Below, piece after piece: positions 1 to 64,000 of a stretch of 64,000 nucleotides of DNA. The stretch is from assembly GCA_026874595.1 (NCBI GenBank), contig CM049306.1, forward strand, positions 63,370,019 to 63,434,018, in the 5' to 3' direction. Each line of letters starts with the position of its first letter. Within the stretch, counting starts at the first letter, position 1. The stretch is from Sipunculus nudus. Its lineage: Eukaryota > Annelida > Sipuncula > Golfingiida > Sipunculidae. Under the pieces are notes generated by a model that was not told the DNA's origin, did no database searches, and saw nothing but the letters and a program-made list of their open reading frames with translations. The position numbers and the translations under genes are program-made.

Positions 1-232
1 TCTTGCTTTCGAGTTATCAAGCACACTAATGAATTACAAATTTTACTATTTCATGACAAGAAACCAATTTATAAATGAACTACTACTTACCTGCGCAGAG
101 TTTATTGATAAATTTAATTGATTTCTCACTGAAAATTGCTGATAAATTCATGACGAGTATACCCGTCATAGGCACTGGGGGAATCAGAAAATATGACGAG
201 TATACTCGTCATAGGCAGCGAAAGTGTTAATA
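1..232. mobile_element. End of a piggyBac-like DNA transposon (partial)
   Basis: Two copies of an interrupted palindrome, TGACGAGTATACTCGTCA and a one-mismatch version, lie at about 150-169 and 193-212. They are followed by GGCAGCGAAAGTG and then TTAA at 229-232. A TTAA target next to a CACTTTCGCTGCC-like terminus with subterminal palindromes is what piggyBac-type ends look like. The body would lie to the left, outside the window. No transposase is visible, so this could be a non-autonomous copy or another palindromic repeat. Confidence 0.4.
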
Positions 233-651
233 GAAAACCGACAATATGTTCTTTCTGTCCGTTTGTCACTTCCGATTTCCGGCAAGCGTTCGACCTATGG
301 TCGTCTAGTTTATTTTACTGTGTGATTGTATTGATATGTTGACATGTCCGTTAATATATCATTAGGATATTTAAAACCTGCATACATTTAATAAGATTTT
401 TCGATCAACTTAACTTTCATGTAAACATCGGTTAGTGCAATTTTTGAAATCTCAAATGCAAAATTCAAATGAAAAATTCTTTTATAAGGGTGGCAGGTCT
501 GTTAAATGACCCTGTGAATTAATTCTTTTTTTTTTTTTTAGAAATGAAATTGTGCTGAAACGGTTAAACTTGTTAGTTGAATACTGTGCTGAAATTTAAT
601 ATATGTTAATTTTAAGAATTTTACACAATGTCTCTTTCAATGCAAAGAAAA

Positions 652-735
652 GGACAGTCGCGTGGTAAAACACTTTGCTCTCTCCACTGGCGACCCCGGT
701 TCTATCTCAGTTGGAAAGTGCTTTATAAGTTATTA
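652..735 (+). mobile_element. Partial tRNA-derived SINE-like sequence
   Basis: The stretch beginning ggacagtcgcgtggtaaaac and running through ctctctcc to ggcgaccccggttctatctc resembles the tRNA-like head of the better preserved copy at 16926. Its B-box equivalent (ggttctatctc) is decayed, and no tail is seen. Confidence 0.45.
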
Positions 736-1054
736 CAACTAGTAGTACAACCCATGTAAAATGATTTTTTTTTTATAATTTTTATTTCAGACTGAATGCT
801 TCTACGACAGATAACATACAAAAGTGAGGAGAAGCTCACATCTGTCAGGTGTTTAAATATTCTGACTTTGCTTCCAAGAAGACAGAATCAGTATATATAT
901 TTAGAGGTCCATAAATTAACTGTGTCATCAGAGGATAGACTTAGGCCTGTTGGTATCACTTTCTATTGAATGAAAATGAGGTTATCCATACGATAAACAC
1001 GTGCAGTATTTTATTAGAAAGAAATCATAACCTGTCGCTAATGAATTAGGGTGA

Positions 1055-1175
1055 ATTTCTTTGTTTCTGGCAAGATTTCAATATTATGACACTGAGTCAT
1101 CAACAGGGCTCAAACCGTGAACCCTCAACTCTAACTGCGAGGTTCAACGCTAACCACAAGGCTAAGCCCCATCCC
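1055..1175 (-). mobile_element. tRNA-derived SINE-like sequence
   Basis: On the minus strand the order is ggggcttagccttgtggttagcg (A-box-like) and then ggttcacggtttgagccctg (B-box-like, close to GGTTCRANNCC). The spacing suits a tRNA-type internal RNA polymerase III promoter. The sequence does not fold convincingly as a functional tRNA, so a SINE relic is more likely than a tRNA gene. Confidence 0.45.
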
Positions 1176-1179
1176 TGTA

Positions 1180-3062
1180 TATGCTACGTTTGACACATGA
1201 CCGAATCAGCACACTTGTAGATACCTGTGCAGTAAGTAGGTTGTTGTCGATACCTCTTGCACTTTACATGCTCCTTTGGTAATGTGGTAGTGGATCCTTA
1301 ATAATAAGCGTACCGGTACATTTTTTTGCATTTCCTGTCTTAAAATTATTAATTTTCTTACAAAATGCACATTTTTTATAAATGTAGTACTTACACGTTT
1401 TTTTAGAAAAAAAAAGAAATATTAAGAATATTTATTTGAAAATAAAGAAAAGTTACCCTGTGCAGAAGCTGCAAACTTGTAGATCGCTCTGAGCCTTGCA
1501 CATAAGAACTGATAATAACCGATAGTTAGTCAGTTGGAATTGCGTGTGTTTTTTTCCAGAAGAAAGCGCTCTTCCTGCTAAATCTAAAAGAAATATTCCG
1601 GCATAGGTTATAAAACATATGCCGGCAATATTATATGTTCCGATTATACTAGCGAGGTTTACATGAAATTTAAGTTGATAATTTGATCGTAAAATCTTAT
1701 TAAATGTATGCAGGTTTAAGTTATTCTAGTGATATGTTTACGGACAAATAAAGTTCCTAAATGTATTCTAGATTTTGACATATAAGTTTCTTGCACGCAT
1801 CACCTCTTCAAAGCAAGTACATTTGTTTGCATGCAAATAAAGAGAAATTAAAAAAGAAATAAGAAATATTGCAATAAAAAACTGTTCTGCTATTCAGGCA
1901 TCAAATGCATGACAAAACAGACAATCCTAGCCTAGCAAATGACACTTTCATCTGATTGCAATCATTATTACTGTGCAGAACTCAAATATTTTTTTGCTGT
2001 TTACTGAGCCATTTTAATGCCAACAAACTAGAATTCATTCACAAAGTCAACATACAAACTTGAATCCTTATAAATGAATTTTTCGACCCCAAAAACATAG
2101 AAATATAAAGTGCAACTGCAATGCATTCTAGGACAGCTATAACCGGATTTATTGATATTTTATAATCCGGCGGCCATCTTGGCCGCCATCTTGGATTTTA
2201 ACCAAGATAGGGTGAATTCCGCTTGGCTCTATATCTGAAAATATGGAGTATGGTTTGGAAAACTATAATGCTTAGTTTCATGCTTCTTTAATTTTGTTGC
2301 ACAATTCTTCTCATAAAATGAGAAGTAATGAACGGCTTGGAGTTTAGACCCCTATATAAGTAATCAATATTAATACTCGGTATTTATTTTCAGTTGGTAT
2401 GGTTTAGTCTGAGATTCAGAACGAAAAGTAAAATGTTCATGTGGCCAGGCATTACCAACCCACTGTGTGAAGGCTGGAGCTTGGCATCCAGGATCATGAA
2501 AGATCCACTTTTCCAATGTTTCGCCTTCTCGCGCGAGTCATCTGACTTAACGCCTGTTGTTTCGTTGTCGTCAGTCAGGTGACCGATATCTCTGACGATC
2601 ACACTTGACACTGGGACATTCTTTATTTTCCTTTTTCATTTATCATCTGTCTCTGAGTCCATTAGAGCTGGTCTTATTACAGGACAGAGAGGCATTAACG
2701 AAAAAGGGGTTGATAAAGGGAAAAAAATATAGCTGGTGTTGACATGACGTGACTTATATGTTGGGGGGGAACTGCGTGATAACATGAACGGTGTCTGCTG
2801 AATCTTTAGCCTCAGCTGTGAGGACCAATCACTGACACCGCTCAACCTCTCTCCCACGCACACGTTATAAATTTCACCGTCTCACGGCCATCAGCGTTTA
2901 TGCACTTGTCCCACAGTTCGTCTAAGGAAACCGGAAACATAAGCTCACTCTCTTTACAAAATAATAAAACGATATTAAAATTGATCACATACGTCCATGA
3001 CACAGCAATGTAATATAATTATTAATTATCATATTGTTAATTGGTCCAATAAATATATATAT
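1180..3062. other. Unassigned AT-rich DNA
   Basis: No supported gene is seen. Short ORFs near 2390-2863 show no domain or splice support. A notable local motif is the doubled GCCATCTTGGCCGCCATCTT near 2170-2200, two YY1-type core sites. The rest is ordinary AT-rich intergenic or intronic sequence. Confidence 0.5.
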
Positions 3063-3901
3063 TGTTACAGATGTCTCTTTTATTGTATGTGTATGTGCAG
3101 CGCTAGCATTGGCCGTTGCCATGACGGCATAGCTCGGTCCACGCGTGTTGTCTGACGTGTAAACAGCGGTCGTGCTACTCTAGGGTTTTCTCGCCTGGCC
3201 GAGCCGGGCCGGCCCATGTGTGAACTCTGTTATATAGAAACACAACGATGTTGTTCTGGATGTTTCCTGTAATGCGTGTGTACTGTGTATCATGTTAGGT
3301 TCTTTGGATAGTTCGGGAAATGGAGAGTTCTCGGCTTGAGGTGAAAGTTTTAAATAAGGGGCTGTGTTTTAGAGAGGAGAGAAATATTCCACAGAAGCGT
3401 GTAAGTCAGTTGTGGACCTTTTCAGATAAGTGCGGCAGTTACAGATTTTCTTCTAAATGTGTAACGAATTTTATATAGTCTTCAGTTTACCTTTCGGATC
3501 ACTGACAGGATTTCACTTTGGATTACAGTATATTGATTTTGTGATTACATTGGACTGTTATTCTCTGAGAAGATTTGTGTGAATGGTTCATCCGTTTATA
3601 CATTGTGACAGTGGTGGTATCCAGGTACTGTGCACTTTGTTTATTAAGCTGTGTGATTGTATTAATTTGCTGTTATACTGTTGTTGTACAGTGTAATTGT
3701 ATTGATTTAGTGTATTGTAATGTTAGGGTTGTTTTAAGAATAAATTATAGTTATTTGTTAACAAAAAACCACTGACATTTTTATTCATTCCCCTAGAAAT
3801 TTTACGCTGACTAGTGTCACAGAATCTGATTTTTTTTATCTCTATAACAATATTTTGGCTCGTCACGACTACATGATCTGTTGATATTAGGTTCCGTAAC
3901 A
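3063..3901. mobile_element. LTR-like element copy 1 (possible solo LTR)
   Basis: The segment starts TGTTACAG and ends CCGTAACA, so it has TG...CA ends with short inverted repeats, and it lies between TA-rich flanks. Internally it shares an ordered set of blocks with the copy at 3974: gatgtctctt, gcgctagca, gggccggccca, gtctgacgtgta, a ttaaataagggg TATA-like block, gagagaaatattcca and ttatttgttaaca. About 330 bases near 3430-3740 are absent from copy 2. No gag or pol is seen nearby, so a solo LTR of an unidentified LTR retrotransposon is the best reading. Confidence 0.55.

Positions 3902-3902
<1 letters not shown>

Positions 3903-3968
<66 letters not shown>
3903..3968. repeat. (TA)n microsatellite
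   Basis: About 33 TA dinucleotides lie between the two LTR-like copies. The YIYIYI-type ORF across it is a repeat artefact. Confidence 0.95.
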
Positions 3969-3972
<4 letters not shown>

Positions 3973-3973
3973 T

Positions 3974-4481
3974 TATTACAGATGTCTCTTTAATTGTGTG
4001 CAGCGGTCTTGCATGTGTCTATGTAGCGCTAGCAGTGTCAGTTTCCATGGGAGTCGCGCGGGCCGGGCCGGCCCACCCGTGGGGTCTGACGTGTAGAAAC
4101 ACAGCGCTCATGATGATCTGGAACTTTCTTGGCTGGTCGCGCTCTATGAGAGCGTGTCTTGTAATGATCTTTGGGCGTGTGTATTATGTATTGTTGGGTT
4201 CTTTCGATTGTTCATGAAAGAGAAGTTTCTAGAATTTTCGGATGAAAAGTTATAAATAGGGGATGTGTTTTAGAGCCGATGGGATTGAGAGAGAAATATT
4301 CCAACGGACACGGAAGAGTGTGAGTCAGTTTATAATTATTTGTTAACAGAAAAAACACTGACTTCTTTAAACATTCCTCTAGACATTTCACGCTGCCCAG
4401 TGTTACAGAATCTGATTTTTATTTATCTCCATAACGAAATTTATGCTCGTCAGGACTACGTGATCTGTTGATTGTTCCGTG

Positions 4482-4484
<3 letters not shown>
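3974..4484. mobile_element. LTR-like element copy 2 (possible solo LTR)
   Basis: This is a diverged copy of 3063-3901, beginning TATTACAG and ending near GTTCCGTGA. It keeps a clear TATAAATAGGGG box (about 4252-4264), the gggccgggccggccca GC block and the terminal block gatctgttgattgttccg. It is about 511 bases long against 839 for copy 1, through loss of one internal block or gain of that block in copy 1. It is flanked on both sides by (TA)n. Confidence 0.55.

Positions 4485-4532
<48 letters not shown>
4485..4532. repeat. (TA)n microsatellite
   Basis: Uninterrupted AT dinucleotides immediately after LTR-like copy 2. Another short (TA)n run lies at 4711-4740. Confidence 0.95.
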
Positions 4533-4534
<2 letters not shown>

Positions 4535-4707
4535 GATAAAAATGGATAAATCGAGAGTCAAATTATCATAAAAAAATAGTTACATAGAACGAAGCAAAGA
4601 TAAAGATAACCGAGTGGCCCCTGGAGCCCAAGCCGTGACCACCTCCCCTTGCTTCGCTAATGTCGGTAATTTAAGCCGGCACTCAAATTTGTCAAGCTAT
4701 AACCATT

Positions 4708-4740
<33 letters not shown>

Positions 4741-4743
<3 letters not shown>

Positions 4744-5568
4744 TATATAATTTACCACACACCAAACTGTTCCACACATCTTGGGTATTTTATTAGCGTT
4801 CTTGTGTGTTGGACTCATAAGTATTTGCACTTGAGGCGTTGCAGACGTGAAGCAAATGATCCAAAAATTGAAAGTTTGTGCACAATCCTGACATATACCC
4901 ATGTCCTCATTCAGACTTTGAAGAATATTGGCACAACAAGTTTGTCAGAACCATGTCAGACATGTTGGTGCTTTGTCCATGGTATGTCCCCTTTTCCAAT
5001 AAATCAAGACACAACGGATAGCTATTCTCCGCAAATGCAGAGTCAATGGACTATATTTGCATCTATATTGTACTTGGTAAAAACGTGTCACTTGGTAAAT
5101 TTGGGGTTGTTATCTACATTTTGTTAAATTTCAGGTTTCTTTTTAACCTTTACTTTTTAAAAATTAAACATATGTGCATGACCTCCAGATACATTATCTC
5201 ATCATGCAAAATTTGAATATAATTAGATGAACAAGTTCTTCTGAATCGTCACATAAAACTCATGAAAATGATTTTTGAAAGGTTTTGGCGTCACTATGCC
5301 TGTTAACTAGGTTTTGTTCTCGGTATGGTTACCAGATTGTTAGCTTGCCATCTTTTGCTGATGTATAAACTGGGTATAATCAACTTGTTAACTTCTATAC
5401 TCATCTGATATATTAGGATCTCAGGACTTTCTCTTAGGTTTAGATTAATATTTTTTTTTTTAATTTTTCCCCCCATAATTTTACCAAAATGCTGCCTTTT
5501 GGCCATGGCTGATTGTTTATTCTTGTCGCCAGTTTGATATTTTTTATTTATTTTTTATTTATCATTTA

Positions 5569-5570
<2 letters not shown>
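4741..5570. other. Unassigned DNA
   Basis: A 107-codon ORF at 4804-5127 has no recognisable domain, no splice context and no bias I can defend as coding. Nothing else stands out. Confidence 0.4.
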
Positions 5571-5606
<36 letters not shown>

Positions 5607-5618
5607 ATTATTATTATT
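5571..5618. repeat. (TTA)n microsatellite
   Basis: About 15 imperfect ATT/TTA trinucleotides within AT-rich sequence. Confidence 0.95.
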
Positions 5619-5934
5619 TTCTTGTTGTTAGTGTAAATATGAATATGTATGGGAATGATAAAATCATGAAATTTACATGTCATTCATTGCAGGATTGTGC
5701 TTTTATAATCCTTTTATTGTTGTCAGATCATTTCTTGAAACCTCCTGGGTGGGTTCATCCTGAATACTTTTGTCGTGTTAATTAGGCCTTATCTGATTGT
5801 TATTTTCTAACTCATTTTATCATCTAATGTCTTAAGACTCCCTCTAAAGTGTGTAAGCTACATATCATAACACATCCAACAAAAGCAAACACACCTACGC
5901 GGATATTCGAGTCAACAGGCCGGAGTTTCCATAG

Positions 5935-8900
5935 TTACAAACAGTAATGTAAGAATCGAGTCCGGAATTAGACTCGAGTCTACTGTTTATAAGGACTCGG
6001 ACTCACACTCAAACTATAGGGTCCTGTACTCGGATTCACACTCGAAATAAAGGGTCCTGTACTCGGACTCACACTTGAACTATAGGGTCCTGGACTCGGA
6101 CTCACACTTGGACTATAGGGTCCTGGACATGGACTCACACTCGAACTATAGGGTCCTGGACTCGGACTCACACTCGAACTATAGGGTCCTGGACACGGAC
6201 TCACACTTGAACTATAGGGTCCTGGACTCGGACTCATACTTGGACTATAGGGTCCTGGACATGGACTCACACTCGAACTATAGGGTCCAGGACTCGGACT
6301 CACACTCGAACTATAGGGTCCTGGACTCGGATTCACACTCGAACTATAGGGTCCTGTACTCGGACTCACACTTGTACTATAGGGTCTTGGACTCGGACTC
6401 ACACTTGAACTATAGGGTCCTGGACTCGGACTCACACTCGAAGTATAGGGTCCTGGACTCGGACTCACACTTGAACAATAGGGTCCTGGACTCGGACTCA
6501 CACTTGGACTAAGGGTCCAGGACCCTATAGTCCAAGTATGAGTCAGAGTCCAGGACTTTATAAATTTATAAAGTTACAAACAGTAATGTAAGAATCGAGT
6601 CCGGAATTAGACTTGAGTCTACTGTTTATAAGGACTCGGACTCACACTCAAACTATAGGGTCCTGGACTCGGATTCACACTCGAACTAAAGGGTCCTGTA
6701 CTCGTGTGAGTACGAGTCCAGTGTGAGTACGAGTCCTGGACTCGGACTCACACTCGAAGTATAGGGTCCTGGACTCGTACTCACACTTGAACTATAGGGT
6801 CCTGGACTCGGACTCACACTTGTACTATAGGGTCTTGGACTCGGACCCACACTTGAACTATAGGGTCCTGGACTCGGACTCACACTCGAACTATAGGGTC
6901 CTGTACTCGGACTCACACTTGTACTATAGGGTCTTGGACTCGGACTCACACTTGAACTATAGGGTCCTGGACTCGGACTCACACTTAAACTATAGGGTCC
7001 TGGACTCGGACTCACACTTGGACTAAGGGTCCAGGACCCTATAGTCCAAGTATGAGTCAGAGTCCAGGACTTTATAAATTTATAAAGTTACAAACAGTAA
7101 TGTAAGAATCGAGTCCGGAATTAGACTTGAGTCTACTGTTTATAAGGACTCGGACTCACACTCAAACTATAGGGTCCTGGACTCGGATTCACACTCGAAC
7201 TAAAGGGTCCTGTACTCGTGTGAGTACGAGTCCAGTGTAAGTACGAGTCCTGGACTCGGACTCACACTCGAAGTATAGGGTCCTGGACTCGTACTCACAC
7301 TTGAACTATAGGGTCCTGGACTCGGAATCACACTTGGACTAAGGGTCCTGGACTCAGACTCACACTCGAAGTATAGGGTCCTGGACACGTACTCACACTT
7401 GAACTATAGGATCCTGGACTCGGACTCATACTTGGACTATAGGGTCCTGGGCTCGTACTCACACTTGGACTATAGGGTCCTGGACTCGTACTCACACTTG
7501 GACTATAGGGTCCTGCACTCGTACTCACACTTGGACTATAGGATCCTGGACTCGGACTCACACTTGGACTATAGGGTCCTGGACTCGGACTCACACTCGA
7601 AGTATAGGGTCCTGGACTCGGACTCACACTTGTACTATAGGGTCCTGGACTCGTACTCACACTTGGACTAAAGGGTTCTGGACTCGGACTCACACTTGGA
7701 CTATAGGGTCCTGGACTAGGACTCACACTCGGACTATAGGGTCCTGGACTAGGACTCACACTTGAACTATAGGGTCCTTGACTCGTACTCACACTTGGAC
7801 TATAGGGCCCTGGACTCGTACTAACACTTGGACTATAGGTCCTGGGCTCGTACTCACACTCGAAGTATAGGGTCCTGGACTCGGACTCACACTTGAACAA
7901 TAGGGTCCTGGACTCGGACTCACACTTGGACTAAGGGTCCAGGACCCTATAGTCCAAGTATGAGTCAGAGTCCAGGACTTTATAAATTTATAAAGTTACA
8001 AACAGTAATGTAAGAATCGAGTCCGGAATTAGACTTGAGTCTACTGTTTATAAGGACTCGGACTCACACTCAAACTATAGGGTCCTGGACTCTGATTCAC
8101 ACTCGAACTAAAGGGTCCTGTACTCGTGTGAGTACGAGTCCAGTGTGAGTACGAGTCCTGGACTCGGACTCACACTCGAAGTATAGGGTCCTGGACTCGT
8201 ACTCACATTTGAACTATAGGGTCCTGGACTCGGACTCACACTTGTACTATAGGGTCTTGGACTCGGACCCACACTTGAACTATAGGGTCCTGGACTCGGA
8301 CTCACACTCGAACTATAGGGTCCTGTACTCGGACTCACACTTGTACTATAGGGTCTTGGACTCGGACTCACACTTGAACTATAGGGTCCTGGACTCGGAC
8401 TCACACTTAAACTATAGGGTCCTGGACTCGGACTCACACTTGGACTAAGGGTCCAGGACCCTATAGTCCAAGTATGAGTCAGAGTCCAGGACTTTATAAA
8501 TTTATAAAGTTACAAACAGTAATGTAAGAATCGAGTCCGGAATTAGACTTGAGTCTACTGTTTATTAGGACTCCGACTCACACTCAAACTATAGGGTCCT
8601 GGACTCGGATTCACACTCGAACTAAAGGGTCCTGTACTCGTGTGAGTACGAGTCCAGTGTAAGTACGAGTCCTGGACTCGGACTCACACTCGAAGTATAG
8701 GGTCCTGGACTCGTACTCACACTTGAACTATAGGGTCCTGGACTCGGAATCACACTTGGACTAAGGGTCCTGGACTCAGACTCACACTCGAAGTATAGGG
8801 TCCTGGGCTCGTACTCACACTTGGACTATAGGGTCCTGGACTCGTACTCACACTTGGACTATAGGGTCCTGCACTCGTACTCACACTTGGACTATAGGAT

Positions 8901-11900
8901 CCTGGACTCGGACTCACTCTTGGACTATAGGGTCCTGGACTCGGACTCACACTCGAAGTATAGGGTCCTGGACTCGGACTCACACTTGTACTATAGGGTC
9001 CTGGACTCGTACTCACACTTGGACTAAAGGGTTCTGGACTCGGACTCTCACTTGGACTATAAAGTCCTGGAATCGGAAACACACTTGGACTATAGGGTCC
9101 TGGACTCTGACTCATACTTATACTAAAGGGTCCTGGACTCGTACTCACACTTGGACTATAGGTCCTGGACTCTGACTCACACTTGGACTATAGGGTCCTG
9201 GACTAGGACTCACACTTGGACTATAGGGTCCTGGACTCGTACTCACACTTGAACTATAGGGTCCTGGACTCGGAATCACACTTGGACTAAGGGTCCTGGA
9301 CTCAGACTCACACTCGAAGTATAGGGTCCTGGACACGTACTCACACTTGAACTATAGGATCCTGGACTCGGACTCATACTTGGACTATAGGGTCCTGGGC
9401 TCGTACTCACACTTGGACTATAGGGTCCTGGACTCGTACTCACACTTGGACTATAGGGTCCTGCACTCGTACTCACACTTGGACTATAGGATCCTGGACT
9501 CGGACTCACACTTGGACTATAGGGTCCTGGACTCGGACTCACACTCGAAGTATAGGGTCCTGGACTCGGACTCACACTTGTACTATAGGGTCCTGGACTC
9601 GTACTCACACTTGGACTAAAGGGTTCTGGACTCGGACTCACACTTGGACTATAGGGTCCTGGACTAGGACTCACACTCGGACTATAGGGTCCTGGACTAG
9701 GACTCACACTTGAACTATAGGGTCCTTGACTCGTACTCACACTTGGACTATAGGGCCCTGGACTCGTACTAACACTTGGACTATAGGTCCTGGGCTCGTA
9801 CTCACACTCGAAGTATAGGGTCCTGGACTCGGACTCACACTTGAACAATAGGGTCCTGGACTCGGACTCACACTTGGACTAAGGGTCCAGGACCCTATAG
9901 TCCAAGTATGAGTCAGAGTCCAGGACTTTATAAATTTATAAAGTTACAAACAGTAATGTAAGAATCGAGTCCGGAATTAGACTTGAGTCTACTGTTTATA
10001 AGGACTCGGACTCACACTCAAACTATAGGGTCCTGGACTCTGATTCACACTCGAACTAAAGGGTCCTGTACTCGTGTGAGTACGAGTCCAGTGTGAGTAC
10101 GAGTCCTGGACTCGGACTCACACTCGAAGTATAGGGTCCTGGACTCGTACTCACACTTGAACTATAGGGTCCTGGACTCGGACTCACACTTGTACTATAG
10201 GGTCTTGGACTCGGACCCACACTTGAACTATAGGGTCCTGGACTCGGACTCACACTCGAACTATAGGGTCCTGTACTCGGACTCACACTTGTACTATAGG
10301 GTCTTGGACTCGGACTCACACTTGAACTATAGGGTCCTGGACTCGGACTCACACTTAAACTATAGGGTCCTGGACTCGGACTCACACTTGGACTAAGGGT
10401 CCAGGACCCTATAGTCCAAGTATGAGTCAGAGTCCAGGACTTTATAAATTTATAAAGTTACAAACAGTAATGTAAGAATCGAGTCCGGAATTAGACTTGA
10501 GTCTACTGTTTATAAGGACTCCGACTCACACTCAAACTATAGGGTCCTGGACTCGGATTCACACTCGAACTAAAGGGTCCTGTACTCGTGTGAGTACGAG
10601 TCCAGTGTAAGTACGAGTCCTGGACTCGGACTCACACTCGAAGTATAGGGTCCTGGACTCGTACTCACACTTGAACTATAGGGTCCTGGACTCGGAATCA
10701 CACTTGGACTAAGGGTCCTGGACTCAGACTCACACTCGAAGTATAGGGTCCTGGGCTCGTACTCACACTTGGACTATAGGGTCCTGGACTCGTACTCACA
10801 CTTGGACTATAGGGTCCTGCACTCGTACTCACACTTGGACTATAGGATCCTGGACTCGGACTCACTCTTGGACTATAGGGTCCTGGACTCGGACTCACAC
10901 TCGAAGTATAGGGTCCTGGACTCGGACTCACACTTGTACTATAGGGTCCTGGACTCGTACTCACACTTGGACTAAAGGGTTCTGGACTCAGACTCTCACT
11001 TGGACTATAAAGTCCTGGAATCGGAAACACACTTGGACTATAGGGTCCTGGACTCTGACTCATACTTATACTAAAGGGTCCTGGACTCGTACTCACACTT
11101 GGACTATAGGTCCTGGACTCTGACTCACACTTGGACTATAGGGTCCTGGACTAGGACTCACACTTGGACTATAGGGTCCTGGACTAGGACTCACACTTGA
11201 ACTATAGGGTCCTTGACTCGTACTCACACTTGGACTATAGGGCCCTGGACTCGTACTAACACTTGGACTATAGGTCCTGGGCTCGTACTCACACTTGGAC
11301 TATAGGGTCCTGTACTCGTACTCACACTTGGACTATAGGGTCCTGCACTCGTACTCACACTTGGACTATAGGATCCTGGTCTCGGACTCACACTTGGACT
11401 ATAGGCTCCTGGACTCGGACTCACACTCGAAGTATAGGGTCCTGGACTCGGACTCACACTTGTACTATAGGGTCCTGGACTCGTACTCACACTTGGACTA
11501 AAGGGTTCTGGACTCGGACTCTCACTTGGACTATAAAGTCCTGGACTCGTACTCACACTTGGACTATAGGTCCTGGACTCTGACTCACACTTGGACTATA
11601 GGGTCCTGGACTAGGACTCACACTTGGACTATAGGGTCCTGGACTAGGACTCACACTTGAACTATAGGGTCCTTGACTCGTACTCACACTTGGACTATAG
11701 GGCCCTGGACTCGTACTCACACTTGGACAACAGGGTCCTGGACTCGGACTCTCACTTGGACTATAAAGTCCTGGACTCTGACTCACACCTGGACTATAGG
11801 GTCCTGGACTAGGACTCACACTTGGACTATAGGGCCCTGGACTCGGACTCACACTTGAACTATAGGGTCCTGGACTCTGACTCACACTTGGACTATCGGG

Positions 11901-12050
11901 TCCTGGACTCGGACTCACACTTGTAATATAGGGTCCTGGACTTGTACTCACACTTGGACTATAGGGTCCTGGACTCGGACTCACACTTGTACCATAGGGT
12001 CCTGGACTCGTACTCACATTTGGACTAAAGGGTCCTGGACTCGGACTTGC
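5935..12050. repeat. 33-bp minisatellite with higher-order structure
   Basis: About 6.1 kb is made of a 33-bp unit built on actatagggtcctggactcg followed by a gactcacacttgg-type half. Because 33 is a multiple of three and the unit lacks stops in several frames, long ORFs appear on both strands (YRVLDSDSHLD-like on plus, SPSPGPYSSSV-like on minus). These are best treated as repeat artefacts. The array is broken by recurring spacers of about 140 bases near 5942, 6513, 7025, 7932, 8447, 9879 and 10394. Each later spacer carries a unit in reverse orientation plus tttataaatttataaagttacaaacag. Blocks are duplicated at offsets of 1,948 and 1,422 bases. Confidence 0.95.
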
Positions 12051-12199
12051 ATCCCCTCGGACTCTGAGTATAAGATTCGAGAAATAAGTCTGAGCCCTCT
12101 CATGCAAGGAAAACACTGTCACATAATATAAGACTTAATGCATGTGCGTTATATTAACAAAAAACTAAAAGACTGTGTTTGTGTGTGTATATATATTAT

Positions 12200-12583
12200 T
12201 GTTACGAAGACAAATAAATGAGGGGAAAATCCTGGACCGATCCCGTTTTCGAACCCAGGACGGTGCCGTACAAGTCTGGCGAACCAACCGCTTCACTAGC
12301 AAAGCAAGGCTCACTAGCGAGACAGTTCGGTCCGCTTTTATGTCACCCCGTAACACACCCCCTCTTAAGAGCGTTCTGCCATCAGAACAAGACTAATTAT
12401 CCCAGAAGTCACACTTTGGTGAGCTTATTCCCTGGGCCACAAGGTTAATCGTCACTTTAGACGAGCCCCCTTTCTGTTACGAAGGCAAATTGTTGTGGGG
12501 AAAAATCCTGGGCCGATCCGGGAGTCGAACCCAGGTCGGTGGCGCACAAGTCCGGCGAACCAACCGCTTCTATGTCACCCCGT

Positions 12584-12587
<4 letters not shown>
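12200..12587 (-). mobile_element. Miniature LTR-like element (TRIM candidate), copy 1
   Basis: Two direct terminal repeats, 12200..12355 (156 bp) and 12475..12587 (113 bp, with about 43 bp missing), both start TGTTACGAAG and end CGTAACA. They flank a 119-bp noncoding core. On the minus strand each terminal repeat contains a tRNA-like segment with an A-box-like gcggttggttcgcc and a B-box ggttcga, followed by a decayed or intact cccggatcgg. Right after the minus-strand 5' repeat comes AGGGGGCTCGTC, close to a tRNA-Pro primer binding site as I remember it. AAGAGGGGGTG lies just before the 3' repeat, like a polypurine tract. The element sits in a TA microsatellite, so its target duplication is unreadable. 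Alternatives are a dimeric SINE or a MITE. Confidence 0.65.

Positions 12588-12674
<87 letters not shown>
12588..12674. repeat. (TA)n microsatellite
   Basis: A near-pure TA run directly abutting the miniature LTR-like element. Confidence 0.95.
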
Positions 12675-12677
<3 letters not shown>

Positions 12678-12679
12678 AG

Positions 12680-13479
12680 CTTTATTTCTGCACAAGAAGC
12701 TAAATGTAATTAAACATTTTAAGTATAAAACTTATGTAAACTAAAGTAAAATATACATGATAATCTCAATTTTTCATTTTAAATTTCTCTTAACAAGGAG
12801 ATTAGTATTTGACCTGACTCGGACTTGAACTCGAATTCCAAATGAATCGGACTCGACGTAGTTGGAGCTGGAATCGAATCTCTACGACTCGGACTTGAAC
12901 TCGGATGGTGTAACTCGCCTACATCACCGGACACAAGTAGTTAGCAATTGGAATATGTTCGTTCCCATGAAGAATTTGAATTAAATTTAATTGCCTGTGG
13001 CAGTCAAATGTTTGATCGCAGAGTAAATCCATGAGATTAATAAAACGTAATTCCTCGTAAAGACAAACGCATGCGCACGTAGAGCGCATTCAGATAGGTG
13101 CCGCCATCTGGTTGAATTAACAGAAAACTACTTTGAGGGACATTCAGTGGGTTAAGGTTTCGCTTTCTGGTAGGGGTAAAGCGATTGGCAACTACTGTCT
13201 GATGCAAATAAATCAGGGTAAAACAAAGCCTCGTAAAAAATAATCCAATGAAGCATTACGATAAATCATATAGTACTAGGAGAAGAGTATGTTTTATCTC
13301 ACGCTTTGTACCATGAGGAGTATAGGTTTATCGGCATCAGGGAATATTCTGAATTTAAACAGTGTTAAACCCCATTTCAGTTAATTAGAAATCTTACAAG
13401 CACACAATTGTGTAAGGATCTCATGTTTGGCGGTTACCTTAATAGGTCGGAATTAACAGAAAAGCAGCATTCGCCCCGA
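12680..13479. other. Unassigned DNA
   Basis: No gene is seen. The stretch 12800-12930 contains degenerate gactcggacttgaactcg units that resemble the preceding 33-bp family, suggesting an eroded edge of that array cut off by the element at 12200-12674. Confidence 0.5.
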
Positions 13480-15105
13480 GGAGGAATAAAGTTAACAAAT
13501 GAAGTAGATCCAGGTTGTTGTGTCTCAAGAGCAAATAAAGTTAACAAATGAAGTCGGGCCAGGATGCAACCCGAGGACAAAAAAAAATAACAAATGAAGT
13601 CGGGCTAGGGTTCTTGCATCCCGAGGACAAAAAAAGTTAACAAATGAAGTAGGGGCAGGTTGTTGCATCCCCGGAGACAATTAAGGTTATCAAATGAGGT
13701 AGGGGCAGGTTGTTGCATCCCGAGGACAAGTAAGGTTATCAAATGAAGTAGGGACAGGTTGTTGCATCCCGAGGACAAGTAAGGTTATCAAATGAAGTAG
13801 GGGCAGGTTGTTGCATCCCGAGGACAAGTAAGGTTATCAAATGAAGTAGGGACAGGTTGTTGCATCCCGAGTACAAGTAAGGTTATCAATGAAGTAGGGG
13901 CAGGTTGTTGCATCCCGAGGACAAGTAAGGTTATTCAAATGGAGGGGCAGGTTGTTGCATCCCGAGGACAAGTAAGGTTATCAAATGAAGTAGGGGCAGG
14001 TTGTTGCATCCCCGAGGGACAAGTAAGGTTATCAAATGAAGTAGGGGCAGGTTGTTGCATCCCGAGGGACAAGTAAGGTTATCAAATGAAGTAGGGACAG
14101 GTTGTTGCATCCCGAGGACAAGTAAGGTTATCAAATGAAGTAAGGGCAGGTTCTTGCATCCCGAGGACAAGTAAGGTTATCAAATGAAGTAGGGACAGGT
14201 TGTTGCATCCCGAGGACAAGTAAGGTTATCAAATGAAGTAGGGGCAGGTTGTTGCATCCCGAGGGACAAGTAAGGTTATCAAATGAAGTAGGGGCAGGTT
14301 GTTGCATCCCGAGGGACAAGTAAGGTTATCAAATGAAGTAGGGGCAGGTTGTTGCATCCCGAGGGACAAGTAAGGTTATCAAATGAAGTAGGGACAGGTT
14401 GTTGCATCCCGAGGACAAGTAAGGTTATCAAATGAAGTAGGGGCAGGTTGTTGCATCCCGAGGGACAAGTAAGGTTATCAAATGAAGTAGGGGCAGGTTG
14501 TTGCATCCCGAGGACAAGTAAGGTTATCAAATGAAGTAAGGGCAGGTTGTTGCATCCCGAGGACAAGTAAGGTTATCAAATGAGGTAGGGACAGGTTGTT
14601 GCATCCCGAGGACAAGTAAGGTTATCAAATGAAGTAAAAGCAGGTTGTTGCATCCCGAGGACAAGTAAGGTTATAAAATGAAGTAGGGACAGGTTGTTGC
14701 ATCCCGAGGACAAGTAAGGTTATCAAATGAAGTAGGGGCAGGTTGTTGCATCCCGAGGACAAGTGAGGTTATTCAAATGAAGGAGGGGCAGGTTGTTGCA
14801 TCCCGAGGACAAGTAAGGTTATCAAATGAAGTAGGGGCAGGTTGTTGCATCCCCGAGGACAAGTAAGGTTATCAAATGAAGTAGCGGCAGGTTGTTGCAT
14901 CCTGTGGGACAAGTAAGGTTATCAAATGAAGTAGGGGCAGGTTGTTGCATCCCGAGGGACAAGTAAGGTTATCAAATGAAGTAGGGGCAGGTTGTTGCAT
15001 CCCCGAGGACAAGTAAGGTTATCAAATGAAGTAGGGGCAGGTTGTTGCATCCCTGAGGACAAGTAAGGTTATCAAATGAAGTAGTGGCAGGTTGTTGCAA
15101 CCTGT
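13480..15105. repeat. 49/50-bp minisatellite
   Basis: About 33 head-to-tail units share aggttatcaaatgaagtag, ggggcaggttgttgcatccc and a gaggacaagta end. Units alternate between 49 and 50 bp, mostly by gaggac versus gagggac. The first units (13480-13680) are diverged and the last one ends in cctgtcaagttcagg. The short minus-strand ORFs here are artefacts of the period. Confidence 0.95.
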
Positions 15106-16925
15106 CAAGTTCAGGTATTATTTGCTTTTATTAAGTTATAAATTCAAAAATATGAAGCTCAAACTGATTAATTAATATATACTATTTCTGAATAGTGAAT
15201 ATTTAAGGCACCACAACAGTTGTTCAATATGACTTGTAGACTGAATCGAATTAATATTATGGGTATATTTAAACATCACAAAAGTTTTCAATCTGACATG
15301 TACTCCTAAAAAATTGATATTATTGATATATTTTAGTAATTTTTTTTCTTACATGTATAATACATTTAAACACTGGCCCGTCAATTAGTATGTGAACAGT
15401 AAGTCTGGAAAATGTATCCTCTCAGTGTGATTGGTCAGGCCTTATGTGAACATTTGACATGCGACGTAATATATCAAGTCAGTTAGTCTGATCTAGTTCT
15501 TATAACATGGCAGGTAAATCTTGTGGGGTTTCTTAATTAATTATTGGGGGGGGGGGTTATAAATTTTGACTTCAATCTGTCATCACTGAACAGGATTACC
15601 TGTGGGCATCTCCCGATTAAACTTAATTGAATATATACACCATGTCCTAGATTTATTTCAGCTGAGGTACTGTTTGTCTTACTGTTTGATGTATCCTTTT
15701 TAAAAAGTGATGCCTCCCTGTAAAATTGAATTATAAGGCTCCAAATAAAGTTTTGTAACCCTCAGATTCCATTTTATCCATAGCAAGTGCATTTCCACAC
15801 TCCATCTGGCGGAGAAGTTGGTCCTCTAGCCAAAATGTAATAGTCTGCTTATTTTTATTTATCGATATTTTAATATTCATATTAACAAGATACTCTGCAC
15901 TTGTTAAATTAAGGCTTTGAAAAAATTATGACCTGGATTTTTTTATATTTCATTTCGGAAAATACATCCGGAATAATCGACTATTTTCACAGAGTCCGTA
16001 CATTGGTCTGTCACATTTAACCATGCTGGATCACGGTAACCTGTTTCTGCATTAGGAAAACATACATCTTAGGCAGATCCCACAGATAGGCAATGAAGCG
16101 ATTTTTCATATGAGTGGTTACTCATTTGGGTAAAGACAAAATTTAATATGACTGTGCAAATGAGTAAAGTAAAAATTAATCGATAATTAGCCAATTAATG
16201 TCATCAAATTAAATGACTTTCCCTAGATGGGACTTTTTGGGACTTGTGATATGTTATTCACCAGAACTTTGTGGTCATCATACAACAAAAATCTTTTCTG
16301 TTGCAATTTGTTCCGGGTTCAATCCTATTTTCACTAGACTCTATGTTCCATAAAATATATCATAAAATACGGATTGGAACTCCATACTCACAGCTGTTCC
16401 TGGCAGCAGGAACTCGCAAGTCTGAAGCCTGTCGGAATTCCTTATTTTATTATAACAATAAAAATAACGAGGAAATCAACACCTTTTTCTGTCAAAATGT
16501 GAGATAAAGCTTGTCCTGCCAGTAAATGTCACATATATATATTCCCATACGTAAAATTAAAACAGATTTAAGGCAAAAAAGGTAGGGTGTCTCATGCACC
16601 GCGCGTCAATCTTAACCCCCCGCATCATAAATTTTTATTTTGATTTTCAATAGAAAGTTACCAAGTTTGAACTGCAGCCGCTTGGATATTTCTTTCTAGA
16701 AGATAAAATAATTCAATTTTGATAAGATTTCCTTTTAAATATAGTGCTTCTACCTGTTTAGCAAAGCAATTTTGTTATTATTATGCTTTTCCCTTATCAT
16801 ATGACATTTTTAAGGAAACATACAAAAAAAGGTAATAAAAAAATCGCCCTCGCGCACTGATTTCTGAAAAAGTGCCTGAGAACCCAACCCTTTTTTTTTG
16901 CCTAATGGGGTCTAGCTTAACACAG
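15106..16925. other. Unassigned AT-rich DNA
   Basis: No supported exon or known repeat is seen. A G-run lies at 15545-15555. A 78-codon ORF at 16271-16507 has no recognisable domain. Confidence 0.4.
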
Positions 16926-17465
16926 AAAAGTACTGGACAGTCGAGGGGTGAAACGCTCTGCTCTCTTCGATGGCGATCCGGGTTCGATCCCCGTGTGGCC
17001 ATGAAAGTGGGTTGTAGTTGACTGTCCAAGGTTTGTGGTTTTCTCTGGGTTCTCCGGCTTCCTCCAACCCTACAATGTTATAAATTGACTGTAATTTTAC
17101 ACAACAATTTTATGGCAGCACGGGTGCCAGTACAATGTTCTGTAAAATTACAGTGGCATGTAATTTGCAATGTTGTGTAATTGTATATGCATTGTTGTGT
17201 AAATTAATGTGCAATGTTGTGTAATATAAATCGCAATGTTGTGTAATATAAATCGCAATGTTGTGAAAATTATTGTGCAATTAATGTTGTGTAATTTTAT
17301 ATGCATTGTCGTGTTAATCAATGAGCAATGTTGTGTTATTTTATATGCATTGTTGTGTAAATGAATGTACGATGTTGTGTAATTTAATATGCATTGATGT
17401 GTAAATTAATGTGAAATGTTGTGTTATTTTATATACATTGTTCTGTAGTCTAACATACAATGATG
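16926..17465 (+). mobile_element. tRNA-derived SINE with repetitive tail
   Basis: The head (about 16930-17005) runs ggacagtcgaggggtgaaacg (A-box-like) through gatccgggttcgatcccc (strong B-box) to gtgtggcca. The body that follows, ggttttctctgggttctccggcttcctcc, resembles a conserved core shared by several metazoan SINE families; I recall the core but cannot name the family with certainty. The 3' tail (17075-17465) is a degenerate tandem array of a roughly 22-bp unit, gcaatgttgtgtaatttta. It is not a functional tRNA gene because no acceptor stem can be formed. Confidence 0.65.
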
Positions 17466-17995
17466 TTTAAATATGGACAGGGAGGGTCAGTTGGAGATTA
17501 TTGCTGCAATCTTCCATTAAATGGCATATATTTTCTTGTTGATGTTGATGCTGGAAAGCTGTGAAGCTGCGGGGAAAGTTGATTAAGCGTGAAAACAAGA
17601 AAAAAACCAATGTAAATAAAAACAATTTATTTCATTTATGAAATTTTCATTCAATCAATGTTTCAATTACACTTTGTTAAATATAGTCAGGCTTTAAGCC
17701 TTTAAGAAAATACTGGAACATGTCAAAGCAATTTAACCCATGACTTCGTCAGAAAATAATTTAATACTAAATCAAATTCTGGAACCCGAATGAAATATTT
17801 TAATTTACTTTTCGATTTATCAGAAAAAAAACATAATATATCAATAAAACCAATAAAAGCAAATTAGTATATACTTATATGCAACATAAACATAATTTCA
17901 ATTAACATAATTTATAAGATTTAATTTCACACAGGTCAGCACAATGTGGGCCTTGCAGATATATGTTGAGTCCAGGGAGATCCTTCTGGGTCCAT
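17466..17995. other. 3' flank of the hypothetical minus-strand gene
   Basis: AT-rich sequence downstream (minus-strand sense) of the exon ending at 17996. The minus strand has possible AATAAA-like signals near 17610-17650, but several AT-rich matches exist, so no poly(A) site can be assigned. Confidence 0.35.
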
Positions 17996-18130
17996 TTAAA
18001 CTTGCCATTTATTCTTGTAATCTTTCAAATGGTTCCATGCTTGCTGCACCTTTTTGTTCATGGCAGGAATACGTTTTTTGTCCCTTTTTCAATTTTGCTT
18101 CCTCTTCCAGGATTTATCCCCGCAAAAAGC
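17996..18130 (-). CDS. Last exon of SAMD3-like hypothetical gene, with apparent frameshift
   Basis: The minus-strand acceptor tatattttcag precedes base 18130. The first base completes the Arg codon left open by the exon at 19472. Reading on gives LFAGINPGRGSKIEKGTKN, which fits the tail I recall for a poorly characterised fish/invertebrate family annotated as SAMD3-like or uncharacterised (pattern EFxQR...GINP..GSK). That frame stops at 18058 shortly after a run of six A. One base over, the sequence stays open as KKVQQAWNHLKDYKNKWQV and ends at a TAA at 17996, again like the family's basic, W-containing end. So either one A is missing in the assembly, or this allele is truncated. No function can be assigned. 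Confidence 0.65.
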
Positions 18131-18424
18131 CTGAAAATATATGTTAAAATAATTATACATATCAAGAGTATCTACGTGGTCAGAAAACTGGCGTTAGTGA
18201 CACCGCTTTGTCCCCAGCTTGTCCCGGGTATAAATCAGATATGACCAACAGGAAAGAGCTAAAATGTTTATATACTGGTATCCTCCAGCTCCAGTGAGGG
18301 CAAATATATGAATCGAGGCCATATATATAACTGACCTTTCAACCTGTAGATACAATTATTTCAACACCTTTTCCTAAGGGGCAATAGTATTAATGATTTT
18401 ACAAGATGAGACATTCATACTGAA

Positions 18425-18428
<4 letters not shown>

Positions 18429-18480
<52 letters not shown>
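18429..18480. repeat. (TA)n microsatellite
   Basis: A TA run next to the left arm of the Penelope-like element. A matching short TA run lies at 19208-19229, beyond the right arm. Confidence 0.95.
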
Positions 18481-18485
<5 letters not shown>

Positions 18486-18564
18486 AGGGATTGATTGCCA
18501 TTTCATGATCAAAGTGCTCGATACATAAAGTAGAGCTGCTATAAGTTTATAAAAATGCATCAAT

Positions 18565-18613
18565 GTCACTACCCGCAGGTTTCGTGCGCACTGCGTGGCA
18601 CTCATCAGGTGAC
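18565..18613 (-). ncRNA. Hammerhead ribozyme (inverted arm)
   Basis: Exact reverse complement of the 49-nt motif at 19132-19180. On the minus strand it has stem I GTCAC/GTGAC, core CTGATGA, stem II GTGC/GCAC, GAAA, a very short stem III, and the cleavage triplet GTA. The fold is complete. Confidence 0.8.
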
Positions 18614-18806
18614 TGAATGGGGTTGGTTTGTGTTTGTTCATGTATGGGTGCGTGTGCGAGATTATTTACGGTTGGCTGGTTTTTGCTGTATGATGCCTGC
18701 AAGTGTTAAGTAATTCACTTCGTTTATTAAGGAGTGGCGTTCTTTTGTAAGTCATAATTTGTAGCTTTTCTTGTTCGCATAGGTTACACCTGTTATTAGT
18801 GGCTAT

Positions 18807-19079
18807 GCGAACCACAAGAAGTCGTTTAAATACGAGAAATATGAAACAGAAACAGAACTATCAAAGTATATTTGGAAACTGAAACGCCAAGGCACCTCAC
18901 ACAGTATCACATGGTCTATTATAGCTAAGCCAACTACAACAACAATGAATAACAGGTGTAACCTATGCGAACAAGAAAAGCTTCAAATTATGACTTACAA
19001 AAGAACGCCACTCCTTAATAAACGAAGTGAATTACTTAACACTTGCAGGCATCATACAGCAAAAACCAGCCAACCGTAA
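18807..19079 (+). pseudogene. Penelope-like GIY-YIG endonuclease, C-terminal fragment
   Basis: An open frame of about 90 codons with no ATG at its start. It reads NHKKSFKYE, then TELSKYIWKLK, then SITWSII, then a Cys pair in RCNLCEQEKL, then LLNKRSELLNTCRHH, and stops at TAA 19077. This is the conserved downstream half of the GIY-YIG nuclease of Penelope-like retroelements: the NHK.SF block, the ELSKYIW helix, and the CxxC and CxH zinc-binding pattern. The GIY-YIG strand itself and the reverse transcriptase are missing, so this is a 5'-truncated relic even though the preserved part has no frameshift. From residue 47 onward the coding DNA overlaps the inverted arm. Confidence 0.85.
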
Positions 19080-19131
19080 ATAATCTCGCACACGCACCCA
19101 TACATGAACAAACACAAACCAGCCCCATTCA

Positions 19132-19180
19132 GTCACCTGATGAGTGCCACGCAGTGCGCACGAAACCTGCGGGTAGTGAC
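19132..19180 (+). ncRNA. Hammerhead ribozyme (Penelope-type)
   Basis: The order is stem I 5' strand GTCAC (19132-19136), CTGATGA (19137-19143), stem II GTGC...GCAC (19144-19161), GAAA (19162-19165), a short stem III closing A-U, C-G, C-G around TGCG, cleavage triplet GTA with H17 at 19175, and stem I 3' strand GTGAC (19176-19180). All invariant core positions of a type I hammerhead are present. The minimal stem III is typical of ribozymes in Penelope-like elements, where they process terminal repeats. Confidence 0.85.
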
Positions 19181-19471
19181 ATTTATGCATTGATGCATTT
19201 TTATAAACTTATATATATATATATATATACCACATCAGACCTGAGCTTACAAATCTTTTTCAGATAAAACATCTACACCAACACCTACCAGGAATCCAAC
19301 CCACATCAGCTAAGCATGCAGACCTAATTAATTAACGACAGATGCATATATACTGCAGATCACATTCTTGACTGTATCAGCATTTGCCATCTTATGAATT
19401 TGTGTTTGAGTATATTTCATGAGAATAATCAAAAGTATTAGTTGGAATACATAAATAATAAAGTAATTTAC

Positions 19472-19634
19472 CTTTGCATGAACTCCAACGAGGCTCCAAT
19501 CTTTTCTGGGTATGCCAGGTTAAAACAGTAGTAGGCAGCAAACATCACCGCCACGGCCTTCCTGAAGCCCTCTTTAGCAGCCAGGAGGTGTCCCTCTACC
19601 ACAACAAAGCAGTTTTCACTGAAGGGATGATCTC
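19472..19634 (-). CDS. Penultimate exon of SAMD3-like hypothetical gene
   Basis: The minus-strand acceptor ttttttttttgcag precedes 19634 and the donor AAG|GTAAAT follows 19472. The 163-bp exon is open throughout: DHPFSENCFVVVEG, then FRKAVAVMFAAYYCFNLAYP, then EKIGASLEFMQ, with the last codon split AG|G. The block (F)VVVEG...A...FAAYY.FN..YP...LEF.QR is the signature I recall for the C-terminal region of fish and invertebrate proteins labelled SAMD3-like or uncharacterised. The domain has no known biochemical role that I can name. Codon use is GC-richer than the surrounding DNA, and the splice phases match the next exon. Upstream exons were not identified with confidence. Confidence 0.75.
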
Positions 19635-20390
19635 CTGCAAAAAAAAAAACGAGGATTAATTATTCAATTAAATTAAAAGTGAGAGTTACTTTGAAACTAA
19701 CTAACTTGACTCTGAAACTGAAATGTAAAATGTATTCTGTTTATATTATATCTCAATAAACTAAGTTGTCGTTTAACAAAATCTGACATTAAAGTATTAC
19801 TAAACACCTGTTCTAGTACCTTTATACAATAAAAATATCTCCTGGTAGTGGTAATTAATTTGTCATTGGAACATAAAATGAGTCAAAGGGTACATTTTAT
19901 AGCTAAATCAAAGGGCCTGACGGCGTTGGTATATTAATACAGGCAATGTTATTTAATCCATTCTGCAAAAGTACCATTTTCTTGCCTAATATGACTATAT
20001 GTGGGTGGGGCATGTCATCTGTTGCTTCAATGTCTCGTGCCGTTGCCGTATCCTATTAAATATATAAAAGGTAACCAGTCATGATTTCAAGCAATTTCAG
20101 TCATTATAGAATGGACATATATATAACAATAAACAAAGTTTATAAAGCTGAAAAGTAAATAATTACTTAAAGCATTTATCTAAATATTTCGTTAACATAT
20201 GTCTCCATTGGCATATCCTACCCTCCTACATTATCCTTCTTTTCAAAGAAAGGTTTTACCGTCTACCGTTTTAAGATAGTTTTGGCCTAACAATACATAT
20301 ATCATGTAGTAAATGATCATTAAACATAAACGATACTGATCCACATGTAAATATTTTAATTCTAACAACAATAAGACATACCTGCGTACA
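19635..20390. other. Upstream intron or flank of the SAMD3-like gene
   Basis: AT-rich, with no exon identified. Confidence 0.4.
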
Positions 20391-20393
20391 AAA

Positions 20394-20874
20394 TTAGGAA
20401 ATCATTTTACCACAAATGCTGCAGAATTTAGCCTGAGTCAAACACGTTGTTAGCTGGAGCTGCTGTTTCCTCTGTTTGACGCCTGTGTCTCGATCTTGGA
20501 ACCCTTGGCTGTAGATGTAGTTACATACACAGCACACGCAAAAGAAATCGCGCTGGATGCCACGTCCATACGGGTCATGACCCACTTGCTGGCCCAGCGA
20601 TACCCACAAAGACTTCAATGATGCAAATACCCTGACCAGCACATCTGCATGGCCTTCGATGGGTCATTAGCAGCTGATAAGCCAGCACTCCTGAGTAGCC
20701 AGCCAAAGGCGGACATCCTCCGACCACCTGTGGCGACATGTCGGGTCGGTGGTGCACATTACACATTATGATATGTGAAGTCCAAATTGCATGTAATTTA
20801 GACGGACGGGTGCATGTTAATGCAATGTACTGTACAGGGGTAATCACACAACACTGTTGTGTATATAGAAACAT
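20394..20874 (-). other. GC-richer unclassified segment with minus-strand ORFs
   Basis: This stretch is clearly less AT-rich than its surroundings, and two overlapping minus-strand ORFs (82 and 99 codons) cross it. One has Cys-rich stretches (FFCVCCVCNYIY and FCSICGKMIS). A third frame also reads open over MTRMDVASSAISFACAVYV. I recognise none of them, and frames disagree about which would be coding. It may hold upstream exons of the SAMD3-like gene, a TE-derived gene relic, or neither. Confidence 0.3.
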
Positions 20875-20879
20875 GCAAG

Positions 20880-22260
20880 GTTGTGCAAAAATACATAAGT
20901 TTATAACAGTCTACGGACTTTCGAACGCTATCATCTGAGCCTTGGAGAGTGCCTTGATTAATTTAATAACTATTTGTACAAATACTATTTGTACTATTGT
21001 AAAATAAATAAGTTTATAAATATAAAATATTGAAAAGTAACCAAAAAATGTTACTGAAAAACATTATAAATCCCTTAAGTTATAGAAGACACCAAAAAAT
21101 ACATGCTTGTGAATTCTATTTCTTTGTATCCTGTTGGTGCTCCGATTTAATTGACTACTTATAGTTAGTCTATGTGATAGACTGGTAGTTGTGAGGGGCT
21201 ATCTTCATCCGTTATTTTGCTGAATATTTTCACAATCCATATAAAAAAGTAACTCCATGCATTTATATTTAAAATAACAATTAATTATTCATTCTTAAAA
21301 ACATCCTATAGGTGCGTGTTCACTCATGAATTTTATCTTTGACCCATACAGTTTGACATTAAAAATTCCACTGATATGTGTGTACATTTGATTTGTTTAA
21401 ATGCTTTATTTGCATGTATATTTATTAGTATATATATTTTATTTGTATATATATATTATTTGTATATAAATATATTATTTGTATGTATTTTTATTGTTTA
21501 TTTATTTTATTTGTATATTTATTTTATTTGTATATATATATTTATATATATATATATTTTATCTGTATATATATTTTCAATCTTTGCATGCCGTTAATTG
21601 TTACTTTTTAAATTTGAACAATTTGTGTTTTAATTTGTATCGTACCATATTTCACATGGCATGGAACTGACTAAGTGTGCAACATTTTATGTTTTTATTC
21701 ACGGGATAAGTACTTATATAATAATATATCAGTAGCTACCAGTGTTAAATTATTGTCGATGATACTTGTAAAATAAAATATATATATGATATTGTATTTT
21801 AAAATGACTCTGACTGGTGTGCCTGTGCATTGAACATATAAGGTGTGCTACACTAGATGTTATTTTTTAAAGGGTTGCGTGCTTTGCCATACGTAATTAT
21901 ATTGTTAAAATAGTTTTCTGTGTTAAAAAAAGGTAATATGATTAAATAATATGATTAAATCGCATTTTGAGATGCATTCTGATTGCATGGGTGGGGGGGG
22001 GGGGGGATGACACTTTTGGGGCTTGAGCCTGTTTTTATTTTAAACCGAGAAATATATATTTCTACGCTTTAATTCTAATGTCATTTCTATTAATTTATAT
22101 TTTAGGGCCATATACCATTAAACACACCTCCATATCGTTTAGGAAAAATACTGAAAAATGGGACAAAAAGCGCGTGTCTATACCATGATCATATAATTTG
22201 TATTTTTAGAGGATTTTTAGTAGATTTTTTAATATATATATATATATCAACAACCTGCAG

Positions 22261-22336
<76 letters not shown>

Positions 22337-22430
22337 ATTAGCAGGTCCTATGATGTAAAAACGTACCGGTCTAACAAACAGACATACGCACAGTAGCTAC
22401 ACTGTGAAATTTTTCTGTCTGTCCTATATG
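20880..22430. other. Very AT-rich unassigned DNA with microsatellites
   Basis: Contains low-complexity tatatttattttatttgtata-type sequence at 21410-21580, a G-run at 21992-22006 and (TA)n at 22234-22247 and 22265-22334. The I/Y-rich ORFs here are low-complexity artefacts. Confidence 0.6.
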
Positions 22431-22439
22431 AGGTGACTT

Positions 22440-22982
22440 AAATCAGAATAATGCTACATAGTGGGGACAGCATTATCAGTTTTGCCTATGGTGTTAATAG
22501 ACTATCATCCTGGGGATTTTCACACATGTAAAACACAGCCAAAATTCCAATATACAAAATATATGTATACACTGCTGAATTTTTAAATCACCTGCTTGGC
22601 ACAGAGCAGGAGGTCGCAATAGCGCAGGGTACCAGTCTAACACTTAGGTTTACAAACCCCATGTAGGTTGCAACACATTACGGAGCCAGGATTGTGTACA
22701 GACACTTTCAAGAACAGACAAAGGGCTTACAGACATACAGACAAAACAATGCGGGGTAATTATTTCAAAATCCACACAGTAAACCTCGAAAATCCGTTTC
22801 CTACCTTTCGAAAAATATTTTAATTGTGGGGCTATCCTAACAGGGTAAAAAGAAACACAAAGTACATTGCCTACTTGTAGATCATCCCACATTGTATTTC
22901 CTGAAAGAGCAGACAGACAGACGGATGGACGGACGATGACCGATCACTATAGCTCAGTTGACTTAAAGTAAGCTGAGCTAAT
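22440..22982 (+). repeat. Dispersed repeat ending in a TAGCTCAG hairpin
   Basis: Ends with acagacagacggatggacgg, then gatcactatagctcagttgac and a complementary gctgagctaa. The same terminus closes repeats at 52830 and 57680, and related bodies occur at 23700-24300. The end forms a hairpin with TAGCTCAG/CTGAGCTA stems and finishes CTAA followed by T. No coding capacity is evident. Confidence 0.55.
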
Positions 22983-23235
22983 CACGCTTCTTACCATTCT
23001 GGTCCCAAAACATCCATCCTCCAGAGGGGAAAACAAGAAGGGATCTCTTCACGGCTATTTTAAAAGAAAATATACGAATAGCATTTCGAATATTTCAGTT
23101 CCTGCTGAAGGGCATTTAGGTGATTTTTAGTCAACGCCGAGAATCCACGAAGAAGAAGCAAGAACAAAATGTAAAATTCCCCACAAAAATATAAATAATT
23201 ATTATATGAATTTTATGACTTGATTTACACAGATA

Positions 23236-23244
23236 TATGTATAC

Positions 23245-23291
<47 letters not shown>
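23236..23291. repeat. (CATA)n/(TA)n microsatellite
   Basis: Tandem cata units passing into TA units. Confidence 0.95.
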
Positions 23292-23295
<4 letters not shown>

Positions 23296-23349
23296 ATTGC
23301 ACTTAATATGTATCAACGGACGATGATTTCTTATTCTAGCCCTCCCCCC

Positions 23350-23700
23350 CCCCCTGGATTCTCCTGGATGGGCCCTGTGACCTTGACTGTTGACTTTGTG
23401 ACCCAAAAAAAATCAAAAGAAAACTTTCCCTATTGGCAGGTACGCTACATGTAGAACACGGTAGATTTGCGTTGATTGAAAAGTTTGGCGTAAAATGCAT
23501 CCACAATCTTTCTAGAGTAGTGGGTCCTCATGACCCCAGAATCTAAAGAGTTCTTGCCTTAAAGGTGGGCCATATATAAGTCAAGTTTGAAATCCATATG
23601 TCAATCCAAACTGGAGTTATTAACAGGAAACAAATTTTGCGGACATACAGTGGGACGAACAGACAAACGGACGTACGGACAGGGTTATTATATATGGCAT
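23350..23700 (+). repeat. Dispersed repeat of the TGACCTTTGACC family, partial
   Basis: Shares ggccctgtgaccttgac, ccctattggcaggt, aaaatgcatccacaatcttt, gtgggccatatataagtcaa and tcaatccaaactggagttat with the larger blocks at 53.2-54.2 and 56.4-57.5 kb. Ends in an acggacagg tail. Confidence 0.7.
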
Positions 23701-24300
23701 CTGCTTATCCAAGCGGGGCTTTAATAAACACACAAGGTTTCAGGACACATATGAAATCACAGTTGATAGTATCAATATAGTATGACAGTCTCAAAATAAT
23801 GTGAAAAATGCATCAAATTTTTTTGTTTAATTTATGAACTGAAGTAGCCAATCATAATCAATAAACACACAGGGTTTCAGGACACTGGATGACACTACAG
23901 CTGAGAAACTGACATTACCTCTGTCATTCAATGGTCTCAAAAACAGAACAAAAAATCGTAAAAATTAGAAAATATACAGGGAGCGACACCAGTTTTCGGG
24001 AACTGACAAAACTAGTCATGGTTAATATTCAAGACAAGATTAATGGCAATCTATGCATTAGTTAAACAAGATACTGGAGGTTTCCTATCAAATTTTTAAT
24101 TATTCTGGGGGGTACTTACGAGCCCCATAGCAGGGGATATAGGTTGCAGTGACTTAATTTCTGGTTTCCAGGAAAAAATTTTTATCACCCTACATTGGAA
24201 TTTAGACACAAGTTTCAAGGGTTAGCGGTTACGATTTGAGCCCTGCTAACGGCCGGCCGGACGGATAACGGACAAAGCGACATTCATATACCTCTGTTGA
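23700..24300 (+). repeat. Dispersed repeat related to the TAGCTCAG-hairpin family
   Basis: Contains the family blocks ttaattattctggggggtac, gagccccatag, ggatataggttgcagtgac and acggccggccggacgg. Homologous units are at 51660-52830 and 57490-57680. The terminal hairpin is degraded here. Confidence 0.6.
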
Positions 24301-24314
24301 CTTCAGTGAAAATA

Positions 24315-24500
24315 GAAACAGGGCCGAATGTAGATTCGAACCCATAACACTCAAGTCAGACGTTCTACCGCAAACTGTGACATTAACGTCAGACGTTCTA
24401 CCGCAAACTGTGACATTAACGTCAGACGTTCTACCGCAAACTGTGACATTAACGTCAGACGTTCTACCGCTTCGCTATCAAAGCAAGCTTCACTAGCACG
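24315..24500 (-). mobile_element. tRNA-like SINE fragment with triplicated A-box region
   Basis: On the minus strand, gctagtgaagc, then agcggtagaacgtctgac (A-box-like), then gggttcgaatctac (B-box). A 33-bp unit containing cagacgttctaccgc is repeated three times plus a partial copy at 24354-24470, so four A-box-like cores precede one B-box. The ORF with repeated AVERLTLMSQF is a consequence of the 33-bp period. Confidence 0.55.
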
Positions 24501-24984
24501 AGCAGTAGGAACGCTGTTGTGTGCACGGTTACACATACAATGCTTATTATTCATTACATTCTGTTGAAACCGTATTTTCCGCAGTTAAAAACACCATAAA
24601 AGCAAAATGTACACTTGTTGAAGTTCAAATTTTCACATATATCCACTTATGATGCATCACTGTATTACAATTTATAAGTTGTACTGATTCACTTGATAAA
24701 CGTTACAGTTTCAAAATTTTTGTAAGTCAGCCTTCAGCGATCGGGACGGAACACTTTGCCTGAAATGCTGGTAAAGATGTTTATTCCGTTTATTCAGCTC
24801 AAAGAATGGGCCAATCTGAGGCATTTTTATTAAAATGTGCTTCTACGAGAGAAATGCATTGTTTTTAAATCCTGTGATAACTAGAAAAAAAAAGAATCAG
24901 GTAAAATCATTTAAATAATATGCTCAGCCATGCCTGATTTCAGCAGCCCTTAAATTTATAAAGTAAACACATTCCTTGATTATA

Positions 24985-26162
24985 AACTAGAATACGGGTA
25001 GTCATCAAACATCTGCGAGTATCCGCCGAAATCTGAGTGGGACGGGTGAAATGAGGCATGGCTTGAGTGGCAAGGGGAAATAGAGGTGTGTTGCATATTA
25101 GCATGGATGTCTGCAGCCGAAATATGTATGTAGGTGGCGCCACCTGCCACAAAATCCAGAAAGCTATCCAAATTGTATACATATGCAACATGTTAGGCAG
25201 ATAAGTCAAACCACTGCTTGGATATATAAGTATATGATTTTATCCCACAGCAGATAAACAGAAGGACACTGTGCAAAAATGGTTGCAGATGGCGCCACCA
25301 TATTTATGAATGAAAAAGTGCTATGTGAGATCTATACACATGCGAAATTTCAGTGGGATACGTCAAACCAGTCCTGAGATATAAGCATGGATTTCTGCAG
25401 CTTAAAAACATAAATGTAGATGGCCCCACCTGCGACAAAATACAGCAATCTATCCAAGATGTATATACATGCAAAATTTTAGGCAGATAAGTCAAACGAC
25501 TGCTGAGATATGAGTTTTTTTATCCCACGGCAGACAAACACAGACGCTGTGCAAAAATGGTTGCAGGTGGCGCCACCATATGACAAAGAGCTATGTGAGA
25601 TCTATAAACGTGCAAAATTTCAGTAGGATACGTCAAACCAGTCCTGAGATATAAGCCTGGATGTCTGCAGCCTGAACGTGAAGGTAGGTGGCGCCACCTG
25701 TAAAAAATCAAGAAAGCTATCCAGGATGTACACACATGCAAAATTTCAGGTGGATAAGTCCAACCACTGCAGAGTTATGAGTGATTTTATCCAAAGGCGG
25801 ATGAACAGATGGACGCTGTGCAAAAATGGTTGCAGGTGGCGCCACCATTTTTGTGTATGTTATAAAGCTTTCAAAGGGCTACATTTGTGCAAAATTTTTA
25901 GCCTGATTGGTCAAACGAGTCCGAAGATATGTGGGTTAATGTGTCAAAACAGACGCACAGATTGACGCACTGGATACAGGAAAGGTCAGAGGTCAACGCA
26001 AATTTTTTTAGCACCAGTTCACATGTGACCCGATAATGGTGTAAAGTTTCGGGAAAATCTGTCCGGTGGTTTCAGAGTTCTATTCCGGAAACGAACGCGG
26101 CGGCGGCGGAACCCGGTCAAAAACATAGTTTCTGCAAAACTGTATTGGCGGATACAGTTATA
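24985..26162 (+). mobile_element. GGTGGCGCCACC repeat element, copy A
   Basis: Starts near actagaatacgggtagtc and gtatccgccgaaatc and ends ttggcggatacag, giving an imperfect inverted terminal repeat (TGTATCCGCC / GGCGGATACA). The body is a series of units of about 140 bp, each centred on the palindrome GGTGGCGCCACC or a decayed version (near 25133, 25286, 25424, 25563, 25686, 25833). The unique 3' part has ccggaaacgaacgcggcggcggcggaacccg. No protein is encoded. It lies just downstream of the last FGD exon. Confidence 0.65.
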
Positions 26163-26617
26163 TATTAAGTCCATACCAATGGGGCAAATAAGTAACCAAA
26201 CAGAGTTCGAATGCATTTATAAGTGCATTTGTATATGTAAATTAATACTGCATTTATAGATACTTCACTAAAAGTGAAAACTGTAACAATTTTATGAAGT
26301 CCTTGTATGAGCAATTGTTGTATGCAAATTATTCTAACTGTTGTATGTAAATGTAACATTGTAAAATCTTGTAAAGTATAACCAATGTAAATATGTACCA
26401 AGATATGGGTGATATACGTAAATGTACAATCTTAGGTCCATGAAAGGCGAGACAAGCACACATTATGAGCAATACACAGCGACACTGTTGTCTAAAATCA
26501 GTCCTTGTATGTAATTAGTCACTAATTAAAATATGAAGAATTAGATTTTTTGTTATTGCTGCTTTTTTGTAAAATAAAACCTGAGTACAAAGCACATTGT
26601 TCTAAGCATTTTAAATA
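26163..26617 (-). other. 3' flank of the FGD gene
   Basis: AT-rich sequence after the stop codon in minus-strand sense, presumed 3' UTR at least in part. Several AT-rich hexamers could serve as poly(A) signals, and none can be singled out. Confidence 0.4.
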
Positions 26618-26720
26618 TTATATATCTGTCTCTGTTGCCTTGTTTCCATGTTGCAATCCGTCCGTTTGTTTCTGTGGAGTGGTGGCATTCTGTATTGAAC
26701 CGTTTATTGCCTGCGCCCAC
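26618..26720 (-). CDS. FGD-type RhoGEF, terminal exon (end of PH2 and stop)
   Basis: The minus-strand acceptor ttgtctctcag precedes 26720. The first G completes the Lys codon opened by the exon at 26924, giving ...KIPK then WAQAINGSIQNATTP and a hydrophilic tail ending TDI with TAA at 26620..26618. The Trp is the near-invariant Trp of the last helix of a PH domain, expected exactly here after the YYF strand. The tail after it is short and of low complexity (Q, T, N, K), as C-termini of this family often are. The splice phase and the Trp are the evidence; the tail itself is not recognisable. Confidence 0.8.
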
Positions 26721-26923
26721 CTGAGAGACAAAAATCACAAATTAATGTTTCTGCCGATTGATATCATGAATTCATCAGTAAATTAATATTTCTTTCCCGT
26801 ATGCAAATGAACGTTTCAGGTCAGCTTACTTTCTTTGAAAGGTCAATTTTGTGCTTATTGTATTGTGTTCCGGAACTGCTTTACTGTACACAATTATTTG
26901 ATCATAATATTTGGTATACTTAC

Positions 26924-27078
26924 TTTGGTATTTTATCGTCGTTATCGTCTTTGAAGTAGTAGGTTTTGTTCTCGTTGGCCAGCCTAATGACCGTCTCCTT
27001 TCTGCTCTGTGAGGCTGTCACCTTCAGCATCTTCAACTCACAGCCCCGCAAAGCCAACGAACTCATGGGTTTAATGTC
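26924..27078 (-). CDS. FGD-type RhoGEF, PH2 exon 2
   Basis: The acceptor ttgtattgacag precedes 27078 and the perfect donor GTAAGT follows 26924. The exon reads DIKPMSSLALRGCELKML, then KETVIRLANENKTYYF and KDDNDDKIPK. This is the middle and end of the C-terminal PH domain: the D.k.M.si.LrG turn after strands 1-2, then the strand pair with YYF and an acidic stretch before the C-terminal helix. FGD proteins are guanine exchange factors for Cdc42-type GTPases, with DH, PH, FYVE and a second PH domain. PH2 is thought to aid membrane binding. Upstream, the start of this exon is duplicated twice more in the intron. Confidence 0.9.
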
Positions 27079-27120
27079 CTGTCAATACAAGGGTCAAACA
27101 ATCATACCCTCATTTTTACC

Positions 27121-27329
27121 CCACAGCCTCAGGCAGATAATGAACTCAATGGTTTAATTTATAGTAAATACAAGGGTTAATCTCAGGGACTGTGGGGACA
27201 CGCCTGACATAGTGTCCTCGTTCCCTCGTTCTTTCTTCAATCATCCAGTTTCAACATCATGTCAATACAAGGAAAGCCTGTCTTCGGCCCACAACCCCGG
27301 AGAGCCAACACACTCTTAGGCTTAATGTG
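27121..27329 (-). pseudogene. Two extra partial copies of the FGD PH2 exon 2 start
   Basis: Copy 3 (27285-27329) follows a cggcacag acceptor-like sequence and reads HIKPKSVLALRGCGPK, against DIKPMSSLALRGCELK in the real exon. Copy 2 (about 27121-27160) reads IKPLSSLSA, a stop, then GCG. Both lack the rest of the exon and a donor, so they look like tandem duplications of the acceptor and first 15 or so codons that have decayed. Confidence 0.7.
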
Positions 27330-27419
27330 CTGTGCCGATATGGCAAAATATAAACACACACACTGTTACGCTTCTAGTCATAGTCCTGTTTTTTTTTTTT
27401 TTTTTTACTTAAAATTGAT

Positions 27420-28888
27420 GCAGGTCATTATTACATGGTGAATAATGTGATGACTTTCAAGAAAACACAAATTCATTGGGTTAACTCAACTGAGAACGAG
27501 ATCATAGAATATAAAAATGCTTTAGATATGAACCTTAAGGACATTTGCATAGCTAGTAATCATTTGACATGTATGGATGGTGCGGCTCATTATCTGAGCA
27601 TAAGAAAACTATTGATGTTTTATATGCAGATATTTTGAATAGCTGTGTTAGTGCAAGTGATCAGTGTTTACCATTTTAAAAACCACCTAGGTGTAAACTA
27701 AAGCAAATACGATACTGGTCGGGACGTATTAAGCCTTTAAAGGAACAAACACTTTTCTGGCATTGGCTGTGGATCCAAAATGATAGTCCAACTGTTTGAC
27801 ATGTAACCACTATAAGACGTAGATCTTGAGCCCTTTATCATCGGTCAGTGAAGCAGTGTAAACGAAATGAGGATATTTTATGAAAACAAAGGATGGCAGA
27901 AATGCTTTATAACAGTTGTGATCGAGACCTGTTTGTGGAGATTAAGAAAATAGGATCAATTCTGTTTCAATTTATAATCTCCGATGGACATGTTCCCAAA
28001 GATATGAATGTAATTGACCCATACCTTAAGATCGTAGGGGTGATCTCACGTGTAGTGAAAATTATAGGGGTATCTCGATGCATCTCGTTAATTTGACAAA
28101 GTTAATATTCATTATGTAGGAGCATAAGGCTATGCTGAGGATCTCGCATTGTTAAGCCCCAGTAGGTCAGGCCTTCAAAAAATGTTGAAAGAATGTGAAT
28201 GTTTTTGAAAAAGAATTTGATATGGTTTTCAATCCGAAGAAAACTAATTGTGTTCTGTTAAAAAAGGCTTCAGCAGTTAAACCAGAAAACCTATGTTTAA
28301 ATGGTGATCCTATAGAATGGGAGGAATCTGTGCAGTACCGAGGAAATATGGTAAGCTCTGTCGACGAGGGTTGCAAATAAGTTACTCATTCCTTTTGTTG
28401 TTCATTCTATGGCTGTCAGTCCAGGATATTACAGCACATATCGACAGAAAAATTATGTACATCTTATAACAAGTCTTTGCGTCATATTTGGCAATTGCCA
28501 TATAACTCACACAGGAGTATTGTTCATGGTCTTGCAGGGTCTTCTTCCCTGTTCTATCGGTGTACTTGGAAACAATCTACGATATCTTGAAAGTGAGATG
28601 CATAAATATGGAAAGTGGGGTGACACTGGTAATCTTAATACCTTAAAAATCACTATCAAAAGGTACCAAGGTCTGTTAAATAGAATTAATATCGGAATTA
28701 ACTTATTATAAAGACGGATTAAGTACGTCACACTTAAACAACTGAGGAAGTGAACGTGTTGATTAATGTGTTGTCTTCTGTTGAGGTGATGTCTTTGGAT
28801 TGAATGGTCCTATATCTGTATTTGAATTTGCACTTTCGTTGTTTGTTTGTTTGTTTTTCATTGTATACAATCACGATTGTACGAATAA
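27420..28888 (+). mobile_element. LINE relic, RT 3' half (CR1/L2-like)
   Basis: Degenerate plus-strand frames show, in order: the EN-RT linker (IHWVNSTENEIIEYKNALD, and CMDGAAHYLSIRKL), YWSGRIKPLKEQTLFWHW, the RT block FNPKKTNCVLLKK with LCLNGDPIEWEESVQYRGN, and the C-terminal SLRHIWQLPYNSHRSIVHGL. The catalytic YADD region is lost and multiple stops and shifts are present. The 3' end is tgtacgaataaag followed by (AT)n(GT)n at 28889-28926. The clade is inferred from the C-terminal motif and is uncertain. It is inserted in the FGD intron. Confidence 0.8.
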
Positions 28889-28890
28889 AG

Positions 28891-28926
<36 letters not shown>

Positions 28927-29139
28927 TAGACAAAACACCCTTGAAACACATCATAAAGACTGTTTAATGTATCAGTCTGATCCAGTTGCAAATCATCTGA
29001 TCAACATTTAACAATTAACGAGCAATATACTGTTGTAATTGTTCATCATATAGACACTATCATTTCTACTTATTATATATTGAAAAAAATACCAACTACA
29101 TGACACTTAACCATTCTTCTATTAATTCCATCATTTATA

Positions 29140-30383
29140 TCGGGTAGTCGACCAGCGACAACGTGTATCCGAAATCAAAGTGGTACGGGTGAAATGAGGG
29201 ATGGATTGAGTGGTAAGGGGAAATAATGTGAGTTGAATTACCTCCAAGATATTGCAAGAAATTGTAAGTGGAAATTAGCAGAAGTTTGATTAAATATAAA
29301 CTATGAAGCAATTATCATCAGTAGGCAAGGTTATCCCGTAAAACAGTATACAGTAGGAAGCCTCACGAAAACAGCTGTGTAGCACCATCTCATTTTAAAT
29401 ATGACATATTTATCCAAGACGTACAATTTCAGGCCCATATGTCAAACCAATCCTGAATTCAGTCCACTAAAACTCTGAGAAAAGGGCATTTATATATTCA
29501 ACGAAAACAGGAAGGTAGGTTGCGTGACCTGTCTGGTTTCCAAAATGGATGGACATGTTCAGGCCAATACATTGAACCACTCCCGATTTATAAACAATAT
29601 TCACCCAAGCAAATATACGGATGGGTGCCACGGGATTACAACTGTAACTGGCGCCACCAGTCTTGAGTACAAGATGGAGGAGTCCAAGATCTATGGATAT
29701 GCACAATTTCAGTTCAATATGTAAAATCACTCCTGAGAAAAGGGCATTAATTATTCAACGGAAACGGGAAAGTAGGTGGCGCCACCTGTCTGGTTTACTA
29801 GAAAACATTCCAAGATGGATGGACATGCCAAATTTCAGACCATTACATTGAACCACTCCTGAAATATGAGCAATTTTTACCCAAGGCAAATGTACGGATA
29901 GACAACACGGAAATCAATTGTAGATGGCACCACCAGTCTTCAGTACAAGATGGAGGTGTCGAGGATCTATGAAGAACTTCAGCCCAATACTTTGAACAAC
30001 CACTATAACGAACAGATGGCAAATGCAAAGATGGAAGCTACGCCAAAAACATTGTATGTGGCGACACCAGTCTCCATTAAGAGATAGAGAGATCCAAGAT
30101 CTATTGGCATGCAAAATTTAAGCTCAATACATTGAACCACTCCTGAGATATGTGCTGTTATCTAAAAGACACCCAGATTCGTACTGCACAGAAAGGATTG
30201 CAGGTGGCGCCATCTGTCTTTGTAACGCACCACTTCACATGTGAGAGGACAAATATGCCGGGTTTTGGAGAGATCGGTCCAAAGGTCTCACAGGAGTTCT
30301 CCGGAAACGAACGCGGGGGCGGCGGCGGCGGAACCCGCCCAAAACATAGTATCCGCAAAACTCTGTTTTGGCGGATACAACTG
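29140..30383 (+). mobile_element. GGTGGCGCCACC repeat element, copy B
   Basis: Same architecture as copy A: start gggtagtcgaccagcgacaacgtgtatccg, end ttttggcggatacaac, internal units with ggcgccacc cores near 29648, 29775, 29924, 30057 and 30203, and the conserved 3' block ggaaacgaacgcgggggcgg. It lies in the FGD intron and ends only about 50 bp from the exon at 30432. Confidence 0.65.
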
Positions 30384-30431
30384 TTGATCAACTTATAAAC
30401 CACTTTTTTTTCAGTAGGACTATAGGCTAAC

Positions 30432-30557
30432 CTTATTTGCCTTGAACGAGAAAAGAACGCCATCTTGATGGACCAGGAACCAGTGCTTCCGCCATGTTCT
30501 TCCGGCATCAGTACTCAGCTGCATGTAGCCGCTCATGGCCCCATCTTTCGCACGAAC
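30432..30557 (-). CDS. FGD-type RhoGEF, PH2 exon 1
   Basis: The acceptor cgctgtag precedes 30557 and the donor AAG|GTTAGC follows 30432. It is 126 bp long, phase 0 on both sides: VRAKDGAMSGYMQLSTDAGRTW, then RKHWFLVHQDGVLFSFKANK. This is the start of a PH domain: SGYM.L.....W+.HWF.L..D..L+.F, strands 1-3. It continues directly and in phase into DIKPM of the next exon. The donor is only about 50 bp from an inserted transposon-like repeat (copy B), with the intron polypyrimidine and branch regions untouched. Confidence 0.92.
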
Positions 30558-31555
30558 CTACAGCGTTCAATACATACTGATCTTACTTCTGTCGTTTACC
30601 GACATTTAACACACAGAGATAAAAAAAATAGATCAATAGACATTTCGCTTTCATAGCCGAAATGCTCAAATACATCTTGTACAATGGAACGTTTTCTTAG
30701 CGATGTCATTATGGTCATGAATAACATTATAGCTGAAGATCAAAATTTGAGCTGATAAATTCACCTTAGGGGACACAATGACTCTAAAACAACACAACCT
30801 TTATATAACCCTTAATCTTTCTTAAAGTATACATTTCAACAAGATTCGAATCGGAACATTGTAACTGTAAACTTTTCAACATCCCATTTGTTTTTTTTTA
30901 TATTAAGTACATCGGTATCTTCAAACGAAATCTAGAAATCTGGTGCTTAAAACGGAGTGTTAATGATTAAAGTTTTTAAGCAGAGGTGTTCAGCATCATC
31001 ACATGGTGAATCACTGCATAAATCATATAACACTGCAATCACGTAGTTGTATACTTATGTTTCGACTGTATTCTTAGTTTCATGAAGTGGTTATCAGATA
31101 CAGAAATGGTTACAAAGGAAAGGACAATTTTACCAAGCACCTGATGTACAGAAGTTTACTGAGGGATAACGAGGGACCCGCGTTCAAACACGTGTTTCCC
31201 ATTCGCGGGACTTTAATTTCTGAAATAATAGTCGGGCCTTTTTGTCGTTCAGGTTAAATGGTGATATGATGATATTATTTCTAGCCAAGGTTAAACATTT
31301 TTGTAAATTCTGTTGTGCTGTCGTAAAGACTGAAAAAAACCTTCGCAACTCGTGATTGGTGTGTGACGGATAATATCATAGTCTACGTAAAGTTTTTTTA
31401 TAATATATGATACCTCGACTTTCTAATACTACCTGAAACTGAACAAACAATATTTGTCTGGATGTTCACGACCCATGGCGATAGTTAGTCATTTATTAGG
31501 CTATATCTATATTTCTATTCATGGCGATAGTAATTCAACGCACAGTGTGACCTAC
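30558..31555 (-). other. FGD intron between FYVE and PH2 exons
   Basis: AT-rich sequence with no exon or known repeat seen. Confidence 0.6.
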
Positions 31556-31696
31556 CTTTGGACTCTTTGTTGAAGTTCCACGTTTGTTGTCACACCTTTC
31601 GTTTATCAACAGGAAACACTCGTCACAGACTTTACAGGGCTTCGTCGGAGAGTACTCCAAGATAGCTGTCCTCGACGAACACTTTCCACAGACCAC
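31556..31696 (-). CDS. FGD-type RhoGEF, FYVE zinc finger second half
   Basis: The acceptor attattaag precedes 31696 and the donor AAAG|GTAGG follows 31556. It is 141 bp, phase 0 at both ends: VVCGKCSSRTAILEYS, then KPCKVCDECFLLINER and a basic linker to SPK. It supplies the last four zinc ligands of the FYVE finger (VVCGKC and VCDEC). Together with the preceding exon all eight Cys are present. The FYVE finger binds phosphatidylinositol 3-phosphate on endosomes in typical members; FGD fingers bind phosphoinositides with variable specificity. Confidence 0.93.
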
Positions 31697-32588
31697 CTTA
31701 ATAATATCACAACCCAGTATAAGCAAGGCATGTCATTCGATACAGACATGTTTGGATTTATATTACAGTCAAATATAACATCTGCAAGAACCACATTTGC
31801 CCGAAAAATGTACTGATGAACTCCATGCAGCACACAGGGAATACCAGAGGATATTTAGTTATTTGCAGATCATCTGTTACTGGAATTGCATAAATAGATG
31901 AGAAAATTTATTTTTTGTTTGCTAACATGCAATGTCTCCATATGTCTGGGAATTTATAATGATAATCTACCATTTTGTTCACTGTGAGTTGTTATATTTG
32001 GTGCCTGTGCACAGATGCCAATGTGTTTGGCCCCACCAGTTTAAGCTTGCTTAATTTAAACTTAGGTAACAAGCAAATTCGTGGAATTTATGTCCTCCGC
32101 TTCCACATCTTGTTGTCCCGTGCTTGCCTTCTCTAATATGTTTTATTTATTATTTTCCCCTGAAGATGAATCCACATGTCAATAGCTTGGTTGTGATTTG
32201 GGAACAAAAGGGGAAATTGTTTTGGAGATGGTGATATTAAATTTTCAGACACTCTAGAACGGACAGACAGACAGACAAACCCAAATCAATCCGCGGAAGC
32301 GGGGAACAATAAACATGACCTAAATTAAGCTTATTTTGTAATTCAGATATGCTGACAACATGTGATTAAAGGACCTGTTGCGACATTGCGACGTTTTCCA
32401 TTCTTCCTATTCTTCCATTCGTTTATTACGTTTATGTACACACATGGCCGACCTCTGTTCCATAATGTGTGAACGATCTGGTTCAATCACCCAATCAACA
32501 GTGTCAGTTTTATCCTCTCAGTTTTGAGCATTATGTTGTTTGCACATTAACTTTTTTTGTTTGTAGGATTAATTAACTCAACACTTAC
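31697..32588 (-). other. FGD intron between the two FYVE exons
   Basis: AT-rich, with an acggacagacagacag run near 32265 typical of dispersed repeat tails. No exon is seen. Confidence 0.6.
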
Positions 32589-32717
32589 ACTACCACAGGC
32601 TCTGCAGTGATGTTTCTTCTTTTTGAGGGCAGAGAATGGACCAGCACAAACCATACACATCGTTACCTCGGAATTGTGAACCCATACAGGAGCCTGCTTT
32701 CCGAGGGTCTGATTCTC
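32589..32717 (-). CDS. FGD-type RhoGEF, FYVE zinc finger first half
   Basis: The acceptor caatttcag precedes 32717 and the donor AGT|GTAAGTG follows 32589. It is 129 bp, phase 0: [18 protein letters not shown], then [17 protein letters not shown] and [14 protein letters not shown]....VTMCM.C...F.AL..+.HHCRACG is the diagnostic start of an FGD1-4-type FYVE domain. Oddities are the WxxD motif reading WVHN, and RRHHCR reading KKHHCR, both conservative changes that could alter lipid affinity. The exon before it should encode roughly 40 linker residues that I could not find. Confidence 0.93.
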
Positions 32718-32949
32718 CTGAAATTGATTTCATGAATTTACAACAATAAAAAGTGACCTGACTGTCACTATGACTGTGACGGCAGCGTGTGAGAAATATT
32801 GAGTTTAAAGAGATCTACAGCTAGAATATAATGGAATTCAAGCCCTGAAGGGTTTGATTCTGCTGATTAAAAACAGATGTTTTCATCTAACAGGTGAGCA
32901 TCTTAAAAATCTTGGTATATCCTTAGCCAGTGGAGTCAATTTATCTTCA

Positions 32950-33019
<70 letters not shown>

Positions 33020-34076
33020 TTAATGTCTGTGTGACACATTTCAAATATATAATAATATATGAATATTATTTTCTGAATATCAGGGGATGATTACATTGAC
33101 CCAGCCCCCCCCCCCCCCATCCCCATGTATTGATGCCCCTGCCTCTACTTCCGTTAACTCTCGAAGACATACACAATTACCTGTGCCGTTTTCCCTCGTT
33201 TTGAACCGCCACCAGTCTTTCGTAACCTCTCCCGAGTCCTCTCCCCTACAGTTCTGGATAATGTCTACAAAAAAAATCATGAGCCTTTCGTAGAAACAAG
33301 TGTCTCACAGGTCATGATGCCCCGTTAAGTCGCTGGGTCTATAAGTAATATGTTAATGACCAGAAAACAGCTGGGCCACGGTATTTGTGATGAATATTCT
33401 AAGACTCCACCTCAGTGGTTCATTGTATTCCTGCTCATTAAATGTGGTTTTTAATTCAATGATTCCGATTAGACTCGCAACATCACAGAGCATGAGTGAT
33501 AAAAGTATTGTTGGATGAGACGTCGCATCCTCACCGCAGCCTCATAAAAGGAGTCGATATTTTATAACATCACATGTTTGACTTTGTCTGCAAACGCGAC
33601 CGCCCCATGCTCGACCCCAAATATAAAAGCTTTAATGTAGCGATATCCTGTATTGAAAGTATCCACAATTTTGTAAATTCAAACAAGAGGACAGAACATG
33701 AAGTGTCATCACCAGTCAATTCTTGTGAACAGATCATAAAGTTATCCAAGGTGAGATGACAAACCAGGCTTTAGTAAAATCCACTCCTGGGATGTCCAAT
33801 GGTTTGAACATGAATGCCTGAAAAGCTAAGATTTTTGATACAATGAAACGTCAAACATTTTATTGAAACCAATGATAAAATTCCAATTTTCGGCAAGAAA
33901 GGAACACAGTTATGAGCAGACAGATATGACTTGCTCTTACAAAATGCTTGAGACCTCGTCTTTTTAAAATAAATTTTCAAATGTAATAAAAGTGTCAAAA
34001 TAAAATGAATGAAACTTGCCTCGATTCAAGAAAAATAAGAAAGAAAGGTGCATCAGGTTTAAAATAATATATATGA
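32718..34076. other. FGD intron, 3' part
   Basis: Contains (TA)n at 32951-33017 and a C-run at 33106-33117. A plus-strand ORF at 33574-33759 ends at an AAG|GTGAGA donor-like site but shows no domain. No FGD linker exon could be identified. Confidence 0.5.
32951..33017. repeat. (TA)n microsatellite
   Basis: Pure TA run inside the FGD intron. Confidence 0.95.
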
Positions 34077-37000
34077 GTTATATATCATCCACTTAAACCT
34101 TTAGGCTTTATTTTATATATCATGTACTTAAACCCTTAGGATTTATTTTATATATTATGCACTTAAACCTTTAGGATTTATTTTATATATCATGTACTTA
34201 AACCTTGAGGATTTATTTTATAAATCATGCACTTAAACCTTTAGGATTTATTTTATAAATCATGTACTTAAACCTTGAGGATTTATTTTATATATCATGT
34301 ACTTAAACCTTGAGGATTTATTTTATAAATCATGCACTTAAACCTTGAGGATTTATTTTATATATCATGTACTTAAACCTTGAGGATTTATTTTATATAT
34401 CATGCACTTAAACCTTGAGGATTTATTTTATATATCATGTACTTAAACCTTGAGGATTTATTTTATAAATCATGCACTTAAACCTTTAGGATTTATTTTA
34501 TAAATCATGCACTTAAACCTTGAGGATTTATTTTATATATCATGTACTTAAACCTTGAGGATTTATTTTATATATCATGTACTTAAACCTTGAGGATTTA
34601 TTTTATATATCATGTACTTAAACCTTGAGGATTTATTTTATATATCATGTACTTAAACCTTGAGGATTTATTTTATATATCATGTACTTGAACCTTGAGG
34701 ATTTATTTTATATATCATGTACTTAAACCTTGAGGATTTATTTTATATATCATGTACTTAAACCTTGAGGATTTATTTTATATATCATGTACTTAAACCT
34801 TGAGGATTTATATTATATATCATGTACTTAAACCTTGAGGATTTATTTTATATATCATGTACTTAAACCTTGAGGATTTATTTTATATATCATGTACTTA
34901 AACCTTGAGGATTTATTTTATATATCATGTACTTAAACCTTGAGGATTTATTTTATATATCATGTACTTAAACCTTGAGGATTTATTTTATATATCATGT
35001 ACTTAAACCTTGAGGATTTATTTTATATATCATGTACTTAAACCTTGAGGATTTATTTTATATATCATGTACTTAAACCTTGAGGATTTATTTTATAAAT
35101 CATGCACTTAAACCTTGAGGATTTATTTTATATATCATGTACTTAAACCTTGAGGATTTATTTTATATATCATGTACTTAAACCTTGAGGATTTATTTTA
35201 TATATCATGTACTTAAACCTTGAGGATTTATTTTATATATCATGCACTTAAACCTTGAGGATTTATTTTATATATCATGCACTTAAACCTTGAGGATTTA
35301 TTTTATATATCATGTACTTAAACCTTGAGGATTTATTTTATATATCATGTACTTAAACCTTGAGGATTTATTTTATATATCATGCACTTAAACCTTGAGG
35401 ATTTATTTTATATATCATGTACTTAAACCTTGAGGATTTATTTTATAAATCATGCACTTAAACCTTGAGGATTTATTTTATATATCATGCACTTAAACCT
35501 TGAGGATTTATTTTATATATCATGTACTTAAACCTTGAGGATTTATTTTATAAATCATGCACTTAAACCTTGAGGATTTATTTTATATATCATGTACTTA
35601 AACCTTGAGGATTTATTTTATATATCATGTACTTAAACCTTGAGGATTTATTTTATAAATCATGCACTTAAACCTTGAGGATTTATTTTATAAATCATGC
35701 ACTTAAACCTTGAGGATTTATTTTATATATCATGTACTTAAACCTTGAGGATTTATTTTATATATCATGTACTTAAACCTTGAGGATTTATTTTATATAT
35801 CATGTACTTAAACCTTGAGGATTTATTTTATATATCATGGACTTAAACCTTGAGGATTTATTTTATATATCATGGACTTAAACCTTGAGGATTTATTTTA
35901 TATATCATGGACTTAAACCTTGAGGATTTATTTTATATATCATGGACTTAAACCTTGAGGATTTATTTTATATATCATGTACTTAAACCTTGAGGATTTA
36001 TTTTATATATCATGGACTTAAACCTTGAGGATTTATTTTATATATCATGGACTTAAACCTTGAGGATTTATTTTATATATCATGTACTTAAACCTTGAGG
36101 ATTTATTTTATATATCATGTACTTAAACCTTGAGGATTTATTTTATATATCATGTACTTAAACCTTGAGGATTTATTTTATAAATCATGTACTTAAACCT
36201 TGAGGATTTATTTTATATATCATGTACTTAAACCTTGAGGATTTATTTTATATATCATGTACTTAAACCTTGAGGATTTATTTTATATATCATGCACTTA
36301 AACCTTGAGGATTTATTTTATAAATCATGCACTTAAACCTTGAGGATTTATTTTATATATCATGTACTTAAACCTTGAGGATTAATTTTATATATCATGT
36401 ACTTAAACCTTGAGGATTTATTTTATATATCATGTACTTAAACCTTGAGGATTTATTTTATATATCATGTACTTAAACCTTGAGGATTTATTTTATATAT
36501 CATGTACTTAAACCTTGAGGATTTATTTTATAAATCATGTACTTAAACCTTGAGGATTTATTTTATATATCATGTACTTAAACCTTGAGCATTTATTTTA
36601 TATATCATGTACTTAAACCTTGAGGATTTATTTTATAAATCATGTACTTAAACCTTGAGGATTTATTTTATATATCATGTACTTAAACCTTGAGGATTTA
36701 TTTTATATATCATGTACTTAAACCTTGAGGATTTATTTTATAAATCATGCACTTAAACCTTTAGGATTTATTTTATATATCATGTACTTAAACCTTGAGG
36801 ATTTATTTTATATATCATGTACTTAAACCTTGAGGATTTATTTTATAAATCATGCACTTAAACCTTGAGGATTTATTTTATATATCATGTACTTAAACCT
36901 TGAGGATTTATTTTATAAATCATGCACTTAAACCTTGAGGATTTATTTTATAAATCATGCACTTAAACCTTGAGGATTTATTTTATAAATCATGCACTTA

Positions 37001-40000
37001 AACCTTGAGGATTTATTTTATATATCATGTACTTAAACCTTGAGGATTTATTTTATAAATCATGCACTTAAACCTTGAGGATTTATTTTATAAATCATGC
37101 ACTTAAACCTTGAGGATTTATTTTATATATCATGTACTTAAACCTTGAGGATTTATTTTATATATCATGTACTTAAACCTTGAGGATTTATTTTATAAAT
37201 CATGCACTTAAACCTTGAGGATTTATTTTATAAATCATGCACTTAAACCTTGAGGATTTATTTTATATATCATGTACTTAAACCTTGAGGATTTATTTTA
37301 TAAATCATGTACTTAAACCTTGAGGATTTATTTTATATATCATGTACTTAAACCTTGAGGATTTATTTTATATATCATGCACTTAAACCTTGAGGATTTA
37401 TTTTATATATCATGCACTTAAACCTTGAGGATTTATTTTATATATCATGTACTTAAACCTTGAGGATTTATTTTATATATCATGTACTTAAACCTTGAGG
37501 ATTTATTTGATAAATCATGTACTTAAACCTTGAGGATTTATTTGATAAATCATGCACTTACACCTTGAGGATTTATTTTATATATCATGTACTTAAACCT
37601 TGAGGATTTATTTTATATATCATGTACTTAAACCTTGAGGATTTATTTTATATATCATGTACTTAAACCTTGAGGATTTATTTTATATATCATGTACTTA
37701 AACCTTGAGGATTTATTTTATATATCATGTACTTAAACCTTGAGGATTTATTTTATATATCATGTACTTAAACCTTGAGGATTTATTTTATATATCATGT
37801 ACTTAAACCTTGAGGATTTATTTTATATATCATGTACTTAAACCTTGAGGATTTATTTTATATATCATGTACTTAAACCTTGAGGATTTATTTTATATAT
37901 CATGTACTTAAACCTTGAGGATTTATTTTATATATCATGTACTTAAACCTTGAGGATTTATTTTATATATCATGTACTTAAACCTTGAGGATTTATTTTA
38001 TATATCATGTACTTAAACCTTGAGGATTTATTTTATATATCATGTACTTAAACCTTGAGGATTTATTTTATATATCATGTACTTAAACCTTGAGGATTTA
38101 TTTTATATATCATGTACTTAAACCTTGAGGATTTATTTTATAAATCATGCACTTAAACCTTGAGGATTTATTTTATATATCATGTACTTAAACCTTGAGG
38201 ATTTATTTTATAAATCATGCACTTAAACCTTGAGGATTTATTTTATATATCATGTACTTAAACCTTGAGGATTTATTTTATAAATCATGCACTTAAACCT
38301 TGAGGATTTATTTTATATATCATGTACTTAAACCTTGAGGATTTATTTTATAAATCATGCACTTAAACCTTTAGGATTTATTTTATATATCATGTACTTA
38401 AACCTTGAGGATTTATTTTATATATCATGCACTTAAACCTTGAGGATTTATTTTATATATCATGTACTTAAACCTTGAGGATTTATTTTATATATCATGC
38501 ACTTAAACCTTGAGGATTTATTTTATATATCATGTACTTAAACCTTGAGGATTTATTTTATATATCATGTACTTAAACCTTGAGGATTTATTTTATATAT
38601 CATGCACTTAAACCTTGAGGATTTATTTTATATATCATGCACTTAAACCTTGAGGATTTATTTTATATATCATGCACTTAAACCTTGAGGATTTATATTA
38701 TATATCATGTACTTAAACCTTGAGGATTTATTTTATATATCATGTACTTAAACCTTGAGGATTTATTTTATATATCATGTACTTAAACCTTGAGGATTTA
38801 TTTTATATATCATGTACTTAAACCTTGAGGATTTATTTTATAAATCATGCACTTAAACCTTTAGGATTTATTTTATATATCATGTACTTAAACCTTGAGG
38901 ATTTATTTTATATATCATGTACTTAAACCTTGAGGATTTATTTTATATATCATGTACTTAAACCTTGAGGATTTATTTTATATATCATGTACTTAAACCT
39001 TGAGGATTTATTTTATATATCATGCACTTAAACCTTGAGGATTTATTTTATAAATCATGCACTTAAACCTTTAGGATTTATTTTATATATCATGTACTTA
39101 AACCTTGAGGATTTATTTTATATATCATGCACTTAAACCTTGAGGATTTATTTTATAAATCATGCACTTAAACCTTTAGGATTTATTTTATATATCATGT
39201 ACTTAAACCTTGAGGATTTATTTTATATATCATGTACTTAAACCTTGAGGATTTATTTTATATATCATGTACTTAAACCTTGAGGATTTATTTTATATAT
39301 CATGCACTTAAACCTTGAGGATTTATTTTATATATCATGCACTTAAACCTTGAGGATTTATTTTATAAATCATGCACTTAAACCTTTAGGATTTATTTTA
39401 TAAATCATGTACTTAAACCTTGAGGATTTATTTTATATATCATGTACTTAAACCTTGAGGATTTATTTTATATATCATGTACTTAAACCTTTAGGATTTA
39501 TTTTATATATCATGTACTTAAACCTTGAGGATTTATTTTATATATCATGTACTTAAACCTTGAGGATTTATTTTATATATCATGTACTTAAACCTTGAGG
39601 ATTTATTTTATATATCATGCACTTAAACCTTGAGGATTTATTTTATATATCATGTACTTAAACCTTTAGGATTTATTTTATATATCATGTACTTAAACCT
39701 TGAGGATTTATTTTATATATCATGCACTTAAACCTTGAGGATTTATTTTATAAATCATGCACTTAAACCTTTAGGATTTATTTTATAAATCATGTACTTA
39801 AACCTTGAGGATTTATTTTATATATCATGTACTTAAACCTTGAGGATTTATTTTATATATCATGCACTTAAACCTTGAGGATTTATTTTATAAATCATGC
39901 ACTTAAACCTTTAGGATTTATTTTATATATCATGTACTTAAACCTTGAGGATTTATTTTATATATCATGTACTTAAACCTTGAGGATTTATTTTATATAT

Positions 40001-43000
40001 CATGTACTTAAACCTTGAGGATTTATTTTATATATCATGCACTTAAACCTTGAGGATTTATTTTATATATCATGCACTTAAACCTTGAGGATTTATTTTA
40101 TATATCATGTACTTAAACCTTGAGGATTTATTTTATATATCATGTACTTAAACCTTGAGGATTTATTTTATATATCATGTACTTAAACCTTGAGGATTTA
40201 TTTTATATATCATGTACTTAAACCTTGAGGATTTATTTTATATATCATGTACTTAAACCTTGAGGATTTATTTTATAAATCATGCACTTAAACCTTGAGG
40301 ATTTATTTTATATATCATGCACTTAAACCTTGAGGATTTATTTTATATATCATGTACTTAAACCTTGAGGATTTATTTTATATATCATGTACTTAAACCT
40401 TGAGGATTTATTTTATATATCATGTACTTAAACCTTGAGGATTTATTTTATATATCATGTACTTAAACCTTGAGGATTTATTTTATATATCATGTACTTA
40501 AACCTTGAGGATTTATTTTATATATCATGTACCTAAACCTTGAGGATTTATTTTATATATCATGTACTTAAACCTTGAGGATTTATTTTATATATCATGT
40601 ACTTAAACCTTGAGGATTTATTTTATATATCATGTACTTAAACCTTGAGGATTTATTTTATATATCATGTACTTAAACCTTGAGGATTTATTTTATATAT
40701 CATGTACTTAAACCTTGAGGATTTATTTTATATATCATGTACTTAAACCTTGAGGATTTATTTTATATATCATGTACTTAAACCTTGAGGATTTATTTTA
40801 TAAATCATGCACTTAAACCTTGAGGATTTATTTTATATATCATGTACTTAAACCTTGAGGATTTATTTTATAAATCATGCACTTAAACCTTTAGGATTTA
40901 TTTTATATATCATGCACTTAAACCTTGAGGATTTATTTTATATATCATGTACTTAAACCTTGAGGATTTATTTTATATATCATGCACTTAAACCTTGAGG
41001 ATTTATTTTATATATCATGTACTTAAACCTTGAGGATTTATTTTATATATCATGCACTTAAATCTTGAGGATTTATTTTATATATCATGTACTTAAACCT
41101 TGAGGATTTATTTTATATATCATGTACTTAAACCTTGAGGATTTATTTTATATATCATGTACTTAAACCTTGAGGATTTATTTTATATATCATGTACTTA
41201 AACCTTGAGGATTTATTTTATAAATCATGCACTTAAACCTTGAGGATTTATTTTATATATCATGTACTTAAACCTTGAGGATTTATTTTATATATCATGT
41301 ACTTAAACCTTGAGGATTTATTTTATATATCATGTACTTAAACCTTGAGGATTTATTTTATATATCATGTACTTAAACCTTGAGGATTTATATTATAAAT
41401 CATGTACTTAAACCTTGAGGATTTATTTTATATATCATGTACTTAAACCTTGAGGATTTATTTTATAAATCATGTACTTAAACCTTGAGGATTTATTTTA
41501 TATATCATGTACTTAAACCTTGAGGATTTATTTTATATATCATGTACTTAAACCTTGAGGATTTATTTTATATATCATGTACTTAAACCTTGAGGATTTA
41601 TTTTATATATCATGTACTTAAACCTTGAGGATTTATTTTATATATCATGTACTTAAACCTTGAGGATTTATTTTATATATCATGTACTTAAACCTTGAGG
41701 ATTTATTTTATATATCATGTACTTAAACCTTGAGGATTTATTTTATATATCATGTACTTAAACCTTGAGGATTTATTTTATATATCATGTACTTAAACCT
41801 TGAGGATTTATTTTATATATCATGTACTTAAACCTTGAGGATTTATTTTATATATCATGTACTTAAACCTTGAGGATTTATTTTATATATCATGTACTTA
41901 AACCTTGAGGATTTATTTTATATATCATGTACTTAAACCTTGAGGATTTATTTTATATATCATGTACTTAAACCTTGAGGATTTATTTTATATATCATGT
42001 ACTTAAACCTTGAGGATTTATTTTATATATCATGTACTTAAACCTTGAGGATTTATTTTATAAATCATGTACTTAAACCTTGAGGATTTATTTTATATAT
42101 CATGTACTTAAACCTTGAGGATTTATTTTATATATCATGTACTTAAACCTTGAGGATTTATTTTATATATCATGTACTTAAACCTTGAGGATTTATTTTA
42201 TATATCATGTACTTAAACCTTGAGGATTTATTTTATATATCATGTACTTAAACCTTGAGGATTTATTTTATATATCATGTACTTAAACCTTGAGGATTTA
42301 TTTTATATATCATGTACTTAAACCTTGAGGATTTATTTTATATATCATGCACTTAAACCTTGAGGATTTATTTTATATATCATGTACTTAAACCTTGAGG
42401 ATTTATTTTATAAATCATGCACTTAAACCTTGAGGATTTATTTTATATATCATGCACTTAAACCTTGAGGATTTATTTTATATATGATGCACTTAAACCT
42501 TGAGGATTTATTTTATATATCATGTACTTAAACCTTGAGGATTTATTTTATATATCATGTACTTAAACCTTGAGGATTTATTTTATAAATCATGTACTTA
42601 AACCTTGAGGATTTATTTTATATATCATGTACTTAAACCTTGAGGATTTATTTTATATATCATGTACTTAAACCTTGAGGATTTATTTTATAAATCATGT
42701 ACTTAAACCTTGAGGATTTATTTTATATATCATGTACTTAAACCTTGAGGATTTATTTTATAAATCATGCACTTAAACCTTGAGGATTTATTTTATATAT
42801 CATGGACTTAAACCTTGAGGATTTATTTTATATATCATGGACTTAAACCTTGAGGATTTATTTTATATATCATGGACTTAAACCTTGAGGATTTATTTTA
42901 TATATCATGTACTTAAACCTTGAGGATTTATTTTATAAATCATGCACTTAAACCTTGAGGATTTATTTTATATATCATGCACTTAAACCTTGAGGATTTA

Positions 43001-46000
43001 TTTTATATATCATGCACTTAAACCTTGAGGATTTATTTTATATATCATGCACTTAAACCTTGAGGATTTATTTTATATATCATGTACTTAAACCTTGAGG
43101 ATTTATTTTATATATCATGCACTTAAACCTTTAGGATTTATTTTATATATCATGTACTTAAACCTTGAGGATTTATTTTATATATCATGTACTTAAACCT
43201 TGAGGATTTATTTTATAAATCATGCACTTAAACCTTTAGGATTTATTTTATATATCATGTACTTAAACCTTGAGGATTTATTTTATATATCATGTACTTA
43301 AACCTTGAGGATTTATTTTATATATCATGTACTTAAACCTTGAGGATTTATTTTATATATCATGTACTTAAACCTTGAGGATTTATTTTATATATCATGT
43401 ACTTAAACCTTGAGGATTTATTTTATATATCATGCACTTAAACCTTGAGGATTTATTTTATATATCATGTACTTAAACCTTGAGGATTTATTTTATATAT
43501 CATGCACTTAAACCTTGAGGATTTATTTTATAAATCATGCACTTAAACCTTGAGGATTTATTTTATATATCATGCACTTAAACCTTGAGGATTTATTTTA
43601 TATATCATGTACTTAAACCTTGAGGATTTATTTTATATATCATGTACTTAAACCTTGAGGATTTATTTTATATATCATGTACTTAAACCTTGAGGATTTA
43701 TTTTATATATCATGTACTTGAACCTTGAGGATTTATTTTATATATCATGTACTTAAACCTTGAGGATTTATTTTATATATCATGTACTTAAACCTTGAGG
43801 ATTTATTTTATATATCATGTACTTAAACCTTGAGGATTTATTTTATAAATCATGTACTTAAACCTTGAGGATTTATTTTATATATCATGGACTTAAACCT
43901 TGAGGATTTATTTTATATATCATGTACTTAAACCTTGAGGATTTATTTTATAAATCATGTACTTAAACCTTGAGGATTTATTTTATATATCATGTACTTA
44001 AACCTTTAGGATTTATTTTATATATCATGCACTTAAACCTTGAGGATTTATTTTATATATCATGTACTTAAACCTTGAGGATTTATTTTATATATCATGT
44101 ACTTAAACCTTGAGGATTTATTTTATATATCATGTACTTAAACCTTGAGGATTTATTTTATATATCATGCACTTAAACCTTGAGGATTTATTTTATATAT
44201 CATGCACTTAAACCTTGAGGATTTATTTTATATATCATGCACTTAAACCTTGAGGATTTATTTTATATATCATGCACTTAAACCTTGAGGATTTATTTTA
44301 TATATCATGGACTTAAACCTTGAGGATTTATTTTATATATCATGGACTTAAACCTTGAGGATTTATTTTATATATCATGGACTTAAACCTTGAGGATTTA
44401 TTTTATATATCATGTACTTAAACCTTGAGGATTTATTTTATATATCATGTACTTAAACCTTGAGGATTTATTTTATATATCATGCACTTAAACCTTGAGG
44501 ATTTATTTTATATATCATGCACTTAAACCTTGAGGATTTATATTATATATCATGTACTTAAACCTTGAGGATTTATTTTATATATCATGTACTTAAACCT
44601 TGAGGATTTATTTTATATATCATGCACTTAAACCTTGAGGATTTATTTTATATATCATGTACTTAAACCTTGAGGATTTATTTTATATATCATGTACTTA
44701 AACCTTGAGGATTTATTTTATATATCATGTACTTAAACCTTGAGGATTTATTTTATATATCATGTACTTAAACCTTGAGGATTTATTTTATATATCATGT
44801 ACTTAAACCTTGAGGATTTATTTTATATATCATGTACTTAAACCTTGAGGATTTATTTTATATATCATGCACTTAAACCTTGAGGATTTATTTTATAAAT
44901 CATGCACTTAAACCTTGAGGATTTATTTTATATATCATGTACTTAAACCTTGAGGATTTATTTTATATATCATGTACTTAAACCTTGAGGATTTATTTTA
45001 TATATCATGTACTTAAACCTTGAGGATTTATTTTATATATCATGCACTTAAACCTTGAGGATTTATTTTATATATCATGCACTTAAACCTTGAGGATTTA
45101 TTTTATATATCATGTACTTAAACCTTGAGGATTTATTTTATATATCATGTACTTAAACCTTGAGGATTTATTTTATATATCATGCACTTAAACCTTGAGG
45201 ATTTATTTTATATATCATGTACTTAAACCTTGAGGATTTATTTTATATATCATGTACTTAAACCTTGAGGATTTATTTTATATATCATGTACTTAAACCT
45301 TGAGGATTTATTTTATATATCATGTACTTAAACCTTGAGGATTTATTTTATATATCATGTACTTAAACCTTGAGGATTTATTTTATATATCATGTACTTA
45401 AACCTTGAGGATTTATTTTATATATCATGTACTTAAACCTTGAGGATTTATTTTATATATCATGTACTTAAACCTTGAGGATTTATTTTATATATCATGT
45501 ACTTAAACCTTGAGGATTTATTTTATATATCATGTACTTAAACCTTGAGGATTTATTTTATATATCATGTACTTAAACCTTGAGGATTTATTTTATAAAT
45601 CATGCACTTAAACCTTGAGGATTTATTTTATAAATCATGCACTTAAACCTTGAGGATTTATTTTATATATCATGCACTTAAACCTTGAGGATTTATTTTA
45701 TAAATCATGTACTTAAACCTTGAGGATTTATTTTATATATCATGTACTTAAACCTTGAGGATTTATTTTATATATCATGTACTTAAACCTTGAGGATTTA
45801 TTTTATATATCATGTACTTAAACCTTGAGGATTTATTTTATAAATCATGCACTTAAACCTTGAGGATTTATTTTATATATCATGTACTTAAACCTTGAGG
45901 ATTTATTTTATAAATCATGCACTTAAACCTTGAGGATTTATTTTATATATCATGTACTTAAACCTTGAGGATTTATTTTATATATCATGTACTTAAACCT

Positions 46001-49000
46001 TGAGGATTTATTTTATATATCATGTACTTAAACCTTGAGGATTTATTTTATATATCATGTACTTAAACCTTGAGGATTTATTTTATATATCATGTACTTA
46101 AACCTTGAGGATTTATTTTATATATCATGTACTTAAACCTTGAGGATTTATTTTATATATCATGTACTTAAACCTTGAGGATTTATTTTATATATCATGT
46201 ACTTAAACCTTGAGGATTTATTTTATATATCATGTACTTAAACCTTGAGGATTTATTTTATATATCATGTACTTAAACCTTGAGGATTTATTTTATATAT
46301 CATGTACTTAAACCTTGAGGATTTATTTTATATATCATGTACTTAAACCTTGAGGATTTATTTTATATATCATGTACTTAAACCTTGAGGATTTATTTTA
46401 TATATCATGTACTTAAACCTTGAGGATTTATTTTATATATCATGTACTTAAACCTTGAGGATTTATTTTATATATCATGTACTTAAACCTTCAGGATTTA
46501 TTTTATATATCATGTACTTAAACCTTCAGGATTTATTTTATAAATCATGCACTTAAACCTTGAGGATTTATTTTATATATCATGCACTTAAACCTTCAGG
46601 ATTTATTTTATAAATCATGCACTTAAACCTTGAGGATTTATTTTATATATCATGCACTTAAACCTTGAGGATTTATTTTATATATCATGTACTTAAACCT
46701 TGAGGATTTATTTTATATATCATGTACTTAAACCTTGAGGATTTATTTTATATATCATGTACTTAAACCTTGAGGATTTATTTTATATATCATGTACTTA
46801 AACCTTGAGGATTTATTTTATATATCATGTACTTAAACCTTGAGGATTTATTTTATATATCATGTACTTAAACCTTGAGGATTTATTTTATATATCATGT
46901 ACTTAAACCTTGAGGATTTATTTTATATATCATGTACTTAAACCTTCAGGATTTATTTTATAAATCATGCACTTAAACCTTCAGGATTTATTTTATATAT
47001 CATGCACTTAAACCTTGAGGATTTATTTTATAAATCATGCACTTAAACCTTGAGGATTTATTTTATATATCATGCACTTAAACCTTGAGGATTTATTTTA
47101 TATATCATGTACTTAAACCTTGAGGATTTATTTTATATATCATGTACTTAAACCTTGAGGATTTATTTTATATATCATGTACTTAAACCTTGAGGATTTA
47201 TTTTATATATCATGTACTTAAACCTTGAGGATTTATTTTATATATCATGTACTTAAACCTTGAGGATTTATTTTATATATCATGTACTTAAACCTTGAGG
47301 ATTTATTTTATATATCATGTACTTAAACCTTGAGGATTTATTTTATATATCATGTACTTAAACCTTGAGGATTTATTTTATATATCATGTACTTAAACCT
47401 TGAGGATTTATTTTATAAATCATGCACTTAAACCTTGAGGATTTATTTTATATATCATGTACTTAAACCTTGAGGATTTATTTTATATATCATGTACTTA
47501 AACCTTGAGGATTTATTTTATAAATCATGCACTTAAACCTTGAGGATTTATTTTATATATCATGCACTTAAACCTTGAGGATTTATTTTATATATCATGT
47601 ACTTAAACCTTGAGGATTTATTTTATATATCATGTACTTAAACCTTGAGGATTTATTTTATATATCATGTACTTAAACCTTGAGGATTTATTTTATATAT
47701 CATGTACTTAAACCTTGAGGATTTATTTTATATATCATGCACTTAAACCTTGAGGATTTATTTTATATATCATGTACTTAAACCTTGAGGATTTATTTTA
47801 TATATCATGTACTTAAACCTTGAGGATTTATTTTATATATCATGCACTTAAACCTTGAGGATTTATTTTATATATCATGTACTTAAACCTTGAGGATTTA
47901 TTTTATATATCATGTACTTAAACCTTGAGGATTTATTTTATATATCATGCACTTAAACCTTGAGGATTTATTTTATATATCATGTACTTAAACCTTGAGG
48001 ATTTATTTTATATATCATGTACTTAAACCTTGAGGATTTATTTTATATATCATGCACTTAAACCTTGAGGATTTATTTTATATATCATGTACTTAAACCT
48101 TGAGGATTTATTTTATATATCATGTACTTAAACCTTGAGGATTTATTTTATATATCATGTACTTAAACCTTGAGGATTTATTTTATATATCATGCACTTA
48201 AACCTTGAGGATTTATTTTATAAATCATGCACTTAAACCTTGAGGATTTATTTTATATATCATGTACTTAAACCTTGAGGATTTATTTTATATATCATGT
48301 ACTTAAACCTTGAGGATTTATTTTATATATCATGTACTTAAACCTTGAGGATTTATTTTATATATCATGTACTTAAACCTTGAGGATTTATTTTATATAT
48401 CATGTACTTAAACCTTGAGGATTTATTTTATATATCATGCACTTAAACTTTGAGGATTTATTTTATATATCATGCACTTAAACCTTGAGGATTTATTTTA
48501 TATATCATGTACTTAAACCTTGAGGATTTATTTTATAAATCATGCACTTAAACCTTGAGGATTTATTTTATATATCATGTACTTAAACCTTGAGGATTTA
48601 TTTTATATATCATGTACTTAAACCTTGAGGATTTATTTTATATATCATGTACTTAAACCTTGAGGATTTATTTTATATATCATGTACTTAAACCTTGAGG
48701 ATTTATTTTATAAATCATGTACTTAAACCTTGAGGATTTATTTTATATATCATGTACTTAAACCTTGAGGATTTATTTTATATATCATGTACTTAAACCT
48801 TGAGGATTTATTTTATATATCATGTACTTAAACCTTGAGGATTTATTTTATATATCATGTACTTAAACCTTGAGGATTTATTTTATATATCATGTACTTA
48901 AACCTTGAGGATTTATTTTATATATCATGTACTTAAACCTTGAGGATTTATTTTATATATCATGTACTTAAACCTTGAGGATTTATTTTATATATCATGT

Positions 49001-50030
49001 ACTTAAACCTTGAGGATTTATTTTATAAATCATGCACTTAAACCTTGAGGATTTATTTTATATATCATGTACTTAAACCTTGAGGATTTATTTTATATAT
49101 CATGTACTTAAACCTTGAGGATTTATTTTATATATCATGTACTTAAACCTTGAGGATTTATTTTATAAATCATGTACTTAAACCTTGAGGATTTATTTTA
49201 TATATCATGTACTTAAACCTTGAGGATTTATTTTATATATCATGCACTTAAACCTTGAGGATTTATTTTATATATCATGCACTTAAACCTTGAGGATTTA
49301 TTTTATATATCATGCACTTAAACCTTTAGGATTTATTTTATAAATCATGTACTTAAACCTTGAGGATTTATTTTATATATCATGTACTTAAACCTTGAGG
49401 ATTTATTTTATATATCATGTACTTAAACCTTGAGGATTTATTTTATATATCATGTACTTAAACCTTGAGGATTTATTTTATATATCATGTACTTAAACCT
49501 TGAGGATTTATTTTATATATCATGTACTTAAACCTTGAGGATTTATTTTATATATCATGTACTTAAACCTTGAGGATTTATTTTATATATCATGTACTTA
49601 AACCTTGAGGATTTATTTTATATATCATGTACTTAAACCTTGAGGATTTATTTTATATATCATGCACTTAAACCTTGAGGATTTATTTTATATATCATGT
49701 ACTTAAACCTTGAGGATTTATTTTATATATCATGTACTTAAACCTTGAGGATTTATTTTATATATCATGTACTTAAACCTTGAGGATTTATTTTATAAAT
49801 CATGCACTTAAACCTTGAGGATTTATTTTATATATCATGTACTTAAACCTTGAGGATTTATTTTATATATCATGTACTTAAACCTTGAGGATTTATTTTA
49901 TATATCATGTACTTAAACCTTGAGGATTTATTTTATATATCATGTACTTAAACCTTGAGGATTTATTTTATATATCATGTACTTAAACTTTGAGGATTTA
50001 TTTTATATATCATGCACTTAAACCTTGAGG
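34077..50030. repeat. 35-bp AT-rich satellite, about 456 units
   Basis: Head-to-tail units contain catgtacttaaaccttgagg followed by an attt/tatttta AT tract, about 23 percent GC. The first unit core (34086) and the last (50011) differ by 15,925 bases, exactly 455 x 35, so the array has no net length change over 16 kb. Variation is confined to a few sites: T/C/G after catg, tatatat versus tataaat, and tgagg versus ttagg or tcagg. The first three units are more diverged. The right end is abrupt at gagg|tttgcctagg. No stop-free frame exists. By the gene model it lies inside an FGD intron. Confidence 0.97.
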
Positions 50031-50069
50031 TTTGCCTAGGCAATCCGAAACACAAGTGGCGTCAGCTGG

Positions 50070-50638
50070 GCCCGAGTATAGAATCCGCTCTTCATTATCA
50101 AGATGGGTCTAAACTGACTGGACCATCTTATATTACTAGTAATCAACTTAAGCCTCTTACTTCTGCATTACATGAATCCTAAACATCATTACGTCCGCCT
50201 GTATTTACCCATAACCTCGTCCATGCAGACCCAATTCTATACTCACTCCGAAAAAGTTTATTTTTAATTTCCAATACCCCTGCCCTCACTGCAATAACAT
50301 TGTAGCTTCATTCAGCATGTACACAATCCAGCCTGTTTGACAAACTGTGCTCCTATAATATCCCCAGGGTCAATAGCACTCTCGCTATGATTCCGGACAA
50401 TGGCACTGTAAACAGCTGACGGAGCGAGTATAGAATCCGACTTACATTGACAAGGTTATGGGTGTGTATACGGACAGACGTAATGATGTTTAGGATTCAT
50501 GTAATGGAGAAGTAAGAGGCATGTCGATGTCATATCATCAGGCATGTCATGGTTTATGTTGATTACTACTAACATGAGACGGTCCAGTCAGTTTAGACCC
50601 ATCTTGGAAATGTAGGCCGGATTCTATACTCGGGCCTC
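50070..50638. mobile_element. Foldback/MITE-like inverted repeat element
   Basis: The left arm begins cccgagtatagaatcc at about 50071, and the right arm ends ggattctatactcggg at about 50637. Arms of about 180-220 bp share gatgggtctaaactgactgg, ttacatgaatcctaaacatc, attacgtcc and cccataacct. Each arm is itself closed by another gagtatagaat/attctatactc pair (near 50250 and 50412). It begins about 40 bp from the end of the 35-bp satellite. It has no coding capacity. Confidence 0.8.
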
Positions 50639-50639
50639 A

Positions 50640-51040
50640 CAGAATTCCACGAAACATGATGGACTCGGGAATCGGTTCGAGTGTCCATCCATGGCATTCC
50701 GATGCATGTGATGAAGTTGAGCAGTGGCTTGAATTGTACATGGTAAGAGATACACATGTACAACCAGCAATGGCAAAGAAAGGACTGAAAGAATCAAAAT
50801 TTTCTTATTCATTTTCTGGAAATAGATTTTACTATGCCACGAAATAAAACAAGCTATACCTAGATATACAACAGTTATGATGGTCGACCATCTTGAACTT
50901 GGGGCCGCCAATCCATAACTGCTTCGAGCAAATATCGTGGTTTACAATAGCAACCAGCCTGTAAATTTCAATCACTGCAGAAGCATGGACCTTACTGTAG
51001 CAGACTCTAATATTTAGGCTGGTCTTCTATTACAAAGAAT
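50640..51040. other. Unassigned DNA
   Basis: Short ORFs on both strands (50624-50911 minus, 50656-50847 plus) lack recognisable domains or splice support. gccgccaatcc-type GC patches occur near 50900. Confidence 0.4.
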
Positions 51041-51044
51041 TAAC

Positions 51045-51660
51045 TTAAATGTTAAAAGATACTGATCAAACTGGATATATCAAGGGGCTTGGAATATTTC
51101 AGTATGTTAGATCAATTGAAGATATTGTATGGTACACACAGCAAAATATAATACAAGGTATTCTTCTAGCATTAGATTTTAGCAAGGCTTTCGATAGGCT
51201 GAATAGAGATTTCATGTTACAATGTTAAGTATCATACAATTTTGGGCATAATTATTTACAATGGACAAGGCTACCTTTTAACGATACGCAAAGTTCGGTG
51301 TCTAATGCCGGTATGTTACCAAAGTTATTTTCTCTGGAAAGTGGGATTAAACAAGGGTGCCCTTTAATTGCTCTACTATTTATTTTGTGAGCTGAGATAT
51401 TTTCATTTTTTTTTTTTTTTTTGTGAAGATTAGATGTCGGTTTCAAAGGTATTCAAATATGAAACAGAGTTTGAACAATTCGCCTAAGATACTAGGTGTC
51501 AGATATGCCTATGACAGGTCAGCAGCCAAGTTGGCGATTAATTTGGAAGAAAAGGATTAAAAATATCAACAAGTAAACAAGGGGTTATGACGCTCCGCTG
51601 ACTAGGAAAACATTCACAAAAGGAATTTTATCAATGCAAAATGTTGTAGGTGGTATCCCA
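51045..51660 (+). mobile_element. L1-like LINE relic, RT palm region
   Basis: Plus-strand frames read DQTGYIKGLGIFQYVRSI, then IIQGILLALDFSKAFDRLN (first catalytic Asp), then LESGIKQGCPL (the RQGCPLSP block), then RYAYD in place of YADD. Frameshifts, stops and a T-run at 51404-51422 break it. The order and motifs fit ORF2 of an L1/Tx1-like non-LTR retrotransposon. Confidence 0.85.
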
Positions 51661-52830
51661 ATTCAACTTAAGCATAGCTAAAAGAATATGAGTAACAGAG
51701 ACCTAATTTCAGGTTTTCAAGCAGATTTTTCATGGACCTGTTTACAGACAACCACGTCTTTGAAGGTCTCAAGAAAATGCGTAAAAATTTGAAAAAATCC
51801 AGGTGGTGCCACCAGTCTGCAGGAACTGATAAAACACTAATGCATGATCAATATCCATGATGAATGTGCATGCAAAGAATCAAGGTGATCAATGCATTAG
51901 TTGTTCAGATGCTGGAGCTTTTGTATCATATTTTTAATTATTCGGGGGGGGGGGGGGTATTTCTGAGCCCCATAGCTCAGAGGATATGGGTAACAGAGAC
52001 CTAATTTCAGGTTTTCAAAGAGAATTATCATGGATCTCCCTGGATGTCAGGTAAGTAGATTCTAGATCCAGTGATTAGGATTTGTACCCTGTTCACAGAT
52101 AACCACATCTTAAGTGGTCTCACAAAAAGAGAAAAATATTCGTAAACTGAAGAAACTGATGAAACATTCCATGAACAATATCTAAATAATAATGGTGATC
52201 AATGCAATAGTTTTTCTGATACTTGAGCTTTTGTATCAAATTTTCAATTATTCTGGGGGTACTTTGGAGCCACAAAGCTCAGAGTTTATGGGTTTCAGAG
52301 ACCTTATTTCAGGTTTCCACAGAGTTTTATTATGGGCATCCCTGCATGTCAAGAAAGAAGATTCTAGGTCTAGACGTTACGATTTGTGCGCTGTTTACGG
52401 ATGACCGCATCTTAAGAGGTCTCAAAAATAGAGAAAAAAATCATAAAATTCGAAAAAATACAGGTGGCACCACCAGACTGCAGAAACTGATGAAACATTC
52501 CATGATCAATATCCATGCAAAGAATAATAGTCATCAATACAATAGTTGGTCAGATACTTGTGCTTTTGTAACGAATTTTCCATTATTCTGGGGGTTGGGG
52601 GTACTTCGGAGCCCCTTAGCTCGGAGGATATAGGTAACAGAGACCTAATTTCAGGTTTCCAATATGATTTCTCATGGACCTCCCTGGATGCCAAGTTACA
52701 AGATTCCAAGTCTAGCGGTTAGGATTTGTGTCTGGTTAACGGACACACAGACGGACAGACAGACAGACAGACGGACGAAGGACAAAGAGTGATCGCTATA
52801 GCTCAGATGACTTTCAGTCCGCTGCGCTAA
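51660..52830 (+). repeat. Tandem dispersed repeat inserted in the LINE, TAGCTCAG-hairpin family
   Basis: About three and a half units of roughly 310 bp share gggtaacagagacctaattt, caggtggcaccaccag, ttattctgggggtactt and gagcccca(t)agctc. It ends with acggacagacagacagac and the hairpin tagctcag...ctgcgcta. The LINE frame resumes immediately after, so this is a nested insertion. Confidence 0.75.
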
Positions 52831-53200
52831 AAAACCTGTGAAATCCTGGATCTTGAGAAATTTAAGTTTTCATGGTAGAGTTATTCTAGCAAAGAGTTTG
52901 CTGGCTTCACAAATTGTACATTTACTGATGATCCTGCACCCAACGGAATATGTTTGTAAACGGGTTAACGGTGTGATATATAAATTGATTTGGCAGGTTA
53001 CTGGAAAAGGAAAACTAAAAGTAAAGAGACTTGTTATGCAACAGGGATATAGGTATGCGGAATAAATTTTCCAGTTGTTGAAAACGCACAAAAATATTAA
53101 TATTAAATGCTTGAAATGATTTATGAAATGTTTTGACGGTAAATCGTTCCTGATTGGAACTAGGAACCCATGGGTCTCAACGCTCAGCTTAATTTGCCTA
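52830..53200 (+). mobile_element. L1-like LINE relic, post-RT region
   Basis: The frame reads KSWILRNLSFHGRVILAKSL, then LASQIVHLL and VNGVIYKLIWQ, then KLKVKRLVMQQGY, the conserved W.R.LS..GR..i.KSL..Sq block after the RT of L1-like elements. It continues the relic at 51045 across the inserted repeat. Confidence 0.85.
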
Positions 53201-54245
53201 TAAGGATATTTTTAAAGAAATTTTTCAGAATGACAGTCCTGTGACTTTGTGACCAAAAATTCTTGGAAATTGTTATCCTTGACCTTGCAGCATTTAGATT
53301 ATTGTAACAATCTTTTAAAAAGTGACCTCGACCTCTGACCACGTAACCTCAAAATCTACAGATTTCTTCACTTTGAGCAAGTAAGCCATGTGTGAAAGGT
53401 GGAAAGTTTGATTTACAGAGCATCCACAATCTTTTTAAAGATATGGCTCCTGTGACCTTTAACTTATATCTCTTGACCGTGAAAATAAAATTAAGTTACT
53501 TAAGTGGTGGGTCATTTATAAATCAAGTTTGAAGCCGATCTGTCTAGCCAAAGAAGAATTATCATCCATAAACTAATTTGAGAATGGATGGGCCCCTGAC
53601 CTTTGACCCTATGACCCCAAATCAAAAAGAATCTTTCCCTATTGGCATCTGAATAATATCTTGAAGATGGATGGTTTGTGATGAAAAGTTTGGCTTGAAA
53701 ATCAAACACATTCCTTTTAAAGAAATGGGTCCTGTTACCTTGACCTTTGAACCCCAAATCGACAGGGTTTTTACTTTAGTGGTGAGCCATATATAAGTTA
53801 AGTTTGAAAACAATTTGTCGGAATAAACTGGAATTTTCATCTGGAAACTAATTTGTGAACAGATAGGCCCTGTGACCTTGACCTTTGACCTTATTACCCC
53901 AAATTCATTTGTGCTCTCCCAATACTGACAAGTCAGCTAAATGTGTTCGATGGATGTTTTGGGATGAAAAACTTGGCTTAAAATACAGCCATAATCTTTT
54001 TAAATAAGAGTGTCTTGGGACCTTGACCTTTGATCTCATGACTCAAAAAATATACAGGTTCTTTCTTTAGTGGTGGGCCATGTGTAAGTCATGTTTGAAT
54101 CAATCATCAATCCATTTGTCAATCTAACCTGGAGTTTTTATCTGGAAACAAATTTGTGTGGATGGATGGACGGACAGACAGAAAGACAGACAAACAGGGT
54201 GATTACTTTATAAGGCATTCACTTGTGATCAATAAACACTAGATT
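53200..54245 (+). repeat. TGACCTTTGACC-family tandem repeat block
   Basis: Units of about 143 bp share gggccctgtgaccttgacc, ccctattggca, gatggatggtttgggatgaa, cacaatctttttaaa and gtggtgggccatatataag. It ends in cggacagacagaaagacag. It splits the LINE relic between 53200 and 54300. Confidence 0.8.
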
Positions 54246-54299
54246 TTTATTACATGCTTCTAGGGTCAGCGGTAATGATTTTCAACCCAACTTTTGCAA

Positions 54300-54660
54300 A
54301 TATGACCCCGAAGGATTATATGTAGTAAATGCAAATGTTTTATCTCAACTTTTTGAAAACAGTTTCAAATAGGAAAGATGTAAATAATGAATTGGCTGAT
54401 AATCAAGTGATATGGAATAATGTTAATGTAAAATACAGAGGTAATACTTTATTCCTAGGCGATTGGTTGAAAAAGGGTATTGTGCATGTTTCAGATGTAC
54501 TTAGCCATAATGGTTGTATTAAATCCTATGACCTTAATGAAAAAGTGGAAGGTGATGCCAGTTTTATATTTCAATACAATACATTGAGCAGTCCTCTTTA
54601 TAATCAGAATGTAAAGTGTAATGGAGAAATGTACATGTATCAGGAAAAAAAATAACAAAG
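54300..54660 (+). mobile_element. L1-like LINE relic, C-terminal region
   Basis: A 108-codon frame (54329-54655) reads NQVIWNNVNVKYRGNTLFLGDW, then LKKGIVHVSDVL, a typical L1/Tx1 C-terminal block (iWNN..i...gk.lf...W...Gi..v.Dl). It is the third consecutive piece of the relic starting at 51045. Confidence 0.82.
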
Positions 54661-54677
54661 GCAACGCAAAGCGGAGC

Positions 54678-55806
54678 ATCCCCTCGCACGGGGCATAATT
54701 AGAATGGATGTATTACACAGTGTGAAAATAAGGAGGGCAGCTCTCTGGCGTTGACCTTTGCTCCTGTGACCTCAAACTAAATAGGGTCCTTCATCCATGG
54801 GTAGGTGAGCCATAGGAGCAAGATGACAGACAGGTGTTGGTCGAACGGTTTGGCTTTAAATGGGTCCATAAAAGCTTTTTCAAGAAGTGGGCCCTGTGGC
54901 CATGACCTTTGACCCGTGACCTCAAAATCAATAGGGGCCTTCATCCATGGGTGGGTGAGCAATATGTGCAAGATGAAAGGTTTTGGTCAAAGGTAAGAGT
55001 TTAAATGGGTTCACAAGCTTTTTCAAGAAGTGGGCCCTGTTGGCGTGACCTTTGTCCCCGTGACCTCAAAATCGATAGGGGTCTTCATCCATGGGTGGGA
55101 GAGCCATATGTGTTAGATGAATGGTTTTGTTCAAACAGTTTGGCTTTAAATAGATCCACAAGCTTTTTCAGGAAGTGGGCCCTGTGGGTGTTACCTTTGA
55201 CCCTGTGACCTTAAAATCAATAGGGGTCTTCATTTATTGGTGGGTGAGCAATATGTACAAGATGAAAGGTTTTGGTCAAACGGTAAGGCTTTAAATGGGT
55301 CCACAAGCTTTTTATAAGAAGCGGGCCCTGTGGCCATGACCTTTGACCCCGTGACCTCAAAATCGATAGGGGTCTTCATCCATGGGTGGGACAGCCATAT
55401 GTGCAAGATGAAAGGTTTTGTTCAAACAGTTTGGCTTTAATTGGGTCCACAAGCTTTTTTAAGTATGGGCCCTGTGGTCATGACCTTTGACCCTGTGACC
55501 TCAAAATCAATAGGGGTCTTCATCCATGGGTGGGTGAGCAATATGTGCAAGATGAAAATTTTTGTTCAAACGGTAAGGCTTGTCATGGATCCAAAAGCTT
55601 TTTCAAGAAGTGGGCCTTGTGGCCGTAACATTTGACCTAGCGACCTCAAATGCGACAGGGTTCTTCATCTATTGGTGGGTGAGCCCTATGTGCAAGACGA
55701 AAGGTTTTGGTCAAACGGTTCGGCTTGAAATCGATCCACAAGCCAATAACGGAGAGACGGATGGACGCACGAACGGAGGCGTTACTATACCCTGCGAGGG
55801 GATGAT
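54678..55806 (+). mobile_element. TIR-bounded element of 145-bp tandem units
   Basis: Begins gcatcccctcgcacggggc and ends ccctgcgaggggatgat, an inverted terminal repeat of about 14 bp (CATCCCCTCGCAGGG). Inside are about seven and a half units of roughly 145 bp, each with gtggccatgacctttgaccc, gtgacctcaaaatc, ggggtcttcatccatgggtg and ggttttggtcaaacggt. It lacks coding capacity and looks like a non-autonomous DNA element built of tandem units. Confidence 0.75.
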
Positions 55807-56340
55807 AAATAAACCAACTCAATTTTAACTTTTAAAGTGATGTTATATTGTTTTTTATTACATATTTTCTTAATACTTTTTTATAAAATAAATTACACAG
55901 AAACCGAGGCTGTCTGGCTCAGTTAATTTATAAACGGTTGAACGGTAATACCAAGGCTGTCCAACAGACGTCACCACCAGTCTCACCCTGAATAAACTCA
56001 TTCATTTTAATCTCGAGTGCTGTAATAGTTAAATTGACATTCTAAAGATGGAATTTATTTGCAAATAATTGCAACATTTTATATAAATATTTACACTACA
56101 ATTTATTCAATGAGTCGGTGACTACAAAGAGTATTCCTCTGGTTAATTTTCATACAATGTTGTTACTGACTTTCAGTTATACTAACAGGACATTACTTTT
56201 TCCAAAAAAATACATATTAAGATACAGATTTCACCATGACAGTGATTACCTGCAATATACTGTCTATTTTATAACATCAATTTTAACCAGATGTGTTACA
56301 AAGATGGAAACCTTCACAAAAGAAGTTATCAAATAAACCA
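55807..56340. other. Unassigned AT-rich DNA
   Basis: Nothing is recognisable. A 72-codon ORF at 56118-56336 precedes the LINE start but matches nothing I know. It could be the 5' region of the LINE that follows. Confidence 0.4.
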
Positions 56341-56343
56341 AAT

Positions 56344-56405
56344 ATGGATGCAAGTGTAATATACTTATTGTCAATTAATGCCAGGGGTCTGGCAGATTAC
56401 AAACT
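56344..56405 (+). mobile_element. L1-like LINE relic, endonuclease start
   Basis: The frame MDASVIYLLSINARGLADYK matches the first strand of the LINE apurinic endonuclease (SlNvRGL..). It is cut immediately by an inserted repeat. Confidence 0.7.
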
Positions 56406-56409
56406 ATGG

Positions 56410-57480
56410 GTCTCGACGTTCAGCTGCATTTGTCCATAAGGATTTATTTATTTATGAGGTTTTCCAAAATATTGGTCCTGTGATCAGTTTGAAGCCAACC
56501 TGTTTACCCAAACTGTAGTTATCATCAATTATCTAATTTGTGAATGAATGGGCCCTGTGACCTTAACCTTTGACCGTATGACCCCCAAATCAAAAGGAAA
56601 CTTCCCCTATTGGCAGGTGCACCACATGTTCATAATGGAAGGATTGAGATGAAAAGTTTGGCTTAAAATGCATTCACAATCTTTCTACTGTAGTGGGTCA
56701 TGTGACCCCAGAATCAACAGTTCTAACTTAAGTGGTGGGCTATATATAAGTCAAGTTTGAAACCAATATTTCAAACTAAACTGGTGTTATCATCTGGAAA
56801 CTAATATGTGGATTGATGGCCCTCATGACCTTGACCTTGTGACCCCAAAATCCGTCAGTTACTTCCACAATTGGCAGGTGAGCAACATCTGGAAGATGTT
56901 TGGGACAACGTTTGGCTAAAATACATCAACAATCTTTTTAAAGAAGTGGGTCCTGTCACCTAGACCTTTGGTCTTATGACCCAAAAATCAAAAGGGTTCT
57001 TACATTATTGTTGGGTCATATATAAGTCAAAATTAAAACCAATATGTCAATCCAAACTGGAGTTATCATCCAGAAACAAATATGTGGACAGATGGGCCTC
57101 TATGACGATGACCTTTGACCTTGTGCCCCCCAAATCAATCAGTTTCTTCCCCTATTGATAGCACGGCTATATGTGCAAGATGGAAGGTTTTGGATGAATA
57201 GTTGGCTCAAAATGCATCCACAATCTTTCTAAATAAGTGGGTACTGTGACCTTGACCCTTGACCTCATGACCCCAAAATTGAACAGAATCTTCCCCTATT
57301 GGCAGGTAAGCAATATCTTGAAGATGGAAGGTTTGGGATGAAAAGTTTGGCTTCAAATGGATATGCTTTCTTTTTAAAGAAATGAGTTCTGTGACCATGA
57401 CCTTTGACCGTTGGACCCCAAAATCCACACGGTTCTTACTTTAGTGGTGAGTCATATATAAGTTTGAAACCAATATGTCA
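56410..57480 (+). repeat. TGACCTTTGACC-family tandem repeat block
   Basis: Units of about 140 bp with the same blocks as 53200-54245 (for example ccctattggcaggt, aaaatgcatccacaatcttt, atataagtcaagtttgaaac). Confidence 0.8.
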
Positions 57481-57489
57481 AACTAAAGC

Positions 57490-57680
57490 TCGGAGGATAT
57501 AGGTCGCAGTGGCCTAATTTCAGGTTTCCAAGGAGATTTTTTATTGAGCTCCCTGGATATTCACTTAGAAGATTCTAGGTCCAGCAGTTACGATTTGTGC
57601 CCTGCTAACGGACGGCCGGACGGACGACGGACAAAGCGCCTTTCCTATACCTCCGTTGACTTACAATCAGCTGAGCTAAA
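57490..57680 (+). repeat. TAGCTCAG-hairpin family repeat end
   Basis: Contains ggaggatataggtcgcagtg, ggacggccggacggacgacgg, then a hairpin-like tacctccgttgacttacaatcagctgagctaa end. Confidence 0.65.
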
Positions 57681-57849
57681 AGGGAGGGAAACCTCTTATT
57701 GGTTGCAGAACAAAATTCATGCAATTATAATGATACAGAAAACACAGCACTGGAACACAGTACTTAACTTAGCAAAAGAAAAGAATGAAGGAAGAAATGT
57801 AACAAATTAAGTCAAAAAGTAATAATTATATGAAAGGAGATGATTTGGA

Positions 57850-58961
57850 GGTTTAAAACCCCTTAATTAAAAAAAATATACACGCTAAAGAGAGCAGCCA
57901 TAGCCAGTAAACTGCCATCTTGACTTCTTTGTGGTTTAATAAATACCTCCGTGAATACTGACATCCTGCCGAATTACAACTCCGATCACAGTGCAAACAG
58001 TTAAGGCATAAACCAAAAGGGTCCTTGATTGTGGAAATTGAACACATCATTTTTTAAAAGAAAAGGATTACATAAAACTTATGAATAAAACAATTAAAGA
58101 TTCATGTGATGAAAATCCAGGAAGCAACCCCTTATTGCTGTGGGAAACCATAAAAATGCACATAAGAAGGGAAAGCATTAAATTTGGAACTGAGAAAGTA
58201 TGAAAAAAGAAAAATGAAATACAAAAAGAAATATTAGAACAAAAATTTGAAAAAAAAATAAAAGAATTAAATGGTTGTGATAACAGAATAACAAAAAAAC
58301 GATAAACTAGAAAAGATGATACAGGAGAAAACAGAGGGAGCCATAATCAAATGCAAAGCAAGATGGAATGAACAAGGCGAGAAGTCCACTAAATATTTTT
58401 TATTTTTTTTTTTTTAATTTTGAAAAAAAAACTACAAATCAAAAAAGATAATCAAACTCAGGCTCCAGATGGGTCATTGTCAGACAAACAAAGGGATATA
58501 ATGAAAGCTTTTATAAGAACCTGTATGAAACGAACCCTTCGATAGGAAATTAACACGATATCACGAAATTCCTAGCACAGGTACAGCCCGTGCAAAAATT
58601 TTCAGAACAATAAATCATGTTAATAAACTCTTCCATCAGTGAAAAAGAAATAACAGATGATTTGATGTCTCAAAAAATAACAAAACACCTGGGAATGATG
58701 GAATACCTGCCGAATTCTTAATTCAGTAAGTTATATCTATTCTGGTGGTGAACTCTCAATATCCCAAAAACAAGGTGTGATAAGTTTGATCCCTGAAAAA
58801 GGTAAGGATGATACAGAAATAAAAAGGCGAGGTATCTCTTTGAATTTTGACTACAAAATTATCGCTGGGGTTATAGCTTTAAGAATGAAAAAGATTTTGC
58901 CGGACATAATACACAACAACCGAACGGGATTTCTTAAAAACAAGCATATTGGAGAAAATAT
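57850..58961 (+). mobile_element. L1-like LINE relic, EN end to RT
   Basis: Broken plus-strand frames show DILPNYNSDHSA (the SDH motif closing the endonuclease), PGNDGIPAEF, then a 60-codon intact stretch ISLIPEKGKDDTEIKRRGIS, then LNFDYKIIAGVIALRMKKIL and PDIIHNNRTGFLKNKHIGEN. It is interrupted right after GEN by the miniature LTR-like element. Confidence 0.88.
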
Positions 58962-59363
58962 TGTTACGAAGATAAATTGTACAGGGGAAAACATTGGGCC
59001 GATCCCGGATTCGAACCCATGTCGGTGGCGCACAAGTCCGGCGTACCAACCGCTTCGCTTCGGTCTGCTTTTATGTCACTCCGTAACACACACCCTCTTA
59101 AGAGCGTTCTGCTATCAGAACAAGACTAATTATCCCGGGAGTCACACTTTGGTTGGCTTATTCCCTGGGCCACAAAATTTACCGTCACGTTTGACGAGCC
59201 CCTTTTTTGTTACGAAGACAAATTGTTCAGGGGAAAACACTGGGCCGATCCGGGATTCAAACCCATGTTAGTGGCGCACAAGTCCGACGTACCAACCGCT
59301 TCGCTAGCAAACCTAGCTTCACTAGCGAGACATTTCGGTCCGCTTTTATGTCACCCCGTAACA
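58962..59363 (-). mobile_element. Miniature LTR-like element (TRIM candidate), copy 2
   Basis: Terminal direct repeats 58962..59088 (127 bp) and 59208..59363 (156 bp) start TGTTACGAAG and end CGTAACA. The core of 119 bp is the same length as in copy 1. It is inserted in a LINE reading frame. Flanking ATAT on both sides fits a 4-bp target duplication, and removing the insert plus one ATAT reconnects the LINE frame as GEN-ITRF. The second terminal repeat is full length, the first lacks part of the tRNA-like 5' region. On the minus strand B-boxes read gggttcgaatccggga-like and gggtttgaatcccgg. Confidence 0.72.
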
Positions 59364-62200
59364 ATATAACACGGTTTTAAATAATATCTATCATGCAAAG
59401 AGAAGAATAAATGGACTACTTAAGATAATAGATTTAAAAAAATCTTACAACATATTGGAATGGAATTTTCTGGAGCAAAGTTTGAAATGTTTTAACATAA
59501 GCTCTATTATTAAAAAAATGGTGCAATAATCTGTATAATCACATTAGCAGTTGTATTATCAACAATGGGTGGGTATCCGATTACTTTAGTATTTCAATAG
59601 GAGTTAGACAGGGTTGATCTCTTTCCCAGTACCTGTTTTTTTAAAGTGTTTAGCATTAAATATAAGGAACAATAATCAAATAGAAAGTTATATGTCACGA
59701 GGAAAACTTGCACAATATGCAGATGACACTATTCTTACCTTGAAAATGTGTCATTAGTTTAAGAAGCACTAAAAGTTTTTATGAATTTCTCTAAAATTTC
59801 ACGCCTTGTGATAGATTTAAACAAAGACAACAGTGATGCCATTGCTCATGACTGATAATAGCGTATGGAACTGAAAAATTGAATCTGAAATAGTCATATG
59901 GCCCAGTTGATGTACTAGGAGTAAAGGTAACCTCAGAGGCAAATAATTTGAAAAATCTGAATTTTCTCCTTGCCATGGAGAAACTAAACAGGGTGCTTAA
60001 TGTTTGGTCATATCGAAATATTACATTACTTGAAAAAATTACAAAAATTTACAGCTTACCTACTTATTTTCAATATTACCTACACCTGATCATCATTTTA
60101 TTATAAAAAAAGGTTGAACAGATATGGTTTAGATTCATATGGTCCAACAAGCCAGACAGAATTAAAACAGAGTCTTTAATTTCATCTTATGAAAACAGGG
60201 CTAGGCCTTAATATGGTTCATCTTAGAACATTTGTAACAACTTTGAAAGTCTCTTGGGTCAAAAGCCGAATACTTAAAAATGACACAGAAAAATATAAAC
60301 AAGACATACTTAATATGATCAGGGGAGGTGAATATCTTTTTAATGTTATTTGGCCATAGATGATGTATGGTATAGTTTTAAAAACACAAACACGTTCTGG
60401 AAAGAGGTTCTACAAGCATTGTATGCATACAATTATAAAGACCAAGTAAAAGGAGTAACAAAAATTGGCAATCAGATAATTTGGTTGAACTCGAATGTTC
60501 GGTTAGATAAAAAAAAACATTATTTTATAAACACTTGATAGATGCAGGAATTTATTGCTTAACAGGCTTATTAACTGGAGAAGATGGCATTAAGAGATTT
60601 CCTAGTTATGAAGAATTTAGTCTCAGGGTTAAAAAAAAAAAATATTCTTGAATACAGAGGAAAATGTAAGGCTATTCCCTAAGAGTGGAAAGAAATGTTA
60701 TGGCATACAAATGAAGATGAATGTTTAATAAGTAAATTTTCCACATTTTTTAATGTGAAAATGTGACAAAAGTCGTGTACAACGAACTAGTCAAACCTCT
60801 TTATCCGTAAAACCCGAAGAATACTAAGAAAATAGACAAGGGACCTAAATATGGAATACGATTGTAAAAAATAAATTTTTAACTCTTTTATGCATATGGT
60901 GAGGTTAACACAATCTACAACCCTAAGGATATTTCATTTTAATTTGAAACACAGAATATAAACCACAAGTATACATTTTCATTTAAAATCGGTTTCAAAG
61001 ATAAAGAGACGTTTTTACTGTGAAACGGATCATTGACATTGTTTTGGGAATGTCCTATAACCAAAGGATATTGGATTAACAAGAAAATGTGAGACAAAAC
61101 AATAATATTTCACTAAAGGCTTGTGATATTGGGTGTCAAAGAAGAAGTGAAACCAAGAGCAAAGGATGGACTGAATTATGCTAAGAATATTTATGAGATT
61201 GTGAAACACATTGCTTAAAAAAATGAAGAACTGGAGGTACTTCCTGAAAAATGGGGTGTCTCTAAATTCTAATTTATAGTTTGGATTAGGTGTCAGTGTG
61301 TACTTATGTGTGTATGTATATTATATATATATATGTGTGTGTGTGTGTATGTGTGGGCATGCATGTTAGTGTGAATACATATATGTGTGCATCCCTTGTA
61401 CTTTTTGGATATATATGCAAATTACACGGGAACTACTGGGTGCCTCTTTGAATGAATACATTTCTTATCATATAGTTCATCCTGGTGGTAAGAAAATCAT
61501 TTATATTTAATCTGTTATGATATAAATGAATTGACTTTAACCTTTAACTTGCATATCTTTTTGTAAGTTTGAGACTTGTATAATTCTTTTTAGACAGAGA
61601 TAATAACTTAATTAAAATTAGAGAATGAGGCTGAACATATACGAGGTATTACTAGGTCTTCAGCTTTATTGTTGTTTTTTTTTTCATTTATTTATTTTTA
61701 TTTTATTTATCTATTTTTCCCCTTCATGTGCTTACTATGATGCTATTTTTTTTTTGTCATTGTTGCATTTTGTCAGACATTTTGTGCCTCTTAGAATGAA
61801 TACATTTTTTTATCATTTAGTTGATCCTGGTTGTAAGGGAGACACATAAGTTTAATCTGTTATGATATAAATGAATTAATTATTACCTTTATCTTACATA
61901 TCGTTTTGTAAGTTTGAGACTTGTGTGATTCTTTATAGACAGAGATAATAACTGAATTAAAATAGGTAAATAAGGTAAAACAAACGTGAGGTAAAACTAG
62001 TTATTCGTTTTTTCTTTATTATTTGGGGTTTTTTTTCCTTCCATGTGCTTACTTTGATGTTTTTTGTTTTTTTTTTTATTGTAGTATTTTGTCAGAAATA
62101 TATCTGGCTGTTCTTGTCCAAGATACGTGTATTGATTTTGTTATGTTTTGTGCTACATGTATTGTATACGTACTGTCTGAGTAAATGTTTGATAATAAAA
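59364..62200 (+). mobile_element. L1-like LINE relic, RT to 3' end
   Basis: Continues the 58.9-kb relic: INGLLKIIDLKKSYNILEWN (RT block with the first Asp), FSISIGVRQG, AQYADDTILTL (catalytic YADD, 59710 region), then EKLNRVLNVWSYRNITLLEK, FIWSNKPDRIKTES, and NQIIWLNSNVRLDKKKHYF. Many stops and shifts. The 3' region has a (GT)n patch at 61319-61350 and two tandem copies of a roughly 350-bp segment (61440-61790 and 61790-62105), then ataataaaacgag near 62190. Confidence 0.88.
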
Positions 62201-62204
62201 CGAG

Positions 62205-62650
62205 TATTCCTCTGTAGTGTGCTTTATCTCCTATTATCGCCTATGGAAGCACCCTGTCCGGGCGAGTGGTCTTCTAGAAATTCATTTCTGACAAACCAAC
62301 TATTAATGGCCGCACGGCGAGTCAAGAAAAAAAAATCCATATTTTAAAATTCAATTTTCTTTTTATGGCCACGGCGATAAAAAGTGGACGGTAAAATATA
62401 TAAGCGACCAAAATGTTGTGTTTTCATCAGACTCTTTGATGGTGACTGTGCTTAATTGATTGTTAACATTTTACACATTTCTTTGAAGTCTATGCAAATA
62501 CATACATAAATAAAAATCATAAATTATTTTGAACTGAAACTTATTTTGCCCAGAGGATGGAACATTCCAGCAAATGCGAACGTTGAAACTGCCTGTATCC
62601 GTATATTAAACCAACGCAGAATTGTAACATTATAAACATGTCGCACTTAC
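62205..62650 (-). other. FGD intron, 5' part
   Basis: AT-rich intronic sequence with no further exon seen. Confidence 0.45.
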
Positions 62651-62681
62651 CTGTATCCATTTTGACTTTTCCTCCTCATTG
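62651..62681 (-). CDS. Probable FGD PH1-end micro-exon
   Basis: On the minus strand a strong acceptor, ctctctgttttccaacag, precedes 62681 and a perfect donor CAG|GTAAGT follows 62651. The 31-bp exon reads (x)NEEEKSKWIQ, entering with one base of a split codon and leaving in phase 0. The pattern eeeK..WiQ closes the first PH domain in FGD proteins (helix Trp), and phase 0 fits the FYVE exon at 32717. A linker exon is expected in between. The match is short, so chance is possible, but splice signals, phase and strand all agree. Confidence 0.6.
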
Positions 62682-63260
62682 CTGTTGGAAAACAGAGAGT
62701 TTCATTAGGTCTGCATATCTTATATTTCCAGTAAAACTGTTTAATTTAAAACGTTTCATTGAAATGAAGGACAAATTAAGGCATGCTGGTCGCAATATAA
62801 AGTTCAATATATTCAACATTTTATAAACCATATGATCCACTGATGTTTAGCTTAAATCTTACAATGTACATATTCAATATCTGAAACAACTCTTTTATTA
62901 TGCCATCTTGGTTATTTACGGTTGACTTTTTCATAAAACACATATTTGCTTCAATGATTATAGGCATTAGCATTGTGTGACGTAATAACATATATGCTGA
63001 TAAAATTCAACTGAATTTAAAAGGAATTTTTTTTAACTGAAATTACGAACGAAAATTCCAAATTGAGACAACATTGTATTTTCCCTTGTACCACTATTTC
63101 AAGTTTGGACAATGGAGTAACATGTTTTTCAAATTTAAAATCAATATTAATCAATAATCAATAACATTGATCAAAATTTCCTTTTCGAGCTCCACAGTCA
63201 GGTTACATAACACATGGCCAGGCAGAGGCTACTCTATCACTGCACATTTCAGGCACATAA
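62682..63260 (-). other. FGD intron upstream of the PH1-end exon
   Basis: AT-rich, no exon or known repeat seen. The remaining 5' exons (DH and most of PH1) would lie beyond base 64000. Confidence 0.45.
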
Positions 63261-63261
63261 C

Positions 63262-64000
63262 TCAACTAGAATACGGGTAGTCGACAAGCGACCATGTGTA
63301 TCCGCCAAAATCAGAGTGGAACTGGTGAAGTGAGGCATGGATTGAGTGGTAAGGGGAAATAGAGTGAGGTGTGTTGCATATTAGCATGAATGTCTGCAGC
63401 CGAAATGTGTATGTAGGCTGGGCCACCTACCACAAAATCCAGAAAGCTGTCCTAGTTGTATACATATGCAAAAATTTAGGCAGATAAGACAAACCACTAC
63501 ATGTATATGAGTGATTTTATCCCACAGAAGACAAACAGAAGGACTTGTGGTCCCTCCAGTTTTGTGTATGATAGAGCTATGTGAGATCTATACACATGCA
63601 AAATTTTGGCCCAATCGGTCAAACGGTTTCCAAGATATAAGCTTGGATGTCTGCAGCGTAAACTAGAATTTAGGTGGCGCCACCTGTCATAAAATCAAGA
63701 AACCTGCAAAATTTTAGGAAGATATATCAAACCACTGCCGAGATATGAGTGATTTTGTCCAATGGTAGACAAACAGACAGACGCTGTGCTAAAATGATTG
63801 CAGGTGGCGCCACCAGTTTTGCGCATGATTAAGAGCTATGTGAGATCTATACACATGTAAATTTTCAGGAAGATACGTCAAACCAGTCCGGAGATATAAG
63901 CATGGATGTCTGCAGCGTGAACATGTAGGTGGCGCCACCTGTCATACAATCAAGAACGCTATCCAGGATGTATATGCATGCCGAATTTCAGGTGAATTTG
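63262..64000 (+). mobile_element. GGTGGCGCCACC repeat element, copy C (cut by window end)
   Basis: Starts actagaatacgggtagtcga and tgtatccgccaaaatcagag, with palindrome-centred units near 63671, 63803 and 63929. The 3' end is outside the window. Confidence 0.65.

Follow-up and report, generated by a model that had tools for sequence, protein, structure and literature searches.

Helenus-type miniature LTR retrotransposons with tRNA-like promoter motifs in the genome of Sipunculus nudus

Introduction

Helenus elements are TRIMs with tRNA-like LTRs that occur in fungi, animals and plants (Kojima, 2024, Biology 13:119; PMC10886601). The passages of that paper relevant here give 4-bp duplications for animal families, a published length of 311–1263 bp, tRNA-Lys, His, Ile, Pro, Glu or Ser as primers in bivalves, and pteriomorph bivalves as the source of the molluscan families (PMC10886601). 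In the same passages, Gypsy partners are inferred, Pol III use is deduced from the conservation of the A and B boxes, and the tRNA isotype calls disagree in many families (PMC10886601).

We analysed a stretch of 64,000 nucleotides of the Sipunculus nudus genome (hereafter the window), which holds two elements of this kind, copies 1 and 2 of what we call family A, and a piece of a second family, B. Compared with the cited passages of Kojima (2024), these elements resemble Helenus in being TRIMs with tRNA-like LTR sequence, conserved A and B boxes, a primer site and a purine tract, in their 4-bp duplications and solo LTRs, in the use of tRNA-Pro, which is among the bivalve primers, and in a length within the published range; neither constitutes a convincing tRNA gene. 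They differ in the tRNA-Leu primer of family B, which is outside the paper's bivalve list, and in a run of four T (T4) after the B box, a feature that goes unmentioned in the main-text passages found, where terminators are discussed for Cassandra only. Cassandra, in the relevant passages of Kojima's account (PMC10886601), likewise has a small-RNA Pol III promoter and terminator in miniature LTRs, but the duplications reported at its RNA ends measure 18 bp, against 85–95 nt predicted here. It is a plant element, and its promoter is that of 5S rRNA instead of a tRNA. The mollusc element biv-TRIM, with repeats of 202–218 bp and an internal part of 77–80 bp, is also a TRIM with solo repeats and tandem copies, but differs in these lengths, and the passages of its description considered here report no clear primer site and mention no tRNA-like repeat (Satovic et al., 2019; PMC6934838). 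Ajax, a nemertean TRIM with partial 5S rRNA, shares a Pol III-type promoter piece in the LTR and differs in being 5S-derived and in having 5-bp duplications. With high confidence we assign both loci of the window, as old copies, to a Helenus-type TRIM (family A), an assignment made by the published description, and we propose a Pol III life cycle for it below.

Results

Both loci were read and parsed as LTR–internal–LTR units on the minus strand, in agreement with the single architecture that a sequence-only reading of the window had proposed, and in both, terminal repeats of the form TGTTACG...CGTAACA enclose the 119-bp non-coding core described there. Copy 1 (388 bp) comprises a 5′ LTR of 113 bp (12475..12587), an internal non-coding part of 119 bp (12356..12474) and a 3′ LTR of 156 bp (12200..12355). 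Copy 2 (402 bp) comprises a 5′ LTR of 156 bp (59208..59363), an internal non-coding part of 119 bp (59089..59207) and a 3′ LTR of 127 bp (58962..59088). In the two copies, both of them shorter than 1000 bp overall, the LTRs range from 113 to 156 bp; the shorter LTRs have each lost sequence immediately before the A box, 43 bp in the 5′ LTR of copy 1 and 29 bp in the 3′ LTR of copy 2. Between the copies, the full-length LTRs were 83% identical (E ~1e-43) and the internal parts 89% identical (E ~2e-40), both far beyond chance. Within the copies, LTR pair identity was 86% (95/111) in copy 1 and 92% (117/127) in copy 2; with differences of 14% and 8% and one deletion each, both insertions are judged to be old. 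A single open reading frame of at least 120 amino acids overlapped either copy, a LINE frame entering copy 2. At the sequence level, the reading of the window copies as miniature gene-less LTR retrotransposons with tRNA-like promoter motifs in the LTRs is well supported.

Copy 2 is bordered by an exact target-site duplication, ATAT, on the left (58958..58961) and right (59364..59367). The flanks of copy 1, TTAT and ATAT, match at 3 of 4 positions, and this copy adjoins an AT microsatellite. Copy 2 interrupts a LINE reverse-transcriptase fragment on the plus strand (58699..58961, resuming after 59367), and its left flank matched LINE-1 ORF2p with E 0.003 and Pfam RVT_1 with E 0.037, below the cut-off. 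Counting the window itself, the genome gave 23 matches to this flank. Of the remaining LINE copies the six best were retrieved, and all six (6/6) were uninterrupted at the insertion point of copy 2; the window flanks minus one ATAT aligned to them except for one base missing beside the duplication and ordinary decay. The 4-bp duplications, the empty site and the LTR architecture together show integration in the manner of an LTR retrotransposon.

Several other repeats were observed in the window. About 180 copies of a 33-bp unit (GGACTCGGACTCACACTTG...) form a 6-kb array at 5993-12047, which ends ~150 bp before copy 1, and ~456 copies of a 35-bp unit (97% matches) form a satellite array of 16 kb at 34078-50030. 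Repeats of 145 bp with TGACCTTTGACC motifs, a type of motif common in molluscs, lie at 54752-55743 and 57099-57425. By eye, 51884-52438 and ~24000-24250 belong to a dispersed repeat with a common stretch like TATCAAATTTT.AATTATTC.GGGGGGTACTT.

A single LTR was used to search the host genome (1,426.5 Mb); of 2777 first-look candidates 40 were scored, and these yielded at least 42 matches. Thirty family-A loci were retrieved, one of which (L001) is window copy 2 itself. Full copies and solo repeats were both present, as a check put forward with the sequence-only reading had envisaged: 23 loci had at least two LTRs and an internal part, 5 were solo LTRs and 2 were partial. Three of those 23 were tandem arrays of the form LTR–internal–LTR–internal–LTR, and the two-LTR loci mostly measured 402–433 bp. 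We interpret family A as an LTR retrotransposon that is ~431 bp long and non-coding, with LTRs made up largely of tRNA-derived sequence. Target duplications of 4–6 bp had also been anticipated, and an exact 4-bp duplication was found at 18/30 loci, compared with a mean of 2.7 and a maximum of 8 for permuted right flanks (20,000 trials); an exact 4-bp duplication was absent at the other 12/30. Duplications containing G or C, at 10/30 loci, likewise exceeded permutation (mean 0.4, max 4). The duplications also bordered two solo LTRs (L015 and L023) and a tandem array (L013). Nearly every family-A locus had ends of the TG...CA type, and AAAA lay directly 3′ of the element at 1/30. When viral and prokaryote contigs were scanned for exact patterns, 0 matches were obtained.

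Some loci were rearranged. The single LTR pair of family A that scored as identical, at locus L018, was rejected as a fragment artefact; the order at this locus is LTR and primer site, then ~48 bp from the end of an LTR for a second time, then internal part and LTR, and a CCGGGAT-like stretch common to the primer site and the tRNA-like T arm of the LTR could be a template-switch point. At L019 and L048, inverted Helenus LTR pieces adjoin a full element, possibly as nested or inverted insertions.

The sequence-only reading had placed minus-strand tRNA-like A and B boxes in each repeat; the B box was found in all four window LTRs (4/4), and the A box varies. All positions that follow refer to the minus strand. 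In copy 1 the B boxes are GGTTCGACTCC (5′ LTR, 12521..12531) and the decayed GGTTCGAAAAC (3′ LTR, 12245..12255), and in copy 2 they are GGTTTGAATCC (5′ LTR, 59253..59263) and GGTTCGAATCC (3′ LTR, 59007..59017); against GGTTCGANTCC, which we take to be the B-box consensus, two are exact, a third has one change and the fourth two. The A-box sequence is TAGTGAAGCGG in the 3′ LTR of copy 1 (12288..12298), TAGCGAAGCGG in the 5′ LTR of copy 2 (59296..59306) and, with one change and beside the deletion, AAGCGAAGCGG in the 3′ LTR of copy 2 (59050..59060), while that of the 5′ LTR of copy 1 is cut by the 43-bp deletion. Each B box is followed by a T-run, a Pol III-type terminator motif, at 12501..12505 in the 5′ LTR of copy 1 and, as T4, at 12226..12229 in its 3′ LTR and at 59234..59237 and 58988..58991 in the 5′ and 3′ LTRs of copy 2.

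These motifs recur across the family. The loci were chosen by LTR similarity, which favours intact boxes, and share common ancestry, so the following counts describe the family and not independent events: of 55 complete LTRs of family A, 53 had an A box (TAGCGAAGCGG) with at most two changes, and in 39 it was exact; the B box was present with at most two changes in 53 and as exact GGTTCGAATCC in 25; T4 or longer was present in the 30 nt that follow the B box in 47/55 (shuffled tails, mean 7.1, max 15) and between the A and B boxes in 2/52; and the T run was exactly four T in 43/55. Four T is a weak Pol III terminator in animals. Measured from the A-box start through the last T of the run, the median length was 73 nt.

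ARAGORN called no tRNA, either in the window or in the 47 of 55 family loci submitted to it, the other 8 being second matches on the same elements or the window family-B piece. Rfam gave no match in the window at gathering scores, and at E ≤5 its listing, which shows the best of each clan only and could thus conceal a weaker match to tRNA, contained no tRNA row for copy 1, copy 2 or the piece at 24 kb. The weak tRNA-like matches were on copy 1, to the tmRNA T arm (E 0.39) and to mascRNA (E 4.9), with none on copy 2. Because ARAGORN found none and the Rfam matches were weak, kinship with tRNA is argued from the A and B boxes, the spacing between them and the family as published. A match of 12272-12334 to a trypanosomatid snoRNA model (E 0.0022, 26.3 bits, gathering score 50), which spans the leader hairpin and A box of copy 1, was taken as chance.

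A tRNA-Pro primer-binding site after the minus-strand 5′ repeat, suggested earlier from the window, was confirmed in both copies and beyond them. It reads AGGGGGCTCGTC in copy 1 (12460..12471, minus strand) and AAGGGGCTCGTC, with two changes, in copy 2 (59193..59204, minus strand); among the 23 loci with an internal part, the 12-base core TGGGGGCTCGTC was exact in 17/23 and present with at most one change in 19/23. Most family-A loci have AAATGGGGGCTCGTC at this position. We take the primer of family A to be tRNA-Pro, and at locus L007, 18/18 bases equalled the complement of a tRNA-Pro 3′ end. Locus L018 also had 18/18 but was left out, being rearranged and its last bases possibly LTR-derived. 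The window sites are decayed versions of the family-A site. The purine tract reported before the 3′ repeat was likewise recovered, as AAGAGGGGGTG in copy 1 (12356..12366, minus strand), as AAGAGGGTGTG in copy 2 (59089..59099, minus strand) and, by script, adjoining the 3′ LTR in 19/23 family-A loci, where 2 of the 4 misses (L001 and L018) were parsing failures from misplaced LTR borders.

A 45-bp match at 24454-24497 led to a second tRNA-like piece in the window, a degenerate and apparently solo Helenus-type LTR of family B (24298..24533, minus strand) swollen by 3.5 identical 33-bp tandem units inside its tRNA-like body at 24355-24470. The idea that this piece at 24.3–24.5 kb was a promoter-donating SINE was dropped, its genome copies being mostly LTR pairs ~270 bp apart. 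The family-B sample contained 25 loci, of which 7 were second matches on the same element, leaving 18 distinct loci with the window piece included. Two LTRs and an internal part were found in 15/18; the LTRs are ~145 bp long with TGTAACC...CGTTACA ends. Their pairs were 92–100% identical (median 99.3%, with 5/15 pairs identical), which indicates that the observed copies are young, and family B is a second family, younger than family A. Its primer site TGGTGGCAGCGGTGGGAT, which we take to be the complement of a tRNA-Leu 3′ end, was exact in 11/15 and present with at most two changes in 13/15. By eye, a purine tract GAGGGGGTGAA precedes TGTAAC in 14/15 distinct elements; a script had given 0/15, its pattern permitting too short a gap. 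Exact 4-bp duplications were found at 10/18 loci (TATA 7, TATG 3), and of 17 relocated insertions 9 lie against runs of (AT)4 or more; at such places a TATA match by itself counts for little. With at most two changes each, the A box was present in 31/31 family-B LTRs and the B box in 30/31, and T4 in 27/31 (shuffled mean 8.3, max 14).

The LTRs of the two families aligned over ~120 bp with a score of 70 (shuffle max 25), and the non-tRNA leader alone scored 31 against a shuffle maximum of 23. This alignment, leader included, points to one lineage with two primers. A hairpin, GTTCTG-N4-CAGAAC, was seen before the purine tract in both families, but as a common feature it is only a suggestion, since the alignment of the internal parts scored 24 against a shuffle maximum of 25, with 26/2000 shuffles as good in a second run, and is not convincingly above shuffles.

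Gypsy-type elements are plentiful in the host genome, as judged by at least 150 scored Integrase_H2C2 matches. No autonomous partner was recovered from them: primer sites and the internal hairpin were absent at the 30 of 150 scored integrase loci that were scanned. At the integrase locus L065, a purine tract GGAGGGGGAG is followed by TGTTACAGG, a junction resembling that of family A. Of four longer integrase stretches, only L086 had an LTR pair, with a different LTR start (TGTAATG). L086 (G000:C10:29886000-29892500) is of Gypsy type, and its LTR pieces are identical over 282 bases and cut by the end of the stretch, with the primer site outside the retrieved piece.

Discussion

The two window copies have the attributes by which TRIMs are recognised: they are shorter than 1000 bp and non-coding, with two direct LTRs, a primer site after the 5′ LTR and a polypurine tract before the 3′ LTR. 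Family A also shares with Helenus the A and B boxes that lie in its LTRs and the 4-bp duplication. The structural part of the sequence-only reading therefore stood, and its proposal of a distinct new class did not, because animal TRIMs with a tRNA-like LTR had already been published as Helenus in 2024 (PMC10886601).

The main rival named with that reading was a dimeric SINE. Such an element, dimeric or composite, would be derived from a tRNA and moved by a LINE, and it would also be small and non-coding with tRNA A and B boxes. SINEs are expected to have an A-rich or LINE-derived tail and duplications of 10–20 bp; family A has a CGTAACA-type end that hardly varies, AAAA downstream at a single locus in 30, and duplications of 4 bp. 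When the outcomes that would speak for a SINE were sought, neither 10–20 bp duplications nor an A-rich tail pattern appeared, and solo repeats and tandem arrays did; moreover, the primer site and purine tract are at the positions they have in LTR retrotransposons. The 4-bp duplications, solo LTRs and fixed 3′ ends refute a dimeric SINE, and we regard it as extremely improbable. Even less credible is that ordinary tRNA genes or pseudogenes lie beside chance repeats: the sequence is tRNA-like, but no tRNA gene was called, and LTR–internal–LTR units with duplications are repeated genome-wide.

It is harder to dismiss, although we think it improbable, that the elements are ordinary TRIMs transcribed by Pol II, in which the tRNA-like part is the transcriptionally idle passenger of an ancient SINE insertion. 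The sequence ATAAAAG near the start of the family-A LTR, a possible TATA box, could serve such transcription, but family B has ACAAAAG at this position. Two diverged families, their loci chosen by LTR similarity, nevertheless keep the order of the A and B boxes, a similar spacing and T4 after them, and family B, a third of whose LTR pairs are identical, retains both boxes almost without exception. A point in favour of this rival is that, in the passages considered here, Pol III use by the published Helenus elements is given without experimental proof (PMC10886601).

For the preferred reading, a Helenus-type TRIM transcribed by Pol III, we propose the following life cycle. Directed by the two internal boxes, Pol III would start directly upstream of the A box of the 5′ LTR; a share of the transcripts would pass the T4 of the 5′ LTR, cross the internal part and end at the T4 of the 3′ LTR. 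The resulting RNA would carry a terminal repeat (R) of ~85–95 nt, a cellular tRNA-Pro would prime first-strand DNA at the primer site, the terminal repeat would permit strand transfer, and the purine tract would prime the second strand. Reverse transcriptase and integrase would be borrowed in trans from an autonomous Gypsy-type element, and insertion would generate the 4-bp duplication. Solo LTRs may have arisen by recombination between LTRs, and tandem arrays by unequal recombination.

The median span of 73 nt and a Pol III start 10–20 nt upstream predict an RNA of ~85–95 nt per LTR. Since the terminator motif is also present in the 5′ LTR, genomic RNA would need read-through, and T4 at that position should stop many transcripts early, which is a point against the scheme. 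As a tentative and rather doubtful extension, leaky Pol III termination at the minimal T4 of both LTRs might divide the output between this short RNA, which all LTRs, the solo ones too, would produce, and a rare read-through genomic RNA as the sole template for transposition, a layout that would have been kept by two lineages exchanging primer tRNA (Pro or Leu) and target preference (TATA/TATG in family B).

The Helenus class, described from consensus sequences, is here independently confirmed in one genome by empty sites, solo LTRs, arrays and statistics, and a second lineage with another primer tRNA is added. Placement of the terminator, the primer switch and the target preference may be new details. 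The arrangement raises the mechanistic question of how a Pol III transcript passes beyond the 5′ LTR terminator to become a full genomic RNA, and each solo LTR could be a source of small RNA that annotation may misread.
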